Shown here piece after piece: positions 1 to 64,000 of a stretch of DNA of 64,000 bases. Location: positions 139,001-203,000 of the forward strand of contig JAHLKT010000007.1 in the NCBI GenBank assembly GCA_020444545.1, in the 5' to 3' direction. The notes beneath the pieces are model-generated. The model was not told the origin of the DNA, did no database searches, and saw nothing but the letters and a program-made list of their open reading frames with translations. A program made the translations under genes and the position numbers. Positions within the stretch are counted from its first letter, which is position 1. The number at the start of each line of letters is the position of its first letter. The stretch is from Desulfarculaceae bacterium. Lineage in GTDB: Bacteria; Desulfobacterota; Desulfarculia; Desulfarculales; Desulfarculaceae.

Positions 1-310
1 GGATCTGGCCGGGATCGGCCCCGGCCGCCGAGCGGCCCGAGCCGTTGAGCCCCACGATGCGGCTGCCCCCGTCCAGGGCGCACAGGGCGAAGCAGTCGCC
101 CCCGATGCCCACCGAGTAGGGCTCCACCACGCTGAGCACCGCCACCATGGCCACGGCGGCGTCCACCGCGTTGCCCCCGTTTTCCAAAACCCGCACCCCG
201 GCCCGGGTGGCCAGGGGCTGGCTGGAGGCGGCCATGCCCCGGGGGGCCATGACCACCGAGCGCTGGGCCGGGGTGGCCCAGGGCCTCATGCCGGGGTAGC
301 GAAAGCGCAT
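1..310 (-). CDS. gamma-glutamyltransferase family protein, N-terminal part (runs off left edge)
   Basis: The first ~103 codons match the start of the gamma-glutamyltranspeptidase family (N-terminal nucleophile hydrolases that cleave or transfer gamma-glutamyl groups). Visible family blocks are GMAASSQPLATRAG, ENGGNAVDAAVA, VEPYSVGIGGDCF and LNGSGRSAAG. The catalytic Thr and the small subunit lie beyond the window. No signal peptide is seen, so this copy may be cytoplasmic. The start ATG at 310 is preceded by a strong GGAGG. It follows the aldolase gene by 16 bp on the same strand and probably closes that operon. Substrate is unknown. Confidence 0.85.
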   Translation of the reverse strand, partial: MRFRYPGMRPWATPAQRSVVMAPRGMAASSQPLATRAGVRVLENGGNAVDAAVAMVAVLSVVEPYSVGIGGDCFALCALDGGSRIVGLNGSGRSAAGADPGQI

Positions 311-326
311 GGGGCCCTCCTTTTTT

Positions 327-1220
327 TTAGTCGGCGGAGGCGAAGGCCAGCTCGGCCCGTAGCTCCTCGATCACCGACTCGCCGGGCAGGGCCAGGGGCA
401 TGCGCACCGCGCCGCCGGCGTAGCCCGCCATCTCCATGGTGACCTTGAGCCCGCCCACGCCGTAGACCCGCGTCACCAGGGCCGCCAGCTTGGCGATGCG
501 CCATTGCAAATGCTTGGCCCGGGCGTGGTCGCCCTTCTTGGCCGCCTCGAACAGCTCCACGCAGCGCGCGGGCATCACGTTGCTCACCGCCAGGATGGCG
601 CCGTCGGCCCCCAGGCTGGCCGCGGAGTAGACCACCTCGGCGTTGCCCACGAAGATCTTGAAGTCCTCGCCCTGGGTCTGGCGGATGATCTCGCTGAGCT
701 GGGCGATGTTGCCCGAGGAGTCCTTGATGCCCGCGATGTTGGGGTGGCCGGCCATGGCCGCCACGGTCTCGGGCTCCATGTTCACGCCCGTGGCCTGAGG
801 CACGTTATAGAGCAGCACCGGGATGGTCGCCGCTTCGGCCACGCGCAGATAGTGGGCGCTCAGGTTGGCGGGCTTCATCTGGCCCTTGAAGTAGCAGGGC
901 GTCACCACCAGGGCGCAGTGGGCCCCCATCTCGGCCGCCCGCGCCGTGGCCTTGATGGTTTCGCGGGTGGACTCGCGGCCGGTGCCCGCCATGACCAGCT
1001 TGTCCTCGGCGGCGGCTTCGGCCGTGGCCGCCACAACCTGGTCCTGCTCGTCCTGGCTCATGAACACCGACTCGCCGTTAGAGCCCACCGCCAGATAGCC
1101 GCCCAGGCCGGTGCTGTTCCAGGCGCTTACGTTGGCCTTGAGCGCGGCCAGGTCCAGCTCCTCGTCCTTGGTGAAGGGCGTGGCCATGGGGGGAATGATG
1201 CCTTGCAACTGAGGGGCCAT
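327..1220 (-). CDS. DapA-superfamily aldolase, probably 4-hydroxy-2-oxoglutarate aldolase-like
   Basis: A 297-residue class I pyruvate-type aldolase. The Schiff-base lysine is Lys166 (AGIKDSSG) and the catalytic tyrosine is Tyr138 (LLYNVP); the carboxylate-binding GSNGE lies at 46-50. Blocks such as VVTPCYFKGQM and a C-terminal GGLKVTMEMAGYAGG resemble mammalian HOGA1 more than classical DapA. HOGA1 splits 4-hydroxy-2-oxoglutarate to pyruvate and glyoxylate. The neighbouring glyoxylate-type aminotransferase, 14 bp upstream, supports that reading. Lysine-pathway DapA or another 2-keto-acid aldolase remains possible. Cytoplasmic. Confidence 0.8.
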   Translation of the reverse strand: MAPQLQGIIPPMATPFTKDEELDLAALKANVSAWNSTGLGGYLAVGSNGESVFMSQDEQDQVVAATAEAAAEDKLVMAGTGRESTRETIKATARAAEMGAHCALVVTPCYFKGQMKPANLSAHYLRVAEAATIPVLLYNVPQATGVNMEPETVAAMAGHPNIAGIKDSSGNIAQLSEIIRQTQGEDFKIFVGNAEVVYSAASLGADGAILAVSNVMPARCVELFEAAKKGDHARAKHLQWRIAKLAALVTRVYGVGGLKVTMEMAGYAGGAVRMPLALPGESVIEELRAELAFASAD

Positions 1221-1234
1221 GTCTCGATTACCTC

Positions 1235-2338
1235 CTAGGCGAAGTCGGCCAGGGCGCGGAGAAGCACCGCGACCTTTTGCACACAGGCGTTCTCGCCCAT
1301 CAGGCCGATACGCCAGATCTTGCCGGCCACCGGCCCCAGGCCGCCGCCCAGCTCGATGTCGTAGTCCGCCAGCAGCTGCTTGCGGATGCCTTCAACGTCC
1401 CAGCCATCGGGCGGGAACACGCTGGTCAGGGGCGGCAGGCGATAGCCCTCGGCCGCCCAGAAGCTGAAGCCCATCTCGGCCAGGCCCTTGCGCAGGTGCT
1501 CGGCCGCGGCGGCGTGGCGCTCGATGCGGTTTTGCAGGCCCTCTTCCTGGATGATCCTGAGGCCCTCGCGCAGGCCGTAGATCATGGTGATGGGCGCGGT
1601 GTGATGGTAGAGCCGCTCGGAGCCCCAGTACTTCATGAGCATGGTCAGGTCCAGATACCAGCTCTGCACCTTGCTCTTGCGAGACTTCAAGACCTCCAGG
1701 GCCTTGGGCCCGAAGCTCACCGGGGCCAGCCCGGGAGGCACGGCCAGGCACTTCTGGGTGCCGCTGTAGCAGGCGTCGATGCCCCACTCGTCGAGCTTGA
1801 GCTCAACCCCGCCCAGGGCGGTCACCGCGTCCACCAGGAACAGGGTGTCCTTGTCCTTGAGGTAGGCGCCGATCTCCTGGATGGGCTGGAGCACGCCGGT
1901 GGAGGTCTCGGCGTAGACGATGGCGCAGAGCTTGGCCTCGGGATGGGCCTTGAGGGTGTCGATGATCGCGGCCTGGTCCAGGGGCCCGCCCCACTCGGCC
2001 TCCACCTTGATCACCTTGGCCCCGCAGCGCTCGGCCACGTCGGCCATGCGGGTGCCGAACACGCCGTTGATGCACACCACCGCGGTGTCGCCCGGCTCCA
2101 AGAGATTCACGAAGCAGGCTTCCATGCCCGCGCTGCCCGTGCCGCTCACCGGGAAGGTCATCTGGTTGGTGGTCTGGAAGGTGTCCCGGAGCATCGAGCA
2201 CACCTCGTCCATCATCTGCATGAACAGGGGGTCCAGGTGGCCCACCAGGGGTGTGGACATGGCGCGAAGCACCCGATAGGGCACGTTGCAGGGGCCGGGG
2301 CCCAGAAGCAGTCTCTGCGGTGGTTTCAACTCGTCCAT
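1235..2338 (-). CDS. class V aminotransferase, alanine-glyoxylate / serine-pyruvate type
   Basis: A 367-residue PLP enzyme of the AGXT/serine-glyoxylate family. The PLP lysine is Lys196 in YSGTQK. Other family blocks are LLGPGPCNVP near the N-terminus, VSGTGSAGMEA, FLVDAVTALGG and the C-terminal GGLGPVAGKIWRIGLMG. Length and motifs agree with intact AGT. The likely reaction moves the amino group of alanine or serine to glyoxylate, giving glycine. It is first in an apparent operon with the aldolase and the gamma-glutamyltransferase. Phosphonate- or cysteine-linked class V enzymes are alternatives. Confidence 0.85.
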   Translation of the reverse strand: MDELKPPQRLLLGPGPCNVPYRVLRAMSTPLVGHLDPLFMQMMDEVCSMLRDTFQTTNQMTFPVSGTGSAGMEACFVNLLEPGDTAVVCINGVFGTRMADVAERCGAKVIKVEAEWGGPLDQAAIIDTLKAHPEAKLCAIVYAETSTGVLQPIQEIGAYLKDKDTLFLVDAVTALGGVELKLDEWGIDACYSGTQKCLAVPPGLAPVSFGPKALEVLKSRKSKVQSWYLDLTMLMKYWGSERLYHHTAPITMIYGLREGLRIIQEEGLQNRIERHAAAAEHLRKGLAEMGFSFWAAEGYRLPPLTSVFPPDGWDVEGIRKQLLADYDIELGGGLGPVAGKIWRIGLMGENACVQKVAVLLRALADFA

Positions 2339-2496
2339 GAGGTCGACTTCCTTTCAAACAAAAGCGATACGGCGGCCGGGAGGCGCGCATCCCCCAGCCG
2401 CGAATTGACAAATTTTATCATATCAGAAGGGTTGGGTCCGCCCTCAGGCTAAGAGCCGGCAAAACAGCGACGCGGCCCGCCCAGAGGCGGCGATAT

Positions 2497-3597
2497 TCAA
2501 CGCCAGAAGTAGGCCGACTTTCTCACCATGGCGGTATAGATACGGTTGGCCACCCGGGCGTATAGCCGCTTGGGCCCGGACCCGGCCCGGTCCATTTGGC
2601 GGATCGGCATGCGGCGCAGGTGATCATAGGCGTGGAAATATTGCTCGCAGATGGTCAGCAGCTCGTCCGGCTCCGGCTCCAGCAGGTTGGGGTCCACCGC
2701 GGGGTCGAAATAGGGGGACTCGGCGCTGTAGCAGGTCTTGGCCATGAGGTCGGCGCAGACCTGGCTTATGAGGTCCACGTCTTGGGCGGAGAGGGTCTGG
2801 GCAAAGCGGCCGATGGACTTGGGGCTGATGCCCGAGAGCTTTTGAAAGGAGCTGTTGCCCGTCCAGGCTTTCCCCGCCGCCGAGGGCTCGTACAGGGCCT
2901 TCTCCAAGGGTAGGTCCAGAAAATCGGTCAGCTTGGCGATGCTCTCCCGGGGGGCGGAGGTCAGGTCCTCGTAGCGCAAGATGTAATAGCGCCCGGGGTA
3001 TTGCCCACGGCCCAGCAAGGCCCGGGCCACCGAGTCGTTCCAGAGCAGGGCCTCCATGGCCGGGTTTATGGCGTAGCTCCGCCGGTAGGCCACCATGCTG
3101 GAGATGGTGTCAAAGGGCGAGCGGATGATGTGCACCACCTTGGAATCGGCGGTGAAGTCCAAGAGCTGCTTGGCCCCGAAATGGCCGTTGGATGCATGCC
3201 AGCTTATGAAGCGGGCCCGGTCGTAGCTGCCCGCGAAGGCGGGGTCGGCGATGGAGTTGAAAAACACCTCGGAGACGCGGTTGATAGCCTCCTCGCAGGG
3301 CAGGGGAGGGTCCACCTTTTGTTGCAGGCCGCGCTCGAACTTGGCGGCGTCGAAGGGCAGGTGCCGGGCCTTGCCCTTCTTGCCCGCCACCACCGCCCGG
3401 AACTTGCGCAGGCGGCCGCTCTTTTTCAGCAGCTCCTCCAGGGTGCGCACCCCGTCGTAGGCGGCCCAAAAACCGTCCCCCGGGGTGAAGCGGGCCTCGC
3501 TGGGATAAGCGGCTATCTGGGAATGGCCGTCGAAGATCCGGTTGACCAGGGACCCGCCGCTGCGGGGCAGGCCGGCCACGAATATGAGCTGCTTCAA
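2497..3597 (-). CDS. sulfotransferase family protein
   Basis: A 366-residue cytosolic-type sulfotransferase. The 5'-phosphosulfate loop is at the N-terminus (GLPRSGGSLVNRIFDGH) and the 3'-phosphate-binding block is VVHIIRSPFDTISSM near residue 165. A later RYEDL motif is also typical. It should move sulfuryl from PAPS to an alcohol or amine, but the acceptor cannot be read from sequence. It stands alone: its downstream neighbour starts more than 150 bp away and its upstream neighbour ends about 110 bp away. No signal peptide is visible. Confidence 0.85.
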   Translation of the reverse strand: MKQLIFVAGLPRSGGSLVNRIFDGHSQIAAYPSEARFTPGDGFWAAYDGVRTLEELLKKSGRLRKFRAVVAGKKGKARHLPFDAAKFERGLQQKVDPPLPCEEAINRVSEVFFNSIADPAFAGSYDRARFISWHASNGHFGAKQLLDFTADSKVVHIIRSPFDTISSMVAYRRSYAINPAMEALLWNDSVARALLGRGQYPGRYYILRYEDLTSAPRESIAKLTDFLDLPLEKALYEPSAAGKAWTGNSSFQKLSGISPKSIGRFAQTLSAQDVDLISQVCADLMAKTCYSAESPYFDPAVDPNLLEPEPDELLTICEQYFHAYDHLRRMPIRQMDRAGSGPKRLYARVANRIYTAMVRKSAYFWR

Positions 3598-3710
3598 GAG
3601 GAGACCTTCCCGGGCTGAAACCTTTTCACCGGCCGTGCCGGCCGGATAAACCCGGGGGCCACTATAACATGGTGGATTAGGGGTTCAAAGCGGCGGCCCG
3701 GGGTCCCTAC

Positions 3711-5213
3711 TCAGACAAAGAGCCAAAGAACCACCCCCACCAGAAGCGACGCGGCCACCCCGATGGGTATGGTCAGGCGCAGGATGTTGCCCTCCTGGCC
3801 CAGGGCCCCGCACATGGGCGCGGCGATGGCAATCTTGAAGGGCGAGGAGATGGAGCCCAGCGAGGCCCCGACGGCCAGGCCCGAGGCCAGCCACACCGGG
3901 CTGATGCCCAACATCTCCGCTCCCTGCACCTGGAGCTGGCCGAAGAGCATCAGCGAGGCCACGCCGTAGCCGGTGAGGAAGGTGCCCACCCAGCCCAAAA
4001 GCGGCGCGAAGATGGGGTAGAGGCTCTGGGCGTAGGTGATGAGCCCCTGGGCCATGACCCAGGGGATGTTGCTGGCGTTGGTGAGCTTGGCGAAGTCCGG
4101 GGCATAGCCGGAGTAGGCGATCATCTGGCCCATGGCCCCGAAGAGAAGCATGGCCGCCGAGGCCACCATGGCCTTTTTGCAGCCGGTGGCGAGCACCTGC
4201 TTGAGCTCGGCCCCCCGGATGCCCAGGAGCTTGATGGCCAGGGCCGCGGCCAGGAACAAGTAGAGGTAGGCCGAGAACAGGGGCCGGAGGGTGATGGTGT
4301 GCACCGGGATGACGCTGACCTTGAGGCTGAGGCGAGAGAAGGTCAGCTCCTTGAGCGGGCCGATGGCGTTGAGGGCCAACAGCACCGCCAGGATGAACAG
4401 GAAGGGGGCCAGGTCCCGGAGGATGCTCTTGTTCAGGGGCAAACGGCGGGTGCCGATCAAGACCAGGCCCGCGATGAGGGCCAGGCCTCCCACCATGCCC
4501 GAGATGGACACCGCCAGCCAGGCCACGGCGGCCAGGGCCGCGAAGCCCACCAAGGCGCCGCAGGCCAGCACCAGCATCCAGCGCGCGAAGCCGGGCAGGG
4601 GCCGGGGCAAAAACAGCGGCACCACCGCGGCCATGGCCAGGGTGGCGGGGATGGAGAGCCAGCCCGAGGCCAGGCCCAACTCGCTGAGCGGCAGGCCGGT
4701 GATCAGGGCCAGGACGGTGATGAAGATGCCGGCCATCTCCAGGGTCATCAGGCCCGCGTAGCCCACGATGCTCAGGGCCGCCGCCCCGGCCGGGGCCACC
4801 CCGGCGGCGGCCAGCATGGGCGCCACCACCGGCTCGGCGATCACCCCCGCGCCCTCCATGAAGTTGCCCACGCCCATGGTAATTAGAAGGCTGCGGTGAA
4901 AGCCGTCGCGCACCCCGCCCATGAACCAGTCCACGATGCGTTTCAGGGCCCCGGCGGCCATGAGCAGGCTGGAGAGCAATATGCCCGCGAAGATCACCAG
5001 CACCAGGGGCAGGGTGGTCACCAGGCCGTCCACCCCGGCCAACAGGGCCACGCCCAGGGGGGTGTCGTAGCCCCAGACGACCAGGAGAAGAGTGAAGGCG
5101 GTGCCGTAGATGGAAAGGTCCAGGGCCGGGCGGCGAAAAAACACCGCCAGCACGGTGAGCAGAAGCACCGGGGACCAGCCCAGCAGGAAGCTCCACAGGT
5201 CCATGGCCCTCAC
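3711..5213 (-). CDS. lctP: L-lactate permease family transporter
   Basis: A 500-residue, very hydrophobic protein with roughly a dozen membrane segments from residue 8 to the last residues, matching the lactate permease (LctP) family in length and in blocks such as GVGNFMEGAGVIAEPVVAPM and LGWVGTFLTGYGVASLMLFG. Members import lactate or glycolate with protons. Lactate is a classic electron donor for sulfate reducers, but other 2-hydroxy acids are possible; no lactate dehydrogenase lies nearby. It diverges from a MarR gene with a palindromic operator between them, so MarR control is likely. Confidence 0.85.
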   Translation of the reverse strand: MRAMDLWSFLLGWSPVLLLTVLAVFFRRPALDLSIYGTAFTLLLVVWGYDTPLGVALLAGVDGLVTTLPLVLVIFAGILLSSLLMAAGALKRIVDWFMGGVRDGFHRSLLITMGVGNFMEGAGVIAEPVVAPMLAAAGVAPAGAAALSIVGYAGLMTLEMAGIFITVLALITGLPLSELGLASGWLSIPATLAMAAVVPLFLPRPLPGFARWMLVLACGALVGFAALAAVAWLAVSISGMVGGLALIAGLVLIGTRRLPLNKSILRDLAPFLFILAVLLALNAIGPLKELTFSRLSLKVSVIPVHTITLRPLFSAYLYLFLAAALAIKLLGIRGAELKQVLATGCKKAMVASAAMLLFGAMGQMIAYSGYAPDFAKLTNASNIPWVMAQGLITYAQSLYPIFAPLLGWVGTFLTGYGVASLMLFGQLQVQGAEMLGISPVWLASGLAVGASLGSISSPFKIAIAAPMCGALGQEGNILRLTIPIGVAASLLVGVVLWLFV

Positions 5214-5245
5214 CCCCGCCTCTCGGGGGGAGAGGCCGCGAAATA

Positions 5246-5259
5246 GTTAACACGTTAAC
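5246..5259. promoter_or_regulatory. inverted repeat, candidate MarR operator
   Basis: GTTAA-CACG-TTAAC lies in the 99-bp gap between the divergent transporter and MarR genes. A partly matching GCTAAC half-site follows at about 5271. Position and symmetry fit a MarR operator controlling both directions; assignment is by context. Confidence 0.55.
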
Positions 5260-5312
5260 CAAATATTATGCTAACTTTTCACCGGGTGTCAAACCCAATG
5301 TGGGAAGGCGGC

Positions 5313-5768
5313 ATGGCTCAGGCAAAGGCGAAAACCGGCCCCCGGCCCAGCCGGGACGAGCGCATCATGATGGCCTTGGTGCGCGTGGCCGAGCTGTTCA
5401 AGCGGCGCTCGGCGGCGGTGTTCCGCGAGCACGGCCTCAGCTTCTCGCAGTACAACGCCCTCCGGGTGCTGTGGTCCCTGCCCGGGGGCCGGGCGGGCCT
5501 CAGCGAAGTGGGCCGCCGCATCCTGGTTTCCAAGCACAACCTTTCGGGAATCGCCAAGCGCCTGGAGGCGGGGGGCTTCGTGCGCCGTCTGGAATCTCCC
5601 CAAGACGAGCGCCTGCGCCTGGTGGCGCTCACCGCCAAGGGCCGCCAGGTGCTTCTGGCCATCGCCGAGGCCCAGGAGGCCAACGTGCAGCAGATGCTGG
5701 CCCCCTACTCGCTCGAGGAACGCGAGGCCCTGCTCCGGGTGCTCCGGGACATGCTCTCGCGGCCCTAG
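5313..5768 (+). CDS. MarR family transcriptional regulator
   Basis: A 151-residue winged-helix regulator. The DNA-binding region covers about residues 35-105, with the recognition segment near LSEVGRRILVSKHNLSG and a beta-wing carrying SPQDERLRLVALTAKG, the classic MarR D-x-R signature. The start at 5313 is chosen because GGGAAGG precedes it; upstream ATGs at 5268 and 5301 would push the start toward the operator. It diverges from the lactate-permease-like gene, its probable target. The 3' end overlaps the convergent hybrid kinase gene by 4 bp. Confidence 0.88.
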   Translation: MAQAKAKTGPRPSRDERIMMALVRVAELFKRRSAAVFREHGLSFSQYNALRVLWSLPGGRAGLSEVGRRILVSKHNLSGIAKRLEAGGFVRRLESPQDERLRLVALTAKGRQVLLAIAEAQEANVQQMLAPYSLEEREALLRVLRDMLSRP

Positions 5769-7711
5769 AACTTCTCCGGCATGATCTCTTGCAGTTTCCG
5801 CCTGAGCTGGGAGGGCGTGTAGGGCTTTTGGATGAACCCGGCCAGGCCCTTGCCCGCGAAGCGGTTGGTGGTCTCGGCCTCGTTGAAGCCGCTGGACAAC
5901 AGCACCCGCACCCCGGGCTTCATGCGCCGGAGCTGGGCGAAGACCTCCTCGCCGGAGAGGCGGGGCATGGTCAGGTCCAGAAGCACCAGGTCCAACTCGT
6001 CCTGGTTTTCCTTGAAGGCCTCCACCCCCTCCATCCCGTCGTGGGCCTCCAGAACGCGGCAGCCCATCTTCTCCAGAGCCAGGCGGGTCACCGCGCGCAC
6101 CATCTCATCGTCGTCCACCAAGAGCACCACGGCCGGCTGGGCCAGGTTTTCCGACTCGGCCGGGTGGCGGGCCTCTTGCTGGGCCTTTTTGTCGCTGGCG
6201 GGCAGGAGCACCTTCACCGAGGTGCCCTTGCCCGGCTCGCTGTAGACCTTGATGGCTCCCTGGTGCCCCCGGATGATGCCCAGCACCGCGGCCAGGCCCA
6301 GGCCCCGCCCCGCGAACTTGGTGGTGTAGAAGGGGTCGAAGATCTTGGCCTTGGTGGCCGCGTCCATGCCCACCCCGGTGTCCGAGACCTCCAGGTGCAC
6401 GTAGTGCCCCGGGGGCAGCTCCTCCTCGACGTAGGTCTCGGCCAGGTAGGACTCGTCCACCTCGGTGGTGCCGGTGGAGATGGTGATGGTGCCGGGCTTG
6501 CCGTCCAGGGCGTCGGAGGCGTTGGTGATGAGGTTCATGATGATCTGGCGCATCTGGGTGACGTCGGCCTCCACGGCGGGCAGCCCCTCTTCCAGATCCA
6601 GGCGCATGAGCGCCTGCTTGCTCACCACGGTCCTCAAAAGCTCGTTGAGCTCCTTCACCAGCCGGGCCAGGTTCACCGTCTTGATGACGAAGCGGCCCCG
6701 CCCGGAGTAGGCCAAAAGCTGGTTGGTCAGGTCGGCCAACCGCTTGGCCGCGGTCTCGATCTGTTCCAGGTAATGGTTCAGGGACGATTCGGCCGGCAGA
6801 TCCAGGCGGGCCAGCTCGGCGTTGCCCAATATGCCCATGAGCATGTTGTTGAAGTCGTGGGCGATGCCTCCGGCCATCACCCCCAGGCTCTCCAGCTTCT
6901 GCACTTGCTGAAGCTGCTTCTCCATCTTCATGCGCTGATTTTCGGCCAGCTTGATCTGGCTGATGTCCTGGCTTACCGAGACCAGGCATTCCCGGCCCTT
7001 GAGGGTGAGGGGCTCTCCGGAGTAGAGGGTGGGTATCTCGCGGCCGTCCTTGGTGCGGCGGGTCACCTCCAGGTTGTGCACCGATCCCTCGGCCTTGATT
7101 TGGCGCATGGCCTCGGCCCGCTTCCGGAGGTCGCCCCAGGTGCCCAGCCCCAAGCTGGTGTTGCCCAGCACCTCATCGCGCCTATAGCCGGTGGCTTGCA
7201 GGAAGGCCTCGTTCACCTCCAGGTACTCGCCGGTGTCCATGTCGCTGATCACCACCCACACCGGGCTGTGTTGGAAGGCCTTGGCGAACTTCTCTTCGCT
7301 GTCGGCCAGGGCCCGCTGGTTGCGCCAGCGCTCGAGGGAGTAGCGCACCGCCAGCCTCAAGGTGAGCGGGCCGATCTCGCTCTTGAGCAGGAAATCCTGG
7401 CTGCCCTCCCGCAGGCTCTCCATGGCCAATTGGGGATCGTGATGTCCGGTGAGGATGATGGCCGGGGTGTCCTGGGCGGCCCGGGTGAGGCGGTGGAAGG
7501 TGTCGATGCCCTGGCTGTCGGGCAGGCCCAGGTCGGCCAGGATCAGGTCAAAGGGCTCGCGGCCCAAAAGCTCCAGCGCGGCGGCCAGGCTTTCGGCCAC
7601 CTGCAACCGGCAGTCCATGCTCTCGGATTCAGCCAGGTACTCGCTCACCAGGCGGGCGTCGCCTGGGTTGTCCTCCACCAGCAGGATTCGGCACAGCTCG
7701 GCGCTCATCAT
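5765..7711 (-). CDS. hybrid sensor histidine kinase (REC-PAS-HisKA-HATPase-REC)
   Basis: About 648 residues, with no membrane segment. An N-terminal receiver (~5-125, ILLVEDNPGDARLV and phosphoacceptor in LADLGLPDS) is followed by a PAS domain (~140-265), a HisKA helix with the phospho-His in GGIAHDFNNMLMG, an ATPase with DTGVGM and GRGLGLAAVLG, and a C-terminal receiver (~530-648, LVLLDLTMPRLSG). HDFNN is typical of NtrB-like hybrid kinases. The start overlaps the stop of the Rcp1-like gene, so the pair is translationally coupled. It is probably the last element of a three-protein phosphorelay. Confidence 0.9.
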   Translation of the reverse strand: MMSAELCRILLVEDNPGDARLVSEYLAESESMDCRLQVAESLAAALELLGREPFDLILADLGLPDSQGIDTFHRLTRAAQDTPAIILTGHHDPQLAMESLREGSQDFLLKSEIGPLTLRLAVRYSLERWRNQRALADSEEKFAKAFQHSPVWVVISDMDTGEYLEVNEAFLQATGYRRDEVLGNTSLGLGTWGDLRKRAEAMRQIKAEGSVHNLEVTRRTKDGREIPTLYSGEPLTLKGRECLVSVSQDISQIKLAENQRMKMEKQLQQVQKLESLGVMAGGIAHDFNNMLMGILGNAELARLDLPAESSLNHYLEQIETAAKRLADLTNQLLAYSGRGRFVIKTVNLARLVKELNELLRTVVSKQALMRLDLEEGLPAVEADVTQMRQIIMNLITNASDALDGKPGTITISTGTTEVDESYLAETYVEEELPPGHYVHLEVSDTGVGMDAATKAKIFDPFYTTKFAGRGLGLAAVLGIIRGHQGAIKVYSEPGKGTSVKVLLPASDKKAQQEARHPAESENLAQPAVVLLVDDDEMVRAVTRLALEKMGCRVLEAHDGMEGVEAFKENQDELDLVLLDLTMPRLSGEEVFAQLRRMKPGVRVLLSSGFNEAETTNRFAGKGLAGFIQKPYTPSQLRRKLQEIMPEKF

Positions 7712-8154
7712 CACACCTGGGAAGGCAGCTTCACGATGGTCAGCCAGAAATCCTCGATCCGCTGTACCACCTCCATGAAGCGGTCCAGCTCCAGCGGTTT
7801 GGTGATGTAGCAGTTGGCGTGCAGGTTGTAACTTTTAAGGATGTCCTCCTCGGCCTCGCTCACCGTGAGCACCACCACCGGGATGCTCTTGATCTCGTCG
7901 TCTTCCTTGATGGCGGCCAGCACCTCGCGGCCGTCCATGCGCGGCAGGTTCAGATCCAGGAGCACCACATCCGGTCGGGGGGCGTCGGTGTATTCGCCCT
8001 GGCGCCGCAGGAACTCCATGGCCTTGACCCCGTCGTCCACCCAGAAAAGCTCGTTGGCCACCTTGGCCTCCTTGAGGGCCTCCTGGGCCAGGCGGGCGTC
8101 GCCCTGGTTGTCCTCCACCAACAGTATCTTGATGGGCTCGGCGTAGTTAGGCAT
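7711..8154 (-). CDS. single-domain response regulator, Rcp1 type
   Basis: A 147-residue stand-alone receiver without an output domain. It has the acidic pocket (LLVEDNQGDARLA), the phosphoacceptor Asp in VVLLDLNLPRMDG, the Thr/Ser switch in VVLTVSEAEED and the Lys in CYITKPLEL. This is the Rcp1 family, which usually pairs with phytochrome-like kinases. It lies between two kinases and overlaps both genes by a few bases, so it probably shuttles phosphate between them. Confidence 0.92.
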   Translation of the reverse strand: MPNYAEPIKILLVEDNQGDARLAQEALKEAKVANELFWVDDGVKAMEFLRRQGEYTDAPRPDVVLLDLNLPRMDGREVLAAIKEDDEIKSIPVVVLTVSEAEEDILKSYNLHANCYITKPLELDRFMEVVQRIEDFWLTIVKLPSQV

Positions 8155-9559
8155 CGTGACTTTCCTCCCGGTCGGGGATGGAGAAATAGAAGGTGGAGCC
8201 CTGGCCGGGGGTGGACTCCACCCAAACCCGCCCTCCGTGGCGCTCGACGATTTTCTTGACCAGGGCCAGGCCGATGCCGGTGCCGCCCAGGGCGGCCTTG
8301 GAGGCCAGGCGTTGGTAGATGACGAAGATGCGGTCGAAGTATTGGGTCTCGATGCCCACCCCGTTGTCGCTCAGGCTGAATATCCACTCATTCTCGCCGC
8401 GCCGGGCCTCCGCCCGCAGGCGGGGGGGCTCCTCGCGCCGGTACTTCACCGCGTTGTGCACCAGATTCTGGAAGACCTGGGTCAACTGGCTGGGGTCGGC
8501 GGTTACGCGGGGCATCTCCCCCCGGCTAATTTCGGCCTGGTTTTCCTGGAGCTGGGCGGTCAGGTTCCCCAGGGCGCGGTCCAGCGCCTCCCCGCTTTCG
8601 GTGGGCTTGGGGTCCGCCCCCCGGGTGGTCACCCGGGAGTAGGTCAGCAGGTCCTGGATCAGGATCTTCATGCGCGCCGCGCCGTCCACCGCGAAGGCGA
8701 TGAAGTCGTTGGCGTCCTGGTCCAGCTTGTCCTGGTAGCGCCGTTGCAGCAGCTGCACGTAGGAGCTGACCATGCGCAGGGGCTCCTGCAAATCGTGGCT
8801 GGCCACGTAGGCGAATTGCTGCAAATCCCGGTTGGAGCGCTCCAACTCGGTTTTGGTCTTCACAAGCCTTCGGTTGACCCGCTCGGTCTGCCGGCGGGCT
8901 TCAACCGCCTCTTGCATCTTCTCTTGAGTCTGCCTTTGGGACTCTTGCAGAGCCTGGGTGCGCTCTTCCACCCGATCTTCCAGCTCGTGCATGATTTTTT
9001 TCAGGTTTAGCCTGTCCAGGCCCGCTTCCCCCAGGAAGGCGGCGAAGGCGGCCAGGTAATCCAACTTGAGCGCCACCTCCTCGTCGGACAGGATGGGAAC
9101 TCTGGAAAGCGCCCACAGATATTCATCTTCCTCGAAACCGAACTCACGGGCCTGTTGGCGAAAGAAATCCAGGTCCGGTTTTTCCGATAGGAATTGTCCG
9201 ATGTAAAGGTTGGCGAAATGGACTCCCTGGATGCGCACCGGAATGGCCGCGTCGACCATGCCGTTGAGGCAACGGTAAACGTTGTAGTCCTGGCCCTGTT
9301 CCAGCTGGTTGGCCAGGCCCACGTCCGAGGCATGGCAGCGCCGGGCTGTGTCGGGGTGAATCCGATGGAAGCGGGTGCAGATGTCCTGCCAGCCGGAGGC
9401 CACCAGCACCTTCCCTTCCAGGTCTAATAGGGCGGTGCCGGTGTCGGTGGCGGCGGTGAATTTCTCCATGAGCAACTGTAGCTGCTCGATGTTGATCAGA
9501 TCTGAGATGTGGAACTCGTCCCGCAACCGGACGCCGATGTTTTGGGGAGCTTCTTCCAT
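8147..9559 (-). CDS. PocR-domain sensor histidine kinase
   Basis: A 470-residue cytoplasmic kinase. Residues ~15-180 form a PocR ligand-binding domain (conserved C and SD in CHASDVG, YRCLNGMVDAAIPV and LYIGQFLS). A coiled-coil linker (~190-245) leads to a phytochrome-type HisKA with phospho-His in ASHDLQEPLRMV and an HATPase with DNGVGI and GGTGIGLALVKKIV. PocR domains bind small organic ligands such as propanediol, so a metabolite is the likely signal. First gene of the phosphorelay operon; its 3' end overlaps the receiver gene. Confidence 0.9.
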   Translation of the reverse strand: MEEAPQNIGVRLRDEFHISDLINIEQLQLLMEKFTAATDTGTALLDLEGKVLVASGWQDICTRFHRIHPDTARRCHASDVGLANQLEQGQDYNVYRCLNGMVDAAIPVRIQGVHFANLYIGQFLSEKPDLDFFRQQAREFGFEEDEYLWALSRVPILSDEEVALKLDYLAAFAAFLGEAGLDRLNLKKIMHELEDRVEERTQALQESQRQTQEKMQEAVEARRQTERVNRRLVKTKTELERSNRDLQQFAYVASHDLQEPLRMVSSYVQLLQRRYQDKLDQDANDFIAFAVDGAARMKILIQDLLTYSRVTTRGADPKPTESGEALDRALGNLTAQLQENQAEISRGEMPRVTADPSQLTQVFQNLVHNAVKYRREEPPRLRAEARRGENEWIFSLSDNGVGIETQYFDRIFVIYQRLASKAALGGTGIGLALVKKIVERHGGRVWVESTPGQGSTFYFSIPDREESHDA

Positions 9560-9870
9560 GACTCAACTCTCTGGCCGGTTTGGGCGGTAAAGGCGCCATG
9601 GAACCCCGGGGAGCCTGGCGCGGACCTTGGGACGGCAAAATGCCCTGTCGCCAACAATTGCCCAGGCTTGTCTGCGGCCCCCTTGCTTTCGCGCAAAACC
9701 TGGCGGAGGCAAATAGAGTCAGCGCTCATAGTATTCCAAGGCAAATTGCCCAGTCAACCGTGGGGTTTTTGCCTGCTGGGCCCCAAGGCGGGGCGGGCCG
9801 CCGCGGCGCGGCAATTCTGGACAATAAAGGCCGCGTGGGCCACAATTAGCGCCATGAAAGGAGCGTGCCC
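9560..9870. other. 311-bp divergent intergenic region
   Basis: No convincing gene is seen between the divergent kinase and TPR genes. Small open frames here lack family features or good ribosome sites. It must hold promoters for both directions; only a weak sigma-70 candidate for the TPR gene is recognisable. Confidence 0.6.
9818..9846 (+). promoter_or_regulatory. weak sigma-70 promoter candidate for the TPR gene
   Basis: TGGACA and CACAAT are separated by 17 bp, about 25 bp before the TPR start at 9871. The match is partial and the assignment depends on position. Confidence 0.35.
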
Positions 9871-10587
9871 GTGAAAGTAGACTTGACCCAGGCCCTGGAG
9901 AGCCTGGATGAGGCCCGCCTGCTGGAGTCGGACGAAGGCACGGCCAACGCCTTGTTCAAGGTGGGAGTGGGATACCTGCAAAGGGGCAGCCTGGACGCGG
10001 CCGCCGAGGCCCTGGACGAGGCGCTGCACCTGTGCACCAAGCTGGAAAACCCCGTGGGCCGGGGGCAGGTGCTCTTGCGCCTGGCCGAGCTGGCCGCCGC
10101 GGCGAACCAGCCCGAAGCGGCCCTGGAGCGTCTGAGCCAGGCTGAGGAGAGCTTCCGGAGCATCCCCGACCAGGCCGGGCTGGCCTCGGCCCTGGAGCGC
10201 AAGGGCAACCTCCTGGAGGCCCAGGGCGACCTGGAAGGAGCGGCCGGGGCCCTGGAAGAGGCCCTGCGCCTGGCCCAGGAAGCGGGCGACGAGCTCAGCC
10301 AGCTTCTGCTCTACCAATACCTGGCCCCCCTGTACCGCAAGGCCGGCCACGCCGAGACCGCCCTGGAGGCCTACCGCCGCCTGGGGGTGCTCTGCCAGGC
10401 GCTCAACGATCCCCAGCGGGAGGCCCTGGCCTTGGTGGGCGTGGGCGCCCTCTTGGCCCAGCGGGGCGATGTGGAGGAGGCGGACCAGGCCCTGGCCGGG
10501 GCCCAGGAGCTGTTTCACCGAATGGCCCTGCCCCAACAGGCCAAGCAGGTGGCCGCCGAGCGCGAGCGCCTCAAGGCCACGGACTAG
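9871..10587 (+). CDS. TPR-repeat protein
   Basis: About 238 residues, almost entirely tetratricopeptide helices, with five or so repeats of the GNLLEAQGDLEGAAGALEEA type. It is Leu/Ala/Glu-rich and has no signal peptide, so it should be a cytoplasmic scaffold. The GTG at 9871 is preferred because GGAG lies 7 bp upstream; the GTG at 9865 is too close to it. It precedes the SYLF gene by 51 bp and may be co-transcribed. No specific function can be given. Confidence 0.8.
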   Translation: MKVDLTQALESLDEARLLESDEGTANALFKVGVGYLQRGSLDAAAEALDEALHLCTKLENPVGRGQVLLRLAELAAAANQPEAALERLSQAEESFRSIPDQAGLASALERKGNLLEAQGDLEGAAGALEEALRLAQEAGDELSQLLLYQYLAPLYRKAGHAETALEAYRRLGVLCQALNDPQREALALVGVGALLAQRGDVEEADQALAGAQELFHRMALPQQAKQVAAERERLKATD

Positions 10588-10638
10588 ACCAAAACGGGCC
10601 GCGCCTTTGGGGCCGGCCCCCAGGACAAGGATGGCGAG

Positions 10639-11337
10639 ATGAAGTTATTGGGCAAGATGCTCATGATCCTGGCGATGCTGGGCCTGGTTCTGGCGGCGCC
10701 GGCCTGGGCGGGCTCGGACAAGCTGGAGGCCGACCTCAAGGTGCAGCAGGCCCGCATAGCCTTCCTCAAGTTCATGGAGTCGCCCGACGCGGGCACCCCG
10801 CGCTGGCTGCTCAAACGCTGCCGGGGGGTGGCCCTGTTCCCAGGCATGATCAAGGCCGGGTTCATCGTGGGCGGCAACTACGGCAACGGGGTGATCCTCA
10901 GCCGCAAGCCCGACGGCTCCTGGAGCGCGCCCGCCTTCTTCGAGATGGGCGGGGCCTCCCTGGGCCTGCAAATAGGGGCCAGCAGCACCGACGTGTTCAT
11001 GGTGATCATGACCGAGGTGGGCATGAACGCCCTGCTTAAAAACCAGGTCAAGCTGGGGGTGGACGCCTCGGCCGCGGCCGGGCCGGTGGGGCGCGACACC
11101 TCCGCCGCCCTGACCGGGGGCAGCTTCAAAGCCGACGTGTACTCCTACTCGCGCAGCGCGGGGCTCTTTGCCGGGGCCATGCTTTCCGGCGCGGGCATCG
11201 AGTACGACCGCAAGTTCACCACCGACTACTACGGCGCGCCCTACAACGTGGCCACCATCTTCAAGGGCGAAAAAAATAAGCCGGTCATCCCGCCCAGCGC
11301 CCAGCAGCTCATCGACACCCTGAACAAGTACGACTAG
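10639..11337 (+). CDS. SYLF / Ysc84-domain lipid-binding protein, secreted
   Basis: A 232-residue protein with a Sec signal peptide (MKLLGKMLMILAMLGLVLAA, cleavage near AWA-GS). The mature part is a SYLF (Ysc84) domain: CRGVALFPGMIKAGFIVGG, then GNGVILSRKPDGSWSAPAF and KADVYSYSRSAGLFAGAML. SYLF domains bind phosphoinositides in eukaryotes; bacterial members are periplasmic or envelope proteins of unclear role. A clear terminator follows 24 bp after the stop. Confidence 0.88.
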   Translation: MKLLGKMLMILAMLGLVLAAPAWAGSDKLEADLKVQQARIAFLKFMESPDAGTPRWLLKRCRGVALFPGMIKAGFIVGGNYGNGVILSRKPDGSWSAPAFFEMGGASLGLQIGASSTDVFMVIMTEVGMNALLKNQVKLGVDASAAAGPVGRDTSAALTGGSFKADVYSYSRSAGLFAGAMLSGAGIEYDRKFTTDYYGAPYNVATIFKGEKNKPVIPPSAQQLIDTLNKYD

Positions 11338-11360
11338 GCCCCGCGCCCCCCAAAATCCAA

Positions 11361-11394
11361 CGGCCCGCCCTTGACCGGGGCGGGCCGTTTTTTT
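11361..11394 (+). terminator. rho-independent terminator after SYLF gene
   Basis: A perfect 10-bp stem (CGGCCCGCCC with its complement), a 7-nt loop TTGACCG and seven T's. Confidence 0.92.
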
Positions 11395-11473
11395 GAACAA
11401 AAGATCATTCAGGCACCAATCCTGGGCAACATGCCCTCCTTGGCGCTTAATTAAAGCAAATCGCCCCGCCCCG

Positions 11474-11593
11474 CGGCACAGCCAGGCGCCGCTGGGCTAG
11501 GCGTCCGGCGAGCGAGGGCCGGAGGCGTAGCCTTAGCTACGGCGAGGGCCGAGCGAGGCCGGCAACAACGCCCAGCGGTGGCTGGCGAAGCCG
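11474..11593. repeat. dispersed hairpin repeat, long copy (~120 bp)
   Basis: It begins CGGCACAGCCAG and ends AGCGGTGGCTGGCGAAGCCG. The two ends are imperfect inverted repeats, so the whole element can fold into one long hairpin. The same two ends bound a 50-bp copy at 26464-26513. The element is non-coding, intergenic and REP/MITE-like; no transposase is nearby. Confidence 0.75.
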
Positions 11594-11599
11594 CCTAAG

Positions 11600-11869
11600 T
11601 CAGCAGGTGCCGCAGCCTTTGGCCCTATGATCGTCATACCAACCTTTCACAAGGTGCTTGAGCTCGGTGCGGTCCGCCCCCAAAATCTCGCCGATCTGGG
11701 ACTTGGTGAGGATGCCGGTGAAAAAGGCGAACTTGCACAGGTAAATTAACGAATCCAAACTCACGGGCTGGGCCTTTTCGCTCAGCCAGCCCTCCACCCC
11801 CTGCGCCTTGATCGCACGGGACAACTGTTCGTGATGCTTGGCAATTTCTGGGTCGTTCCGGTCGCGCAT
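11600..11869 (-). CDS. small hypothetical protein with HTH-like C-terminal half
   Basis: An 89-residue protein of unknown function. The middle is hydrophobic (LDSLIYLCKFAFFTGI), followed by a helix-turn-helix-like stretch (LTKSQIGEILGADRTELKHL) and a cysteine-rich tail GCGTC. The ATG at 11869 is preferred over longer upstream frames because it opens directly into charged helix-forming sequence; the upstream ribosome site is weak. It diverges from dsrAB, sharing the region with the dsr promoter, so a local regulatory role is conceivable but unproven. Confidence 0.55.
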   Translation of the reverse strand: MRDRNDPEIAKHHEQLSRAIKAQGVEGWLSEKAQPVSLDSLIYLCKFAFFTGILTKSQIGEILGADRTELKHLVKGWYDDHRAKGCGTC

Positions 11870-11951
11870 GAAATTTTTCCGTGCTTGGGGTAGCCTAGTG
11901 TGGCAGATTGTAGCTAAGCCGTCTCGTTGGGGCAAGTTGGCTGTTTTTTGG

Positions 11952-11980
11952 TTGACATGAACTTGCCGCCTTCCTATAAT
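11952..11980 (+). promoter_or_regulatory. consensus sigma-70 promoter of dsrAB
   Basis: A perfect -35 TTGACA (11952-11957) and perfect -10 TATAAT (11975-11980), separated by exactly 17 bp. Transcription should begin near 11987, giving dsrA a leader of about 220 nt. This suits very high constitutive expression of sulfite reductase. Confidence 0.88.
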
Positions 11981-11986
11981 CGCGCC

Positions 11987-12207
11987 ATTGTGAATATAGG
12001 GACTTGAGGTTCCCTTCTGGAAAAACGAAAAGTTAGCTCGACTGGGCTAATTGGCAATAACCCGCGTCCCAAGGGGGGCCCAGCGGTTCTCCCGGTGGCG
12101 GGTCGTCTACATATATTAGTGCCAAGTCCATGCAGGGTCTTGGCGGGCGTTTTACGTATAACCAAGGTAAAACCACTCTCAGCAAATAACCACGGAGGTT
12201 TTTTCTC
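11987..12207 (+). other. ~220-nt untranslated leader of dsrAB
   Basis: No gene is seen. The leader contains a small stem (GCCAAG 12121-12126 with CTTGGC 12139-12144) and a GC-rich segment at about 12060-12110, followed by an AT-rich run and GGAGG at 12194-12198, 9 bp before the dsrA ATG. It matches no riboswitch class I know. Confidence 0.5.
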
Positions 12208-13479
12208 ATGGCTAAACTGCATGACACTCCGATGCTGGACGAGCTGGAAAAAGGGCCTTGGCCAAGCTTCGTTACCGACATCAAAAAACTAGCTGAAGCC
12301 GGTAATGAACCTTGCGCCGACCTTTTGGGTCAGCTCGAGCTCTCCTACAAGGATAAGGAGGGCCACTGGAAGCACGGCGGCATCGTGGGCGTTCTGGGTT
12401 ATGGTGGCGGCGTTATCGGCCGTTACTCCGACGTACCCGAGCTGTTCCCGGGCGTGGAGCACTTCCACACCCTGCGTGTGAACCAGCCCGCATCCAAGTT
12501 CTACAAAACCGAGCGCCTGCGCGAGGTCATGGAGATTTGGGACCGCCGCGGTTCCTCCATGCTCAACATGCACGGCTCCACCGGCGACATGGTGCTTCTG
12601 GGCGCCTTCACCGAGGAGCTGGAGCCCATCTTCGCCGAGCTGACCCAAAAGGGTTGGGACCTGGGCGGATCCGGTTCGGCTCTGCGCACCCCCTCCTGCT
12701 GTGTGGGCAAGGCTCGTTGTGAGTTCGCCTGCATCGACACCCAGGACATCTGCTACAACCTGACCATGGAGTTCCAGGACGAGATGCACCGTCCGGCCTG
12801 GCCCTACAAGTTCAAGTTCAAGGTTGACGGTTGCCCCAACTGCTGCGTGGCCTCGCTGGCCCGCTCCGACTGCGCCATCATCGGCACCTGGCGCGATGAC
12901 ATCCGCATCGACCAGGAAAAGGTCGCCGCTTACGTCAACGGCGAGATCGCGGCCCACGGCGGCGCTCACGGCCAGGACGACAAGCTGGACATCAAGGCCG
13001 ACGTCATCGACCTGTGCCCCACCGGCTGCATGGCCTACGTGGACGGCAAGCTGGAAATCAACAACGCCGAGTGCACCCGCTGCATGCACTGCATCAACGT
13101 GATGCCGCAGGCGCTGCGCCCGGGCCTGGACAAGGGCGCCAGCATTCTGATCGGCGCCAAGGCCCCCATCCTCGACGGCGCCCAGATGGGTTCGCTGATC
13201 ATCCCCTTCATCAAGATGGAAGAGCCCTACGACGACTTCAAGGAGTTCGTCGAGAAGATGTGGGACTGGTGGGATGAGAACGGCAAGAACCGTGAGCGCA
13301 TCGGTGAGTGCATTCAGCGCCTGGGCCTGTCCGCGTTCATCGAGGCCTGTGACCTCGATCCCATCCCGCAGATGGTCAAGGAGCCCCGCTCCAACCCCTA
13401 CATCTTCTACAAAGAGGATGAGGTGCCGGGCGGCTTCGAGCGCGATATCGCTGACTACCGCAAGAAGCACGCTCGCTAG
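12208..13479 (+). CDS. dsrA: dissimilatory sulfite reductase subunit alpha
   Basis: A 423-residue DsrA. With DsrB it forms the alpha2-beta2 siroheme enzyme that reduces sulfite toward sulfide. Cluster cysteines Cys165, Cys171, Cys209 and Cys213 have the spacing 6-38-4 seen in structurally known DsrA. A ferredoxin insert follows (CPTGC, then AECTRCMHC near residues 288-300). The N-terminal [18 protein letters not shown] is also typical. Codon use looks optimised, as expected for a very abundant protein. It is 23 bp upstream of dsrB. Confidence 0.98.
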
Positions 13480-13502
13480 GCGGCTCAAAGGAGGTTTATA
13501 TC

Positions 13503-14588
13503 ATGGCAGAAATAGTAGCCAACAAATTGACCGACATTGGGCCCCCTAAGTACGACGAGATGTGGCCCGAGGTCATTAAAAACAACTACGGCAAGTGGCT
13601 CTACCACGACATCCTGGAGCCCGGCGTGATGGTGCACGTGTCCGAGACCGGCGACAAGGTCTGGTCGCTGCGTTGCGCCGCCACCCGCCTGATGACCACC
13701 ATGCACCTGGAAGCCATCTGCAAGATCGCCGACGAGTTCGGCGACGGCTTCTTCCGGTTCACCACGCGTAACAACGTGGAGTTCATCATCAGCGACGAGT
13801 CCAAGCTGGAGCCCTTGAAGAAGGCCCTGGCCGACAACGGTCAGCTGCCCCTGGGCGGCACCGGCGCTTCCATCACCAACATCGTGCACACCCAGGGTTG
13901 GGTGCATTGCCACACCCCGGCCATCGACGCCTCGGGCGTGGTCAAGGCGGTGATGGACGAGCTGTTCGATTACTTCAACTCCCACAAGCTGCCGGCCCAG
14001 GTGCGTATCTCCCTGGCCTGCTGCCTGAACATGTGCGGCGCCGTGCACTGCTCGGACATCTCGATCCTGGGCGTGCACCGCAAGCCTCCGGTCATCGAGC
14101 ACAGCCACCTGGACAAGATGTGCGAGATCCCGACCACCATCGCCGCTTGCCCCACCGCCGCCATCAAGCCGTCCAAGGTGGACGACTTCAAGAGCGTGCA
14201 GGTCAATGCCGACCGCTGCATGTTCTGCGGCAACTGCTACACCATGTGCCCGGCCATGCCTTTGGCCGACGCCGAGGGCGACGGCATCGCCCTGTGGGTG
14301 GGTGGCAAGGTCTCCAACAGCAAGCACATGCCCATGTTCTCCAAGCTGGCCGTGCCCTACATCCCCAACGAGCCTCCCCGCTGGCCCACCACGGTCGAGA
14401 CGATCAAGAAGATCGTCGAGGTCTACGAGGGCAGCGCGATGAAGTACGAGCGCGTTGGTGAGTGGGCTCAGCGTATCGGTTGGGAGAAGTTCTTCGAGAA
14501 GACCGGCATCGAGTTCAGCCACCACCACATCGACGACTACCGCTTCGCCGCCACCACCTGGCGGACCTCGACCCAGTTCAAGTGGTAG
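13503..14588 (+). CDS. dsrB: dissimilatory sulfite reductase subunit beta
   Basis: A 361-residue DsrB, partner of DsrA. Cys136, Cys173, Cys174 and Cys178 show the 37-1-4 spacing of the siroheme/[4Fe-4S] site, and a ferredoxin domain carries [16 protein letters not shown]. The C-terminus has [17 protein letters not shown]. An AAAGGAGG site precedes the start. A strong terminator follows 38 bp after the stop, so dsrD, normally next, is not part of this transcript. Confidence 0.98.
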
Positions 14589-14626
14589 ACCGTCCGGCGC
14601 ATTAGCGCCAACGCTGCAAAGCAATG

Positions 14627-14659
14627 CCGCCCGGGGATTTACTCCCCGGGCGGTTTTTT
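14627..14659 (+). terminator. rho-independent terminator after dsrB
   Basis: A perfect 10-bp stem (CCGCCCGGGG and complement), loop ATTTACT and six T's. Confidence 0.93.
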
Positions 14660-14742
14660 GCGTCCGCTCCCCGTGCTAAGCTGGTCGAATAAGGAATCGA
14701 TCTCAACCGGGCCGAAAGGCCCGCCATCCGGGAGGCATGATT

Positions 14743-15120
14743 ATGGAGCTGGAGCAGTATTTCGAGAGCGCCAAGGGCATGGGCGTGTTGGCCACGGCCG
14801 ACGGCGAGGGCAAGGTGGACGCGGCGGTGTACTCGCGGCCCCATTTCCTGGGCCCGGATACGGTGGCCTTCATCATGCCCGACCGCCTGACCCACCACAA
14901 CTTGCAGTCCAACCCCCATGCGGCCTATCTCTTTGCCGAGGAGGGCTCCCAGCGCAAGGGCCAGCGCCTGATGCTAACCAAGCTTCGCGAGGAGACCGAC
15001 CAGGCCAAAATCGCCGAGCTCAGGCGCAGCCACCACGGCGGCGAGGGCGAGCCGCGCTATCTGGTGGTGTTCAAAATCGACAAGGTCTTGCCCCTGATCG
15101 GCGCGGGCAAGGAGGGGTAG
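14743..15120 (+). CDS. pyridoxamine 5'-phosphate oxidase-like flavin-binding protein
   Basis: A ~125-residue split-barrel protein of the PNPOx-like superfamily. It opens with GMGVLATADGEGKVDAAVYSR and has the strand VAFIMPDRLTHHNLQSNPHA, typical of small FMN-binding members. Most are flavin reductases or of unknown role. The ATG at 14743 is preferred because GGAGG at 14731 then has normal spacing. It follows the dsrAB terminator and is itself followed by a terminator, so it is a single-gene unit; a link to sulfite reduction is only positional. Confidence 0.78.
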   Translation: MELEQYFESAKGMGVLATADGEGKVDAAVYSRPHFLGPDTVAFIMPDRLTHHNLQSNPHAAYLFAEEGSQRKGQRLMLTKLREETDQAKIAELRRSHHGGEGEPRYLVVFKIDKVLPLIGAGKEG

Positions 15121-15152
15121 GGGGCTTACTAGCCCGAATTACGCTATGATTT

Positions 15153-15184
15153 ACCGCCTGGGGAGAGATCTCCCCGGCGGTTTT
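15153..15184 (+). terminator. rho-independent terminator
   Basis: CCGCC and GGCGG bracket an inner GGGGAG/CTCCCC stem, followed by TTTT. It closes the PNPOx-like gene. Confidence 0.85.
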
Positions 15185-15361
15185 GTGGGGGAATTATAAA
15201 TGAGTTAGCTAGAGCTAGGTATTTATTGGCCAACTTTATATGTATTGATGTGGGTGAATGTTGAGTGTTTAACCTGGGTGGGTTTGTTAAGCGGTAACAG
15301 AGGAAAATTATTCATATGCAAACACTGAGTGGTTGGACCATTCGACTGGAGTGGTTAGGTT

Positions 15362-15952
15362 TTGAATGAAAAAAAGACAGGACTGGTTTTAAAGCTAAAA
15401 CTTGATGAAATTGAAAAAGCTGTCGGCCTCTGCATTGGACAGGGATTAATTGAGCCGTCCCTTGTCCTTCTATACTCTGCCATTGATATTTTGGGGTGGC
15501 TTGACAGCAGTGAAGAGTGGGCGTCTAAAAAGAGTTTTATGGCTTGGGCAAACAAATATATTTTAATTGATAATTCATTGAATTGCACTGATATAGAATT
15601 GTATGGTGCCCGCTGCGGCTTGCTCCATACATTTTCACCGGATTCCAAACTTAGTAAACACGGTGAGGTTAGACGTGTTGCTTATGCTTTTGCTCCGGCC
15701 AAAGTCGAGGAGTTGCGTAGAAGTATTGAAGCGATAGAGTGGTCCGATAAATTGGTGGCTGTGCATGTTGGCGACCTCTATGAGAGGTGGCAAATTGGAG
15801 TGGAACGTTTTCTTGAAGATCTTAATAAAGATCAGGCTAGAAAAAGCAAAGTATATTATAAGGTGAGCAAGTTTTTTTCTGTTATGAAACCAGAGGACGT
15901 AAGGAAATTAACCGAGAATATTGAAAATGGTAAGTTAGAGGATACGATCTAG
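15362..15952 (+). CDS. AT-rich hypothetical protein, probably horizontally acquired
   Basis: A 196-residue protein with a TTG start; the nearby ATG at 15366 is out of frame. Its base composition and codon use (many AAA, ATT, TTT, GTA) are very unlike the GC-rich neighbours. Recognisable blocks are LVLLYSAIDILGWL, FMAWANKYIL and YGARCGLLHTFSPDSKLS. I associate these with a widespread uncharacterised family of small accessory-region proteins, but cannot give a function. The flanking 15190-15360 is equally AT-rich, so the transferred segment spans roughly 15190-15960. No mobility gene is attached. Confidence 0.75.
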   Translation: MNEKKTGLVLKLKLDEIEKAVGLCIGQGLIEPSLVLLYSAIDILGWLDSSEEWASKKSFMAWANKYILIDNSLNCTDIELYGARCGLLHTFSPDSKLSKHGEVRRVAYAFAPAKVEELRRSIEAIEWSDKLVAVHVGDLYERWQIGVERFLEDLNKDQARKSKVYYKVSKFFSVMKPEDVRKLTENIENGKLEDTI

Positions 15953-15967
15953 TCCAGTTTTTTTATT

Positions 15968-17524
15968 TCAAAAGACTTTTTGCCCCGATTCTCCATTCTT
16001 CGTCTCCTCCCCCACCGTCTCCAAATTAACCCCAGCGGTCTCGATGCGCAGGAACCAGGTGATCGCCGCCCCGGCGATGCTGGTGCCCATGAGGATGGCC
16101 AGCAGGGTGGGCGCGCCGATATCGCCCAGCACGATGGGGAACCAGAAGGCGGTGAGCACCGCCCCGATCTTGGCGAAGGAGGCCGCCAGGCCCGCGCCCT
16201 TGGCCCGCACCCGGGTGGGGAACACCTCGCCCGCGATGAGGTAGGTCATGGAGTTGGGCCCCAGGTTGGTCATCAGGCTGAAGATCATGAAGCCCATGAA
16301 CAAAAAGCCGATCTGGGCCGGGCCCTCGCCGGACATGGACTGGGAGGCCAGAAAGAGCCCCAGGGCGCAGCCGATGAAGCCGGCCACCTGTAGCTTGATG
16401 CGCCCCAGGCGGTCGGCCAAAAGCACCGCCCCCACGATGCCCACTATGAGCAGCAGGTCGATGAGCGCCGCGCCCTTGGCGGCCAGGATGTCGTTGTAGA
16501 TGATGTCGGCCACGTTGCGCTCGTGCAGGGGCCTGGCCCCGATGGCCGTGGCCAGGATGGTGGGGGTGAAGATGCCGATGCCGTAGGTGCTCAGGTCTTG
16601 CAGGAACCAGGGCAGCGAGGCTAAGAGGGTGGCCCGCCGGTGCTTCTTTTGGAACAGCTCGCCGTACCCCTTGCCGTTGTCGCCCGCCTCTTGGCCGGTC
16701 GCCGGGGCCAGGACGATCTCCTTGGGGTAGGGCGGGTCGCGGTGCAGCAGGCGGCGGGTGGCCGCCACCGCCTCTTCCATGCGTCCCATGGTCACCAGCC
16801 ACTGGGGGCTCTGGGTCACGAAAAAGCGCCCCACACAAACCGCCAGGGCCGGTACCACGGCGGTGGCGTACATCCAGCGCCAGGCCCCCAGGGAGGGGTT
16901 CTTGAACAGGATGAGGTAGCCCACCAGGGTGCCCACCAGGGCGCCCACCGCCTGGAAGCCGAAGGCCCCCAGCACCAGGCGTCCCCGGTCGTTGGTGGGG
17001 ATGCTCTCGGAGATCATCACGTGGGCCGTGGGGTAGTCGCAGCCCAGGGCCAGGCCCATGCCGAAGAGAAACACCAGCACCCAGGCGTAGCCCTGGCTGA
17101 ACACCAGGCAGGCCAGGCACAGGGTGAACAGGAACATCTCGGCGATGAACATGGCCCGGCGGCCCAGGCGGTCGGCCAGGCCGCCCAGAGCGGTGGCCCC
17201 CACCAGGATGCCCAAGAGCGGGGCCGCGCCCACCAGGCCCTTCTCGGCCGGACTCAGGTCGAACTGCCGGACCATCAGGGGCAGGGCCACTCCGGTCATG
17301 AACACCACCAGGCCCTCGAAGAACTTGCCCGCCGTGGCCAGCCACCAGATGCGCCACTGCATGGTGGTCATGGGCGAGGCCGGGGCCTGGGTGCCGTCGG
17401 GCCAGCAGGGGGTCTCGTCTATGTACTCCTGCACCGTCTTGGCCGGGGCCTCGTTCAGGCAGCTCTGGGGCGGCGGGGTTTTGGGCAAAAGGGGCCTCCG
17501 GTCCGTGGGGCGGGTTAAGCTCAT
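15968..17524 (-). CDS. MFS transporter, sugar / aromatic-acid symporter type
   Basis: About 518 residues with twelve predicted membrane helices. The A-like motif GGLADRLGRRAMF between helices 2 and 3 and the LADRLGRIKLQ repeat after helix 8 place it in the major facilitator superfamily; a GCDYPTAHVMISESIPTNDRG stretch resembles metabolite:H+ symporters. It has an unusually long, Pro-rich hydrophilic N-terminus of about 70 residues. The start at 17524 is a choice between several poor sites; the frame continues to 17593. Substrate unknown. Its 3' end converges on the AT-rich gene. Confidence 0.82.
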   Translation of the reverse strand: MSLTRPTDRRPLLPKTPPPQSCLNEAPAKTVQEYIDETPCWPDGTQAPASPMTTMQWRIWWLATAGKFFEGLVVFMTGVALPLMVRQFDLSPAEKGLVGAAPLLGILVGATALGGLADRLGRRAMFIAEMFLFTLCLACLVFSQGYAWVLVFLFGMGLALGCDYPTAHVMISESIPTNDRGRLVLGAFGFQAVGALVGTLVGYLILFKNPSLGAWRWMYATAVVPALAVCVGRFFVTQSPQWLVTMGRMEEAVAATRRLLHRDPPYPKEIVLAPATGQEAGDNGKGYGELFQKKHRRATLLASLPWFLQDLSTYGIGIFTPTILATAIGARPLHERNVADIIYNDILAAKGAALIDLLLIVGIVGAVLLADRLGRIKLQVAGFIGCALGLFLASQSMSGEGPAQIGFLFMGFMIFSLMTNLGPNSMTYLIAGEVFPTRVRAKGAGLAASFAKIGAVLTAFWFPIVLGDIGAPTLLAILMGTSIAGAAITWFLRIETAGVNLETVGEETKNGESGQKVF

Positions 17525-17667
17525 TATGCCAGCCCCGGGCCCCGGGGGGCCAGTTACACTCGCGCGACAGAGGCTTGCCTGAATGGAACTCACTTTTTAG
17601 AATGTAATCATCCGGTTGGGCCGAGCCCCCCGGAGCCCCCCGCGCCCGCACGCCCTCGCCGGGGAGG

Positions 17668-18171
17668 ATGATCGTGGATTCTCTGCAAGCGCCCCAGATC
17701 CGGGAACTGCTTAGCAAAAATTGGATGACCCACGACGCCATGTGGTTTTTCCACTGCCTGCAAGAGTGCGGCATGGCCACCACCAACAAGCTCAACCTGG
17801 CGGCCATCGACTCCATGTCGCGCATCGAGGCCAAGCGCTACTTGGCGGCGCTGGGCATGGATGGCGTCTCGAACCCCGAGGAGCTGGCCCGTTTCATGGC
17901 CGGGGTCTTCGTCCTGGTCAAGGCCGACTTCATGGACTTCGCCTACCAGCTGAGCCCGGACGGGGTGCTTTCCATGGAGATGGGCGAGTGCTTCGCCTAC
18001 CACGGCATCAAGCGCTTGGGGGTGATCGACGAGTACCAGTGCGGCATCTACCGCCGGGTGGAGGGCTGGCTGGACGCCCTGGGCCTGTCCTGGGAGGCAG
18101 AGCCCCCGCTGGAGGGCTGCCTCAAGCACCAACACGGCTGGTGCCGCCGCACCTGGCGCATAAGCTTCTAG
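17668..18171 (+). CDS. conserved hypothetical protein (DUF6125-like)
   Basis: A 167-residue soluble protein of unknown function. The block NWMTHDAMWFFHCLQECG near the start, the DAMWF/HCLQE pattern and several C-terminal cysteines (YQCGIYRR, GCLKHQHGWCRR) recall a family common in anaerobic deltaproteobacteria that I believe is listed as DUF6125. The conserved His and Cys residues could bind a metal or cofactor, but this is a guess. The ATG at 17668 has a good GGGGAGG. It lies inside the stretch separating dsrAB from dsrN-dsrD. Confidence 0.7.
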   Translation: MIVDSLQAPQIRELLSKNWMTHDAMWFFHCLQECGMATTNKLNLAAIDSMSRIEAKRYLAALGMDGVSNPEELARFMAGVFVLVKADFMDFAYQLSPDGVLSMEMGECFAYHGIKRLGVIDEYQCGIYRRVEGWLDALGLSWEAEPPLEGCLKHQHGWCRRTWRISF

Positions 18172-18304
18172 GCCGGGCCGGGGCGCACAATTTTTACCCG
18201 GGCCTCCCAAATGCCGCATAAAAAGCACCCACCCGCCGCACTGCCTGTTTCGGGGCCGTGCGGCAAGCAGCCGTAATTACGCCAAAAAAATAATACGTCT
18301 CCCA

Positions 18305-18320
18305 CGGCACGGACCTTGCT
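18305..18320 (+). promoter_or_regulatory. sigma-54 promoter upstream of SH3-domain gene
   Basis: CGGCAC-N5-TTGCT, with the GG (18306-18307) and GC (18318-18319) dinucleotides separated by the required 10 bp. It starts 75 bp before the next gene. Confidence 0.65.
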
Positions 18321-18379
18321 CATATAGACGAGCAGCCGGCGGCCTTCCCCTCAACCCCCGCCGGCCCGGGAGACGAGCC

Positions 18380-19060
18380 ATGATCAACCCCAAGACAATT
18401 TCGCGCACCGCCCTGGCCCTGTTGCTGGCCGCGCTGCTGGTGCCCCTGGCCGCGCCCCCGGCCCTGGCCCAACGCGGCGGGAACGGCCATGGCGGCGGCT
18501 ACGGCGGCGGCCGTGGCGGCGGGCCCGGCAATTACCAAGGTCCCAAGCGCTACGACCGCATGCCCAAGGGCTACCAGCGCTTCAACTACCGCGGCCGGCC
18601 CTACTACCGCCATGGCGGCGGCTACTACCGTCCCTATCGCGGCGGCTTCCGGTGGGTGCTCCCGCCGGTGGGGATGTTCGTGGCCGCCCTGCCGGTGGGC
18701 TTCGGCACGGTCTACGTGGGCGGGCTGCCCTATTTCTTATACGGCGGGGTCTACTACCGCCCCTATCGCACCGGCTACGTGGTGGTCTCGGCCCCGGTGG
18801 TCGGCGGCACGGTGGTGACTCCGGCCCCGGCCGCGCCCTCGGCCCCGGCCAGCGGCACGGTGGTGGTGCTCTCCGAGGCCCTGAACCTGCGCTCCGGGCC
18901 GGGCATGGGCTACAACGTGGTGGCGGTGCTCAGCCAGAACACGGCGCTGGAGCTGCAAAGTCGCTCCAACGGCTGGCTCTACGTGCGGGCCCCGGGCGGC
19001 CAGATGGGCTGGGTGGCCCGCCAGTTCACCTCGGACAGCACCCCCGTGCCCAGCGGGTAG
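18380..19060 (+). CDS. secreted Gly/Tyr-rich protein with C-terminal SH3 domain
   Basis: A 226-residue protein with a signal peptide (residues 1-~30, ending ALAQR). Next come a Gly-rich stretch, a Tyr/Arg/Gly-rich region (~40-85), a DUF6515-like part with two hydrophobic segments (VLPPVGMFVAALPVG and VYVGGLPYFLYGGVYYRPY), a Pro/Ala linker and a bacterial SH3 domain (~160-222, ALNLRSGPGMGYNVVAVL, GWLYVRAPGGQMGWV). SH3b domains bind cell-wall peptides, so an envelope role is likely. A sigma-54 promoter upstream suggests regulated expression. Confidence 0.8.
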   Translation: MINPKTISRTALALLLAALLVPLAAPPALAQRGGNGHGGGYGGGRGGGPGNYQGPKRYDRMPKGYQRFNYRGRPYYRHGGGYYRPYRGGFRWVLPPVGMFVAALPVGFGTVYVGGLPYFLYGGVYYRPYRTGYVVVSAPVVGGTVVTPAPAAPSAPASGTVVVLSEALNLRSGPGMGYNVVAVLSQNTALELQSRSNGWLYVRAPGGQMGWVARQFTSDSTPVPSG

Positions 19061-19104
19061 ACAATCTCCTTTCCCCAACGCTCCTCATCCCTCCTTTCCC
19101 TCCC

Positions 19105-19140
19105 GCCGCTCTTCCGGCCCTACGGGGCCGGGGGAGCGGC
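19105..19140 (+). terminator. probable terminator hairpin after SH3 gene
   Basis: GCCGCTC and GAGCGGC enclose an inner CCGGCCC/GGGCCGG stem. The following T content is modest. Confidence 0.45.
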
Positions 19141-19208
19141 CTCTTGCTTTCAAGGCCGATAGCGTATAAAAATCGAGCAACTGATTTTTTTCCGAAAGCA
19201 GACTCGCC

Positions 19209-20606
19209 ATGGCGCCAGCCCGGCAAAACCCAGCCCCGCCCCGCGTGGTCATGGCCGCCCTTAGGGGCGGCAGCGGCAAGACCACTCTGACCCTGGGCCT
19301 TATCCAGGCCCTGGCCGACCGTGGTTTGGCCGTGGCGCCCTTCAAGAAGGGCCCGGACTACATCGATCCCTTCTGGCTCAGCGAGGCGGCGGGCGCGCCC
19401 TGCCGCAACCTGGACCCCTATCTCATGGGCCGGGAGCAGGTGCGCCGCTCCTTCACCTGGCACGCGGCGGGCTATGCCGCGGCGGTGATCGAGGGCAACC
19501 GGGGCCTCTACGACGGCATGGACGCGGAGGGGTCCTTCTCCACCGCCGAGCTGGCCAAGATGCTCTCCGCGCCGCTCATCGTGGCCCTGGACTGCTCCAT
19601 GGCCAGCCGGACGGTGGCCGCGGTGGCCCTGGGCTGCCAGCGCTTCGACCCGGAGCTCAACCTGGCGGGCTTCATCCTCAACCCGGTGGGCAACCCCCGC
19701 CAGGAGTCGGTGGTGCGCGCGGCGGTGGAGGCGGCCACGGGCCTGCCGGTGCTGGGCGCGGTGCCCCGGCTGAAGCTGGACCTGCCCGAGCGCCACATGG
19801 GCCTGGTGCCCCCCCAAGAGCACGCCCGGGTGGCCGAGGCCCTGCACCAGGCGGCGCGCAGCGTGGCCGGCCACGTGGACCTGGACGCGGTGTGGTCGCT
19901 GATGACCAGCGCCCCGTCCTGGAGCGGCGAGGGCCCGCCCGAGGGGCTGATGCCCGCCGAGCCGCCCCGGGGCAAGGGCCCGCGCATCGCGGTGATCCGG
20001 GACGCGGCCTTTGGCTTCTACTACGCCGAAAACCTGGAGGCCCTGGCCAACTACGGGGCCGAGCTGGTGTTTTGCTCCGCCCTGGGCGACCGCAAGCTGC
20101 CCGCCGTGGACGCGCTCTACCTGGGCGGCGGCTTCCCCGAGACCCACGCCCGCTCCCTGGCGGCCAACGCCTCCTTCCGGGCCTCGCTCTTGGAGGCGGC
20201 CCGGGACGGCCTGCCCGTCTACGCCGAGTGCGGCGGGCTGATGTACCTGGGCCGCAGCCTCATCGTGGATGGCGAGGCCCACGCCATGGCCGGGATCTTG
20301 CCCCTGGATTTCGCCATGAAGCGCCGGCCCCAGGGCCACGGCTACACCCTGTGCCGGGTTGACGGCGAAAACCCATTTTGGCCCATGGGTTACGAGTTCA
20401 AGGCCCACGAATTCCACTATTCGGAGCCTTTGCCCCTGCCCGAGGCCGAGCTGAGCTTCGCCTACAAGGTTCTCCGGGGCAAGGGCGTCACCGGCGACCG
20501 GGGCGGCTTGGTTTGGCAAAGGGTGCTGGGCACCTATCACCACGTGCACGCCCTGGGCTCGCCGGGGTGGGCTCCGGGCCTGGTCCAGGCGGCCCTAAAA
20601 CAGTAA
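19209..20606 (+). CDS. dsrN: DsrN / CbiA-type glutamine amidotransferase (siroheme or cobyrinate amidase)
   Basis: A 465-residue two-domain protein of the cobyrinate a,c-diamide synthase family. The N-terminal ATPase has the P-loop LRGGSGKTTLTLG and KKGPDYIDPFW; the C-terminal GATase-like domain (~260-465) has the nucleophile cysteine in YAECGGLMYLG and GYEFKAHEFHYS. In dsr loci this family is DsrN, which amidates siroheme for sulfite reductase; with dsrD 79 bp downstream that role is favoured. Cobalamin synthesis is the alternative, but no other cob/cbi gene is present. Confidence 0.9.
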   Translation: MAPARQNPAPPRVVMAALRGGSGKTTLTLGLIQALADRGLAVAPFKKGPDYIDPFWLSEAAGAPCRNLDPYLMGREQVRRSFTWHAAGYAAAVIEGNRGLYDGMDAEGSFSTAELAKMLSAPLIVALDCSMASRTVAAVALGCQRFDPELNLAGFILNPVGNPRQESVVRAAVEAATGLPVLGAVPRLKLDLPERHMGLVPPQEHARVAEALHQAARSVAGHVDLDAVWSLMTSAPSWSGEGPPEGLMPAEPPRGKGPRIAVIRDAAFGFYYAENLEALANYGAELVFCSALGDRKLPAVDALYLGGGFPETHARSLAANASFRASLLEAARDGLPVYAECGGLMYLGRSLIVDGEAHAMAGILPLDFAMKRRPQGHGYTLCRVDGENPFWPMGYEFKAHEFHYSEPLPLPEAELSFAYKVLRGKGVTGDRGGLVWQRVLGTYHHVHALGSPGWAPGLVQAALKQ

Positions 20607-20610
20607 ATCC

Positions 20611-20639
20611 TTGACAGAACCATGGCCTACGGCTATGGT
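20611..20639 (+). promoter_or_regulatory. sigma-70 promoter candidate for dsrD
   Basis: TTGACA at 20611-20616 and TATGGT at 20634-20639, spacing 17 bp, 45 bp before dsrD. It would give dsrD transcription independent of dsrN. Confidence 0.6.
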
Positions 20640-20684
20640 GTCCAATGTTGTGAAAATAGCCTCAATTCCTGGGAGGAATGAAGA

Positions 20685-20924
20685 ATGGCCAACGATCAAG
20701 AAATCCGCGACCTCGTCCTCAAGGTCATGGAAAAAAAGCAAAAGCGCATGATGATGAAGGACCTGCTCAAAGAGGTCCAGAAGCTGGACGATAGCGTGGA
20801 GAAGCGCCCCCTGAAAAAGGTGACCACCTCCATGATCCAGGATCAGTCCCTGCAGTACTGGTCCAGCGGCTCCACCACCTACTTCGCCCTTCCCGGTGGC
20901 AAGCACGCCGAGGGCGAGGACTAG
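20685..20924 (+). CDS. dsrD: DsrD, small dissimilatory sulfite reduction protein
   Basis: A 79-residue winged-helix protein matching DsrD in length and sequence (VMEKKQKRMMMKDLLKEVQK, VTTSMIQDQSLQYWSSGSTT). DsrD is found in sulfate/sulfite reducers and is reported to increase DsrAB activity allosterically. It normally follows dsrB directly; here it lies about 6.1 kb away behind dsrN and has its own promoter candidate. Confidence 0.95.
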   Translation: MANDQEIRDLVLKVMEKKQKRMMMKDLLKEVQKLDDSVEKRPLKKVTTSMIQDQSLQYWSSGSTTYFALPGGKHAEGED

Positions 20925-20963
20925 ACCAGCCATCGTCCCGGCCCCCAGGGGGCCGATCATCAC

Positions 20964-21017
20964 CCTCCGCCATCGACCGGGCCTCTGGGCTCTGTTCCCT
21001 GGCGGAGGTGTATTTTT
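20964..21017 (+). terminator. probable terminator after dsrD
   Basis: CCTCCGCCA (20964-20972) pairs with TGGCGGAGG (21000-21008) around a long inner loop, followed by TGTATTTTT. Confidence 0.5.
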
Positions 21018-21048
21018 GGGGCGAAAAAAAGACTAAGGCAGCCTGACC

Positions 21049-21699
21049 ATGAATAAAATCGAAGATCCCAGCGGCATCCCGGAGGACGAGTTTCTGCGGG
21101 AAGGCCTGGTGGACCGCCTCCGGCAATACCTGGAGGCCGAGCCCAAGGCCTGGCACGTGCGCTACAACCTGGGCGTGGCCCTGATGCAATCCGGCGAGGT
21201 GGACGAGGCCCTGGTTGCCTTCCGCCAGGTGATGGCCGACTCTCCCAAGCACATGGAGAGCATGATCAACATCGCGGCCATTTACCTGGGCAAAGGCCAG
21301 CCGGAAGAGGCGCTCAAGGTGCTCACCAACGCCTTGAAGGTGTGGGACATCCCGCTGGTGCGGGCCAACATCGGGGTGGCCTATCTGCAGATGGACCGCC
21401 TGGACGAGGCGGCCGAGCAGCTCAAGATGGCGCTGAACTCCGCGCCCAACATGCCCGACGCCCTGACCAACCTGAGCACCATCTTCCTCAGGCAGGACAA
21501 TCTGGACAAGGCCGCCCAGGCCGCCCGCGAGGCCCTCGAGCTCAACGACAACTTCGCCATGGCCCACAACAACCTGGCGGTGATCCTCTCCGAGCAGGGC
21601 GATCTGGAGCAGGCCCGCTTCCATGCCCTCCGGGCCCGGGAGCTGGGTTACGGCGTGCATCCCGAGTTGGCCGAGCGCCTGGAGCTGTCCTCCGACTGA
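21049..21699 (+). CDS. TPR-repeat protein next to dsrD
   Basis: A 216-residue cytoplasmic protein made of about five TPR units (WHVRYNLGVALMQSGEVDEA, MINIAAIYLGKGQPEEA, ANIGVAYLQMDRLDEA, LSTIFLRQDNLDKAA, NLAVILSEQGDLEQA). It should be a protein-protein scaffold. It is flanked by dsrD and the ferredoxin on the same strand, so a part in assembling or feeding sulfite reductase is possible. No direct evidence. Confidence 0.85.
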   Translation: MNKIEDPSGIPEDEFLREGLVDRLRQYLEAEPKAWHVRYNLGVALMQSGEVDEALVAFRQVMADSPKHMESMINIAAIYLGKGQPEEALKVLTNALKVWDIPLVRANIGVAYLQMDRLDEAAEQLKMALNSAPNMPDALTNLSTIFLRQDNLDKAAQAAREALELNDNFAMAHNNLAVILSEQGDLEQARFHALRARELGYGVHPELAERLELSSD

Positions 21700-21789
21700 A
21701 TAGGTGTGGATTCAGGAAAATATTCACTTGACCAAACGGCCCCAGACCGTTATTGACAAGGGGTGCTTTCAGACCGTAAACCAGATTGC

Positions 21790-21855
21790 ATGCCATGCCC
21801 GGCCCAGGCCGGGTGGTTTTCGGTGGGGCGGGCAAGTCAAGGCCCGCCGGCGAGG
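21790..21855 (+). other. structured leader before ferredoxin gene
   Basis: Two strong hairpins, CCCGGCC-CA-GGCCGGG followed by GGTTTT at about 21799-21820, then GGCGGGC paired with GCCCGCC at about 21827-21850, lie between a TTGACA (21753) and the ferredoxin start. The first resembles an attenuator. No known riboswitch is recognised. Confidence 0.4.
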
Positions 21856-21925
21856 CGGTAGTAAGCCAGCTATTTATTACTTCGGGGTCGCCCCGAGCTG
21901 TTTTGCCAATCAAGGAGGACAAGCT

Positions 21926-22111
21926 ATGTTCGAGGTGGTGGTTGACACTGACAAGTGCATCGGCGACGAGGAATGTGTGGAGGTCTGCCCGGTGGACGTG
22001 TATGAGATGCAGGACGGCAAGGCCGTTCCGGTCAACGCCGAGGAGTGCCTTGGCTGTGAGAGCTGCATCGAGGTGTGCGAGCAGGACGCCATTACCGTGA
22101 CCGAGGTCTAG
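21926..22111 (+). CDS. 7Fe ferredoxin, Desulfovibrio africanus Fd III type
   Basis: A 61-residue ferredoxin with seven cysteines (11, 17, 21, 41, 44, 47, 51). The second cysteine of the first motif is Asp14 (CIGDEEC), exactly as in D. africanus ferredoxin III, whose [3Fe-4S] cluster takes up a fourth metal; the second motif CLGCESC builds a normal [4Fe-4S]. It is a low-potential cytoplasmic electron carrier, plausibly a donor for sulfite reductase or other oxidoreductases. The ATG at 21926 has AAGGAGG 6-7 bp upstream. A terminator follows. Confidence 0.95.
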   Translation: MFEVVVDTDKCIGDEECVEVCPVDVYEMQDGKAVPVNAEECLGCESCIEVCEQDAITVTEV

Positions 22112-22145
22112 TTCCCTAAGACCATCGGTTTCTCGGAAATTTAGA

Positions 22146-22179
22146 CCGTGCCGGGCCCAGTCCGGCGCGGTTGTCTTTT
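22146..22179 (+). terminator. terminator after ferredoxin gene
   Basis: A 9-bp stem (CCGTGCCGG with CCGGCGCGG, one G-T pair), a 7-nt loop and TTGTCTTTT. Confidence 0.85.
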
Positions 22180-22190
22180 GGGCCGCGCGC

Positions 22191-22445
22191 GAAAAGGGCC
22201 GGCCCTTATCGGACCGGCCCCGGCTCATGGCATCTATGGTTTGGCGATAGCCCACTAAAAAAGGCCGTTCCTTCCCGGATCGGCCTCCCGCCCAAGCAAT
22301 GAAAAAGGGCCGGCCCTTATCGGACCGGCCCCGGCTCATGACATCTATGGTTTGGCGCTAGCCCACCCCCAAAGGCCGTTCCTTCCCGGATCGGCCTCCC
22401 GCCCAAGCAATGAAAGAGGGCCGGCCCTTATCGGACCGGCCCTTT
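22191..22445. repeat. tandem 111-bp repeat, 2.3 copies
   Basis: Two nearly identical 111-bp units start at about 22191 and 22302, and a partial third at 22413. Each unit carries GGGCCGG...CCGGCCC and GGCCG...CGGCC hairpins. The two full units differ at only a handful of positions. The array is non-coding and lies between the convergent ferredoxin and cytochrome genes, where the last hairpin plus its A/T-run could end transcription in both directions. Confidence 0.85.
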
Positions 22446-22487
22446 GTTCCCCTCTCTGAAAACTGCCGCGTGCGCGGCCTCACCCCG

Positions 22488-22898
22488 TTACTTCTTGGGG
22501 TGGCACTGATTGCACTTGGTGGGGCCCTTCTTGGCCTCCTTGTGGCAATCGCGGCAGTTCTTGTGATAGGCGTTGTAAAGGCTCAGCATCTTGCCCTGGT
22601 TCTTCTTGGGGCTGGTGTGACACTTGGAGCACTTCTCGACCTTATCACCGTCCTTAAAGACGTTCTTGCCGTCCTTGTAGACGTGGTGGCACTGGGTGCA
22701 GGCCAGCTTGAACTTCACGCTGTGTTCCTGGTGCGTGAACTTCACCGGCGCCTTCTTGAACTTCTTAAAACCCGGGTCCTTGATGTCGAAGGTGTCCGGC
22801 ACCTTGCCCGACTTGGTGTCCTGGGCGATTGCCGTGCCCACCAGGGCCGTAATGGCAAAGGCCAGCACCACAAACACGGCGATGCAACACTTCTTCAT
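22488..22898 (-). CDS. tetraheme cytochrome c3 (class III cytochrome c)
   Basis: A 136-residue protein with a Sec signal peptide (MKKCCIAVFVVLAFAITALV, cleavage near AIA-Q) and four CxxCH sites: CTQCH, CSKCH, CRDCH and CNQCH, with extra His ligands in TQEH-like HQEH and NAYH. It is Lys-rich like other cytochromes c3. These periplasmic carriers take electrons from hydrogenases or formate dehydrogenases to membrane complexes. The ATG at 22898 is chosen over 22916 because it begins the signal peptide and has AGGGA upstream. Single-gene unit on the minus strand. Confidence 0.95.
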   Translation of the reverse strand: MKKCCIAVFVVLAFAITALVGTAIAQDTKSGKVPDTFDIKDPGFKKFKKAPVKFTHQEHSVKFKLACTQCHHVYKDGKNVFKDGDKVEKCSKCHTSPKKNQGKMLSLYNAYHKNCRDCHKEAKKGPTKCNQCHPKK

Positions 22899-23049
22899 GT
22901 CCCTGCTTCCTCCCATGTCATTCGGCAGCTTATGAATAAGCGAAAGTCTTCACGATCTCTTTGTCCCCGTTATAGGGCAGCAACCGGGGGGTTGTCAAGG
23001 AAATTTCGGGAAAAGCGGCAAGGGCTAACCCCTTGAAAAAGCGCATTCC

Positions 23050-23856
23050 CTATTGGGATCGCCCACTATTTTCGGCGGCCTTGGCCGTTTGCCACAGCTC
23101 CTCGCGCTCCCCGGGGCTCATCTGCTCCAGGGAACGCCCCTGCTCCCAGGCGGCGGCCTCCATGGCCTTAAAGCGCGCGGTGAAACGGCGGTTGGCCGCG
23201 CGCAGGGCGGCCTCGGCCCCCAGGCCCTGGTGGCGGGCCCATTGGGTCCAGGCGAAGAGCAGGTCGCCCAACTCGGCCTCGCGCTCGGTTTCGCCTTGCG
23301 CGGCGGCCAGTTCGGCGCTCTCCTCGGCGATCTTTTCCTCAACCCCGGCCGCGTCGTCCCAGTCGAAACCCGCCTTGGCCGCCCGCGAGCCCAGGCGCTG
23401 GGCCCTGAGCAAGGAGGGCGCGCCCCTCGGCACGCTGTCCAGCAGGCCCTCGGCCTTGTCGCCGCGCTCCTGCTTTTTAATCTCGCTCCAGCGCTCACGC
23501 ACCTCGTCCGCGTCCTTGGCCGAGGCCTCGCCGAACACGTGGGGATGCCGCCGGGTCATCTTGGCGTGCACCTGGTCGATGATCTCGGCCAGGCTCCCCT
23601 GGCCGGCCTCGGCCAAGAGCTGGGCCTGGAAGACCACTTGGAAGAGCAGGTCGCCCAGCTCGCCCATGGCCTCGGCCGGGCTGCCGCTCTCGATGGCCTC
23701 CACCGCCTCGTAAGCTTCTTCTAATAGATAGGCCGCCGCGCTGGCCGGGGTCTGCTCCCGGTCCCAGGGGCAGCCGTCCGGGGCCCTGAGGCGGGCCACC
23801 AGCTCCACCAGGCGCGCCAGGGCCGCGCCGGGGTCGTCGCCGTGGGGTTCGCTCAT
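23050..23856 (-). CDS. mazG: nucleoside triphosphate pyrophosphohydrolase MazG
   Basis: 268 residues with two MazG-like halves. The first has the metal-binding E-x-x-E...E-x-x-D pattern (LLEEAYEAVEAI and MGELGDLLFQVVF), the second EESAELAAA and EAELGDLLFAWTQWA. MazG hydrolyses dNTPs and related nucleotides to monophosphates. The start overlaps the cvpA stop, so translation is coupled. A longer in-frame extension to 24222 is rejected because it lies inside cvpA. Confidence 0.93.
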   Translation of the reverse strand: MSEPHGDDPGAALARLVELVARLRAPDGCPWDREQTPASAAAYLLEEAYEAVEAIESGSPAEAMGELGDLLFQVVFQAQLLAEAGQGSLAEIIDQVHAKMTRRHPHVFGEASAKDADEVRERWSEIKKQERGDKAEGLLDSVPRGAPSLLRAQRLGSRAAKAGFDWDDAAGVEEKIAEESAELAAAQGETEREAELGDLLFAWTQWARHQGLGAEAALRAANRRFTARFKAMEAAAWEQGRSLEQMSPGEREELWQTAKAAENSGRSQ

Positions 23857-24419
23857 TGCTTGGTTTTTTCCGGGGCTTGCTTCTGGCCGGGCTCGGGCTT
23901 CACCAGGCCGGCCTTTTCCTGCAAACGGCGGGTGAGGTCGGCGGGCACCAGGTCCATCATGTAGCGGCCCCCGGCCACCAGATAGGGCGCGATAACCGAG
24001 GTGCGCAAGGGGGCCATGGTGGAGAAGGGGTTGGCCAACAGGAGGAGGTTGATCAGCAGGTAGCAGACCAAGACGCCCTTGACCAGGCCCACCAGGCCGC
24101 CCAAAAGGCGGTCCAGGCCCGAGAGCCCCCCGCCCATGAGCAGACGGCGGATCAGGGCGCCCATCCACAGGAACACCGCGAACACCAGCAGCAAAATCAG
24201 GGCAAAGGCCACCGCCGGCCACCAGGTGGCCTGCACCTTGCTCAGCTGCTCCAGGGTGGCGCCCAGCTCCTGATAGAACATGGCGCTGACCACCACCGCG
24301 ATGACCGCGCCCACCAGGCCGGCCAGCTCGCGCACCAAGCCGCGCATCAAGGCCTTCACGAAGAAGAAGACCAGGATGATCAGGAAACCGAGGTCCAGTA
24401 GGTTTGGCGCGTTATCCAT
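23853..24419 (-). CDS. cvpA: CvpA family membrane protein
   Basis: About 188 residues with four hydrophobic helices (ILVFFFVKALMRGLVRELAG, an amphipathic valine-rich helix, VAFALILLLVFAVFLWMG, GVLVCYLLINLLLL) and a charged Lys/Pro tail. The G-x-x-R-G-x-x-R-E-x-A-G-type segment after helix 1 is the CvpA hallmark. The family is linked to envelope integrity and colicin V production. The ATG at 24419 is chosen because the CvpA domain begins right there. It forms an operon with mazG. Confidence 0.85.
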   Translation of the reverse strand: MDNAPNLLDLGFLIILVFFFVKALMRGLVRELAGLVGAVIAVVVSAMFYQELGATLEQLSKVQATWWPAVAFALILLLVFAVFLWMGALIRRLLMGGGLSGLDRLLGGLVGLVKGVLVCYLLINLLLLANPFSTMAPLRTSVIAPYLVAGGRYMMDLVPADLTRRLQEKAGLVKPEPGQKQAPEKTKQ

Positions 24420-24522
24420 CTTAATGCACAGCAGTAGCACGGCCGGGGCAAAAAAGTCAAGAAGCCGGAGCGAAAGCGTTTTACGATAGCGTAATGAAAC
24501 CGGCAACTTGGGAACATGGTCT

Positions 24523-24543
24523 CCCCCCGGGGCCGCCGGGGGG
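24523..24543. other. GC-rich hairpin in divergent gap
   Basis: CCCCCCGG and CCGGGGGG around a 5-nt loop, between cvpA and the YjbQ-like gene. It lacks a T-run, so its role as a terminator is doubtful. Confidence 0.35.
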
Positions 24544-24595
24544 ATTGTTGTCAGGTCCCCGGGGCCTATGGTAAAGGTTAGGCGGAGATAAGCCC

Positions 24596-25015
24596 ATGAA
24601 AATATACAGGCAAACCATCTCGCTGACCGGGACGGCGGGCACCGACGTTCACGAGGTCACCGGCGAGGTGGCCCGCGTGGTGGCCGCCTCGGGGATCGGC
24701 GAGGGCACGGTGCTGGTCTTCACCCCCGGCTCCACTGCGGCGGTGACCACCATCGAGCACGAGTCCGGCTGCCTGAGCGACCTCAAGCGCCTGCTGGACC
24801 AGTTGGCCCCGCCCGACGGCGAATACGCCCACAACCTGCGCTGGGGCGACGGCAACGGCTACAGCCATCTGCGCGCCGCCCTGCTGGGGCCATCCCTCAC
24901 CGTGCCGGTCATGGGCGGCGGGCTGGGGCTGGGCACCTGGCAACGGATAGTTGTCCTGGATTTCGACAACCGCCCCCGCGACCGGCGGGTGGTCATAAGC
25001 GTGCAAGGCGAGTAA
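24596..25015 (+). CDS. YjbQ / UPF0047 family protein
   Basis: A 139-residue protein of the YjbQ family. Family residues include FTPGSTAAVTTIEHESG and, in the second half, NGYSHLRAALLGPSLTVPV with GTWQRIVVLDFDNRPRDRRV. Some members have weak thiamine-phosphate synthase activity; the physiological role is unsettled. It precedes phoH by 10 bp and probably belongs to the same operon. Confidence 0.9.
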   Translation: MKIYRQTISLTGTAGTDVHEVTGEVARVVAASGIGEGTVLVFTPGSTAAVTTIEHESGCLSDLKRLLDQLAPPDGEYAHNLRWGDGNGYSHLRAALLGPSLTVPVMGGGLGLGTWQRIVVLDFDNRPRDRRVVISVQGE

Positions 25016-25025
25016 AGGCGGCCGC

Positions 25026-25991
<966 letters not shown>

Positions 25992-25993
25992 TC

Positions 25994-26431
25994 ATGGCGG
26001 TGCTTATCGATATCGACGAGGGCCTGCCTATCGACGAGGCGGCCCTGAGCGCCCGGGTGGAGCGGGTCTTGTCTGCTTTGGAGCTGAAGCCCACGGCTGA
26101 GCTTTCCCTGGTCATCTGCGGCGACGAGGAAATCGCGGCGATCAATGAGCAGTGGCTGGGGCGGGTGGGGCCCACCAACGTGATCTCCTTTGCCCAGGGC
26201 GAAGGGGAGGGCGCCGAGCTGACCCCGGAGCTGTTGGGTGACGTGGTGGTGAGCGCCCCTTATGCCGCCCGCGAGGCGGCCGAGAACGGCCTGGACCCGG
26301 ACGAGCACTTGATCCGCCTGATAATTCACGGCATATTGCATTTATTGGGACATGAGCACGAGCAGGGCGGCGAGCCCGCCCGCCTGATGGAAGAAAAAAC
26401 CGAGGAGCTGCTCACGGCCAGCGCGGTCTAG
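25994..26431 (+). CDS. ybeY: endoribonuclease / rRNA maturation factor YbeY
   Basis: A 145-residue YbeY. The zinc-binding motif H-G-x-L-H-L-x-G-H-x-H appears as [11 protein letters not shown], and [11 protein letters not shown] precedes it. YbeY takes part in 16S rRNA 3' processing and ribosome quality control. It starts 2 bp after the phoH stop. Confidence 0.95.
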
Positions 26432-26463
26432 CGGTCTCGGCGAAAAAAATTTTGCAGCCGACT

Positions 26464-26513
26464 CGGCACAGCCAGCCGCCAGCAACGCAGTATAGCGGTG
26501 GCTGGCGAAGCCG
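26464..26513. repeat. dispersed hairpin repeat, short copy (~50 bp)
   Basis: It shares both ends (CGGCACAGCCAG and AGCGGTGGCTGGCGAAGCCG) with the 120-bp element at 11474-11593 but lacks about 70 bp of the interior. It folds into a hairpin and sits in the ybeY-pdxJ gap. Confidence 0.75.
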
Positions 26514-26535
26514 GTCGCATGAAAGGAGAGCCGAA

Positions 26536-27294
26536 ATGGCTCGCTTAAGCGTAAATGTTGATCACGTGGCCACCCTGCGCCAAGCCCGGGGCATCGACGA
26601 GCCCGACCCGGTGTGGGCGGCCATCCTGGCCGAAAAGGCCGGGGCCGACGGCATCATCGTGCACCTTCGGGAGGACCGCCGCCACATCCAGGACCGCGAC
26701 TTGGAGGTGATGCGCCAGGTGGTCAAGGGCACCCTCAACATGGAGATGGCCGCCACCGAGGAGATGGTGGACATCGCCGGGCGGGTGGGGCCGGACATGT
26801 GCACCCTGGTGCCCGAGAAGCGCCAGGAGCTGACCACCGAGGGCGGCCTGGACGTGGCCGGCAACCTGGAGAACATCCGGGCGGCGGTGAGCGCGCTCCG
26901 GCAATCCGGCATCGTGGTGAGCCTGTTCATCGACCCCACCAGCGAGCAGATCAAGGCGGCCCACCAGGTGGAGGCCCAGGTGGTGGAGCTGCACACCGGC
27001 ACCTATTGCAACGCCACGGACGAGGAGAGCCGCCTCAAGCTGTTGGGTCAGTTGGAAGACTCGGCCCGCCTGGCCTCGCGCCTGGGGCTCAAAGTGGCCG
27101 CGGGCCACGGCCTGAATCTGCGCAACGTGCATCCTCTCTTGGCCATGCCCGAGATCGAGGAGTACTCCATCGGCCACTCCATCATCGCCCGCGCGGTGTT
27201 CGTGGGCCTGGAGCAGGCGGTGGGCGAGATGCTGGCCCTGGTGCGCACGGCGGCCAAGCTGCGCTCGCCCGAGCCTCCCTCGCGGCGGCTGTAG
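26536..27294 (+). CDS. pdxJ: pyridoxine 5'-phosphate synthase
   Basis: A 252-residue PdxJ barrel. It opens with [18 protein letters not shown] and has [16 protein letters not shown] and a later GHGLNLRNV, all family signatures. It condenses 3-amino-2-oxopropyl phosphate with deoxyxylulose 5-phosphate to make PNP. The ATG at 26536 has AAAGGAGAG upstream; a longer frame would run into the repeat. First gene of a likely operon through acpS to cimA. Confidence 0.96.
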
Positions 27295-27303
27295 GAGCGC
27301 GGC

Positions 27304-27696
27304 GTGATCTACGGCCTGGGGCTGGACCTGGCCAAGGTGGAGCGCATCGGCCGGGCCCTGGAGCGCCATGGCGAGCGCTTTTTGGCCCGCTGCTTCACGG
27401 CCTATGAGCAGAAGCTCTGCCTGAGCCGCCCGGGCAAGGCTTCGGCCCTGGCCCTGCGCTTCGCGGCCAAGGAGGCCTTTTCCAAGGCCGCCGGCCTGGG
27501 CATGAATGGTCTGGGCAAACGGGGTCTGGGCTGGACCGACATCGAGGTGGTCCACGACCCACGGGGCAAGCCCGAGCTGGTCTTGCACGGCCGGGCCAAG
27601 GCCTGGGCCGAGGAGACCGGCATAAGCAACAGTTTCGTTAGCCTCACCGACGAGGGCGACTATGCCGCGGCGGTGGTGGTGTTGGAGAAGTCATGA
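27304..27696 (+). CDS. acpS: holo-[acyl-carrier-protein] synthase
   Basis: 130 residues with a GTG start. Motifs are GLGLDLAKVERI at the N-terminus (Asp for Mg2+) and RFAAKEAFSKAAGLG in the middle (Glu). It moves 4'-phosphopantetheine from CoA to ACP. The common pdxJ-acpS-nnr order is kept. Confidence 0.95.
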   Translation: MIYGLGLDLAKVERIGRALERHGERFLARCFTAYEQKLCLSRPGKASALALRFAAKEAFSKAAGLGMNGLGKRGLGWTDIEVVHDPRGKPELVLHGRAKAWAEETGISNSFVSLTDEGDYAAAVVVLEKS

Positions 27697-29276
27697 TTCT
27701 GGTAACCGCCGAGCAGATGCAGGCCTGTGACCGCGAGACCATCGACAAGGTGGGCCTCCCGGGCGCGGTGCTCATGGAAAACGCCGCCCAGGGGGCGGTG
27801 CAGGTGCTCGGCGACATGCTGGGCGAGGTGGAGGGCCTGAGCGTGGCCGTCTTGTGCGGCCGGGGCAACAACGGCGGCGACGGCCTGGCCATGGCCCGCA
27901 TCCTGGCCAACCAGGGCGCCGAGGCCGACTGCTACCTCATGGCCAAGAAGGACCAGCTCACCGGCGACGCGGCCCTGAACCTCAAGGTGGCGCTCAACTG
28001 CGGGGTCACGGTCAAGGAGTGCCCGGACGAGGAGAGCTTCGCCAAGCTGGCCGGGGAGATCGCGGCCCACGAGCTGTTCATCGACGCGCTGTTGGGCACC
28101 GGGCTCAGCAAGGAAGTGACCGGGCGCTACCGGGCGGCCATTGAGCTTCTTAACTCTCTAGATGCGCCGGTGATGGCGGTGGACATTCCCTCCGGCCTTT
28201 CGGCCGACACCGGGGCCCCCCTGGGCGAGGCGGTGGTGGCCGATCTCACCGCCACCTTCGGGCTGATCAAGCAGGGCCTGATCCTGGACGGCGGGGAGCA
28301 CTGCGGCGAGCTTTACCTCATCGACATATCCATCCCGCCCAAGGTGATCGACGAGCTGGACCCGGCCTGCTTCCTCCTGGGCGACGAGCTGGCCGCCGCG
28401 CTGCTGAACCTGCGCCCGGTGGGCGGCCACAAGGGCACCTTCGGGCATCTGTTGGTCTTGGGCGGCAGCCCGGGCAAGAGCGGGGCGCCCTGTTTGGCGG
28501 CCATGGGGGCCTTGCGCGCCGGGGCGGGCCTGGTCACGGTGGGCATCCCCGCTTCCTTGAACCCCATCGTGGAGGCCAAGCTCACCGCGCCCATGAGCCA
28601 GCCCCTGCCCGAGAGCGCCTCTGGCGGCCTGAGCCCCGAGGCCCTGGGCACGGTGCTCCCCCTGTGCGCCGAGCGCAGCGCGGTGGTGCTGGGGCCGGGC
28701 CTGGGCCGCGAGGAAGGCTCCCTGGAGCTGGCCCGCGCCCTGTGGGCCCAGAACGAGACTCCCCTGGTGGTGGATGCGGACGGGCTCTACGCCCTGAGCG
28801 AGGGCTTCGGCCAGGCGGGGCCCGGCGCGTCCGAGGTGGTTATAACCCCCCATCCCGGCGAGGCGGCCCGTTTGCTGGGCATATCCACCGCCCAGGTGCA
28901 GGCCGACCGCTTGGCCGCCGCCCGCGCCCTGGCCGCGCGGGGCAGCTGCGTGGCGGTGCTCAAGGGGGCGCGCAGCATCGTGGCCGAGCCCGGCGGCCTG
29001 GCTTGGGTCAACCCCACGGGCAACCCGCTGTTGGCCAGCGGGGGCAGCGGCGACGTGCTTTCGGGCATCATCGGCGGGCTCATGGCCCAGGGCCTGGAAG
29101 CCATGGCCGCGGCCCTGGCCGGGGTCTACGCGCATGGCCTGGCCGCCGACCTGGCCTCCACCGAGTACGGCCAGCGGGGCCTGGCCGCCGACGAGCTGGC
29201 CGACTGGCTGCCCGAGGCCTTCGCGGCCCTGGAGGACCCCCTGGATGAAGACGGCGACGACGCGGACCCTTGCTAG
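27693..29276 (+). CDS. nnrD: bifunctional NAD(P)H-hydrate epimerase / ADP-dependent dehydratase
   Basis: A 527-residue fusion. The N-terminal epimerase (~1-215) has LCGRGNNGGDGLAMARIL and DIPSGLSADTG; the C-terminal ribokinase-like dehydratase (~225-515) has GGHKGTFGHLLVLGG, GPGLGRE and ASGGSGDVLSGIIGG. It repairs hydrated NADH/NADPH. The ATG overlaps the acpS stop by 4 bp. Confidence 0.95.
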   Translation: MILVTAEQMQACDRETIDKVGLPGAVLMENAAQGAVQVLGDMLGEVEGLSVAVLCGRGNNGGDGLAMARILANQGAEADCYLMAKKDQLTGDAALNLKVALNCGVTVKECPDEESFAKLAGEIAAHELFIDALLGTGLSKEVTGRYRAAIELLNSLDAPVMAVDIPSGLSADTGAPLGEAVVADLTATFGLIKQGLILDGGEHCGELYLIDISIPPKVIDELDPACFLLGDELAAALLNLRPVGGHKGTFGHLLVLGGSPGKSGAPCLAAMGALRAGAGLVTVGIPASLNPIVEAKLTAPMSQPLPESASGGLSPEALGTVLPLCAERSAVVLGPGLGREEGSLELARALWAQNETPLVVDADGLYALSEGFGQAGPGASEVVITPHPGEAARLLGISTAQVQADRLAAARALAARGSCVAVLKGARSIVAEPGGLAWVNPTGNPLLASGGSGDVLSGIIGGLMAQGLEAMAAALAGVYAHGLAADLASTEYGQRGLAADELADWLPEAFAALEDPLDEDGDDADPC

Positions 29277-29288
29277 GCGGCTAGACCC

Positions 29289-29789
29289 GTGGTAAAGGCA
29301 TTGGTTATTGGGCGGCCCTTGGCCCGCCTGGAGACGATACTAAAAAACGAGGCCGACACCGAGGCCCTGGGCCAGCGCCTGGGGGCCTTGTTGTCTCCGG
29401 GCGGCGTGGTTCTTTTGATAGGCCGCCTGGGGGCGGGCAAGACGGTGTTGGCCCGCGGCCTGGCCCGGGGCCTGGGGGTGAGCGAAGACTACGCCATCGT
29501 CTCGCCCACCTTCACCCTGATGAACCACTACCCCGGCCGGGTGGACTTTTTCCATGCCGACCTCTACCGCCTGGAGGCGGGCGAGGCGGCCGAGCTGGAG
29601 ATGCTCGAGGAAGCGGCGGCCGGAGTGCTGGCCGTGGAATGGGCCGAGCGGGCGCCGGGCCTGTGGCCGCCGGAGGCGGTGCGGGTGGAGCTGATGCCCG
29701 CGGAAGACGAAACGCGCCGCGCGGCCATCAGCGGGCCGGCGGAGATAATAGAACCGTTGCAACGGGCGCTAGAAGGCGCCGGGGTTTGA
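29289..29789 (+). CDS. tsaE: tRNA threonylcarbamoyladenosine biosynthesis ATPase TsaE
   Basis: 166 residues with P-loop GRLGAGKTVLARGLARGLG, then SPTFTLMNHY and FFHADLYRLE. It works with TsaB, TsaC and TsaD in t6A37 synthesis on ANN-reading tRNAs; tsaD lies 4 kb downstream. The GTG start 12 bp after nnr may be followed by a truer internal start, since the first ~20 residues are not conserved. Confidence 0.93.
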   Translation: MVKALVIGRPLARLETILKNEADTEALGQRLGALLSPGGVVLLIGRLGAGKTVLARGLARGLGVSEDYAIVSPTFTLMNHYPGRVDFFHADLYRLEAGEAAELEMLEEAAAGVLAVEWAERAPGLWPPEAVRVELMPAEDETRRAAISGPAEIIEPLQRALEGAGV

Positions 29790-29804
29790 ACGCGGGATAA
29801 ACAC

Positions 29805-31052
29805 ATGGCCTTGATAGTGCAGAAGTACGGCGGCACCTCGGTGGGCAGCATCGAGAAGATACGCAACGTGGCGGCCAAGGTGAAGGCCCGGGCCGAGGCG
29901 GGCAACCAGATGGTGGTGGTGCTCTCGGCCATGAGCGGGGTCACCGACGGCCTGATCAAACTGGCCCACGAGATCAGCAGCCGCCCCCGGGCCCGCGAGC
30001 TGGACGTGCTCATGGCCACCGGCGAGCAGCAGTCCGTTGCCTTGTTCTGTATGGCCGCCACCGAGATGGGCCTGCCGGCCCGCTCCCTTCTGGGCTTCCA
30101 GGCGGCCATCCTCACCGACCGCATGTTCGGCAAGGCCCGCATCACCGACGTGGAGACCGCCCGCATCCAGGAGTTTTTGAACAACGGCAAGGTGGTGGTG
30201 GTGGCCGGCTTCCAGGGCCTGGACTGGGACAGCGGCGACGTGACCACCCTGGGGCGCGGAGGCAGCGACACCACCGCCGTGGCCCTGGCCGCCGCCTTGA
30301 AGGCCGACGTCTGCGAGATCTACACCGACGTGGAGGGCGTCTACACCACCGATCCCAACGTGGTGCCCGAGGCCCGCAAGCTCAGCTACGTCTCCTACGA
30401 GGAGATGCTGGAGATGGCCTCTTTGGGGGCCAAGGTTTTGGACATCCGATCGGTGGAGTTCGCCGCCAAGTTCGGAGTCAAGATACACGTACGTTCCACC
30501 TTTACCGACCGGGAGGGCACCATGGTGGTACCCGAGGACCAGATTACCGAGAAGCTCATCATCTCCGGCGTGGCCTACAACAAGAACGAGGCCCGGATTA
30601 CCATCAAGGGCGTGCCCGACACCCCCGGCATCGCCAGCAAGGTCTTCATCCCCATTAGCGCGGCGGGCATCGTGGTGGACGTGATCATTCAGAACACCTC
30701 GGCCGACGGCAAGACCGACCTTACCTTCACCGTGCCCAAGACCGACTTCGACCAGGCCATGGACATAGTGGGCAAGACCGCCGACGAGATCGGCGCGGCC
30801 GAGGTTTTGGGCGACACCGGCATAGCCAAGGTGAGCGTCATCGGCATAGGCATGCGCAATCACGCCGGCGTGGCCACCAGGATGTTCGCGGCCCTGGCCG
30901 AGGAGAACATCAACATTCTCACCATCAACACCAGCGAGATTAAGATTTCCTGCGTCATCGAAGAGAAGTACACCGAGCTGGCCGTGCGCGCCCTGCATGA
31001 CACTTTCGGCCTGGCCGAGGATCTCACACCTAAAAAAGAAGACGTGGTCTAA
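29805..31052 (+). CDS. lysC: aspartate kinase
   Basis: 415 residues. KYGGTSVGSIEKI opens the kinase domain, TLGRGGSDTTAVALA binds aspartate/ATP, and two ACT domains (~265-405) provide feedback control, as in lysine/threonine-sensitive monofunctional enzymes. First step of the Lys/Met/Thr pathway. It lies 2 bp before cimA, coupling aspartate-family and isoleucine precursor synthesis. Confidence 0.96.
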   Translation: MALIVQKYGGTSVGSIEKIRNVAAKVKARAEAGNQMVVVLSAMSGVTDGLIKLAHEISSRPRARELDVLMATGEQQSVALFCMAATEMGLPARSLLGFQAAILTDRMFGKARITDVETARIQEFLNNGKVVVVAGFQGLDWDSGDVTTLGRGGSDTTAVALAAALKADVCEIYTDVEGVYTTDPNVVPEARKLSYVSYEEMLEMASLGAKVLDIRSVEFAAKFGVKIHVRSTFTDREGTMVVPEDQITEKLIISGVAYNKNEARITIKGVPDTPGIASKVFIPISAAGIVVDVIIQNTSADGKTDLTFTVPKTDFDQAMDIVGKTADEIGAAEVLGDTGIAKVSVIGIGMRNHAGVATRMFAALAEENINILTINTSEIKISCVIEEKYTELAVRALHDTFGLAEDLTPKKEDVV

Positions 31053-31054
31053 TT

Positions 31055-32653
31055 ATGTCTGGTAACGCCCCGGTCATCGAACTTTACGACACCACTCTCC
31101 GGGACGGAACCCAGGCCGAAGGATTCGTCCTCACCCCCGAGGACAAGCTCAAGGTGGCCCGCCAGTTGGACCGCCTGGGGGTGAGCTACATCGAGGGAGG
31201 TTGGCCCGGTTCCAACCCCCGCGATCAGGAATTCTTCGAGCGGGCCGGCGAGCTAAAGCTCGAGAACTCGGTCCTGGTGGCCTTCGGTTCCACCCATCAC
31301 GCCAAGCGCACTCCGGAGAACGACCCCAACCTGGCCGCCCTCATCGCGGCCCCGGCCCCGGTCTGCGCCCTGGTGGGCAAGTCCTGGTCCAAGCACGTCA
31401 CCGCCCAGCTGGGTATCGAGCTGGAGCGCAACCTGGAGATCATCGCGGCGTCGGTGGCCTATATGAAAGAGGCGGGACGCCGGGTGTTCTTCGACGCGGA
31501 GCACTTCTTCGACGGCCTGGCCCAGGACGAGGCCTACGCCTTGGCGGTATTAACCGCCGCCGCCGAAGCCGGGGCCGAGGCCCTGGTGCTCTGCGACACC
31601 AACGGCGGCTCCCTGCCTTCCTGGATCACCGAAGGCGTGGGCAAGGTGGCCGCCGCCCTGCCCGGCGTCACCCTGGGCATCCACTGCCACAACGACGGCG
31701 ACCTGGCCACGGCCAACACCCTGGCCGCCGTGCAGGCGGGCGCGCGCCAGATACAGGGCACCACCGGAGGCATGGGCGAGCGCTGCGGCAACGCCGACCT
31801 CTGCGCCATCGTGCCCACCTTGCAGCTCAAGATGGGCTACCAGTGCCTGCCCGAGGACCATCTGCGGCGGCTAACCGACACCGCCCGCTTCATCCGCGAG
31901 CAGGCCAACCAGCCGCCCGCCGCTTTTGCTCCCTACGTGGGTATCAGCGCCTTTTCCCACAAGGGCGGCCTGCACATCTCGGCGGTGGAGAAGGACCCGG
32001 CCCTGTACGAGCACATCTCCCCCGAGTTGGTGGGCAACAACCGCCGCTATTTGCTCAGCGACCTGGCCGGACGCGCCGCGCTGCTCAAGAAGCTGGCCGA
32101 CTGGGGCTTCAACCTGTCCCCGGACGACCACCGCATCAAGGAGCTCTTGGACGAGCTCAAGGAGCGGGAGAACGAGGGCTACGCCTATGAGGCGGCCGAG
32201 GCCTCCCTGGAGCTCTTGGTCAACCGCCGCATGGGCGGGCGGCCCAGCCACTTCTTCGACCTCCTGGGCTTCCGCGTGGCCGACTACAAGGAGTCCGAGG
32301 CCAAGCCGCCTTCCTCCGAGGCCACCGTCCGGGTGAAGGTGGAGGGCGTGGAGGAGCACACCGCGGCCATGGGCGACGGCCCGGTGAACGCCCTGGACCG
32401 CGCCATCAGAAAGGCCCTGTCGCGCTTCTACCCCGCGCTCAACACCATGAAGCTGGTGGACTACAAGGTGCGGGTGCTGGTGGGCAGCGCGGGCACCGAG
32501 GCGCGGGTGCGGGTGCTGGTGGAGTCCTCCGACGGCGAGAGCCGCTGGGGCACCGTGGGGGTTAGCTTTGACGTGCTGGAGGCGTCGTGGCAGGCCCTGG
32601 GCGACAGCATTCGTTATAAATTGTTTAAAACCCTCCAGGGTAAGATGGCCTAG
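31055..32653 (+). CDS. cimA: (R)-citramalate synthase
   Basis: A 532-residue DRE-TIM enzyme of the CimA group. LYDTTLRDGTQAEGFVLTPE starts the barrel, IHCHNDGDLATANTLAAVQAG binds metal, and the C-terminal regulatory domain (~390-530) is present. It condenses pyruvate with acetyl-CoA to citramalate for threonine-independent isoleucine synthesis. A strong terminator ends the operon. Confidence 0.94.
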   Translation: MSGNAPVIELYDTTLRDGTQAEGFVLTPEDKLKVARQLDRLGVSYIEGGWPGSNPRDQEFFERAGELKLENSVLVAFGSTHHAKRTPENDPNLAALIAAPAPVCALVGKSWSKHVTAQLGIELERNLEIIAASVAYMKEAGRRVFFDAEHFFDGLAQDEAYALAVLTAAAEAGAEALVLCDTNGGSLPSWITEGVGKVAAALPGVTLGIHCHNDGDLATANTLAAVQAGARQIQGTTGGMGERCGNADLCAIVPTLQLKMGYQCLPEDHLRRLTDTARFIREQANQPPAAFAPYVGISAFSHKGGLHISAVEKDPALYEHISPELVGNNRRYLLSDLAGRAALLKKLADWGFNLSPDDHRIKELLDELKERENEGYAYEAAEASLELLVNRRMGGRPSHFFDLLGFRVADYKESEAKPPSSEATVRVKVEGVEEHTAAMGDGPVNALDRAIRKALSRFYPALNTMKLVDYKVRVLVGSAGTEARVRVLVESSDGESRWGTVGVSFDVLEASWQALGDSIRYKLFKTLQGKMA

Positions 32654-32702
32654 GCTGCGGCGGCCGGTTCCTGCCTGCGGCTTATATCAAATAGAGACCA
32701 AG

Positions 32703-32736
32703 GGGCTGGGCCTCAGCGCGAGGCCCGGCCCTTTTT
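32703..32736 (+). terminator. rho-independent terminator after cimA
   Basis: A 12-bp stem (GGGCTGGGCCTC / GAGGCCCGGCCC, one G-T pair), 5-nt loop and five T's. Confidence 0.93.
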
Positions 32737-32852
32737 GTTAGTGGTATCTCCCTGAACTCGCCCACCGGCCCAGGGGCGGCTTTTGTGTTAAATTAGGGTC
32801 ACACCTGATTGGCAAGCGGCGATGCGAGCGCCGCCGGGCAAGGAGGACGGCC

Positions 32853-33852
32853 ATGAATTCGAGCGCTGGCGTAACTATCACCAACCACATCCTGGACCAG
32901 CAGAGCGCCCACGCCGGGGCCACCGGCGCCTTCACCCACCTGCTCAACGAGATCGTCATGGCCGCCAAGATCATCAACAGCGAGGTGAACAAGGCCGGGC
33001 TGGTGGACATCCTGGGCAGCACCGGGCGGCGCAACGTGCAGGGCGAGACGGTGAAAAAGCTCGACGAGTTCGCCAACAGCCTGATGGTGGACCGCCTCTA
33101 CCGCTCGGGCCACGTGGCCATGCTGGCCTCCGAGGAAGACTCCGACCCCATCGAGCCGCCCCGGGGCTGCACCCTGGGCGACTACATCGTCACCTTCGAT
33201 CCCCTGGACGGTAGCTCCAACATCGACGCCAACGTGTCCATCGGCACCATCTTCAGCATTCTCAAGCGGCGCAGCAAGGGCCCGGAGTGCGACCTTTCCG
33301 ACTTCTTGCAGCCCGGCACCCAGCAGGTGGCCGCGGGCTACGTGCTCTACGGCTCCTCCACCATGCTGGTCTACTCCACGGGCAACGGCGTGTCCGGCTT
33401 CACCCTGGACCCCTCGGTGGGCGAGTTCCTGCTCAGCCACCCGGACATCCAGGTGCCTTCGCGCGGCAAGATAGTCTCGGCCAACATGGGCTATTGGGAC
33501 TACTGGAGCGAGGGGCTCAAGAGCTACTTCCGCTACCTGCGCACCAAGACCGACGACAAGCCGGTCTACTCCCTGCGCTACATCGGCTCCATGGTGGCCG
33601 ACATCCACCGCACCCTCTTGTACGGCGGGGTGTTCCTCTATCCGGCCGACTCCAAGGACCCCAAGAAGCCCTGGGGCAAGCTGCGCCTGCTCTACGAGTG
33701 CAACCCCATGGCCTACCTCATGGAGCAGGCGGGTGGCGCGGCCTCCACCGGCGAGGGCCGGGTCTTGGAGGTGGACCCCACCGACCTGCACCAGCGGGTG
33801 CCTTTTATCGGCGGCAGCGCCCAGGACGTGGCCGAGGCCGTGGCATTCATTA

Positions 33853-33872
<20 letters not shown>
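32853..33872 (+). CDS. fbp: class I fructose-1,6-bisphosphatase
   Basis: A 339-residue class I FBPase. The metal site is FDPLDGSSNIDANVSIGTIF and ASEEDSD, with a C-terminal GKLRLLYECNPMAYLMEQAGG. It removes the 1-phosphate in gluconeogenesis. The 3' end overlaps the tsaD start by 20 bp. Confidence 0.96.
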
Positions 33873-34904
<1,032 letters not shown>

Positions 34905-34905
<1 letters not shown>

Positions 34906-35756
34906 TGCATCCCGCCGCCATACTAAAGGCCCACGGCCTGCGCGCGGGCAAGAAGCGCGGCCAGAACTACCTCACCCAGCCCCCCACCGCCGAGGCCATC
35001 GCGGTGGGCGCGGGCATCGCGCCCGAGGACACCGTGCTGGAGATCGGGGCGGGCCTGGGTGCGCTGACCCTGCCCCTGGCCGCCAAAGCCAAGCGGGTCA
35101 TCGCCCTGGAGGTGGACCGGGGCATCTTCGCGGCCCTGGGCGAAGTGCTGACCGAAGCCGGGGCCAGCAACGTGGAGGCCCGCCTGGCCGACGCCTTGCG
35201 CTTGGACTGGGAGGCCCTGGCCACCGAGGTGGAGGGCCCCCTGGTGGTGGTGGGCAATTTGCCCTACAGCATCTCCAGCCCGCTCTTGTTCGACCTGCTG
35301 GAACACCGCGCCCTGTGGAAAGGCGCCACCCTGATGCTGCAAAAGGAGCTGGCCGTGCGCCTGGCCAGCGGCCCCGGCGGCAAGGACTGGGGACGTCTGT
35401 CGGTGCTCGTGCAGATGTGGTGCCAGGTGCGCGCGGGCCAAGAGGTGGGGCCGGGGCAGTTTTTCCCCCGTCCGGCGGTGGCCAGCGCGGTGGTGCATCT
35501 CATCCCCCGCTCCGCCCCGGCGGCGGACCTGGGCGGCCCCGGCGGCGAGGCGTTCTTAAGCCGCGCGGTCAAGGCCGCCTTCAGCCAGCGGCGCAAGACC
35601 GTGGCCAACAGCCTGGCCGGGGGCCTGCAAATGCCCCGCGAGGGGGCCCTGGCCCTGCTGGAGGCGGCGGGCATCGAGCCCACCCGCCGGGCCGAGACCC
35701 TGAGCCTGGCCGAGTTCGCGGCCCTGGCCCGCGCCCTGGCCGCCGCATCAGCCTGA
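34905..35756 (+). CDS. rsmA: 16S rRNA dimethyladenosine transferase
   Basis: A 283-residue KsgA/RsmA. SAM binding is VLEIGAGLGALT, the catalytic NLPY motif is GNLPYSISSPLL and KRGQNYL lies at the N-terminus. It dimethylates the two adjacent adenosines near the 16S rRNA 3' end. The start overlaps the tsaD stop (TGATG). Confidence 0.96.
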
Positions 35757-35813
35757 ACACCTGTGTCATAATTAAAGGGTAGGGGGTTTTCAATCGCGCG
35801 AGGAGGTTTCCCC

Positions 35814-36383
35814 GTGACGCCTAAATCCTGGTCCCTGATCTGGCTGCTGGCCGCCCTGGCCCTGATCGCGGCCTGCGCCCCGCCTTTCGTCGACCCCGGC
35901 CCCAACCCGGCCCGGGTGGTGGTGAGCGTGAAGCGCACCCTCGACGCCCAGAGCGTGCAGAGCGCCATGCAGGCCCAGGGGCCCTTCCCGGGCCGCGCGG
36001 TGCGCTTCGATGGCTTCACCGGGCCCTTCTGGGGCCTCAGGGTGGAGATCAAGCAGCCGGACGGCAAGTGGTTCCGCCTGCCCCTGGCAAAAGGCCAGGG
36101 CGATATGCCCGACGGCTACAGCGTGGACATCCGGCGGGTGTTTTTGGCCCCGCCCGGCCGCCAGGAGTTGCGCTTCCGCCTGGAGGCCAACATCAACCGC
36201 TCCTGGCAGCAGCAGGTGGGCGACCCCTACGTCACCCGCAGCAACGCCGACGGCTCGGTCTATCAGGTCTACGACCCCCAGTTCGTGCCCCAGAGCGAGG
36301 CCATCTATTTGCTGGACCAGAAGCGGGAGCGCACCTTGGAGCTCAAGGGCGGCCAGGAGGTGGCGCTCAAGCCGTTCGACTAG
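35814..36383 (+). CDS. hypothetical lipoprotein
   Basis: A 189-residue protein with a GTG start and strong GGAGG. The signal peptide ends in a lipobox (LIAAC), so the mature protein starts with a lipidated Cys. The rest is beta-rich, with repeated hydrophobic/charged alternation (VVVSVKRTLDAQSV, VEIKQPDGKWFRLPL, RLEANINRSW). No domain is recognised. Likely anchored in an envelope membrane. Confidence 0.72.
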   Translation: MTPKSWSLIWLLAALALIAACAPPFVDPGPNPARVVVSVKRTLDAQSVQSAMQAQGPFPGRAVRFDGFTGPFWGLRVEIKQPDGKWFRLPLAKGQGDMPDGYSVDIRRVFLAPPGRQELRFRLEANINRSWQQQVGDPYVTRSNADGSVYQVYDPQFVPQSEAIYLLDQKRERTLELKGGQEVALKPFD

Positions 36384-36612
36384 ACCTGGGGGGCTAACAT
36401 ATTCCCTTGCATCACCCAAATTCGGTGTTAGCTTTCGTTTGACAGGCCCCCGGGCCTGTGTTAGCAATTAAGCCGTCGTATTCCCAGGCCATCCCTTGAC
36501 GGCGCGGCCGCTTGAGAGCCCATAAGGCTACGGGCAGGACCAAAGGCGCGGGATAGGGGAGGCCTCGAAGCTGCAACCGCTTGGATCGCAGGAGCGACCG
36601 GGACGGAAAGCG
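36384..36612 (+). other. panC leader region with structured elements
   Basis: No gene. It contains a perfect hairpin ACAGGCCC-CC-GGGCCTGT at 36442-36459, overlapping a TTGACA (36439-36444), a repeated TGTTAGC on either side of that hairpin, and a further folded stretch at 36500-36600. A structured regulatory leader for panC is possible; a pan-motif RNA could not be confirmed by eye. Confidence 0.35.
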
Positions 36613-37467
36613 TTGTCGAACGAAATCACCGTAATACGTACGCCCCATGAGATGCGGGCCTATTCCGAGCAGGCGCGCTCGGCGGGCAGACGTGTGTCCC
36701 TGGTGCCCACCATGGGCGCCCTGCATGCCGGCCACCTCTCGCTGGTGGACTACGCCCGCGAGCACAGCGACGTATTGGTGGTGAGCATCTTCGTCAACCC
36801 CATGCAGTTCGACCGGGCCGACGACCTGGACGCCTACCCCCGCACCTGGGAGGCGGACTACGCCCTGTGCGTGGAGCACGGGGTGGACGTAATCTACGCC
36901 CCCACCGCCGGGGCCATGTACCCCGAGGGTTTCGCGACCAAGATAAGCGTGGAGGGCCTGAGCAGCGGCCTCTGCGGGGCCCACCGGCCGGGCCACTTCG
37001 ACGGCGTGACCACCGTGGTGGCCAAGCTGTTCAACGCGGCGAAACCCCACCTGGCCGTGTTCGGCCAAAAGGACTACCAGCAGCTCAAGGTGATTGAGCG
37101 CATGGCCCGCGACCTGGACATGGGCCTGGAGGTCATCGGCCGGCCCACTCACCGCGAGGCCGACGGCCTGGCCATGAGCAGCCGCAACGTGCACCTGAGC
37201 CCCGAGGAGCGCGAGAACGCCCTGTGCCTGCGCCGGGCCCTGGACCTGGCCCGCGCCCTGGCCGTGGGGGGCGAAACCGACGTGGCGGCCATTGTCGCCG
37301 CCGCCAGCCAAGAGATAAACCAGACTCCGGGCGCGCGCCTGGAGTATGTGGAAGTGGTGGATGCCGAGCAGTTGTCCCCGCTGAGCCGCCTGGACGGCCC
37401 GGCCCGCATGGCCCTGGCCGTGTGGCTGGGCTCCACCCGTTTGATCGATAACGACGCCCTTAACTGA
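36613..37467 (+). CDS. panC: pantothenate synthetase
   Basis: A 284-residue PanC with TTG start after GGACGGAAAG. VPTMGALHAGHLSLVD carries the HIGH-like motif; FVNPMQFDRADDLDAYPRT, FGQKDYQQL and MSSRNVHLSPEER complete the active site. It joins pantoate to beta-alanine. panD lies 8 bp downstream, but panB is absent from the window. Confidence 0.96.
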   Translation: MSNEITVIRTPHEMRAYSEQARSAGRRVSLVPTMGALHAGHLSLVDYAREHSDVLVVSIFVNPMQFDRADDLDAYPRTWEADYALCVEHGVDVIYAPTAGAMYPEGFATKISVEGLSSGLCGAHRPGHFDGVTTVVAKLFNAAKPHLAVFGQKDYQQLKVIERMARDLDMGLEVIGRPTHREADGLAMSSRNVHLSPEERENALCLRRALDLARALAVGGETDVAAIVAAASQEINQTPGARLEYVEVVDAEQLSPLSRLDGPARMALAVWLGSTRLIDNDALN

Positions 37468-37475
37468 GGACGATC

Positions 37476-37865
37476 ATGCAACGTCATATGTTCAAGTCGA
37501 AATTGCACCGCGCCACGGTAACCGAAGCCGAGCTGCACTACGAGGGCAGCCTGTCGGTGGACCAGGACCTGATGGACGCGGCCGAGATGATCCCCCACGA
37601 GATGATCGCGGTCTACAACATCAACAACGGGGAGCGCTTCGAGACCTACATCATCCCCGGTCCCCGGGGCAGCGGCGTGTTCTGCCTCAACGGCGCGGCC
37701 GCCCGCAAGGGCGAGGTGGGCGACAAGATCATCATCGTCACCTCCTGCTGGCTGGATGAGGCCGAGCTGGCCGCCCACCAGCCCCTGTCGATCCTGTTGG
37801 ACGACAACAATAAGATCGCCAAGATCACCCGCGAGGAAAAGCACGGCCTCCGGGTGGCTCAATAA
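37476..37865 (+). CDS. panD: aspartate 1-decarboxylase
   Basis: A 129-residue pyruvoyl enzyme precursor. Self-cleavage should occur at the Gly-Ser bond in YEGSLSVD (Ser at residue 25) to create the pyruvoyl group. YNINNGERFETYII and LNGAAARKGEVGD are conserved. It makes beta-alanine for PanC. Confidence 0.96.
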   Translation: MQRHMFKSKLHRATVTEAELHYEGSLSVDQDLMDAAEMIPHEMIAVYNINNGERFETYIIPGPRGSGVFCLNGAAARKGEVGDKIIIVTSCWLDEAELAAHQPLSILLDDNNKIAKITREEKHGLRVAQ

Positions 37866-38016
37866 GCCTTTTCCGGCCGGCCCCTTTCGGGCCGCCGTCC
37901 ACATATCGGGCGCCGCTCCCCGGCTGGGGGGCGGCTTCGCCTTTGCCCCGCCCCGCCCCCGCCGCCCCCGGTACGATCTGCCCCGGCCTCTAGCCGCCTT
38001 GCAAGCGCTCCGTTCC

Positions 38017-38045
38017 TTGACAACCCCCCGTACTGCGGATAAATT
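38017..38045 (+). promoter_or_regulatory. sigma-70 promoter candidate for metK
   Basis: TTGACA at 38017-38022 and TAAATT at 38040-38045, spacing 17 bp. A perfect TATAAT also lies at 38057-38062 but lacks a good -35 at the right distance. Either places the start a few tens of bases before metK. Confidence 0.45.
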
Positions 38046-38086
38046 TTTGTACTTACTATAATTCGATCCAGAAGGAGGCTTGCGGG

Positions 38087-39265
38087 ATGGGTGACAACTA
38101 CCTGTTTTCCAGCGAATCGGTGACCGAGGGCCATCCGGACAAGGTCGCGGATCAGATCTCCGACGCTATTTTGGACGCCATGCTCAAGGACGACCCCGAG
38201 AGCCGCGTTGCCTGCGAAACCCTGGTCACCACCGGCATGGCCATGGTGGCCGGCGAGATAACCACCGAGACCTACGTGGACATCCCCGAGGTGGTGCGCA
38301 ACACCATCAAGGGCATCGGCTACACCAACTCCTCCATGGGCTTCGACTGGGAGACCTGCGCGGTGCTCACCAGCATCGACAAGCAATCGCCCGACATCTC
38401 CCAGGGCGTCACCGCCGACACCAGCCTCTTCGGCGAACAGGGGGCCGGCGACCAGGGAATCATGTTCGGCTTTGCCTGCACCGAGACCCCGGAGCTGATG
38501 CCCGCGCCCATCCACTTCGCCCATCTGCTGGCCCGCCGCCTGGCCAAGGTCCGCAAGAACGGCTCCCTGGGCTTCCTTCGGCCCGACGGCAAGAGTCAGG
38601 TGACCCTGCAGTACGAGAACGGCATGCCCAAGCGGGTGGAGGCGGTGGTCATCGCCAGCCAGCACAGCCCGGACGTGAAATACGAGACGCTCAAGGAAGC
38701 CATCATCGACGAGGTGATCAAAAAGGTGCTTCCCCTGGAGATGCTCGACGGCGACACCAAGATGTTCATCAACACCACCGGCCGCTTCGTGGTCGGCGGC
38801 CCCCACGGCGACTGCGGGCTCACCGGCCGCAAGATCATCGTGGACACCTACGGCGGCCAGGGCAGCCACGGGGGCGGCTGCTTCAGCGGCAAGGACCCCT
38901 CCAAGGTGGACCGCTCCGGCTCCTACTACGCCCGCTACGCGGCCAAGAACCTGGTGGCCTCGGGGGTGTGCGACAAGTGCGAGGTGCAGGTGGCCTACGC
39001 CATCGGCGTGCCCGAGCCGGTTTCCATCCTGGTAAACACCTTCGGCACCGGCAAGGTGGACGAGGACAAGCTCTCGGCGGCCATGCCCAAGCTGTTCGAC
39101 TTCAGGCCCGCGGCCATGATCCATCAGCTCAACCTCAAGCGCCCGGTGTACAAGCGCACCGCGGCCTACGGCCACTTCGGCCGCGAGGAAGAGGGCTTCA
39201 CTTGGGAAGTCGCCGACCGGGCCGAGGCCATCAAGGAATTCTTCAACCTCAAGACCTCTTGCTGA
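38087..39265 (+). CDS. metK: S-adenosylmethionine synthetase
   Basis: A 392-residue Met[37 protein letters not shown] and [20 protein letters not shown] are family signatures for ATP and methionine binding. AAGGAGG precedes the start. It pairs with ahcY 16 bp downstream, forming a methyl-cycle operon. Confidence 0.97.
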
Positions 39266-39278
39266 GGCGGAGCCTTAA

Positions 39279-40538
<1,260 letters not shown>

Positions 40539-40569
40539 GAAAAAAGGGCTCCCGACCCAAAACAGCCCA

Positions 40570-40600
40570 GGGCCCGGGTCGCATTTCGGCCCGGGCCCTT
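40570..40600 (+). terminator. terminator hairpin after ahcY
   Basis: GGGCCCGGG paired with CCCGGGCCC, 11-nt loop, short T-stretch TTGT. Confidence 0.7.
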
Positions 40601-40616
40601 GTAAGATACCTCCCAC

Positions 40617-40691
40617 GCCGGCGTAGCTCAGGGGTAGAGCAGCTGATTCGTAATCAGCAGGTCGACGGTTCGAATCCGCCCGCCGGCTCCA
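40617..40691 (+). tRNA. tRNA-Thr(CGT)
   Basis: A 75-nt cloverleaf with acceptor GCCGGCG/CGCCGGC, D arm GCTC/GAGC, anticodon stem GCTGA/TCAGC with loop TTCGTAA (anticodon CGT), T loop TTCGAAT and encoded CCA. The T stem has one A-C mismatch. It reads ACG codons. Confidence 0.95.
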
Positions 40692-40701
40692 AGAATATTA
40701 G

Positions 40702-40734
40702 GCGGTTACGGCTAATGGCCGTGGCCGCTTTTTT
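40702..40734 (+). terminator. terminator after tRNA-Thr
   Basis: An 11-bp stem (GCGGTTACGGC with GCCGTGGCCGC, two G-T pairs), 5-nt loop and six T's. Confidence 0.88.
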
Positions 40735-40738
40735 GATG

Positions 40739-40758
40739 GGGTAAGCATTGGGTAAGCA
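40739..40758 (+). repeat. paired 9-bp direct repeat after tRNA-Thr
   Basis: GGGTAAGCA occurs twice with an 11-bp period just past the tRNA terminator. Such close direct repeats beside a tRNA 3' end resemble integrase arm-binding sites of an attachment locus. No integrase is present. Confidence 0.4.
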
Positions 40759-40839
40759 CGCGGCGCGGTTTCAGGGCCCCACGACCAAGCCATCGGCACG
40801 ATCCGTTTATTAATGCTGCCCTGATGTCATCTAAGAGTT

Positions 40840-40867
40840 AAAAGGGGCCCGGCCTGCGCCGGGCCCC
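40840..40867 (-). terminator. terminator of porin gene
   Basis: On the minus strand, a perfect 10-bp stem GGGGCCCGGC/GCCGGGCCCC with a 4-nt loop, followed by TTTT. Confidence 0.85.
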
Positions 40868-40897
40868 TGCGGGGTGATTTATGCGGTTAAGCTTGTC

Positions 40898-42052
40898 TTA
40901 GAAGACGAAGCGGAACTGCACGCCCAGCAGCCACTCGTTGCCCTGGCCGTTGCCGGTCTGGGGGCTGTCGCCGTAGTTGAAGTACGAGAACTCGGGGTGG
41001 ACACCGAAGTTCTTGGTGAACTGGTAAGGCACGGCGATGAAGGCGCCCATGCGGACGTTCTCGTCCTTGGAGAAGCCGTTCTTGCCGGACCAGGCGTCGT
41101 TGGAGAAGTTCTCGTAGCCCACGCCACCGGTGATCATGATCTTGCCGATCTTGTACTCGCCGGCCAGGATACCACCGTAGATGGTGGTGTCGTCGATACC
41201 GCCGGTGGTGATGCCGTTGCGGTAAGGCTGGGTAAGGGCGACGGGGTAGAAGGGATACTCAGTCGCGAAGTTCACGCCGTAGTGGCCCTGGAACTTTAGG
41301 GTGAAGGCGCCGACAGTGTACTTGATCGGGAGCACGAAGGCCCAGGTGTTGTAGCTGTCGTCAAAGGCGCCGGTGCTGCCGGACTCATACTTGTGGTTCA
41401 CGAAGTTGAAGCCCGGGTGAGCCATGAAGCCGCCGAACTTGAACATCAAGGTCACGCTGGCGCGGGGGAACATGAAGCTGCTGTCGGTGCCGGTGCCGAA
41501 GTAGTTGGTCTTCTGGCGCGGCTCTTCCAGCGCGAACTGGACGCCCCACTTGGCGGTGTTATAGGTGAACTGCACCTGAGGCACGCGGTGAGGCCACAGG
41601 AAGCCCCAGCCGAACATCAACAGGTGAGCGTTCTCGTTCAGGCCGACGTACTGACGCACGTGGTAGGCCAAGGAACCGAACCAGTTGTCGGTCTGACCAG
41701 CCAGGATACGGCAGTTGCCCACACGCCAATAGGCGTAGGCATAACGCAGGCTGACGCTGGCTTCGGGCTGCAGGCTCTTAAGGCCGAGCTCGATACGGCC
41801 ACCCACGTTTTTGTCCACGCTGTAGAAGCGGGCCTGCAGGTAGCTGTGACCAGGCATGTTCAGGAACCAGGAGCCCACCGCGTCGGAGCCGTTGGTGGTG
41901 AGCTCTTCGCTTTTCTGCTGCCAGCCGATGTCGGTCAGCATACGAGCGGCCATCTGGAAGGTGTAGGTCGAGGGCGACACGTCCGCCAGGGCCGGGACCG
42001 CCACCGCCAACGCCATCACGGCCGCCATAGCCATGATAAGCAACTTTTTCAT
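40898..42052 (-). CDS. outer-membrane beta-barrel porin
   Basis: 384 residues. Signal peptide MKKLLIMAMAAVMALAVAVP ends at ALA-D. The mature protein alternates Tyr/Phe/Gly-rich strands (YLQARFYSVDKNVGGRIELG, ASVSLRYAYAYWRVGN, FTLKFQGHYGVNF) and ends VQFRFVF, with the terminal Phe needed for outer-membrane assembly. Codon use suggests high expression. The start at 42052 begins the signal peptide; a frame to 42070 adds only six residues. Single gene with its own terminator; transported solute unknown. Confidence 0.85.
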   Translation of the reverse strand: MKKLLIMAMAAVMALAVAVPALADVSPSTYTFQMAARMLTDIGWQQKSEELTTNGSDAVGSWFLNMPGHSYLQARFYSVDKNVGGRIELGLKSLQPEASVSLRYAYAYWRVGNCRILAGQTDNWFGSLAYHVRQYVGLNENAHLLMFGWGFLWPHRVPQVQFTYNTAKWGVQFALEEPRQKTNYFGTGTDSSFMFPRASVTLMFKFGGFMAHPGFNFVNHKYESGSTGAFDDSYNTWAFVLPIKYTVGAFTLKFQGHYGVNFATEYPFYPVALTQPYRNGITTGGIDDTTIYGGILAGEYKIGKIMITGGVGYENFSNDAWSGKNGFSKDENVRMGAFIAVPYQFTKNFGVHPEFSYFNYGDSPQTGNGQGNEWLLGVQFRFVF

Positions 42053-42291
42053 TTGACCAGTTCTCCACAAATGAGTTTATGCAGATGCGCCCTTAGCCTC
42101 CGGGTGCCCACCCGGAAAGGCGCATCCTTGCTAAGCCAGGCAGGGCGGCAGAATCACCCCAAACTGCTGCCTACCTTGGCGTCTAGCCGTCCTTTTCTCA
42201 CATTCACGATAATCCAAAAAACCTCAACAAGTTGCCGGAAAATAACTATACAGGCGTCTGCCTACAAATTTTTTGCGAAAGCTTAACTTAA

Positions 42292-42307
42292 ACGGCAATA
42301 TTGCCGT
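42292..42307. promoter_or_regulatory. perfect 16-bp palindrome, candidate operator
   Basis: ACGGCAATATTGCCGT is fully self-complementary. It lies in the AT-richer 312-bp gap (42053-42364) upstream of the porin, just after the end of the aminomutase operon. No other gene-like sequence is seen in that gap. The binding factor is unknown. Confidence 0.5.
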
Positions 42308-42364
42308 GACGTATCGTTAAATAAGTCGCCGCCGGCTTGCCAATCTGCCGTCCCGCAGGCCCCT

Positions 42365-42907
42365 CTAGACCCGGTAGGCTTCGCGCCCGTCCTGGCCGTA
42401 CCAGCCCCGGGTGAGCGTTTTTACGTAAATCACCTTGTCGTCGCCCGGGGCGTAGAAATCGGCCAGCACCGCCTGGGGGGCGTAGCCCCGCGCCTGGTAG
42501 AAATGGCGGGTGGGGCGGTAATGGGGCCGCGAGGAGGTCTCCACGTACATGCGCTCCCCGCCCATGCCCACGGCGCGTTGCTCGGCCAGCTCCAGCAAGG
42601 CGCTGCCCAGGCCCGCGCCCCGGCGCTCATTGTCCACCACGATCCAAAACAAATCCCAGGAGGCGGTGGTGCAGGCGATGGGCCCGTAACAGGCATAGCC
42701 CGCCAGCTCCGCGCCCGAGGGCGCGAAGATGAAATGGTAGCCGCTGGCCAGGCCCCTGGCCAGGCGCTCGCTGGCCAGCTCGGCGGCCACGGCCACCTCG
42801 TCGGGGCGGAAGAATCCGCTGTCCCTGGTTATGCGCTCCACCATCTCGGAGTCGCCGGGAAGAACTTCCTCGCGCCAGAGCTCGCCGGTTTGCGCGGTCG
42901 CTTGCAT
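42365..42907 (-). CDS. GNAT family N-acetyltransferase of the beta-lysine cluster
   Basis: 180 residues. The acetyl-CoA loop is DNERRGAGLGSALLELAEQ; ASWDLFWIVVD forms the beta4 strand and YQARGYAPQAVLADFY the C-terminal part. It should acetylate an amine. It is the last gene of the aminomutase/ATP-grasp operon, 12 bp after the ligase gene, so a beta-lysine amine is a natural acceptor. It is not obviously the AblB beta-lysine acetyltransferase. Substrate inferred from context. Confidence 0.85.
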   Translation of the reverse strand: MQATAQTGELWREEVLPGDSEMVERITRDSGFFRPDEVAVAAELASERLARGLASGYHFIFAPSGAELAGYACYGPIACTTASWDLFWIVVDNERRGAGLGSALLELAEQRAVGMGGERMYVETSSRPHYRPTRHFYQARGYAPQAVLADFYAPGDDKVIYVKTLTRGWYGQDGREAYRV

Positions 42908-42919
42908 ACTCGCTTACAC

Positions 42920-43894
42920 TCACTTGCGGTGGGCATCGTCCAGGATGGCCGCCACCACCGCCTTTTGCTCCATGCCCGCCTGGGCCGCCGCGGCCATGAA
43001 GCCCGCGTCCGAGGCCAGACAGGGATTGGCGTTCACTTCCAAAATCCAGGGTCGGCCCAAGCGGTCCACCCGGAAGTCCACCCGGGCCCAGCCGCGCAGG
43101 CCGAACAGGGACCAGCAGGCCTTGGCCAGGCGGCCCAGCTCGCTGAGCAGCCACTGGTCGTCCGGGCCGAAGTCGTAGCGGCGGGGGGTGTGGTGATACT
43201 CGAAAGACCCCGCCTCCCACTTGGCGCGGTAACCCACCACCTTGAGCTGGTTGGCCGCGAAGCCGTCGAACACGATCTCCGCCGGGGGCAGCAGGCGCGG
43301 ACCCCGGGGACCGGCCAACAGGGCCAGGTTGAACTCGCGGCCCTCCACGTAGGATTCGGCGAACACCGGGCCGCCCAGCTCGGCCGCCTTGGCGGCCAGG
43401 GCGTTGGCCAGGGCCTCCCCCCGGCGCACCAAGGAGCTTTGGTCGATGCCCAGGGAACCGTGCTCCCACACCGACTTGATGAGCCAGGGCCCGCTGGCCG
43501 TGCCCCGGCCCTCGCCGCGGATGCTGCGCCAGGCCGGGGTGGGCAGGCCCGCGCGGCGCAAGACCCGCTTGGCCAGGAGCTTGTGGGAGGTGAGGAGCAT
43601 GGCCCGTCCTCCGGCCCCGGTGAAGCTCAGGCCCCGCTTGGAAAGCAAATAGGGCACCGAGGCGATGCGGCTGGCCCGGCCCAGGGGCTCCTCCACCAGG
43701 TTGAACACCGCACCCGGGCGCAGGGCGGCCAGGCGCGCTAGGCTCTCGGCGGGCGAGCCGCCCCAGGCGCTCAGCTCGGGCAGATGGCCCAGGGCCTTGA
43801 GGCAGGCCGCCGCCTCGCGGGCCTGGACCAGGTTGTCCTCCTGGTCCGGCCGCGCCCCGGCTTCCACCGCATCATGCAGAACCGCCACGCGCAC
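42920..43894 (-). CDS. ATP-grasp ligase A (D-Ala-D-Ala ligase-like)
   Basis: 324 residues with the D-alanine-D-alanine ligase fold. ATP contacts are WLIKSVWEHGSLGID and VFAESYVEGREFNLALL; the metal-binding end is DFRVDRLGRPWILEVNANPC. The N-terminal domain contains FNLVEEPLGRASRIA. Peptide or amide bond formation between amino acids is likely. It differs from true Ddl in acceptor-loop sequence and lies beside a second ligase. Part of a tight operon with 10-12 bp gaps. Confidence 0.88.
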   Translation of the reverse strand: MRVAVLHDAVEAGARPDQEDNLVQAREAAACLKALGHLPELSAWGGSPAESLARLAALRPGAVFNLVEEPLGRASRIASVPYLLSKRGLSFTGAGGRAMLLTSHKLLAKRVLRRAGLPTPAWRSIRGEGRGTASGPWLIKSVWEHGSLGIDQSSLVRRGEALANALAAKAAELGGPVFAESYVEGREFNLALLAGPRGPRLLPPAEIVFDGFAANQLKVVGYRAKWEAGSFEYHHTPRRYDFGPDDQWLLSELGRLAKACWSLFGLRGWARVDFRVDRLGRPWILEVNANPCLASDAGFMAAAAQAGMEQKAVVAAILDDAHRK

Positions 43895-43904
43895 GGCTTT
43901 GGCC

Positions 43905-44912
43905 TCAGTACAGGCCCGGGGCCGGACAGGGGCTCGCCATGAGCCGCCGCTCCAGGGCCGAGGCCACGATGCGCTCGATGAGCTTCACGTAGGGCATCTC
44001 CACCAGGCCGCAGAGGATGGGCAGGTCCGAGTGCTCGGGGTGCAGCCCGGCCAGGGGGTTCACCTCCAGGAAGGAGGGCTTGCCCGCCGCGTCGCAGCGC
44101 AGATCCACCCGCCCGGCGTCGCGGCACTCCAGGCCGCGCCAAGAGGCCAGGGCCAGCTCGCCGGCCTCCCCGGCGATGGCGCCCTTCACCCGGCGGTAGC
44201 TCACCAGGCTCTCGCACTCTTCCTTGTTGCGATAGGAATAGACCTCCGCGTCGGCCCCGGAGCGCAAGAGAACCTCCATCACCCCTATGATCCGCGCCTT
44301 GGGGCCGGTGCCCACGATGCCCACCGTGAACTCCCGGCCGGGCAAGAAGCTCTCCACCAATACCGGCTGGCCGTAGCGGGCGATGAGCTCGGCGCATACC
44401 GCCGCGAGCTGCTCGCGGCCGGTCACCTTGGAGGCCGCCTCCACCCCGCGCCCGGTGCCCTCGGCCACCGGCTTGGCGAACAGGGGCCAGCCCAGGTTGA
44501 CCGACGCGGCCTGAGAGGGCTCGGCCACCACCGCGAAGTCCGGCGTGGCCAGGCCCAGGTCGCGCACCACCCGCTTGGCCATGCCCTTGTGCAGGGTGAG
44601 GCTCAGGGTCATGGGGTCGGAGAAGGTGTAGGGCAGGCCGTAGTATTCCAGCAGGGCCGGCACCAGGGCCTCGCGGCCGTAGCGCCCCAGGCCCTCGGCG
44701 ATGTTGAACACCAGATCCCAGCGCTCGCCCTGAGACAGGCTCGCCACCAGCGAGGGCAGGGAGCCGATGCGCACCGGGTCATGGCCCAGCGAGGCCAGGG
44801 CCTGCTCGATGCCCTCGATGGTGCGGGGGCTGTCGAACTCGGCCACCTGCTCCTCGCTGTAGCCGCGCTCCAGGTATTCCGCGCGCAGATCGTAGGTAAG
44901 GCCAATGCGCAT
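43905..44912 (-). CDS. ATP-grasp ligase B (D-Ala-D-Ala ligase-like)
   Basis: 335 residues, a second Ddl-fold ligase. FNIAEGLGRYGREALVPALL is the N-terminal signature; LFAKPVAEGTGRGV, VLVESFLPGREFTVGIV and FLEVNPLAGLHPEHSDLP mark ATP and Mg2+ sites. It is distantly related to ligase A, so the two probably act in succession on different substrates. It follows the aminomutase by 25 bp. Confidence 0.88.
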   Translation of the reverse strand: MRIGLTYDLRAEYLERGYSEEQVAEFDSPRTIEGIEQALASLGHDPVRIGSLPSLVASLSQGERWDLVFNIAEGLGRYGREALVPALLEYYGLPYTFSDPMTLSLTLHKGMAKRVVRDLGLATPDFAVVAEPSQAASVNLGWPLFAKPVAEGTGRGVEAASKVTGREQLAAVCAELIARYGQPVLVESFLPGREFTVGIVGTGPKARIIGVMEVLLRSGADAEVYSYRNKEECESLVSYRRVKGAIAGEAGELALASWRGLECRDAGRVDLRCDAAGKPSFLEVNPLAGLHPEHSDLPILCGLVEMPYVKLIERIVASALERRLMASPCPAPGLY

Positions 44913-44937
44913 GGCCCTATTCCTTTCCTGGCCGCCT

Positions 44938-46224
44938 TCAGCAGGCCGCCGGGCCCAGGTCGCCGCCGCAGTCGGGATAGGTGTAGGTCCCGCCCGCGTA
45001 GTTTTTCAACACCAGGTCGTTGCCGTTTTTGCCCACCACTGCCTCGGGGTACAGGGCCACCTTGCCGCCGCCGCCCGGGGCGTCGATGACAAAGGTGGGC
45101 ACCGCATAGCCGCTGGTGTGGCCCCGAAGGCCCTTGATAATCTCCAGGCCCTTGCTCACCGGGGTGCGGAAGTGGGACGAGCCCACGATGGGGTCGCACT
45201 GATACAAATAGTAGGGGCGCACCCGCATCTTCAAAAGGCCCTGCATCAGCTTGCGCATGGTCTCCACCGAGTCGTTCACCCCGGCCAGGAGCACCGTCTG
45301 GCTGCCCAGGGGGATGCCCGCGTCGGCCAAACGGGCGCAGGCCCGCGCCGTCTCCGGGGTCAGCTCCGCCGGGTGGGTGAAGTGCAGGCTCATGAACAGC
45401 GGGTGATAGCGTTTGAGCTTTTTCACCAGCTCGGCGGTTATGCGCTGGGGCAACACCGCCGGGGTCTTGGTGCCCAGGCGCAGCACCTCCACGTGGGGTA
45501 TGCGCCTGAGGCGGCCCAAGAGCCACTCCAGCCGGTCGTCGGCCATGGTCAGCGGGTCGCCGCCGGAAATGAGCACGTCGCGCACCGAGGGCGTGGCCTC
45601 GATATAGGCGATGGCCCGTTCCATGGCCTCGCGGCTGTGCACCGGCCCGTGGCTCTGATGGCCCACCAGGCCCACCATGCGCGAACGGGTGCAGTAGCGG
45701 CAGTAGGCCGCGCAAAAGCCGGTGGAGAGAAACAGCACCCGGTCGGGATAGCGGTGCACCAGACCCGGGGCGGCCATGTCGTGGTCCTCGCCCAGGGGGT
45801 CGGAGCTCTCGCCGGGGCCGGTCACTGCCTCGAACCAGGTGGGCACCATGGTGCGGCGCAGGGGATCGGCCGGGTCAACCGGGTCCATGAGGGACAGATA
45901 ATAGGGCGTGATGCCCAGGGGCAGCTTGCCGGGGCAGGTCGCGAAGGCCCGCTCCTCGGCCGGGGCCAGCTTCAGATAGCGGGACAGGCCCGCCAGGCTG
46001 GTGACCCGGTTGCGCACCTGCCAGTGCCAGTCGTTCCAAAGACTGGTGGGCAGGCCGGGGAAGTGGCGGCGGCGGAAGGCCGCGGCGCTTCGTCCCGTGG
46101 AAACGATGGCCTTGTCCGGGGCAAAAGGCTCGATAGCCGGAATCGCCCGCGGGATCTGGCCGGTTTCAGGCCAGCCTTGGTGGGGAGGCTCCAGGGCGTG
46201 GGCGCTGTTTTCGCTGCTTTTCAT
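44938..46224 (-). CDS. kamA: lysine 2,3-aminomutase (radical SAM, PLP)
   Basis: 428 residues. The radical-SAM cluster is Cys171-x3-Cys175-x2-Cys178, with carboxylate-binding Arg180. The PLP lysine is Lys388 in DAPGGGGK. Asp344 (YQCD) and Asp381 occupy the positions of Asp293 and Asp330 that bind the lysine side-chain amine in the clostridial enzyme, with constant offset, so lysine rather than glutamate is the expected substrate. The product would be beta-lysine. It has a ~46-residue longer N-terminus than the clostridial form. First gene of the operon. Confidence 0.93.
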   Translation of the reverse strand: MKSSENSAHALEPPHQGWPETGQIPRAIPAIEPFAPDKAIVSTGRSAAAFRRRHFPGLPTSLWNDWHWQVRNRVTSLAGLSRYLKLAPAEERAFATCPGKLPLGITPYYLSLMDPVDPADPLRRTMVPTWFEAVTGPGESSDPLGEDHDMAAPGLVHRYPDRVLFLSTGFCAAYCRYCTRSRMVGLVGHQSHGPVHSREAMERAIAYIEATPSVRDVLISGGDPLTMADDRLEWLLGRLRRIPHVEVLRLGTKTPAVLPQRITAELVKKLKRYHPLFMSLHFTHPAELTPETARACARLADAGIPLGSQTVLLAGVNDSVETMRKLMQGLLKMRVRPYYLYQCDPIVGSSHFRTPVSKGLEIIKGLRGHTSGYAVPTFVIDAPGGGGKVALYPEAVVGKNGNDLVLKNYAGGTYTYPDCGGDLGPAAC

Positions 46225-46328
46225 CTGTCACCCTCGTCGAGATCAAAAAATGTCTGTTTATCAAGCGGGTGCGCTGGTCTTGCCGGGCCCCCCGCCCGGG
46301 CAGGGCCCGGACGGGGAGTTTCCCTTGA

Positions 46329-46928
46329 TTACTTGAGGCCCAGGGCGGCCTTGGTAGCCTTGTCCACCTTGCCGGTGACCTTCAGGCCCTTGGCCTTCTG
46401 GAAATGCTTCAAGGCCATCTTGGTTTTTTTGCCCCATACGCCGTCCACCTTCAGCTTGGCGCCGTTGGCGTTCAGGGCGTCCTGCAGGACGCGCACCTTG
46501 GGGTTGACCTTCACGGCCTTCATGCCCTTGGCCTTCGCGGCCGGGGCCGCCTTGGCCGGAGCCGCCTTGGTCACGGCGGGAGCGGCCGGAGCCGCCTGCT
46601 CGGCGGCCATGGCCAACGGAGCGGCGCACAGAGCCATGCTCACCATCGTCGCCAGGGCCAGGCCCGTGATCTTGCCTTTGCTGCTTTTGCTCATCTCAAA
46701 CCTCTCGATCAAAATGGTTTTTGCTTCAGCCAGGCACTCCACCCGGCCCCAGACCGTAACCTCGCGCTTCAGGCGGCCCAGGAGTTCCTCTCCCCGGCCG
46801 CCGGGCGCCACCCGGTAGGTGGCCTCGTCAAAGGCGGCGATGGCCACGGCCTTCGCCTTGCCCTTGTCGTCCCACTCCACCGGGATGACCAGCCCCGTGA
46901 TCTTTTGGATTGCGGCTTTGGCGCCCAC
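46329..46928 (-). CDS. fused protein: small conserved N-domain, internal signal peptide, peptidoglycan-binding domain
   Basis: A 199-residue frame with GTG start and good AAAGGA. Residues 1-78 (GLVIPVEWDDKGKAKAVAIA ... VWGRVECLAEAKTILIERFE) look like a small stand-alone cytoplasmic protein common in deltaproteobacteria. Residue 79 is Met with its own GAGAGG and begins a signal peptide ending MAA, then an Ala/Lys/Pro linker and a peptidoglycan-binding_1 domain (VRVLQDALNANGAKLKVDGV). It could be two genes fused by loss of a stop, or an internal start at 46694 producing an exported protein. A sigma-54 promoter lies upstream. Confidence 0.72.
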   Translation of the reverse strand: MGAKAAIQKITGLVIPVEWDDKGKAKAVAIAAFDEATYRVAPGGRGEELLGRLKREVTVWGRVECLAEAKTILIERFEMSKSSKGKITGLALATMVSMALCAAPLAMAAEQAAPAAPAVTKAAPAKAAPAAKAKGMKAVKVNPKVRVLQDALNANGAKLKVDGVWGKKTKMALKHFQKAKGLKVTGKVDKATKAALGLK

Positions 46929-46970
46929 CTTGTGTCCTTTCCCACGCAGCGAGGTCTCGCCCGGGGAAGA

Positions 46971-46985
46971 GCAATCAATGTGCCA
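46971..46985 (-). promoter_or_regulatory. sigma-54 promoter upstream of fused PG-binding gene
   Basis: On the minus strand TGGCAC-ATTGA-TTGC, a near-perfect -24/-12 element with the 10-bp GG-to-GC spacing, 43 bp before the start codon. Confidence 0.82.
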
Positions 46986-47074
46986 TATTGCAACTGTCTG
47001 TTTTTGCGGGGATTTAAGCGGTAGGGCCCGACAGGAAAAAACAAAGGGGAACTAGAATTTCCCTTGGAGGAAGC

Positions 47075-48478
47075 CTACTTGAAATCGCGGGCCGAGAGGC
47101 TGTACTTGGTGAGCAGGTTCCGTAGCTGGCGGGTGGTGATGCCTGCCTGGGCGGCGGCCTGATCCATCCGGCCATTTTTGGCGGCCAACAGGCCTCGTAG
47201 ATAGCGGCTCTCCACCTCTTCCACCGCCCGGCGGCGCGCCTCGGCCAGGCTCTGGCCTTCGCCGGGCTCGGAGTCCTCGCCGGGGTGCTCCAGGGCCATG
47301 AGGTCGGCCGGGAAGCTGGCCGGGGACAAGCGGCGGCCCCGCTCCAGGATGTAGGCCCGCTCCAGGAGGTTTTCCAGCTCGCGGATGTTGCCCGGCCAGG
47401 CGTAGGCGGCCAGCGCCTGCATAACCTGCTCGTCCAACCCGCTGATGTTTTTGCCGTAGTTGCGGTTGAGCCGCTCCAGGGGAGTGCTGACCAGCAGGGG
47501 CAGGTCCTCGCGGCGGGCCCGCAGGGGGGGCAGCTCGATGGCAAAGACGTTGAGCCGGTAATAGAGGTCGTCGCGGAAGCCGCCCTCGCTGATCTTCTTG
47601 GCCAGGTCCACGTTGCTGGCCGCCACCACCCGCACGTCCACCGAGATGTCCGACTCCCCGCCCACCCGGCAGAAGGAGCCTTCCTGCAATACCTGCAAAA
47701 GCTTGATCTGGGCCGAGGGCGAGATGGTGCCCACCTCATCCAGGAAAATGGTGCCCTTGTCCGCGATCTGGAACTTGCCCAGCTTGCGGCGCTCGGCCCC
47801 GGTAAAGGAGCCCTTTTCGTGGCCGAAGAGCTCGCTTTCCACCAGGGTGTCGGGCATGGAGCCGCAGTGCACCGCCACGAAGGGCCCGCCCGAGCGCGAG
47901 GAGTGCATGTGGATCAGCCGGGCCAGCATGCTCTTGCCCGTGCCGGTTTCGCCGGTGATCAGCACCGTGGCTCGGGTGGGGGCCACCATCTCCAGCTTTT
48001 CGTAGACCTCGCGCATGAGCGGGGAGCGGGTGCGCACCAGGCCCTGGGCCTCGCCCCGCCAGAAGCTCTCGCGCAGATACTCCAGCTCTTGCTCGATGCG
48101 CTTGCGGTCGGCCAGCCCGGCCATGACCAGCTCCACCTCGTGGGGGTCCACCGGGTAGGTGAGGTAGTTGTCCGCCCCGGCCTTGACCACGGACACGGTC
48201 TGGCGGATGCGTTCCGGCGGGGTGAGCACGATGAGGGGAGGCCCCCCGGAGCGGCGGAAGCGTTCCAGGGCCGCGGCGTAGTCGGGCTCCTCACCCTCGG
48301 GAAGCAGGGAGGTGATGAAGCCGATATCCACCAGGGCTAGGTCGAAACGGCGGCGGCCCAGCAGGTCCAGACAGGCCTGGGCCGAGGCGGCGTCTTCCAG
48401 CCGTTCCCCGTGCTTGAGGGCCTTGCGCAGGCTGGCCTTGACCGTGGTCTCCGGTGTGGCCACCAGCAATGATTTCAT
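47075..48478 (-). CDS. NtrC-type sigma-54-dependent response regulator
   Basis: 467 residues. A receiver (~1-125, phosphoacceptor in LALVDIGF) is followed by an AAA+ domain (~145-385) with Walker A GETGTGKSMLARLIHMHSS, the sigma-54 contact loop GSFTGA, Walker B GTIFLDEVGTIS and the arginine-finger region, and a Fis-type helix-turn-helix at the C-terminus (MDQAAAQAGITTRQLRNLL). The ATG at 48478 is chosen because the receiver begins there. Two sigma-54 promoters lie on either side, so these are its probable targets. No cognate kinase gene is adjacent. Confidence 0.93.
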   Translation of the reverse strand: MKSLLVATPETTVKASLRKALKHGERLEDAASAQACLDLLGRRRFDLALVDIGFITSLLPEGEEPDYAAALERFRRSGGPPLIVLTPPERIRQTVSVVKAGADNYLTYPVDPHEVELVMAGLADRKRIEQELEYLRESFWRGEAQGLVRTRSPLMREVYEKLEMVAPTRATVLITGETGTGKSMLARLIHMHSSRSGGPFVAVHCGSMPDTLVESELFGHEKGSFTGAERRKLGKFQIADKGTIFLDEVGTISPSAQIKLLQVLQEGSFCRVGGESDISVDVRVVAASNVDLAKKISEGGFRDDLYYRLNVFAIELPPLRARREDLPLLVSTPLERLNRNYGKNISGLDEQVMQALAAYAWPGNIRELENLLERAYILERGRRLSPASFPADLMALEHPGEDSEPGEGQSLAEARRRAVEEVESRYLRGLLAAKNGRMDQAAAQAGITTRQLRNLLTKYSLSARDFK

Positions 48479-48633
48479 TTCCCACCCCTTGAGGGATACA
48501 GGCTTCTTAGTGCGGATTGTAGCGCCGGGAAGGCGTTTTTCCCACTGTAAAACCATGCCCCCGCCAGGGAACCGCCGGTTCCCCCGCGAAAAAGCCTTGC
48601 GCCGTTTGTGAGTCGGATCAGCACCTTACGCGA

Positions 48634-48650
48634 TGGCACTGGGATTGCTT
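48634..48650 (+). promoter_or_regulatory. sigma-54 promoter upstream of glycosyltransferase
   Basis: TGGCAC-TGGGA-TTGCTT, with GG (48635-48636) and GC (48647-48648) 10 bp apart, 73 bp before the glycosyltransferase start. It lies in the divergent gap with the activator gene, which leaves room for enhancer sites at 48480-48620. Confidence 0.85.
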
Positions 48651-48722
48651 GTGTGAGGGCATGGCTGCGCGGGCCTGGGCGCCCGCCTTTTTGGCCCTTT
48701 AACAACACCACAGGATCGATTC

Positions 48723-50153
48723 ATGGTCACCTTTTTCGCGGTCATAACTAAATTGCTGCGCTTTCTGAACGGCAAAATCTCCGGGCTGGGCAAGCTGGCC
48801 ACCCTGGGCGCGCTGATCGCCCTGGGCGTGGGCGCCTGGCTCATGGGCGACGATTTTCTGGACGAGCTGGAGATGCTAAGCCACCAACTGGAGGACTCCC
48901 CCTGGCTCAGCCTGGCCCGCCTCTCCCTGCTCATCGCCCTATTCGCCCTGGTGTGGCGCATTTACCTGGCCCTCACCTACCGGGACCACCAGCCCTGCGC
49001 GGACCATGAGCTGCCCGAAATAACCGTGGTGGTGCCGGCCTACAACGAAGGAGAGCAGGTGCTGGCCACTCTCAGGAGCCTGGCGGCCAGCGACTACCCC
49101 AGGGAAAAGATGCACCTCATCGCGGTGGACGACGGCTCCCAGGACGACACCTGGCAGTGGATGCAGGCCGCCGGCCAGGAGCTGGGCGGGCTGGTGGAGC
49201 TGATCAAGAGCCCCCAGAACCGGGGCAAACGCCACGCCCTGTACCAGGGCTTCCAGCGGGCGCGGGGCAGCGTGCTGGTCACGGTGGACAGCGACTCCGA
49301 GGTGCTGCCCGACACCCTCAGGCACTTGGTGACCCCCATCGCCAAGGACCCGGTGTGCGGCGCGGTGGCGGGCAACGTGCGGGTGCTCAACCTGAGCGAA
49401 GGCATCATCCCGCGCATGATGGAGGTGAGCTTCGTTTTCAGCTTCGACTTCATCCGCGCGGCCCAGAGCCGCATCAACACGGTTATCACCACTCCCGGGG
49501 CCCTCTCGGCCTACCGCGAGGAGGCGGTGCGGCCCCATCTGGAGGGCTGGCTCAACCAGCAGTTCTTCGGCCGCCCGGCCAACATCGGCGAGGACCGCGC
49601 CCTGACCAACATCGTGCTCAAGAACGGCTATCACGTGCTTTTCGCCCGCAAGGCCGAGGTGTTGACCAAGGTGCCCCTGCGCTACAAGGGCCTGTGCCGC
49701 ATGTTTTTGCGCTGGGCGCGCAGCAACCTGCGCGAAACCCTGGTGATGACCGGCTTCATCTTCCGGCGCTTCCGCAAGACCCCGGCCCTGGGCGCGCGGG
49801 TGAACCTGCTCATCTTCCTGTTCCGCATGACCGCCGGAGAGTGGCTCAAGCTGGGCTCCCTGGGGGTGATCCTGGTCAGCCCCTGGGTCATGGGGGTGAA
49901 CCTGCTCCTGGGCGCGGCCATCGGCGGCTCCCTGCCCGCCCTGGTCTACGTGATCCGCCAGCGCAACAGCAACTTCCTGTGGGCCTTCCCCTACGCCCTG
50001 TTCTGGATGGTGGGCCTTACCTGGATCAGCCTATGGGCCATCCTCACCCCCCACAAGAACGGCTGGCTGACCCGGGGTCTGCGCCAGCACGACGCGCCCG
50101 TCGGGGCACCGGCCCAGGAGGAAGCCGCGTTTCAACGGGTTAACTCGCTGTAA
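48723..50153 (+). CDS. membrane glycosyltransferase family 2 (hyaluronan / poly-GlcNAc synthase-like)
   Basis: 476 residues. Two N-terminal helices precede a GT-A domain with VVVPAYNEGEQV, VDDGSQDD, the DxD-like VDSDSE and the acid-base region GEDRALTN, followed by the acceptor-binding FLRWARSNLRET and three to four C-terminal helices. It should polymerise and export a UDP-sugar polysaccharide, probably an exopolysaccharide. A sigma-54 promoter upstream indicates switched expression. Confidence 0.9.
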   Translation: MVTFFAVITKLLRFLNGKISGLGKLATLGALIALGVGAWLMGDDFLDELEMLSHQLEDSPWLSLARLSLLIALFALVWRIYLALTYRDHQPCADHELPEITVVVPAYNEGEQVLATLRSLAASDYPREKMHLIAVDDGSQDDTWQWMQAAGQELGGLVELIKSPQNRGKRHALYQGFQRARGSVLVTVDSDSEVLPDTLRHLVTPIAKDPVCGAVAGNVRVLNLSEGIIPRMMEVSFVFSFDFIRAAQSRINTVITTPGALSAYREEAVRPHLEGWLNQQFFGRPANIGEDRALTNIVLKNGYHVLFARKAEVLTKVPLRYKGLCRMFLRWARSNLRETLVMTGFIFRRFRKTPALGARVNLLIFLFRMTAGEWLKLGSLGVILVSPWVMGVNLLLGAAIGGSLPALVYVIRQRNSNFLWAFPYALFWMVGLTWISLWAILTPHKNGWLTRGLRQHDAPVGAPAQEEAAFQRVNSL

Positions 50154-50172
50154 TTAATAAAAAATTATCCCG

Positions 50173-50231
50173 CAGCCCGCTCTTGGCGCGGCCAGAGGCG
50201 GGCTGAGGGGGAAACCGGGTTTCCGCTTTTT
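50173..50231 (+). terminator. tandem hairpins / terminator after glycosyltransferase
   Basis: CAGCCCGC pairs with GCGGGCTG; a second GGAAAC-CGG-GTTTCC hairpin is followed by GCTTTTT. Confidence 0.75.
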
Positions 50232-50342
50232 GGCGGCGCTTTAGTTCAGGGTCTGTAATTACGGCTAGTTACGGTTTTGCACCATTCTTGCTAATCACCT
50301 GGCCGGGGCAGAAGGGCCCCGCAACCAGCAGGAGGAATCAAG

Positions 50343-50708
50343 ATGTTCGGCAAGCTGTTCAAGCGCGAAGGCAAGCAGGAGGGCGCGGCCCAGACCGCCC
50401 AGCCCAAGGGTGAAAGGCCCCGGGACATTAACGCCTCGGTGGGCCGCGACCTGGTGGTCAAGTTCCGCGAGGACCCGGACTGGGTCTGGAAGCTCAAGCA
50501 GGTGCAGAAGCACTCGGACCAGGGCGAGCACATGCGCGATTTCCGGGTGTACGACGCGGCGGCGGCCGGGGCGCGGGGCGTGACGGTGCGCGACTTCGCC
50601 AGCCTGGACTCGCATCCCGAGCTGATCCTGTACCACGGCTGGCTCAACGTGAAAAACAACGACGCGCAGGTGGTCAGCGGCATGGGCCAGGCCCAAAAGG
50701 CCAGCTAG
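50343..50708 (+). CDS. hypothetical protein
   Basis: A 121-residue soluble protein with a strong GGAGG. The N-terminus is Lys/Gln-rich; the middle (DLVVKFREDPDWVWKLKQVQ, MRDFRVYDAAAAGARGVTVR, LILYHGWLNVKN) is likely a small alpha/beta domain. No family is recognised. It is a monocistronic unit behind the glycosyltransferase terminator. Confidence 0.65.
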   Translation: MFGKLFKREGKQEGAAQTAQPKGERPRDINASVGRDLVVKFREDPDWVWKLKQVQKHSDQGEHMRDFRVYDAAAAGARGVTVRDFASLDSHPELILYHGWLNVKNNDAQVVSGMGQAQKAS

Positions 50709-51010
50709 GCGGGTTTCTTTCAAGGTGGCCGCCGAGCTCGTCGCCATATCTTGTTTTGGATTTAGCCTTGGTCGGTCCGGCTTGTGTTGGGCCGGCCAAG
50801 TAAAAATCCATAGCTACAAAAACCTGAACTCAACCCCACCAGACAGGCGAAAAACGCCGCTGAAAGGCGTGAACGGTCCGCACCCTACCCCGTGTATAGG
50901 CCGGGACGACTTAGGCGATTTTGGGAGATGGTGCGGTCAATAAAGCTAAAATCCCGGGCTAATTTGTAAGGCACTTCGGTAGGCAAGTGACCTTGCCGCA
51001 CCATCCCCAC

Positions 51011-51223
51011 GCTTTGCATGCCGGCATCTTCTTTCCCACCGACCGCCAGATCAAAATAGCCGGAGAACAAGCCAAAGAGGTCGCCGTGTTCGCTGTGGGC
51101 GAACCGCAGCTTCCGCGCCTCCGCCGAGCCCGAAGAGTAGATATACAGGAGCAGGCCGGCCCGTTGCCATTCTCGCATGGCATCCACAGCGTCGCTGTAT
51201 ACCTGGCCCTTTGGTGCCGGCAT
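51011..51223 (-). pseudogene. mtnC: remnant of enolase-phosphatase E1 (MtnC)
   Basis: About 65 residues match the middle of MtnC, the HAD-family enolase-phosphatase of the methionine salvage pathway: GQVYSDAVDAMREWQRAG, LYIYSSGSAEARKL and LFSGYFDLAVGGK. The N-terminal DxExT nucleophile part and the C-terminal half are missing and similarity stops after the GGK segment, so no working enzyme can be made. It borders the catabolic island, suggesting the island replaced part of a former gene. Confidence 0.72.
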
Positions 51224-51431
51224 GAATTGCGTTCACCCGCCCGATTCGGTGTTCAAGGTGGAAAACCGGCGGCCGGCCCGCTCAATGGGTCGTGGGTTTT
51301 TGCGATTAAATTAAGCATGTTGGCCAAGTTGCAGACGCGACAAATGCCCAGAACCACCGCCTGCGCGACATAAGTCTGCTCGTTGAATAAAAAGTTTCCT
51401 GTTGACAGTAAATTTGTGAAGATGTTATTCA

Positions 51432-51453
51432 GAGATATTATATCTGATATCTC
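51432..51453. promoter_or_regulatory. GntR operator overlapping the promoter
   Basis: GAGATAT-N8-ATATCTC, a perfect 7-bp inverted repeat just upstream of the GntR gene. It overlaps a -10-like TATTAT (51436-51441), with TTGTGA 16 bp upstream, as expected for autorepression. Confidence 0.65.
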
Positions 51454-51465
51454 AGTTGGTCAGTT

Positions 51466-52164
51466 ATGAACCGCCACAAGGAAAACTCGCTATCCGCCGT
51501 AAAGGTGCCGCCTTCCCTAAGAGAGATGGCTTTCGACGCCATCAAGGAAGGGATCATGAGCAACACGCTCAAGGCCGGCCACACCTACAGCGAACATTCC
51601 CTGGCCAAACAACTGGGCATGTCCAAGACCCCGGTTCACGAAGCCTTGCTGGACCTTGCCCTGCGCGGCTTTGTCAACTTGGTGCCGCGCAAGGGGATCG
51701 TAATCAGGTCTCTCTCCATCGATGAGATCAAGGATCTCTACGATTTCCGCCTGGTGCTGGAAGTTGCGGTAATGCGCAAAGTGGCCGGGCACATCACCCC
51801 CTCCCAGATAGAGCGGCTGTGGGAGATACACAACGCTTGCGTGGCGGCCACCGAGGCCGACGATCATGTCGGCTACATCAAAAACGACCGCATATACCAT
51901 TCCTACATGGCCTCCCTGGCCAACAACAGCTACATGGTCGTGGCCTTGGAGAACGTGCGCGACCTCATCGATTGGATGGGGGTTCGCGCCATGACCCGTC
52001 CCGGCCGGTTGCCGGAGGTGGATGTGGAGCACGCCCTGGTAATCGAAAAGCTGGCTGAAAACGACGGCGAGGCGGCCGCCAAGGCCATGGAGGCTCACGT
52101 AAGGGCCACCGAGCACAACTCGCTCTCTTGGCATGATCGTCTTCAAATGGGGGACGAGGCTTGA
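51466..52164 (+). CDS. GntR family (FCD) transcriptional regulator
   Basis: 232 residues. The winged helix-turn-helix is at ~20-85 (YSEHSLAKQLGMSKTPVHEA, then NLVPRKGIVIRSL), followed by the helical FCD ligand domain (~95-220) with DLYDFRLVLEVAVMRKVAG and the His residues that bind metal and carboxylate ligands. It starts the catabolic island, overlaps the cyclase gene by 4 bp and likely responds to the island's substrate or product. Confidence 0.92.
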   Translation: MNRHKENSLSAVKVPPSLREMAFDAIKEGIMSNTLKAGHTYSEHSLAKQLGMSKTPVHEALLDLALRGFVNLVPRKGIVIRSLSIDEIKDLYDFRLVLEVAVMRKVAGHITPSQIERLWEIHNACVAATEADDHVGYIKNDRIYHSYMASLANNSYMVVALENVRDLIDWMGVRAMTRPGRLPEVDVEHALVIEKLAENDGEAAAKAMEAHVRATEHNSLSWHDRLQMGDEA

Positions 52165-52961
52165 ATCCCGAGGAGCTGGCCGCCTTGGCCCAAAAGGCCA
52201 AAGTTTACGACCTAGGCATGGACTATTTCGTGGGCATGCCTCATTTTCCCACCCATCCGCCTTTCACCTTTTCGCTGGGCCGGCTTCACGGGGACCTGCC
52301 ATACGGGGACGAGGGCCTGACCGCCGCCAATTGCGTCTTTTCCACTGGCGGGCACACAGGCACCCACATCGACGCCCTGGGCCACATCAGCGTGAACCGT
52401 CAAGTGCACGGGGTGGGGGACATCACCCCCTTCCAGGGTTATGAGGGCCTTAAAAAAGGCGGCATAGAGGAGGTGGACCCTATCTTCTGCAAGGGTCACC
52501 TGCTGGATATCGCGGGGCACCTGGGAGTGGATTGCCTGGAAAGCGGCTACCCCATCGACCCCCCGGCCCTTGAAGGCGCCTCCCGGGCCTGCGGGGCCGA
52601 GTTGGGCCCCGGCGATGCCGTGCTCATCCGCACCGGATGGATACAACACTTTTCCGACCCGCAAAAATACATCGGTCATGAACACGGCGCTCCGGGCCTG
52701 GTGGAAAGCGGAGCGCGCTGGTTGGCCGACAAGGGAGTCAAGTTTGTAGGCAGCGACACTTCGGCGCTTGAAAAGACGCCTTCGCCGGGATTACCGGTTC
52801 ACGGCATCCTGCTGGTGGAAAACGGAATACACATCATGGAAGTGCTCAACCTGGAGGAACTGGCGGCCGACAAGGCGGCCGATTTCTTGTTTATCGCTCT
52901 ACCTCTGAAGATAAGGGGCGGCACCGGTTCGCCCATTCGCCCCATAGCTGTCGTTTTATAG
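52161..52961 (+). CDS. cyclase family metal-dependent hydrolase
   Basis: 266 residues of the cyclase / kynurenine-formamidase family. The metal motif is FSTGGHTGTHIDALGH (H-x-G-T-H-x-D-x-x-x-H), with DAVLIRTGW and a later GSDTSALEKTPSPGLPVH. Members hydrolyse N-formyl amides, cyclic imides or isatin. The TTG start overlaps the GntR stop. In this context an amide- or ring-opening hydrolase for the same substrate as the oxoprolinase subunits is likely. Cytoplasmic. Confidence 0.88.
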   Translation: MNPEELAALAQKAKVYDLGMDYFVGMPHFPTHPPFTFSLGRLHGDLPYGDEGLTAANCVFSTGGHTGTHIDALGHISVNRQVHGVGDITPFQGYEGLKKGGIEEVDPIFCKGHLLDIAGHLGVDCLESGYPIDPPALEGASRACGAELGPGDAVLIRTGWIQHFSDPQKYIGHEHGAPGLVESGARWLADKGVKFVGSDTSALEKTPSPGLPVHGILLVENGIHIMEVLNLEELAADKAADFLFIALPLKIRGGTGSPIRPIAVVL

Positions 52962-53118
52962 GCGAAATTGCGCCTGCCCAAGCGAAGAGGCCGGGGAAAT
53001 CCGCCCCTTGCGGCCTCGTGGGGCCATCACCAGGCACCAGCCGGAGAACACCGGGTCTTTTGCCGAACTTTGCCGGTAAGGCTCTAGAGGATAAATAGCA
53101 AAATAAGGAGGCATTGCA

Positions 53119-54330
53119 ATGTGTGTATCCATTAAACCCTTGGCGAAGACCCTCGGGCTGCTGGGCCTTATGGCCCTGGCCGGTTTGCTGGTGGTTTCCC
53201 CTGCCTTGACCGGGACCGGCCTGGCCGAGACCAAAACCCTGAAGATCCTCTCCAACAACCCCTTCTCGGGCAAGGCCGCCTCTTGGGGCTTTTCCCAGGA
53301 CCGCGGCGTGGGCCTGGCGGTGGAAGCGGTGAACAAGGCCGGTGGCATCAAGATCGGCGACACCACCTACATGTGGGAAAAGATCCAGTGCGACAACCGC
53401 TACATTCCCGCTGACGCGATTTCCTGCCTGAAACGGGGCGTGGCCCAAGGGGCCAAGTTCATGTGCACCCTGGGCGGGGCGGTGACCAAGCCGCAAATTC
53501 CCCTGATCAACAAGAACAAAATAATCACCATCGCCGCCATTGCCGGCGGGGCCGACTTCACCAACGCCAAGAACAAGTACCTGTTCCGCACCATGCCTTC
53601 GGCCGACCTGACCATGGCCATCGAGGGCATCAAGATTTACAAGAAGCTCGGCGTCAAAAGGCTGGTGCTGCTCACCGCCGACAACGTTCTGGGGCACAGC
53701 GACGCCAAGACCCTGAAGAACGCGCTCAAGGTCAACAACATGAGTGACATCCTGGTGGCCGAGGAGTTCGTGCCCATCGACACCGGCGACTTCTCCCCGG
53801 CGCTTACCCGGATACTGGCAAAGAATCCCGACCATATCGAGGGCGGCGCCTGGCCCGCGGCGGGCCTGGCCCTTTTGATCAAGCAGGCCCGGGAGCTTGG
53901 CTACAAGGGCACCTTCACCAACCTCACCGGCGCTCCCAAGGTGGGCCCCCTGGTCAAGATCGGCGGCAAGAAGAACGTGGAAGGCGTGATCATGCTGCGC
54001 CTGTGGCCGCCGGACCAGCTTCCCACCCAGGCCTTCAAGGACTACTGGGCTAAGTACCGCAAGCTCTACGACCAGGACCCCGGGGCCAACAGCTGGGAGA
54101 GCTACATGGCCTTCATGCACATGTCGGCCGCAGTGCAAAAGGCCCAGAGCCTGGACCCGGACAAGATCGTGGCGGTCATGCGCGACCTGGAGATCAAGAG
54201 CCTGTTGGGCGACCTCAAGCTGATCGGCAAGGACAACCCCCTGCTGCCCGGCTACGGCATCAACAACCAGTACACCTCCCCGCTGCCCCTGACCGAGCTC
54301 AAGGACGGCAAGCCGGTGATCTGGCAGTAA
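53119..54330 (+). CDS. livJ: branched-chain-type ABC transporter substrate-binding protein
   Basis: 403 residues. A long signal peptide (~1-36, ending GLAE) precedes a type I periplasmic binding fold with LKILSNNPFSGKAASWG, CLKRGVAQGAKFMCTLGG and RMPSADLTMAIEGIK-like FRTMPSADLTMA. It delivers a small amide, amino acid or aromatic to LivHMGF. TAAGGAGG-type site before the ATG. A strong hairpin lies between it and livH and may limit permease expression. Confidence 0.88.
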   Translation: MCVSIKPLAKTLGLLGLMALAGLLVVSPALTGTGLAETKTLKILSNNPFSGKAASWGFSQDRGVGLAVEAVNKAGGIKIGDTTYMWEKIQCDNRYIPADAISCLKRGVAQGAKFMCTLGGAVTKPQIPLINKNKIITIAAIAGGADFTNAKNKYLFRTMPSADLTMAIEGIKIYKKLGVKRLVLLTADNVLGHSDAKTLKNALKVNNMSDILVAEEFVPIDTGDFSPALTRILAKNPDHIEGGAWPAAGLALLIKQARELGYKGTFTNLTGAPKVGPLVKIGGKKNVEGVIMLRLWPPDQLPTQAFKDYWAKYRKLYDQDPGANSWESYMAFMHMSAAVQKAQSLDPDKIVAVMRDLEIKSLLGDLKLIGKDNPLLPGYGINNQYTSPLPLTELKDGKPVIWQ

Positions 54331-54354
54331 GGCCGCGCGCCATCTAACCCCAAC

Positions 54355-54393
54355 GGCCGGCCGGCGCCCCCAAGCCCGGTGCGCCGGCCGGCC
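54355..54393 (+). promoter_or_regulatory. strong hairpin between binding protein and permease genes
   Basis: GGCCGGCCGGCGC pairs perfectly with GCGCCGGCCGGCC (13 bp). Little T follows, so it may act as a partial terminator or mRNA stabiliser giving more binding protein than permease. Confidence 0.6.
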
Positions 54394-54428
54394 TTGCTCA
54401 AAGACCCCAAGGGAAATCGGTTGACACC

Positions 54429-55292
54429 GTGACGACACAGATGTTCATGCAGATGGTGGTCACCGGGCTGGTGCTGGGTTCCATCTATATGTTGGTGGCC
54501 TCGGGGCTCACCCTGATCTACGGCATCATGCACCAGGTGAACATGGCCCACGGCGTGTTCTTCATGCTGGGCGCCATGGCCACCTATTACGCCACCGAGG
54601 TTTTGGGCCTGCCCTATTTCGTCTCCCTGTTTTCCCTGGTGCTGGTCTTTCCTTTTATCGGGGCGGCGTTCGAGCGATCCATCTTCCGCAACATCCGCCA
54701 CATCTGGCTGGCCGGCTACATGGCCACCGTGGGCGTGTGGATGCTCATGGAGGGCCTGGGCTGGCAGGTGTTCGGCACCGAGCAGAAAGCGGTGAGCTTC
54801 CCCATAACCGGCCTGATCCGTTTCCCGGGCGGGGCGGTGTTGCCGGCCAACAAGATGTGGGTGGGCATCATCGCCATCGCCATCATGGTGGGAGTCTACT
54901 ACCTGGTGGGCCGCACCACCCTGGGCCGCCAGCTCAGGGCGGTGGAGCAGAACCCCCGCGCCGCCGAGCTGATGGGCATCAACGCCGATCGGGCCGCGGC
55001 CAAGGGCTTCGCCCTGGGAGTTACCCTGGCCGCCCTGGCCGGCGGGCTGGTGAGCACCCTGTACTCGGTGGACCCCTCCTGCGGCTCCACCCCCATGCTC
55101 AAGGCCTTCATCATCATCATCCTGGGCGGCCTGGGCAGCGTCACCGGCTCGGTGATCGCGGCCTACATCCTGGGGTTCATCGACTCTTTCGGAGGCAGCC
55201 TCCTGGGGCACCAGGCCAGCCACTTCATGGGATTCGGCCTGGTGATCCTCATCCTCATCTTCAAACCGGCCGGGATCATGGGCGATGAATAA
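54429..55292 (+). CDS. livH: branched-chain-type ABC transporter permease (LivH)
   Basis: 287 residues, about eight membrane helices. GLVLGSIYMLVASGLTLIYG and NMAHGVFFMLGAMATYY open it; the cytoplasmic EAA-like segment is RAVEQNPRAAELMGINADRA. It begins with GTG after AATCGG and overlaps livM by 8 bp. Confidence 0.93.
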   Translation: MTTQMFMQMVVTGLVLGSIYMLVASGLTLIYGIMHQVNMAHGVFFMLGAMATYYATEVLGLPYFVSLFSLVLVFPFIGAAFERSIFRNIRHIWLAGYMATVGVWMLMEGLGWQVFGTEQKAVSFPITGLIRFPGGAVLPANKMWVGIIAIAIMVGVYYLVGRTTLGRQLRAVEQNPRAAELMGINADRAAAKGFALGVTLAALAGGLVSTLYSVDPSCGSTPMLKAFIIIILGGLGSVTGSVIAAYILGFIDSFGGSLLGHQASHFMGFGLVILILIFKPAGIMGDE

Positions 55293-56283
55293 GAAGCTGA
55301 TCCCCTATATCGCGGGGCTGGCGGTCATGGCCGTCCTGGCCCTGTTGCCGCCCCTGTTCAAGCTGGCCGCGCCGGAGATGTGGGAGCTCAGCGCCCACAT
55401 CGGCATCCGCATCCTGCTCAACGTGGGCTTCGGCCTGTGCCTGTGGCTGATGCTCCAGGCCGGTGAACTCAGCCTGGGCCAGGGCGGCTTCATCACCATC
55501 GGGGCCTACACCACCGGCATCCTGGTGGCCAAGTACGAGCTGATCAGCGTGGTGTGGCTGGGCTATCTGGCCGGGGCGGCGGTGGCCGCGCTGTTCGCCC
55601 TGATGCTGGGCTACCTCATCGTGCACCTCAAGCGAATCTTCTTTTTGCTGGTCACCTGGTCCTTCGCCGAGATGCTGCACCCGGTGCTCACCTCCTTCGA
55701 GCATCCCTTCGGCGGGGCCATGGGCATCATCGACATCCCCGGCCCGGAGGGCGTTTCCCTGTTCAGCGAGTCCTGGACCGGCTATTACTACATCGCCCTC
55801 CTATACGGCTTCGCGGTGCTCTGGCTGGTCTGGCGGGTGGCCGGTTCCAAGATCGGGCTGATCAACAAGTCCATCGGGCTCAACGACGAACTGGTCACCT
55901 TCTGCGGGCTCTACGTGCGCAAGTACAAGGTCATGGTCTTCGTGCTGGGCTGCTTCATCACCGGCATCGGCGGGGGCATCCTGGCCAGCTACCTCACGGC
56001 CATCTCGCCCGAGACCTTCACCTTCTTCACCTCGCTGGACATCATCATGTTCAACCTCATTGGAGGCATGGGCAGCATCGCCGGGCCCATCGTGGGGGCG
56101 GTGATCCTCACGGGCCTGAACGAGTACCTGTTCGCGGTGGGCTACTGGCGCATGGTGATCTACGGCCTGATCATCATCTTCTTCATCACCATGTTGCCCG
56201 GCGGCATGATCTCCCTGCCCGCGGTTATCCGCGCCCGGTTGAGCCGCGGCAACAAGGAGGGGGAGGCCGGTCATGGACGATAG
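55285..56283 (+). CDS. livM: branched-chain-type ABC transporter permease (LivM)
   Basis: 332 residues, about nine helices, with GELSLGQGGFITIGAYTTGI and MFNLIGGMGSIAGPIVGAVI, the latter two being LivM hallmarks. The end overlaps livG by 11 bp. Pairs with LivH. Confidence 0.92.
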   Translation: MNKKLIPYIAGLAVMAVLALLPPLFKLAAPEMWELSAHIGIRILLNVGFGLCLWLMLQAGELSLGQGGFITIGAYTTGILVAKYELISVVWLGYLAGAAVAALFALMLGYLIVHLKRIFFLLVTWSFAEMLHPVLTSFEHPFGGAMGIIDIPGPEGVSLFSESWTGYYYIALLYGFAVLWLVWRVAGSKIGLINKSIGLNDELVTFCGLYVRKYKVMVFVLGCFITGIGGGILASYLTAISPETFTFFTSLDIIMFNLIGGMGSIAGPIVGAVILTGLNEYLFAVGYWRMVIYGLIIIFFITMLPGGMISLPAVIRARLSRGNKEGEAGHGR

Positions 56284-57037
56284 GGAAATCCTGCGGGTGA
56301 GCGAGGTGGGCAAGAACTTCGGCGGGTTGGAGGCCCTGACCGAGGTGAGCTTCGCGGTGGAGACCGGCGAGTTCTTTGGGCTCATCGGGCCCAACGGCGC
56401 CGGCAAGTCGGTGATGGTCAACCTGATCAGCGGCATGTACCGCCCCAGCCGGGGACAGATCACCTTCGACGGCCAACTCATAACCGGCCTCAGGCCGGAC
56501 CGCATCATCAAGATGGGCCTCAGCCGCACCTTCCAGCACTCCACTCTGTTCTTCGACCTCACGGTGCGCCAGAACATCATGATGGGGGTGCGCGAACTGG
56601 CCGGGGTGGGCCTTTTGGAATCCATAATGCGCACCGCGGGGGCCCGGGCCAAGGATCGGGACATAGAGGCGCGGGCCCAGGAGGTGATGGAGACCCTGGA
56701 TCTGAGCGGGCAGGCCGAGGAAAAGGCGGCCAACCTGCCTTATGGCCTGCAAAAGGTGGTGGCCATCGGCATCGCCATCGCGCCTCGGCCCAAGGTGCTG
56801 GTCCTGGACGAGCCCCTCACCGGGCTGGTGGCCGCGGAGGTGGACCAGGTGATGGGCCATATCGCGGCGCTAAACCGCCAGGGCATGACCATCTTCATCA
56901 TCGAGCACAACATGCGGGCCATGATGCATCACTGCGGCCGCATGATGGTCTTGAGCTTCGGCAACAAGATCGCCGAGGGCGCCCCGTCGGAGATACAAAA
57001 GAACCCCGAAGTCATCAAATCCTATCTAGGGGAATAA
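56273..57037 (+). CDS. livG: ABC transporter ATPase (LivG)
   Basis: 254 residues. Walker A is GPNGAGKSVMVNLISG, Walker B VLVLDEP, the H-loop FIIEHNM. The C-loop reads LPYGLQKVVAIGIAIA, departing from the usual LivG form by losing the conserved Arg after the helix start. The LivG-specific PEVIKSYLGE end is present. Confidence 0.92.
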   Translation: MDDREILRVSEVGKNFGGLEALTEVSFAVETGEFFGLIGPNGAGKSVMVNLISGMYRPSRGQITFDGQLITGLRPDRIIKMGLSRTFQHSTLFFDLTVRQNIMMGVRELAGVGLLESIMRTAGARAKDRDIEARAQEVMETLDLSGQAEEKAANLPYGLQKVVAIGIAIAPRPKVLVLDEPLTGLVAAEVDQVMGHIAALNRQGMTIFIIEHNMRAMMHHCGRMMVLSFGNKIAEGAPSEIQKNPEVIKSYLGE

Positions 57038-57039
57038 GC

Positions 57040-57756
57040 TTGGCCTTGCTGGAGTTGAAACAGGTCGTGGCGGGCTATGGCCCGGCGGTGGCCCTGCACG
57101 AAGTCAGCCTGACCCTGGAGGCGGGGCAGCGCGTCTCCCTCCTGGGGGCCAACGGGGCCGGCAAGAGCTCCACGGTCAACGTGATCAGCGGGCTGTTGCC
57201 CATCCGCGCGGGAGAGGTTTGGTTCCAGGGCCAGAGGATCGACCAGGTGCCCGCCCACCGGGTGGTGGGCCTGGGCATCGCCCAGATACCCGAAGGCCGC
57301 CTGGTCTTCCCCAAGATGACGGTGTGGGAGAACCTGGAGCTGGGGGCCACCGCCCTGGGCGACCAGGCCCAGAAAAACGAGCTGCTGCGCGAGGTGTACG
57401 AGCTTTTTCCCCGTTTGGCCGAGCGGCGCAAGCAGCTGGCCGGCACCATGAGCGGGGGCGAGCAGCAGATGCTGGCCGTGGGGCGCGCCCTGATGTCCCG
57501 GCCCAGGCTGATCCTTTCCGACGAGATATCCATGGGCCTGGCCCCCATGGTGGTGCGCGACATCTACGACACTCTGTTGCGCATCAACCAGGAGTGGGGG
57601 GTGACCCTTTTGATGGTGGAGCAGGAGGCCAAGCTGGCCCTGGAAGTGGCCGACACCTGCCACCTGCTGGAATCCGGGCACATCGTGGCCTCGGGCACCG
57701 CCCGGGAGATGGCCCAGAGCGAGCTGGTGCGCAAAGTGTATTTGGCCGAAGACTAG
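57040..57756 (+). CDS. livF: ABC transporter ATPase (LivF)
   Basis: 238 residues, TTG start. Walker A GANGAGKSSTVNVISG, signature TMSGGEQQMLAVGRALMSRP, Walker B LILSDEISMGLAP and EGRLVFPKMTVWENL, all typical of LivF. Completes the LivJHMGF uptake system. Confidence 0.93.
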   Translation: MALLELKQVVAGYGPAVALHEVSLTLEAGQRVSLLGANGAGKSSTVNVISGLLPIRAGEVWFQGQRIDQVPAHRVVGLGIAQIPEGRLVFPKMTVWENLELGATALGDQAQKNELLREVYELFPRLAERRKQLAGTMSGGEQQMLAVGRALMSRPRLILSDEISMGLAPMVVRDIYDTLLRINQEWGVTLLMVEQEAKLALEVADTCHLLESGHIVASGTAREMAQSELVRKVYLAED

Positions 57757-57807
57757 GCTGTTCGATGTCCCGGCCCCGGGAGACGGGGTCCGGCCGAGGG
57801 AGTAATC

Positions 57808-59136
57808 ATGTCCGGGACCAGCAGTTCGGTGTTTCCCCGCCGCCTGGGCGAGCCGTTGCCCATGGCGGTTTCCGGCGAGGGGGTTTGGCTTTTCGACGCG
57901 GACGGCAAGCGCTATCTCGACGCCTCGGGGGGCGCGGTGGTGGTCAACCTGGGCCATGCCAGGGAAGAGATAGTCCGGGCGGTGGCCGAGCAAATGGGCA
58001 AGCTTTCCTACGCCCATCCCACCATGTTCACCAGCGTGCCGGTGGAGGATTTGGCCACGGCTCTGTCCGCCCATACCCCCGGCGATTTGAATCGCTTCTA
58101 CTTCATGACCTCCGGTTCGGAGGCCAACGAGACCGCCATAAAGCTGGCCCGGCAGATCCACCAGGCCCGGGGGGAGCACGACAGGACCGTGCTGATCTCC
58201 CGCTGGCGCTCCTACCACGGCCTGACCATGGGCGCCTTGGCCGCGGCCGGCCGCCCGGCCTTCCGCACGGCCTACATGCCTATGATTCACGACGCGGTGC
58301 ACATACCGCCGCCCTATTGCCTGCGCTGCTCCTACGGTTTGGAGCACCCCTCCTGCGGGCTGCGCTGCGCCTTGGCCCTGGATGAGACCATCCAGAACCT
58401 GGGCCCCAAGGTGGTCTCGGCCTTTCTTATCGAGCCGGTGAGCGGCGCCACCCTGGCCGGGTGGCCTCCTCCGGAAGGCTACCTGGAGATGGTGCGTGAT
58501 ATCTGCAGCCGATACGGGGTGCTTTTGATCTTCGACGAGGTCATGACCGGCATGGGGCGCACGGGCGACTGGTTCGCCGGTTGCCGCTATGGGGTGACCC
58601 CGGACATGATGACCCTGGGCAAGGGGCTCACCGGCGGTCATTTGGCCTTGTCCGCCGTGGCGGTGAGCCAGGAGCATTACGCGGCGGTGGAGCAAGGCCT
58701 GGGCGCCTTCAACCACGGCGGCACCTACAGCCACCACCCGGTGGGCTGCGCCGCCGGCTTGGCCGCGGTGCGCATTCTGGAGAAGGAAAAACTTGTCGAG
58801 CGGGCCGGGGCCATGGAGCCTTTTTTGGGGGAGCAGCTTAGCCGGCACTTGCTCGACTCGCCTTTCGTGGCCAGCGTGAGGGGAGTCGGCATGCTCTGGG
58901 GCGTGGAGCTGGTGGCCGACAAACAGACTTTGCGGCCCTTTGCCCGGAGCGAAAAGGTGACCGAGCGCCTGTGGCAGCATCTTTTCGAGCGTGGCATCCT
59001 CGTGTATAAGGCGGTAGGTTTGGCCGGCGTGGATGGGGACGCCTTGGTGGTGTCGCCGCCTTTTATCATGGACCGGGAACAAATCACCCAGGTGGCCGTT
59101 GCCATTAAAGAGGCCATCAACGAGGTGCTGGGTTAA
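57808..59136 (+). CDS. class III PLP aminotransferase
   Basis: 442 residues of the omega-amino-acid / GABA aminotransferase family. NRFYFMTSGSEANETAIKLA binds PLP phosphate, IFDEVMTGMGRTG holds the PLP Asp and TLGKGLTGG the Schiff-base Lys. A CLRC/CGLRC cysteine group near residue 170 is seen in many members. It most likely transaminates an omega-amino acid produced by lactam opening. It is co-directional with the ABC genes and pxp genes. Confidence 0.92.
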   Translation: MSGTSSSVFPRRLGEPLPMAVSGEGVWLFDADGKRYLDASGGAVVVNLGHAREEIVRAVAEQMGKLSYAHPTMFTSVPVEDLATALSAHTPGDLNRFYFMTSGSEANETAIKLARQIHQARGEHDRTVLISRWRSYHGLTMGALAAAGRPAFRTAYMPMIHDAVHIPPPYCLRCSYGLEHPSCGLRCALALDETIQNLGPKVVSAFLIEPVSGATLAGWPPPEGYLEMVRDICSRYGVLLIFDEVMTGMGRTGDWFAGCRYGVTPDMMTLGKGLTGGHLALSAVAVSQEHYAAVEQGLGAFNHGGTYSHHPVGCAAGLAAVRILEKEKLVERAGAMEPFLGEQLSRHLLDSPFVASVRGVGMLWGVELVADKQTLRPFARSEKVTERLWQHLFERGILVYKAVGLAGVDGDALVVSPPFIMDREQITQVAVAIKEAINEVLG

Positions 59137-59146
59137 TCGATAGAGC

Positions 59147-59884
59147 ATGCTTTTCCCGAAGCCTCAATTAAAGCCGTCCGGGGACCGTGCCTTGCGCATA
59201 ACCTTTGGGGACGAGCGCAGCCTGGAGGTCAACCGCCCGGTGCGGGCCTTGAGCGGTATGCTCGAGTCCCAATCCATCCCCGGCCTGCGGGAGATGGTGC
59301 CCACCTACGCCTCCTTGACCGTGCTCTACGATCCCGACGCCGTCGCTTTCCAGGAGCTGAAGTCGCGCCTGGAGGAGATGGCCGAGACGGCCATGAGCCG
59401 CAAGGATGAGGAAAACGCGGGAAGGCTGCTGCGCATACCGGTTTGCTACCAGGGGCCCTATGCGCCGGACATGGAATATATCTGCGACTACACCGGACTC
59501 AGCCCGCGGGAAGTGATCAGCCTGCACACCCAAGAAGCCTACTTCGTGTTTCAGCTCGGCTTCACCCCCGGCTGCCCTTTCATCGGGCCTTTGCAGGAGC
59601 AGCTGCACGTGCCCCTGATGCAGTCGCCGCGCACCCACACCCCCAAGGGGGCGGTGGCCATCAGCGTGGGGCAAACCGTGATTTACCCCCGGGCCACCCC
59701 GGGGGGCATGCGCATAGTGGGCAGCACCCCGGTGCAGCTTTTCCAGCTCGAGCATTCGGACCTGACCCTGTTCAAACCGGGGGACCGGGTGCGGTTCGCC
59801 GCCGTGGACCTGGCCGAGTATCGGGACATAGAGGCGCGGGCCGTAAAGCTTTACGACGGGGTGGAGATCCTCGGCCATGACTGA
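59147..59884 (+). CDS. pxpB: 5-oxoprolinase subunit B
   Basis: 245 residues of the PxpB/KipI family. FQLGFTPGCPFIGPL and the PRTHTPKGAVAISVGQTVIYP stretch are diagnostic. With PxpA and PxpC it hydrolyses 5-oxoproline to glutamate using ATP. It starts 10 bp after the aminotransferase and overlaps pxpC by 8 bp. Confidence 0.92.
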   Translation: MLFPKPQLKPSGDRALRITFGDERSLEVNRPVRALSGMLESQSIPGLREMVPTYASLTVLYDPDAVAFQELKSRLEEMAETAMSRKDEENAGRLLRIPVCYQGPYAPDMEYICDYTGLSPREVISLHTQEAYFVFQLGFTPGCPFIGPLQEQLHVPLMQSPRTHTPKGAVAISVGQTVIYPRATPGGMRIVGSTPVQLFQLEHSDLTLFKPGDRVRFAAVDLAEYRDIEARAVKLYDGVEILGHD

Positions 59885-60833
59885 GGGCGTTGCCTTCATA
59901 AGGGTTTTGCAACCCGGCGCCCAAAGCTCGGTGCAAGACTTGGGCAGGCCGGGATATCAGAGCCTGGGCATTGCCGAGGCCGGAGGCATGGACTGCTACT
60001 CCCTGGTGCAGGCCAACCGCCTGTTGGGTAACCCGGACAACGCCGCCGCCCTGGAGATGACCCTGGTGGGCCCCAGGCTGCGCTTCCAGCGGGACGGAAG
60101 CTTCGCTCTGGCCGGCGCCGACCTTTCGGCCCGGCTGGGCGGCGAGCCCCTCGCGCCGGGGCGGGCCTACCGCGCCGCAGCGGGGCAGGTGTTGAAGTTC
60201 GGTCCCCGGCGCAACGGCATGCGGGCCTATCTGGCGGTCCCGGGCGGTATGGACACCCCCCTGGTCCTGGGCAGCCGCTCCACCTACATCTATGCCGGTT
60301 TCGGAGGCCCCGCGGGGCGATCCCTGCAAAAGGACGATCTGCTGCAATGCCTTTCCGACCCTGAAAGCGTCCGGGCGACCTCTGATGTGCCCGCCGATTT
60401 GCTGCTGCCCCTGGACGGCCCCCGGGTGCTCAGGGTCGTAATCGGCCCGCAAGAGGAGCGCTTCACCAGCCAGGGCATCGCGACTTTTCTAAGCTCCACT
60501 TTTAAGGTGACCACCGAGTCCAACCGCATGGGCTACCGCCTCGACGGGCCGCGTATAGAGCACTCCGACGGGCCTATCGTGGTGAGCGAGGCCACGCCCT
60601 TGGGCGCGGTCCAGGTGCCGGGCCAGGGGCGCCCGGTGCTGCTGCTCAGGGAGCGCGGCACCACCGGCGGTTACACCAAGATCGCTTGCATCATATCCGC
60701 CGACATCGACAAGGTGGGCCAAGCGCCGCCCGGGTTCGAGATAAGCTTCCAAGCCGTGGAATTGGACCAGGCGCACCAGGCCGAGCGCCAAAGGTGGCTC
60801 GCCTTGGATGCCTGGCTTCCGCCAATCAAGTGA
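59877..60833 (+). CDS. pxpC: 5-oxoprolinase subunit C
   Basis: 318 residues of the PxpC/KipA family (cyclophilin-like). QPGAQSSVQDLGRPGYQSLG opens it, GGMDTPLVLGSRSTYIYAGF and TSNRMGYRL-like TESNRMGYRLDGP follow, and RPVLLLRERGTTGGYTKIA is diagnostic. Works with PxpB. Confidence 0.92.
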   Translation: MTEGVAFIRVLQPGAQSSVQDLGRPGYQSLGIAEAGGMDCYSLVQANRLLGNPDNAAALEMTLVGPRLRFQRDGSFALAGADLSARLGGEPLAPGRAYRAAAGQVLKFGPRRNGMRAYLAVPGGMDTPLVLGSRSTYIYAGFGGPAGRSLQKDDLLQCLSDPESVRATSDVPADLLLPLDGPRVLRVVIGPQEERFTSQGIATFLSSTFKVTTESNRMGYRLDGPRIEHSDGPIVVSEATPLGAVQVPGQGRPVLLLRERGTTGGYTKIACIISADIDKVGQAPPGFEISFQAVELDQAHQAERQRWLALDAWLPPIK

Positions 60834-60843
60834 GGCAATGTAA

Positions 60844-61623
60844 ATGAGCGTGATAGACCTCAACTGCGACATGGGCGAAAGCTTCGGGCCCTACAGCATG
60901 GGTTATGACCAGCAGGTGATGGAGCACATCACCTCGGCTAACATCGCCTGCGGCTGGCACGCCGGAGACCCGGTGGTAATGAACAAGACCGTGGCCATGG
61001 CGGCCGAACACGGCGTAAGCGTGGGCGCCCACCCCGGCTATCCGGACCTGCTGGGATTCGGCCGGCGGCACATGGAATGCTCACCTGCGGAGCTGCGCGA
61101 CTACGTTGTTTACCAAGTGGGTGCTCTGGACGCATTTTGCCGCCTGCACGGCATCGCCCTCAGCCACGTGAAGCCCCACGGCAAGCTCTACCTCGATTGC
61201 CTGGATCGGGAGGATCAGGCCAGGGTCATCGCCCAGGCGGTCTACGATTACAATCCCGGGCTCATCTATGTGGCCTTTGCCGGTGCCAGGGGCGAGGTGA
61301 TGCGACAGGTGGCCAAGCAAGTGGGGCTCAAGGTGGCCTTCGAGGCCTTTCCCGACCGGGCCTACACTCCCCAAGGCACCCTCACCCTTAGGGGGGAGCC
61401 CGGCGCGGTGGTCACGGACCCGGCCGAGGTCGCCGAGAGGGCCTACCGGGTGGCCACGGAGCAAAAGATGGTCACTACCGACGGCAGCGTGATCGACCTG
61501 GAAGCGCAGACCCTTTGCGTGCACGGCGACACGCCCACCGCCCTGGAGTTGGTTAAGTCCATCCGCGGGAAACTGACCGCCGAGGGAGTGAAAGTTGCCC
61601 CTATGTCCGAATTCCTGCAATAG
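60844..61623 (+). CDS. pxpA: 5-oxoprolinase subunit A (LamB/YcsF)
   Basis: 259 residues. DLNCDMGESFGPYSMGYDQQ, ANIACGWHAGDP, GAHPGYPDLLGFGRR and VKPHGKLY are the YcsF signatures. Completes pxpBCA. The set could act on 5-oxoproline itself or on another lactam of the island. Confidence 0.94.
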   Translation: MSVIDLNCDMGESFGPYSMGYDQQVMEHITSANIACGWHAGDPVVMNKTVAMAAEHGVSVGAHPGYPDLLGFGRRHMECSPAELRDYVVYQVGALDAFCRLHGIALSHVKPHGKLYLDCLDREDQARVIAQAVYDYNPGLIYVAFAGARGEVMRQVAKQVGLKVAFEAFPDRAYTPQGTLTLRGEPGAVVTDPAEVAERAYRVATEQKMVTTDGSVIDLEAQTLCVHGDTPTALELVKSIRGKLTAEGVKVAPMSEFLQ

Positions 61624-61720
61624 TTCTTTAAGGCGAGCCAACTAGAGGCGCAGGCCCTGAGCCTGAATATCACGATTTCTACTATCAAATTTATCCGATA
61701 CAAAACACAGGCTGTTTAGC

Positions 61721-61879
61721 TTCCCTCTGGAGAAGTCCTTTGAGGAGCGGCTCCCGGCGGCGGCCCAAAGCGCCCTGGCCCGCCGCCAAGGACTGCCGCC
61801 CCAGGGAGGAGTGGTGGCCCTGGCCGCGGCCGGCACAGGTTTCACCTGCGCGGCGGCCGCGCTACAATGGGGTGTCTGA
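61721..61879 (+). pseudogene. possible C-terminal remnant of a beta-ketoacyl-ACP synthase III-like gene
   Basis: An open frame without a start ends at TGA 61877-61879. Its last residues, QGGVVALAAAGTGFTCAAAA then LQWGV, match the G-D-x-V-x-L-x-A-x-G-x-G-x-T-W end of FabH-like enzymes. Only about 50 residues remain and the active-site regions are absent. Confidence 0.4.
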
Positions 61880-61902
61880 GATAACCAGAAAGGTATGCAG
61901 CC

Positions 61903-62331
61903 ATGAGCCAAGTCAACAGCATCGACCGCCTGAGCGTGGGCCAGATCTACGAGACCACCTTGACCGTGGATGAAAAGCGCATCGCCGCCTTTGCCGAGGC
62001 CACCGGCGACGACAACCCCATCCACTTTGACGACGAGGCCGCGGCCAAAAGCATCTTCGGCCGCCGGGTGGCCCAGGGCATGCTCACCGCCGGGTTCATC
62101 TCCGGGGTGTTCGGCACCCAGTTCCCCGGCTCGGGCACCATCTACATGTCCCAGTCGGTGCGCTTCCAGCGCCCGGTGTTCATAGGCGACGACATCACCG
62201 TGCGCCTCGAGGTCTTGGAGATGTGGCCCGAGAAAAACCGCATCCGGGTGGCGACCACCTGCCTCAACCAGGAAGGCCAGGAAGTGCTCAGCGGCGAGGC
62301 CATGGTCATGCCGCCCCCCAAGGACGCCTGA
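61903..62331 (+). CDS. MaoC-like (R)-enoyl-CoA hydratase
   Basis: 142 residues, a single hot-dog domain. The catalytic Asp/His are in FAEATGDDNPIHFDDEAA, as in PhaJ. FGRRVAQGMLTAGFIS and MSQSVRFQRPVF complete the fold. It hydrates trans-2-enoyl-CoA, for beta-oxidation or polyester synthesis. AGAAAGG before the ATG. Confidence 0.9.
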   Translation: MSQVNSIDRLSVGQIYETTLTVDEKRIAAFAEATGDDNPIHFDDEAAAKSIFGRRVAQGMLTAGFISGVFGTQFPGSGTIYMSQSVRFQRPVFIGDDITVRLEVLEMWPEKNRIRVATTCLNQEGQEVLSGEAMVMPPPKDA

Positions 62332-62332
62332 G

Positions 62333-62518
62333 ATGACCCAACCCCAAATGCTCCGCGCCCCGGACCAGCTGGTGCTCCCCAGGGACGCCATGCAGAGTTT
62401 GCCGCGCAGCCTGCCCCAGGCCCGCCGCGAGGGCCTGGAAGGGCTCGATCACTTCTATATAATCATCCAGCCCCATGCGGGCCGGAGCCGAGCCATCGGG
62501 AGCTTCCTGTCCGCCTGA
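62333..62518 (+). CDS. small hypothetical ORF
   Basis: A 61-residue frame starting 2 bp after the MaoC stop. It is Gln/Arg/Pro-rich without recognised domain. Close spacing suggests coupling, but composition alone could keep this frame open. Confidence 0.3.
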   Translation: MTQPQMLRAPDQLVLPRDAMQSLPRSLPQARREGLEGLDHFYIIIQPHAGRSRAIGSFLSA

Positions 62519-62562
62519 CCGGCCGTGCCGGATTTTCGGGGCTGTCTTGGGGAAAAGCTTTT

Positions 62563-64000
62563 TTAGTCCGCGAAGAGCATGGGGTCCATTGGCCGCAGGT
62601 CCGGGGCCACCAGGGGCGCGAATTCCATTTTGCTCAGGATGTGCTCTTCCAGGTCCAGGCCCGGGGCCACCTCGGTGAGCAATAATCCTTCCGGGGTCAG
62701 CCGGAACACGCAGCGCTCAGTCACGTAGATCACCTGGCGGCCCAGGGAGGCGGCGCGCGCGCCGCTGAAGGTCACCTGCTCCACCTGGCGGATGAACTTG
62801 GCCTGGGTTCCTTCCTGGGATATGCACAGGCAGTCGTTGTTTGCCGCCACCAGGAGCCCGCAGGCGTTGAAGGTGCCCATGAATACTACCTTGCCGGCGT
62901 TCTGGCTTATGTTGATGAAGCCCCCCGCTCCCGCCAAGCGGGAGCCGAACTTGCTGACGTTCACATTGCCCTGCCGGTCTACCTGGGCCATGCCCAGAAA
63001 AGCCAGGTCCAAGCCGCCGCCGTCATAATAGTCGAACTGGCTGGGCTGGGAGATTATGGCCTCGGTGTTGATCCCCGCCCCGAAGCTGAGCCCGCCCACG
63101 GGCAGGCCGCCGATCACCCCGGGCTCGGTGGTCAAGGTGAGCTCTTCCAGGATGCCCATCTCATGGGCCACCACCGCCACCCCCTCGGGCATGCCGATGC
63201 CCAGGTTCACCACCATGCCCGGCTCCAGTTCCCGGGCCGCCCGCCGCGCGATAATCTTGCGCGGGCCCATCTCCATGGGCGGCAAGGAGGTCATGGGCAT
63301 GCGTATTTCGCCGCTCAGGGCCGGGTTGTAGGGCTCGCCGAAGGTTTGCCAATGATGCTCGGGCCGGCTCACCACCACGTAGTCGACCAGGATGCCGGGA
63401 ATCTTGACGTCCTTGGCCCGCAGGGTCCCTTCCCGGGCCACTCTCTCCACCTGCACGATGACCACGCCCCCCGAATTCTTGGCGGCCATGGCGATGGCCT
63501 GCGACTCCAGGGACAGGGCCTCCCTTTCCACCGTGACGTTGCCCTTGGTGTCCGCCGTGGTGCCGCGCAGCAGGGCCGCGTGGATGGGGAAGGTGCGGTA
63601 GGCGAGATACTCCTGGCCGTCGAAGTGCACCAGCTCCACCAAGTCCCCGCTGGTGGCCTGGTTTACCTTGCCCCCTTCGTGGCGGGGGTCCACAAAGGTG
63701 TCCAGGCCCACGCGGGTTATGGTGCGCGGCTTGTGGGCGGCGATGTCGCGGAAGAGATGGGAGATGACCCCCTGGGGCAGGTTGTAGGCCTGGATGCGGT
63801 TGGCGATGGCCAACTTTTGCAGGGCCGGGGCCAGCCCCCAGTGGCCGCCGATGACCTTGGCCACCATGCCGGGGTGCCCGAAGTGATTCAGCCCCCTGCC
63901 CATGCCGTCGCCCTGGCCGGCGGCGTAGACCAGGGTCAGGCCTTGGGGGTGGCCCCGTTGCAGGAAACGCTGCTCCAGGCCCACGGCCAGGCCCTCGGGA
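62563..64000 (-). CDS. acyl-CoA:acetate / 3-ketoacid CoA-transferase, fused subunits (5' end beyond window)
   Basis: At least 478 residues; the frame runs off the right edge (upstream codons read PEGLA). The first part (alpha-like) has [13 protein letters not shown], the second (beta-like) starts near MPMTSL and includes [28 protein letters not shown] with the catalytic Glu and [21 protein letters not shown]. This is the fused propionate CoA-transferase/YdiF type. It activates a short acid with acetyl-CoA. The acceptor is unknown. Confidence 0.9.

Follow-up and report, generated by a model that had tools for sequence, protein, structure and literature searches.

The window, the whole 64,000-nucleotide stretch of DNA analysed here, contains four minus-strand open reading frames (ORFs) separated by gaps of 25, 10 and 12 bp, which encode an aminomutase of the KamA family, two Ddl-like ligases of the ATP-grasp type that differ from each other (ATPG1 and ATPG2) and a GNAT acetyltransferase. 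These genes and the two upstream of them are listed below.

44938..46224, minus strand: KamA-family radical SAM aminomutase, 428 aa (ORF, Pfam, TIGR03820, 2a5h alignment, tree)
43905..44912, minus strand: ATPG1, first Ddl-like ATP-grasp ligase, 335 aa, Asp296 at the Ddl Leu282 position
42920..43894, minus strand: ATPG2, second Ddl-like ATP-grasp ligase, 324 aa, GTG start, Gly298 at the Leu282 position and Trp226 at the Tyr216 position
42365..42907, minus strand: GNAT acetyltransferase, 180 aa, family of PDB 2r7h
46329..46928, minus strand: peptidoglycan-binding-domain protein (family F18), directly upstream, probably not part of the operon core
47075..48556, minus strand: NtrC-type sigma-54 regulator (family F2), upstream, possible regulator

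All four products matched Pfam models above the gathering cut-offs (Radical_SAM and LAM_C for KamA, Dala_Dala_lig_C for each ligase, and Acetyltransf_1 for GNAT), with the LAM_C match covering only the first 56 of 127 model positions. Together with the ORF positions, these matches confirm the tightly spaced four-gene operon described in the original prediction. The operon is more than a chance arrangement, as its gene order recurs in many genomes, those of various anaerobic and environmental bacteria included; it is real, and its scope is wider than was first stated. A sigma-70 scan returned no promoters and a terminator scan returned 3 candidates versus 3.6 in shuffles, both being uninformative.

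Conservation of the gene cluster

Clustering in other genomes, on which the original prediction depended, was found: KamA directly precedes ATPG1 in 75 of 80 loci taken from GTDB contigs and in 40 of 60 from the window's phylum, and the full order KamA-ATPG1-ATPG2-GNAT is seen in 38 and 30 of these, respectively, the two sets sharing some contigs (loci L033-L092 and L093-L172 overlap partly, e.g. a 45,339-base contig in both L080 and L095) and some loci stopping at contig edges. Sampling of 297 genomes of the phylum and of 246 Planctomycetota showed ATPG1-like ligases in 104 and 47 of them, respectively. The E-value thresholds of the analysis (1e-35 and 1e-60) were set after the tables had been seen, and some records assigned to distant phyla may stem from mis-binned contigs. 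KamA was present in 103 of the 104 genomes with an ATPG1-like gene versus 76 of the 193 without (KamA and ligase genome lists were transcribed by hand). Of 15 Planctomycetota loci, only 7 had a KamA seen within 1.5 kb, and an ATPG1-like gene occurs without KamA in a Phyllobacterium genome (L138) and in G285. No ATPG1 was found in plasmid records at E 1e-30.

Several forms extend beyond that in the window, including those with a GNAT/deacetylase partner, those with KamA elsewhere in the genome, and a two-gene form. In the latter (L103, L123 and L151), KamA is paired with ATPG1, and the locus holds no second ligase over approximately 9 kb downstream and no GNAT of the window's family was seen; ATPG1 is therefore tied to the product of KamA.

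Aminomutase and ligase residues

The original prediction had named Arg180, Asp344, Asp381 and Lys388 of KamA as contacts for lysine and PLP. In a profile alignment these residues pair with Arg134, Asp293, Asp330 and Lys337 of the clostridial enzyme 2a5h (pairing counted by hand along the alignment), which we take to bind lysine and PLP, and all four are invariant among the 19 KamA sequences aligned, indicating that they were named correctly. The TIGR03820 (AblA) score of the window KamA was 457.4 bits, below the equivalog cut-off of 525.4, and the protein was also below the cut-offs for glutamate and arginine 2,3-aminomutases, so another substrate is possible. Phylogenetic analysis placed it in a starred clade of 104 cluster rows and one unlinked row, and eight AblB-linked rows formed a starred clade of their own; of the 119 cluster KamA rows, 15 were not in the main clade, and 12 of these branched on the AblB side. 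We predict that the window KamA is a lysine 2,3-aminomutase whose subfamily differs from that of AblB-linked KamA.

Both ligases share the fold and catalytic residues of Ddl and VanA. The predicted structure of ATPG1 (mean pLDDT 91.2) had Ddl 8evz as its best Foldseek match, and at the positions of Lys215, Glu270 and Asn272 of Ddl, presumably the ATP-grasp catalytic residues, Lys and Asn were intact in 128/128 ATPG1 and 90/90 ATPG2 sequences, and Glu in 128/128 and 89/90. In contrast, the residues that we take to form the D-Ala subsite (Tyr216, Ser281 and Leu282 of Ddl) were largely replaced: of 128 ATPG1 sequences, 93 have Glu, 121 Ser and 128 Asp at these positions, respectively, Ser281 alone being mostly kept, and of 90 ATPG2 sequences, 90 have Trp at the first, 70 Ala and 16 Ser at the second, and 90 Gly at the third. 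These counts take in the rows nearest the window's ligases whose alignment covers 250 or more residues for ATPG1 and 230 or more for the others; rows closest to the diverged ligases were tallied separately. The diverged first ligases carried Cys rather than Asp at the Leu282 position (12/12), and the diverged second ligases Gly (33/35). As three of the loci with Cys (L062, L065 and L072) have an adjoining KamA, this residue is not a clean marker.

Scores against Ddl models (145.8 and 95.5; 109.7 and 78.1 bits) were below the cut-offs of 243 (NF002378) and 245.65 (TIGR01205), and the window's genome has a separate Ddl of its own. An ordinary Ddl identity was ruled out by these scores, the replacements at the Tyr216 and Leu282 positions of both ligases, and the presence of this Ddl; the two ligases are distinct from each other, as had been proposed, and depart from Ddl at these two specificity positions. 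A ligase tree included 46 of the 128 ATPG1 and 41 of the 90 ATPG2 rows, with one Ddl entered twice and an uncertain root.

Relationship to acetylated amine systems

AblA and AblB form the N-epsilon-acetyl-beta-lysine osmolyte pathway of methanogens. They have been assigned in Pelobacter carbinolicus as Pcar_1401/1402 (PMC3543383). The window resembles this system in having a KamA of the lysine 2,3-aminomutase type and a GNAT, but its KamA belongs to another clade, its GNAT to another family, and two ligases, and sometimes a deacetylase, are added. The AblB model (TIGR03827) had no match in the window's genome at E 0.001 and was not matched by the window GNAT. Canonical AblA/AblB was ruled out by the model scores, the lack of AblB in the genome and the separate KamA clade. 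AblB was above cut-off in 9 of the 297 genomes; at E 1e-35 an ATPG1-like ligase was likewise found in two of these (G178 and G280), a threshold that G046 narrowly misses (1.1e-33), and the numbers are insufficient to claim that AblB and the cluster are mutually exclusive.

N-acetylglutaminylglutamine amide (NAGGN) is an acetylated dipeptide made by an ATP-grasp enzyme and a GNAT. The window shares with the NAGGN system (TIGR03103) the idea of such a product; unlike it, the GNAT and ligases are separate genes, there are two ligases, and an aminomutase is in the operon. TIGR03103 is not among the matches listed for ATPG2 or GNAT; for ATPG1 the listing covers 25 of 32 families.

A full-length GNAT/acetylpolyamine-deacetylase fusion was found in 27 of the 297 genomes, the window's genome being without it, after two of 29 matched genomes were set aside (G024 and G279, which lack the cluster and matched in the deacetylase domain only). 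Each of the 27 carries the cluster, in some cases diverged or damaged: 26 are among the 104 genomes with an ATPG1-like ligase, and the remaining one (G072) has the cluster with a truncated ATPG1. The association was significant within families (p = 4e-6; 0.0023 for unlinked copies only), although these Fisher tests, based on family tables transcribed by hand, assume that genomes are independent, an assumption that does not hold. In 15 of the 27 genomes the fusion is unlinked to the cluster; these loci have no KamA or ligase nearby, and neighbours are in common only within the pairs L236/L237 and L239/L240. The deacetylase domain is nearest the acetylpolyamine amidohydrolase 6phr (243 bits over approximately 310 aligned residues) and keeps the GHH, DxDFHHG and EGGY stretches. 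Unlike 6phr, it is preceded by a weak GNAT-like domain, below Pfam cut-offs, and is found in full-length form only in genomes with the cluster or a form of it. The fusion is a putative deacetylase of acetylated amines.

Proposed pathway and alternative explanations

The four genes most likely constitute a so far undescribed pathway for a soluble beta-lysine peptide with reversible acetylation, for which we infer the substrates, product, order of steps, acetylation site, location and physiological role. KamA would convert L-lysine to beta-lysine, ATPG1 would join an ATP-activated carboxylate to beta-lysine by an amide bond, ATPG2 would form a second amide bond, and GNAT would put an acetyl group on a free, probably terminal, amine. 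The fusion, in those genomes that have it, could then take an acetyl group off, for turnover or de-protection. This chemistry (beta-lysine formation, two ligations and acetylation) has about an even chance of being correct. Such a pathway would yield a small, soluble di- or tripeptide containing beta-lysine and an acetyl group, which would act as a solute in stress or osmotic adaptation or as a storage metabolite. The osmolyte role originally suggested is possible though on the unlikely side; the cluster is not tied to saline hosts, with at least 8 of 80 record titles naming groundwater, fen or LacPavin.

The genes neighbouring 61 loci were called and grouped heuristically, families in at least four loci being named from one or two members; one family (F16) is an antisense frame, and the sigma-54 regulator family was found in 14 loci at varied distance. 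At eight loci a related ligase pair, mostly with a GNAT of the same family, follows a pyruvoyl arginine decarboxylase, directly preceded in six of them by an agmatinase-family gene; the first ligases of this form have Cys where KamA-linked ligases have Asp. This form, the acetylpolyamine amidohydrolase-like deacetylase and a KamA below every substrate-specific cut-off would fit an amine partner that is another beta-amino acid or a polyamine, with the ligases making amino-acid amides of a diamine. We consider this unlikely, however, as all eight genomes have KamA elsewhere, the Asp pair of the lysine type does not vary among the 19 KamA sequences, and the decarboxylase and agmatinase may be housekeeping genes, as the downstream PyrK- and PyrD-like genes seem to be. 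The occurrence of KamA elsewhere in all eight also led to the withdrawal, as a main claim, of a swap of amine supplier (putrescine for beta-lysine). A cell-envelope role, in which the ligases build a stem or cross-bridge peptide with beta-lysine, is improbable: it accords with the Ddl-like fold and with the peptidoglycan-binding-domain protein preceding KamA in the window and three relatives, but that family is in only 4 of 61 loci, Mur and Fem genes are absent from the families in at least four loci, and the genome has its own Ddl.

That KamA and GNAT alone make N-epsilon-acetyl-beta-lysine, with the ligases serving something else, is quite improbable. The reaction types are identical to those of AblA/AblB, yet the AblB model matches neither the GNAT nor the genome, the main KamA clade is separate, and L103, L123 and L151 pair KamA with the first ligase where no such GNAT was seen. 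Antibiotic, siderophore and signal clusters commonly include peptide ligases and an acetyltransferase. A secreted product of this kind, the least probable of these alternatives, could be suggested by the wide, patchy spread of the present cluster and by the ABC-transporter ATPases (one family, 11 of 61 loci) and YitT-family membrane proteins (four loci) in its surroundings. The ATPase genes are found on both strands and either side at distances of 3.3 to 10.3 kb, the YitT protein follows the cluster on the same strand in only three loci, and no transporter family is a fixed neighbour, although these scattered genes may point to export. The antibiotic and cell-wall roles raised in the original prediction receive little support, as no NRPS or peptidoglycan-synthesis family was present among those shared by four or more of the 61 loci, the ABC ATPase is scattered, and the YitT and peptidoglycan-binding families are in four loci each.

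Among the literature matches listed (titles and abstract openings), no paper describes this gene set; a 2009 survey, outside the scope of this search, reportedly covered ATP-grasp amidoligase operons. Returning to the beta-lysine peptide, we tentatively suggest, at somewhat less than even confidence, that KamA, the double Ddl-like ligase, GNAT and the GNAT/deacetylase make a widespread, undescribed class of reversibly acetylated beta-lysine peptides common to sulfate reducers, syntrophs, Planctomycetota and other bacteria, with a sister form linked to arginine-derived amines. If so, many ATPG1-bearing bacteria would make a so far undescribed beta-lysine peptide, and the few peptide solutes on record would gain another member; the fusion and two orphan families of ligases would acquire a function, and ligases for beta-amino-acid amides would become available. 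The small size of the gene set makes it directly testable.

Gene order and co-occurrence of the operon genes

The gene system is real and widely conserved. As originally predicted, four closely spaced open reading frames lie on one strand of the window, the minus strand, at 46224-42365, with intergenic gaps of 25, 10 and 12 bp in gene order.

46224-44938, minus: KamA, radical SAM aminomutase (Pfam Radical_SAM and LAM_C)
44912-43905, minus: ATPG1, first ATP-grasp ligase like D-alanine-D-alanine ligase (Ddl; Pfam Dala_Dala_lig_C)
43894-42920, minus: ATPG2, second Ddl-like ATP-grasp ligase (Pfam Dala_Dala_lig_C)
42907-42365, minus: GNAT acetyltransferase (Pfam Acetyltransf_1)

We searched 297 Desulfobacterota genomes, sampled evenly across the phylum, for ATPG1 and picked 60 loci, each at most 20 kb long, around matches from close to distant. 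GTDB contigs were also scanned with the ATPG1 alignment, which gave at least 562 relatives, of which the best 80 were taken. KamA was found upstream on the same strand in 40/60 phylum loci, with ATPG2 downstream in 53/60 and GNAT in 40/60, and the corresponding counts for the best 80 GTDB relatives were 75/80, 68/80 and 40/80 (KamA 76, ATPG2 70 and GNAT 57 by a looser tblastn count at any place in the locus). The complete four-gene order was seen in 30/60 and 38/80 loci, respectively, with some loci cut by contig edges and the two sets overlapping, and the clustering proposed for checking in other genomes is conserved. An ATPG1-like match reaches E 1e-35 in 47 of 246 Planctomycetota genomes, and in 20 of the 47 its identity is at least 53 percent; 15 short loci were returned, with ATPG2 in 13, KamA in 7 and GNAT in 5.

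KamA (E <=1e-60) was present in 103/104 phylum genomes with an ATPG1-like ligase (E <=1e-35) compared with 76/193 without, and at strict cut-offs (ATPG1 1e-100, KamA 1e-140) in 48/56 compared with 3/241, these co-occurrence tests being inflated by kinship among genomes. Seven of the eight strict-ATPG1 genomes without strict KamA hold a weaker or partial KamA. Of the genomes with strict KamA and without strict ATPG1, G072 has a truncated ATPG1 adjoining KamA, G133 a ligase split in two pieces next to KamA, and G295 an unlinked KamA and a weaker ligase fusion. The sole ATPG1-like genome without KamA, G285, has a reverse-transcriptase-like sequence (by eye) 5′ of its ligases.

Enzyme families and residues

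The prediction that KamA keeps Arg180, Asp344, Asp381 and Lys388 was upheld by alignment to PDB 2a5h (Arg134, Asp293, Asp330 and Lys337), and all four are invariant across 19 aligned KamA sequences. KamA scored 457 bits against the model of AblA, of the known N-epsilon-acetyl-beta-lysine route (cut-off 525), and 391 and 370 bits against the glutamate and arginine 2,3-aminomutase models, respectively, both under cut-off. No match to the AblB model was found in the window's genome; AblB is above cut-off in 9/297 phylum genomes. A tree built from 142 KamA rows (119 cluster, 8 AblB-linked) places the window's KamA in a fully supported clade that comprises 104 cluster rows plus a single unlinked one; the AblB-linked rows form another clade apart from it. 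The other 15 cluster rows fall on the AblB side (12) or among unlinked KamAs (3). The main clade takes in rows labelled Planctomycetota, Acidobacteriota, Bacteroidota, Spirochaetota and WOR-3, some maybe mis-binned.

Against the model for the Ddl subfamily, whose cut-off is 243 bits, ATPG1 and ATPG2 scored 146 and 96 bits, respectively, and the genome carries a separate Ddl (C7:6581-7183, 178 bits). The predicted ATPG1 model (mean pLDDT 91.2) best matches Ddl 8evz (TM 0.78 and 0.83, 29 percent identity). In Ddl numbering, the catalytic Lys215 and Asn272 positions are intact in ATPG1 128/128 and ATPG2 90/90, and Glu270 in 128/128 and 89/90. Leu282, a contact to the second substrate in Ddl, is replaced by Asp in ATPG1 (128/128) and by Gly in ATPG2 (90/90); Tyr216 is Glu in 93/128 ATPG1 and Trp in 90/90 ATPG2, and Ser281 is retained in 121/128 ATPG1. 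The Asp would fit a cationic second substrate. First and second ligases separate in the tree and diverged forms side with their counterparts, which suggests that the pair is old, with the root unsure as it rests on a single Ddl on a very long branch. A solitary ATPG1 with the Asp loop was seen in Phyllobacterium pellucidum (L138:9001-10002), whose genome lacks a KamA match.

GNAT passed no NCBIfam cut-off; its profile match to PDB 2r7h (203 bits; runner-up 36) places it with that protein, deposited as a putative D-alanine N-acetyltransferase.

Variant loci and a putative deacetylase partner

A related ligase pair lies 3′ of a pyruvoyl arginine decarboxylase in 8/61 loci, six with an agmatinase-family gene directly before the decarboxylase, and KamA is elsewhere in all eight genomes. 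In these first ligases the Leu282 position holds Cys, which is shared by those of L062, L065 and L072, each with KamA adjoining, and of L064, where the contig stops upstream. L103, L123 and L151 have KamA and ATPG1, the second ligase being absent over about 9 kb downstream, and G254 and G295 carry both ligase matches within a single open frame. Histidine-kinase-family and NtrC-family genes between ATPG1 and a KamA-ATPG2 pair in L052, L053 and L055 hint at signal control.

A partner protein of about 580 residues, predicted to be a GNAT/acetylpolyamine-deacetylase fusion, lies downstream of the cluster in 8/60 phylum loci and 21/80 GTDB loci (best 80 of at least 562). The L036 member joins a weak GNAT-like N-terminus (under Pfam cut-offs) to a histone-deacetylase-family C-terminus closest to acetylpolyamine amidohydrolase 6phr. 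Full-length copies occur in 27/297 phylum genomes, 26 among the 104 ATPG1-like genomes and the 27th in G072; G024 and G279, with a deacetylase-domain match alone, are not counted. Fifteen of the 27 sit outside the cluster, with KamA or ligase not found nearby. The association with the cluster held within families (p = 4e-6; unlinked copies alone, 0.0023). The fusion was not found in the window's genome; its congener G262 carries a copy unlinked to the cluster, with a fragment adjoining the cluster.

L074:5492-5902: fusion fragment near the congener's cluster (full copy elsewhere in that genome)

Neighbouring genes and proposed product

Gene families present in four or more of the 61 loci were housekeeping genes, NtrC-type regulators, histidine kinases, an ABC ATPase family (11/61, at distances of 3.3 to 10.3 kb in both directions), a YitT membrane protein (4/61) and a peptidoglycan-binding-domain protein (4/61), with no NRPS or Mur/Fem genes among them. 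The YitT-family protein, a possible transporter of the product, lies 3′ of the cluster on the same strand in three loci (Pfam run on L084 only).

L084:4397-5284: YitT-family membrane protein
L086:13809-14669: YitT-family membrane protein
L087:6046-6954: YitT-family membrane protein

The system is apparently undescribed, and we infer its product as follows: KamA would convert lysine to beta-lysine, ATPG1 and ATPG2 would form amide bonds, GNAT would acetylate and, where present, the fusion would deacetylate. Blocking of a side-chain amine ahead of peptide-bond formation is proposed for another predicted system (PMC2922099). The known osmolyte route, AblA/AblB, has published assignments in Pelobacter carbinolicus (PMC3543383) and a syntrophic propionate oxidiser (PMC11201294). 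The lack of any transporter or envelope gene as a constant neighbour favours a soluble product. The product could serve as an osmolyte, but groundwater, fen or LacPavin (taken to mean Lake Pavin) appears in the titles of at least 8/80 GTDB records.

Beside the operon region, on the opposite strand, an S-adenosylmethionine synthetase adjoins an S-adenosylhomocysteine hydrolase, followed by a tRNA-Thr. The minus strand encodes a 390-aa protein whose start resembles a signal sequence; it matches no Pfam or NCBIfam family and looks by eye like an outer-membrane beta-barrel.

38087-40538, plus: S-adenosylmethionine synthetase and S-adenosylhomocysteine hydrolase
40617-40691: tRNA-Thr
40898-42070, minus: 390-aa protein, beta-barrel-like by eye

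Follow-up and report, generated by a model that had tools for sequence, protein, structure and literature searches.

A GntR-linked PxpABC and aminotransferase operon from a Desulfarculaceae bacterium as a candidate system for a lactam other than 5-oxoproline

Eleven neighbouring genes in a Desulfarculaceae genome bring together a GntR regulator, a Liv-type uptake system, a class III aminotransferase and all three subunits of a PxpABC-type ring-opening enzyme, and on balance we are inclined to read them as one operon, under the control of GntR, that serves the use of a lactam distinct from L-5-oxoproline. Our leading guess for the substrate is a simple gamma- or delta-lactam (such as 2-pyrrolidinone or 2-piperidinone), possibly carrying a carboxylate or another substituent.

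The window, by which we mean the whole stretch of DNA that was analysed (64,000 nucleotides; bases 139001-203000 of contig 7), belongs to a genome of 4.38 Mb, whose closest named relatives are metagenome assemblies from Desulfarculaceae and other deltaproteobacteria. The eleven named genes occupy 51466-61623 on the + strand, in the order given in Table 1, the tightest junction being an overlap of 11 bp and the widest a gap of 157 bp; protein families were assigned from Pfam and NCBIfam profile matches. This bears out the gene list, single direction and short gaps or overlaps described in the initial annotation (11 of 11 genes found, no gap exceeding 157 bp). Its start at 50885 has to be moved, as what lies there is part of an acireductone synthase (MtnC) gene on the other strand, and the operon proper begins at the predicted operator, at 51432.

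Table 1. Features of the operon and its upstream region, with positions in the window
Feature	Position	Strand	Basis or remark
Promoter region; TTGACA at 51402-51407	51402..51431	+	Conserved in 6/6 copies
Predicted GntR operator GAGATATTATATCTGATATCTCAG	51432..51455	+	Palindrome, 7-bp inverted arms GAGATAT/ATATCTC
GntR/FCD transcriptional regulator	51466..52164	+	PF00392, PF07729
Cyclase-family metal-dependent hydrolase (isatin hydrolase / arylformamidase superfamily)	52161..52961	+	PF04199; intact HTGTHID
Substrate-binding protein (SBP), Peripla_BP_6; not pyroglutamate type	53119..54330	+	PF13458
LivH-type permease	54429..55292	+	NCBIfam
LivM-type permease	55285..56283	+	NCBIfam
LivG-type ATPase	56273..57037	+	NCBIfam
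LivF-type ATPase	57040..57756	+	NCBIfam
Class III (omega-type) aminotransferase, PRK07483 subfamily	57808..59136	+	PF00202; NF005685
PxpB (CT_C_D, KipI-type)	59147..59884	+	PF02682; TIGR00370
PxpC (CT_A_B, KipA-type)	59877..60833	+	PF02626; TIGR00724 above cut-off
PxpA (LamB/YcsF)	60844..61623	+	PF03746; R172, R183 retained

Comparison of gene order identifies the operon as one conserved, self-contained module in six genomes. The full order is repeated in L004, L006 and L091 and, without the cyclase gene, in L005, with protein identities of 70-94%; the sixth copy, L147, runs GntR-cyclase-SBP and then reaches the end of its contig. Given that this order recurs, truncated in L147, while the flanking genes differ copy by copy, the grouping is not a matter of chance. 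A search of the genome collection with the aminotransferase returned three close copies (73-89%) and a next match at 39%, so that the module seems to be confined to this genus. Two sets of neighbouring genes were rejected as members. The MtnC reading frame (50885-51223, - strand, 112 aa) scores 74 bits against TIGR01691 (cut-off 128), covers profile positions 97-160 of 224, is unrelated to the operon and was not seen adjoining the other copies of the module. The downstream MaoC (61903) and CoA-transferase (62563) genes were set aside as pathway steps because neither keeps its place next to the operon in L004, L006 or L091.

Six-way alignment of the regions upstream of gntR shows an invariant TTGAC and retention of the palindrome GAGATATTATATCTGATATCTCAG in all six copies. 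Even when up to two mismatches are allowed, the palindrome has no second site in the genome of 4.38 Mb, and shuffles of the window give an expectation of 0. Since it occurs nowhere else in the genome at this stringency, GntR is probably a dedicated local regulator of the operon. A generic promoter and terminator scan performed no better than chance here.

The ring-opening enzyme is represented by adjacent genes for PxpB, PxpC and PxpA. PxpB passes the TIGR00370 cut-off (166.8 bits against 145.6); PxpC reaches 236.7 bits against the equivalog NF045499 (cut-off 500), and the ordinary loci of the phylum score about as low against E. coli PxpC. We then compared residues at columns defined as invariant on ordinary loci, holding out each clade in turn. 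Nine of the 36 otherwise invariant columns are changed in the window PxpB (25%: G102, G106, V112, A113, F143C, R157L, G178V, W188M and I191), as against 0-5% in held-out ordinary clades of at least two rows and 42% and 31% in the aminotransferase-linked clades T3 and D, respectively. Among the ordinary loci, individual divergent rows go as high as 8% (L107) and 17% (E. coli), and the E. coli value indicates that sequence drift alone can move such positions. F143, R157, G178 and W188 are altered in all three aminotransferase-linked clades (window, T3 and D).

The two partner subunits in the window are nearly canonical, with 1 of 57 invariant columns changed in PxpA and 2 of 53 in PxpC. Arg172 and Arg183 of PxpA, invariant in 22 of 22 ordinary rows, are kept in the window and lost in T3 and D, and a PxpA tree of 44 rows places the window clade (monophyletic, 100/100) among the ordinary A-B-C loci, apart from T3 and D. 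We interpret the PxpB and PxpA changes as the possible mark of a substrate shift in the window, T3 and D clades, one that would be less complete in the window. Little weight was given to PxpA K114 as a sign of altered substrate (PHGKLY, 5 of 5 copies), because this position varies among ordinary loci, and a single-sequence structure prediction of PxpB was useless (pLDDT 32).

Three PxpA genes are present in the genome. One of the other two, on contig 4 (L049), is accompanied by a fused PxpBC and lies divergent from an SBP-LivHMGF cluster. The L049 binding protein matches PDB 8wch over its full length (280 bits, E 7.5e-83), an entry described as SAR11_0655 with co-purified L-pyroglutamate; the same entry gives 198-406 bits with the binding proteins of eleven further ordinary PxpABC loci of the phylum, and in the sample taken from the phylum most ordinary PxpABC-Liv loci have a binding protein of this pyroglutamate type. 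By these matches, the genome holds a separate, 5-oxoproline-type PxpABC/Liv locus besides the window operon.

The binding protein of the window operon is of another kind. Window-type proteins of four relatives score 19-24 bits against 8wch, for which E. coli LivJ scores higher (44), and 8wch does not appear in the match list of the window protein itself (E 1e-5). The ligand contacts of LivJ, which we take to be S79, A100, T102, Y202 and E226, are all replaced in 5 of 5 window-type proteins (S79G, A100I, T102G, Y202W, and E226T or S), so the sequences do not indicate the leucine-type binding protein that had been named in advance as evidence against the lactam proposal. Judged on sequence, the window binding protein is distinct from both the pyroglutamate and the leucine types. 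A moderate structure model (pLDDT 65) gave a fold search that did not separate ligand classes and pointed to 8wch, a lead then examined by the sequence comparison; a profile search with A2 also ranked 8wch first and was set aside because A2 includes the ordinary-locus protein of L049.

These observations bear on the alternative that the operon is a second 5-oxoproline system, in which 5-oxoproline or a derivative would be imported and converted by PxpABC to glutamate, with the aminotransferase using glutamate as donor or acting on an unrelated amine. Glutamate use requires no aminotransferase, the genome already has a full locus with a pyroglutamate-type binding protein, and the window binding protein and PxpB are unlike that type. 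On the other hand, PxpA keeps all but one invariant residue and nests with ordinary loci, Liv transporters beside PxpABC are common in the phylum, and the C. glutamicum system, which is proven for 5-oxoproline, also combines GntR with pxpABC (PMC13274462). We regard this alternative as unlikely, and it keeps what standing it has because PxpA looks canonical and the C. glutamicum GntR-pxpTABC system acts on 5-oxoproline. Like the PxpABC 5-oxoprolinases of E. coli, B. subtilis and C. glutamicum (pxpR-pxpTABC; PMC13274462), the window operon has three subunits, with a GntR-type regulator beside a dedicated transporter. It differs from them in having Liv-type ABC uptake rather than PxpT, in the added aminotransferase and cyclase, in a PxpB altered at ordinary-locus invariants and in the presence of a second, 5-oxoproline-type locus in the genome.

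The aminotransferase is nearest to the PRK07483 subfamily (NF005685, 448 bits, below the cut-off of 485), for which we know of no substrate-tested member. It has the catalytic lysine (K272); R141, E211 and R398 of GabT are replaced by L, A and V and are likewise missing in the sampled relatives of the subfamily, and TIGR00700 (GABA transaminase) is not among its best 25 NCBIfam matches. In a tree it is sister to AT2 of L100 and L150 (100/99; about 61% identity), which closes a gene order conserved in both, SBP-LivHMGF-ECH-thiolase-AbfD-AT2 (ECH, enoyl-CoA hydratase). Operons of this 4-hydroxybutyryl-CoA dehydratase type belong to the anaerobic GABA route, and AbfD indeed matches 4-hydroxybutyryl-CoA dehydratase 1u8v with 595 bits (E 9e-178). 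The AT2 operon shares a sister aminotransferase and a Liv-type transporter with the window operon and differs from it in the absence of PxpABC. From this kinship, an omega-amino acid is a plausible substrate for the window aminotransferase, despite the missing GabT arginines. In L011, a more remote relative (about 38%) has an apparent kynureninase gene and a Liv system as neighbours, a setting that keeps other amine substrates in play.

The same neighbourhoods lend some support to a different division of labour, in which Liv, the aminotransferase and GntR would form the core of a pathway for a linear omega-amino acid or amine, and PxpABC would only recycle 5-oxoproline, be it released from a gamma-glutamylated intermediate or formed when cyclisation occurs spontaneously. 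Aminotransferases of the subfamily do adjoin Liv transporters without PxpABC in L100 and L011, and they occur in other gene settings on alphaproteobacterial plasmids. We nevertheless consider recycling quite improbable, given that by Pfam and NCBIfam matches the operon encodes neither a glutamate-amine ligase nor a gamma-glutamylcyclotransferase, that the genome's separate PxpABC could do the recycling and that the window PxpB has diverged.

A class III aminotransferase adjoins PxpABC in three locus types. The locus on contig 3 (L048) has the order rbsA-rbsC-PxpA-aminotransferase-PxpB-PxpC-biotin carboxylase-OYE, a type that recurs in L094, L096, L108 and L109 and in part in L106 and L112. It resembles the window operon in pairing PxpABC with an adjacent class III aminotransferase and differs in that this enzyme passes the GABA-transaminase cut-off (TIGR00700, 555 against 507), that PxpA carries R172L and R183T and that rbs-type ABC genes and a biotin carboxylase are present. 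PxpB and PxpC there score highest against urea carboxylase, and a simple MKM/AMK search found no biotinyl-domain motif in the gap of the locus. With an aminotransferase above the GABA-transaminase cut-off and a PxpA without the two arginines kept in the window, the contig 3 locus appears to fit pyrrolidinone better than the window operon does. In 29 PxpA loci sampled from Pseudomonadota genomes, no class III aminotransferase was detected as an immediate neighbour and two of the loci had one within about 6 kb, so the link is uncommon. That two of the three PxpABC loci in the present genome have one adjacent has a probability of about 1e-4, a rough estimate that takes the genome to have about 4000 genes, about nine of them for class III aminotransferases. 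Together with the parallel PxpB changes at ordinary-locus invariants, these loci (window, contig 3 and D types) raise the idea, which we hold tentatively, that PxpABC is not one enzyme but a scaffold that has on several occasions been turned from 5-oxoproline towards other lactams, every re-aimed copy having its own transporter and omega-aminotransferase.

The cyclase-family hydrolase has an intact HxGTHxD metal motif (HTGTHID, from residue 65; PF04199, 91 bits) and matches PDB 5ibz (E 2e-20) and isatin hydrolase (E 1e-10). Its gene is missing between the gntR and SBP genes in L005, an otherwise intact copy. With one of six copies lacking it at this place, the cyclase is not supported as a required step. 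The imide substrate suggested in the initial annotation has this enzyme as its sole source, through the intact metal motif and the presence of isatin hydrolase among its relatives. A carboxylated lactam or cyclic imide, with 6-oxopipecolate and rings of the hydantoin or imide type as examples, could be degraded if a first ring bond were opened by the cyclase and the next one by PxpABC. The related isatin hydrolase does open a ring amide, and PxpA keeps R172 and R183, lost in the T3 and D clades; the bearing of these two arginines depends on a guess, that they bind a carboxylate. The L005 copy and the absence of any hydantoinase family protein or hydantoinase A/B domain from the operon's soluble proteins in the Pfam scan speak against such a scheme, which we judge very unlikely.

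Returning to the favoured reading, a lactam other than 5-oxoproline, we infer the reactions and the identity of the lactam from features read in the sequence, namely gene content, conservation, the unique operator, the distinct binding protein, the divergent PxpB and the separate 5-oxoproline-type locus. The binding protein and LivHMGF would import a small cyclic amide, PxpB and PxpC would use ATP to activate the amide of the ring, and PxpA would hydrolyse it to an amino acid. The amino group thereby exposed, probably an omega one, would be transferred to a keto acid by the aminotransferase, and the resulting aldehyde acid would enter central metabolism. The cyclase-family metallohydrolase may have an accessory role, hydrolysing an amide or ring in a precursor or in a side substrate, and GntR would bind the palindrome and be released by the substrate. 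The initial annotation's central proposal, ATP-driven opening of a ring that may not be 5-oxoproline, probably holds in view of the separate pyroglutamate-type PxpABC/Liv locus, the differing binding protein, the departed PxpB and the AT2 paralogue in a 4-hydroxybutyryl-CoA dehydratase operon. The canonical PxpA, the near-canonical PxpC, the missing GABA-aminotransferase residues and the loss of the cyclase in L005 count against the lactam reading.

A link between a LamB/YcsF protein and an omega-aminotransferase also exists in Aspergillus nidulans, where the lam genes accompany the GABA transaminase gene gatA for 2-pyrrolidinone; that system is fungal and has other regulation and transport. 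Our search of the open-licence literature found no paper in which PxpABC acts on a different lactam. For caprolactam, Pseudomonas jessenii has a pathway that combines the CapAB lactamase with a 6-aminohexanoate aminotransferase (PMC8453981, PMC6061476). The parts of the window operon all belong to known families, and its pathway logic is that of the caprolactam route, ATP-driven lactam opening followed by an omega-aminotransferase; the ring-opening enzymes are unrelated, CapAB being of the hydantoinase/OPLAH type.

The host is a bacterium of the sulfate-reducer type. If the lactam reading is correct, the operon would reveal a new route by which anaerobes use ATP to degrade lactams of the pyrrolidinone or nylon type, together with a lactam-sensing GntR that has a defined predicted operator. 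If PxpABC has indeed been re-aimed, some anaerobes would break down simple lactams with no need of a lactamase of the hydantoinase type. Routine annotation names PxpABC homologues 5-oxoprolinase, and if the window and contig 3 loci use other lactams, many of these annotations would be too narrow.

The genome that carries the window operon holds further loci of related gene content on contigs 3 and 4. One of these, L049 (contig 4), encodes an L-pyroglutamate-type (8wch) Liv binding protein and is probably a dedicated 5-oxoproline system; systems of this type are common in the phylum. The L100 operon on the same contig is probably of the anaerobic GABA type; downstream of it lie genes for a GntR regulator, another Liv system and a nitrilase.

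Features of the window and of the compared loci
Feature	Location	Strand	Content
MtnC (acireductone synthase) fragment	window 50885-51223	-	profile positions 97-160 of 224 only
L049 gene set	G000:C4:305500-325000, 3278-11607		Liv transporter with binding protein, divergent from PxpA and fused PxpBC
L048 gene set	G000:C3:406000-425500, 3640-13045		rbs-type ABC genes, PxpA, GABA transaminase, PxpB/PxpC, biotin carboxylase, OYE-type reductase
L100 operon	G000:C4:416001-436000, 9761-19343		Liv, enoyl-CoA hydratase, thiolase, 4-hydroxybutyryl-CoA dehydratase, sister aminotransferase (AT2)
L113 PxpA	8774-9550		one PxpA clade with L114
L114 PxpA	9707-10483		one PxpA clade with L113

For conversion of 2-pyrrolidinone to GABA, the L048 locus (contig 3) is a better-fitting candidate than the window locus. 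Its GABA transaminase scores above the curated cut-off, its PxpB/PxpC are urea-carboxylase-like, and its PxpA has lost the two arginines (R172 and R183) that are invariant in ordinary PxpABC loci.

Linkage of PxpA loci with biotin carboxylase is frequent among the sampled Pseudomonadota loci. PxpA, fused PxpBC and biotin carboxylase occur together on two rhizobial plasmids (L131, L134) and a Thioclava plasmid (L132); on the rhizobial plasmids glycolate oxidase genes follow this set, and bhc genes (beta-hydroxyaspartate cycle) lie near it.

The MtnC fragment adjoining the window operon is either a decayed gene or an insertion scar.

In the divergent PxpA clade of L113 and L114, HFTWHGSAG replaces the HVKPHGALY motif, a strong departure within the most conserved region, and this clade may represent another change of substrate.
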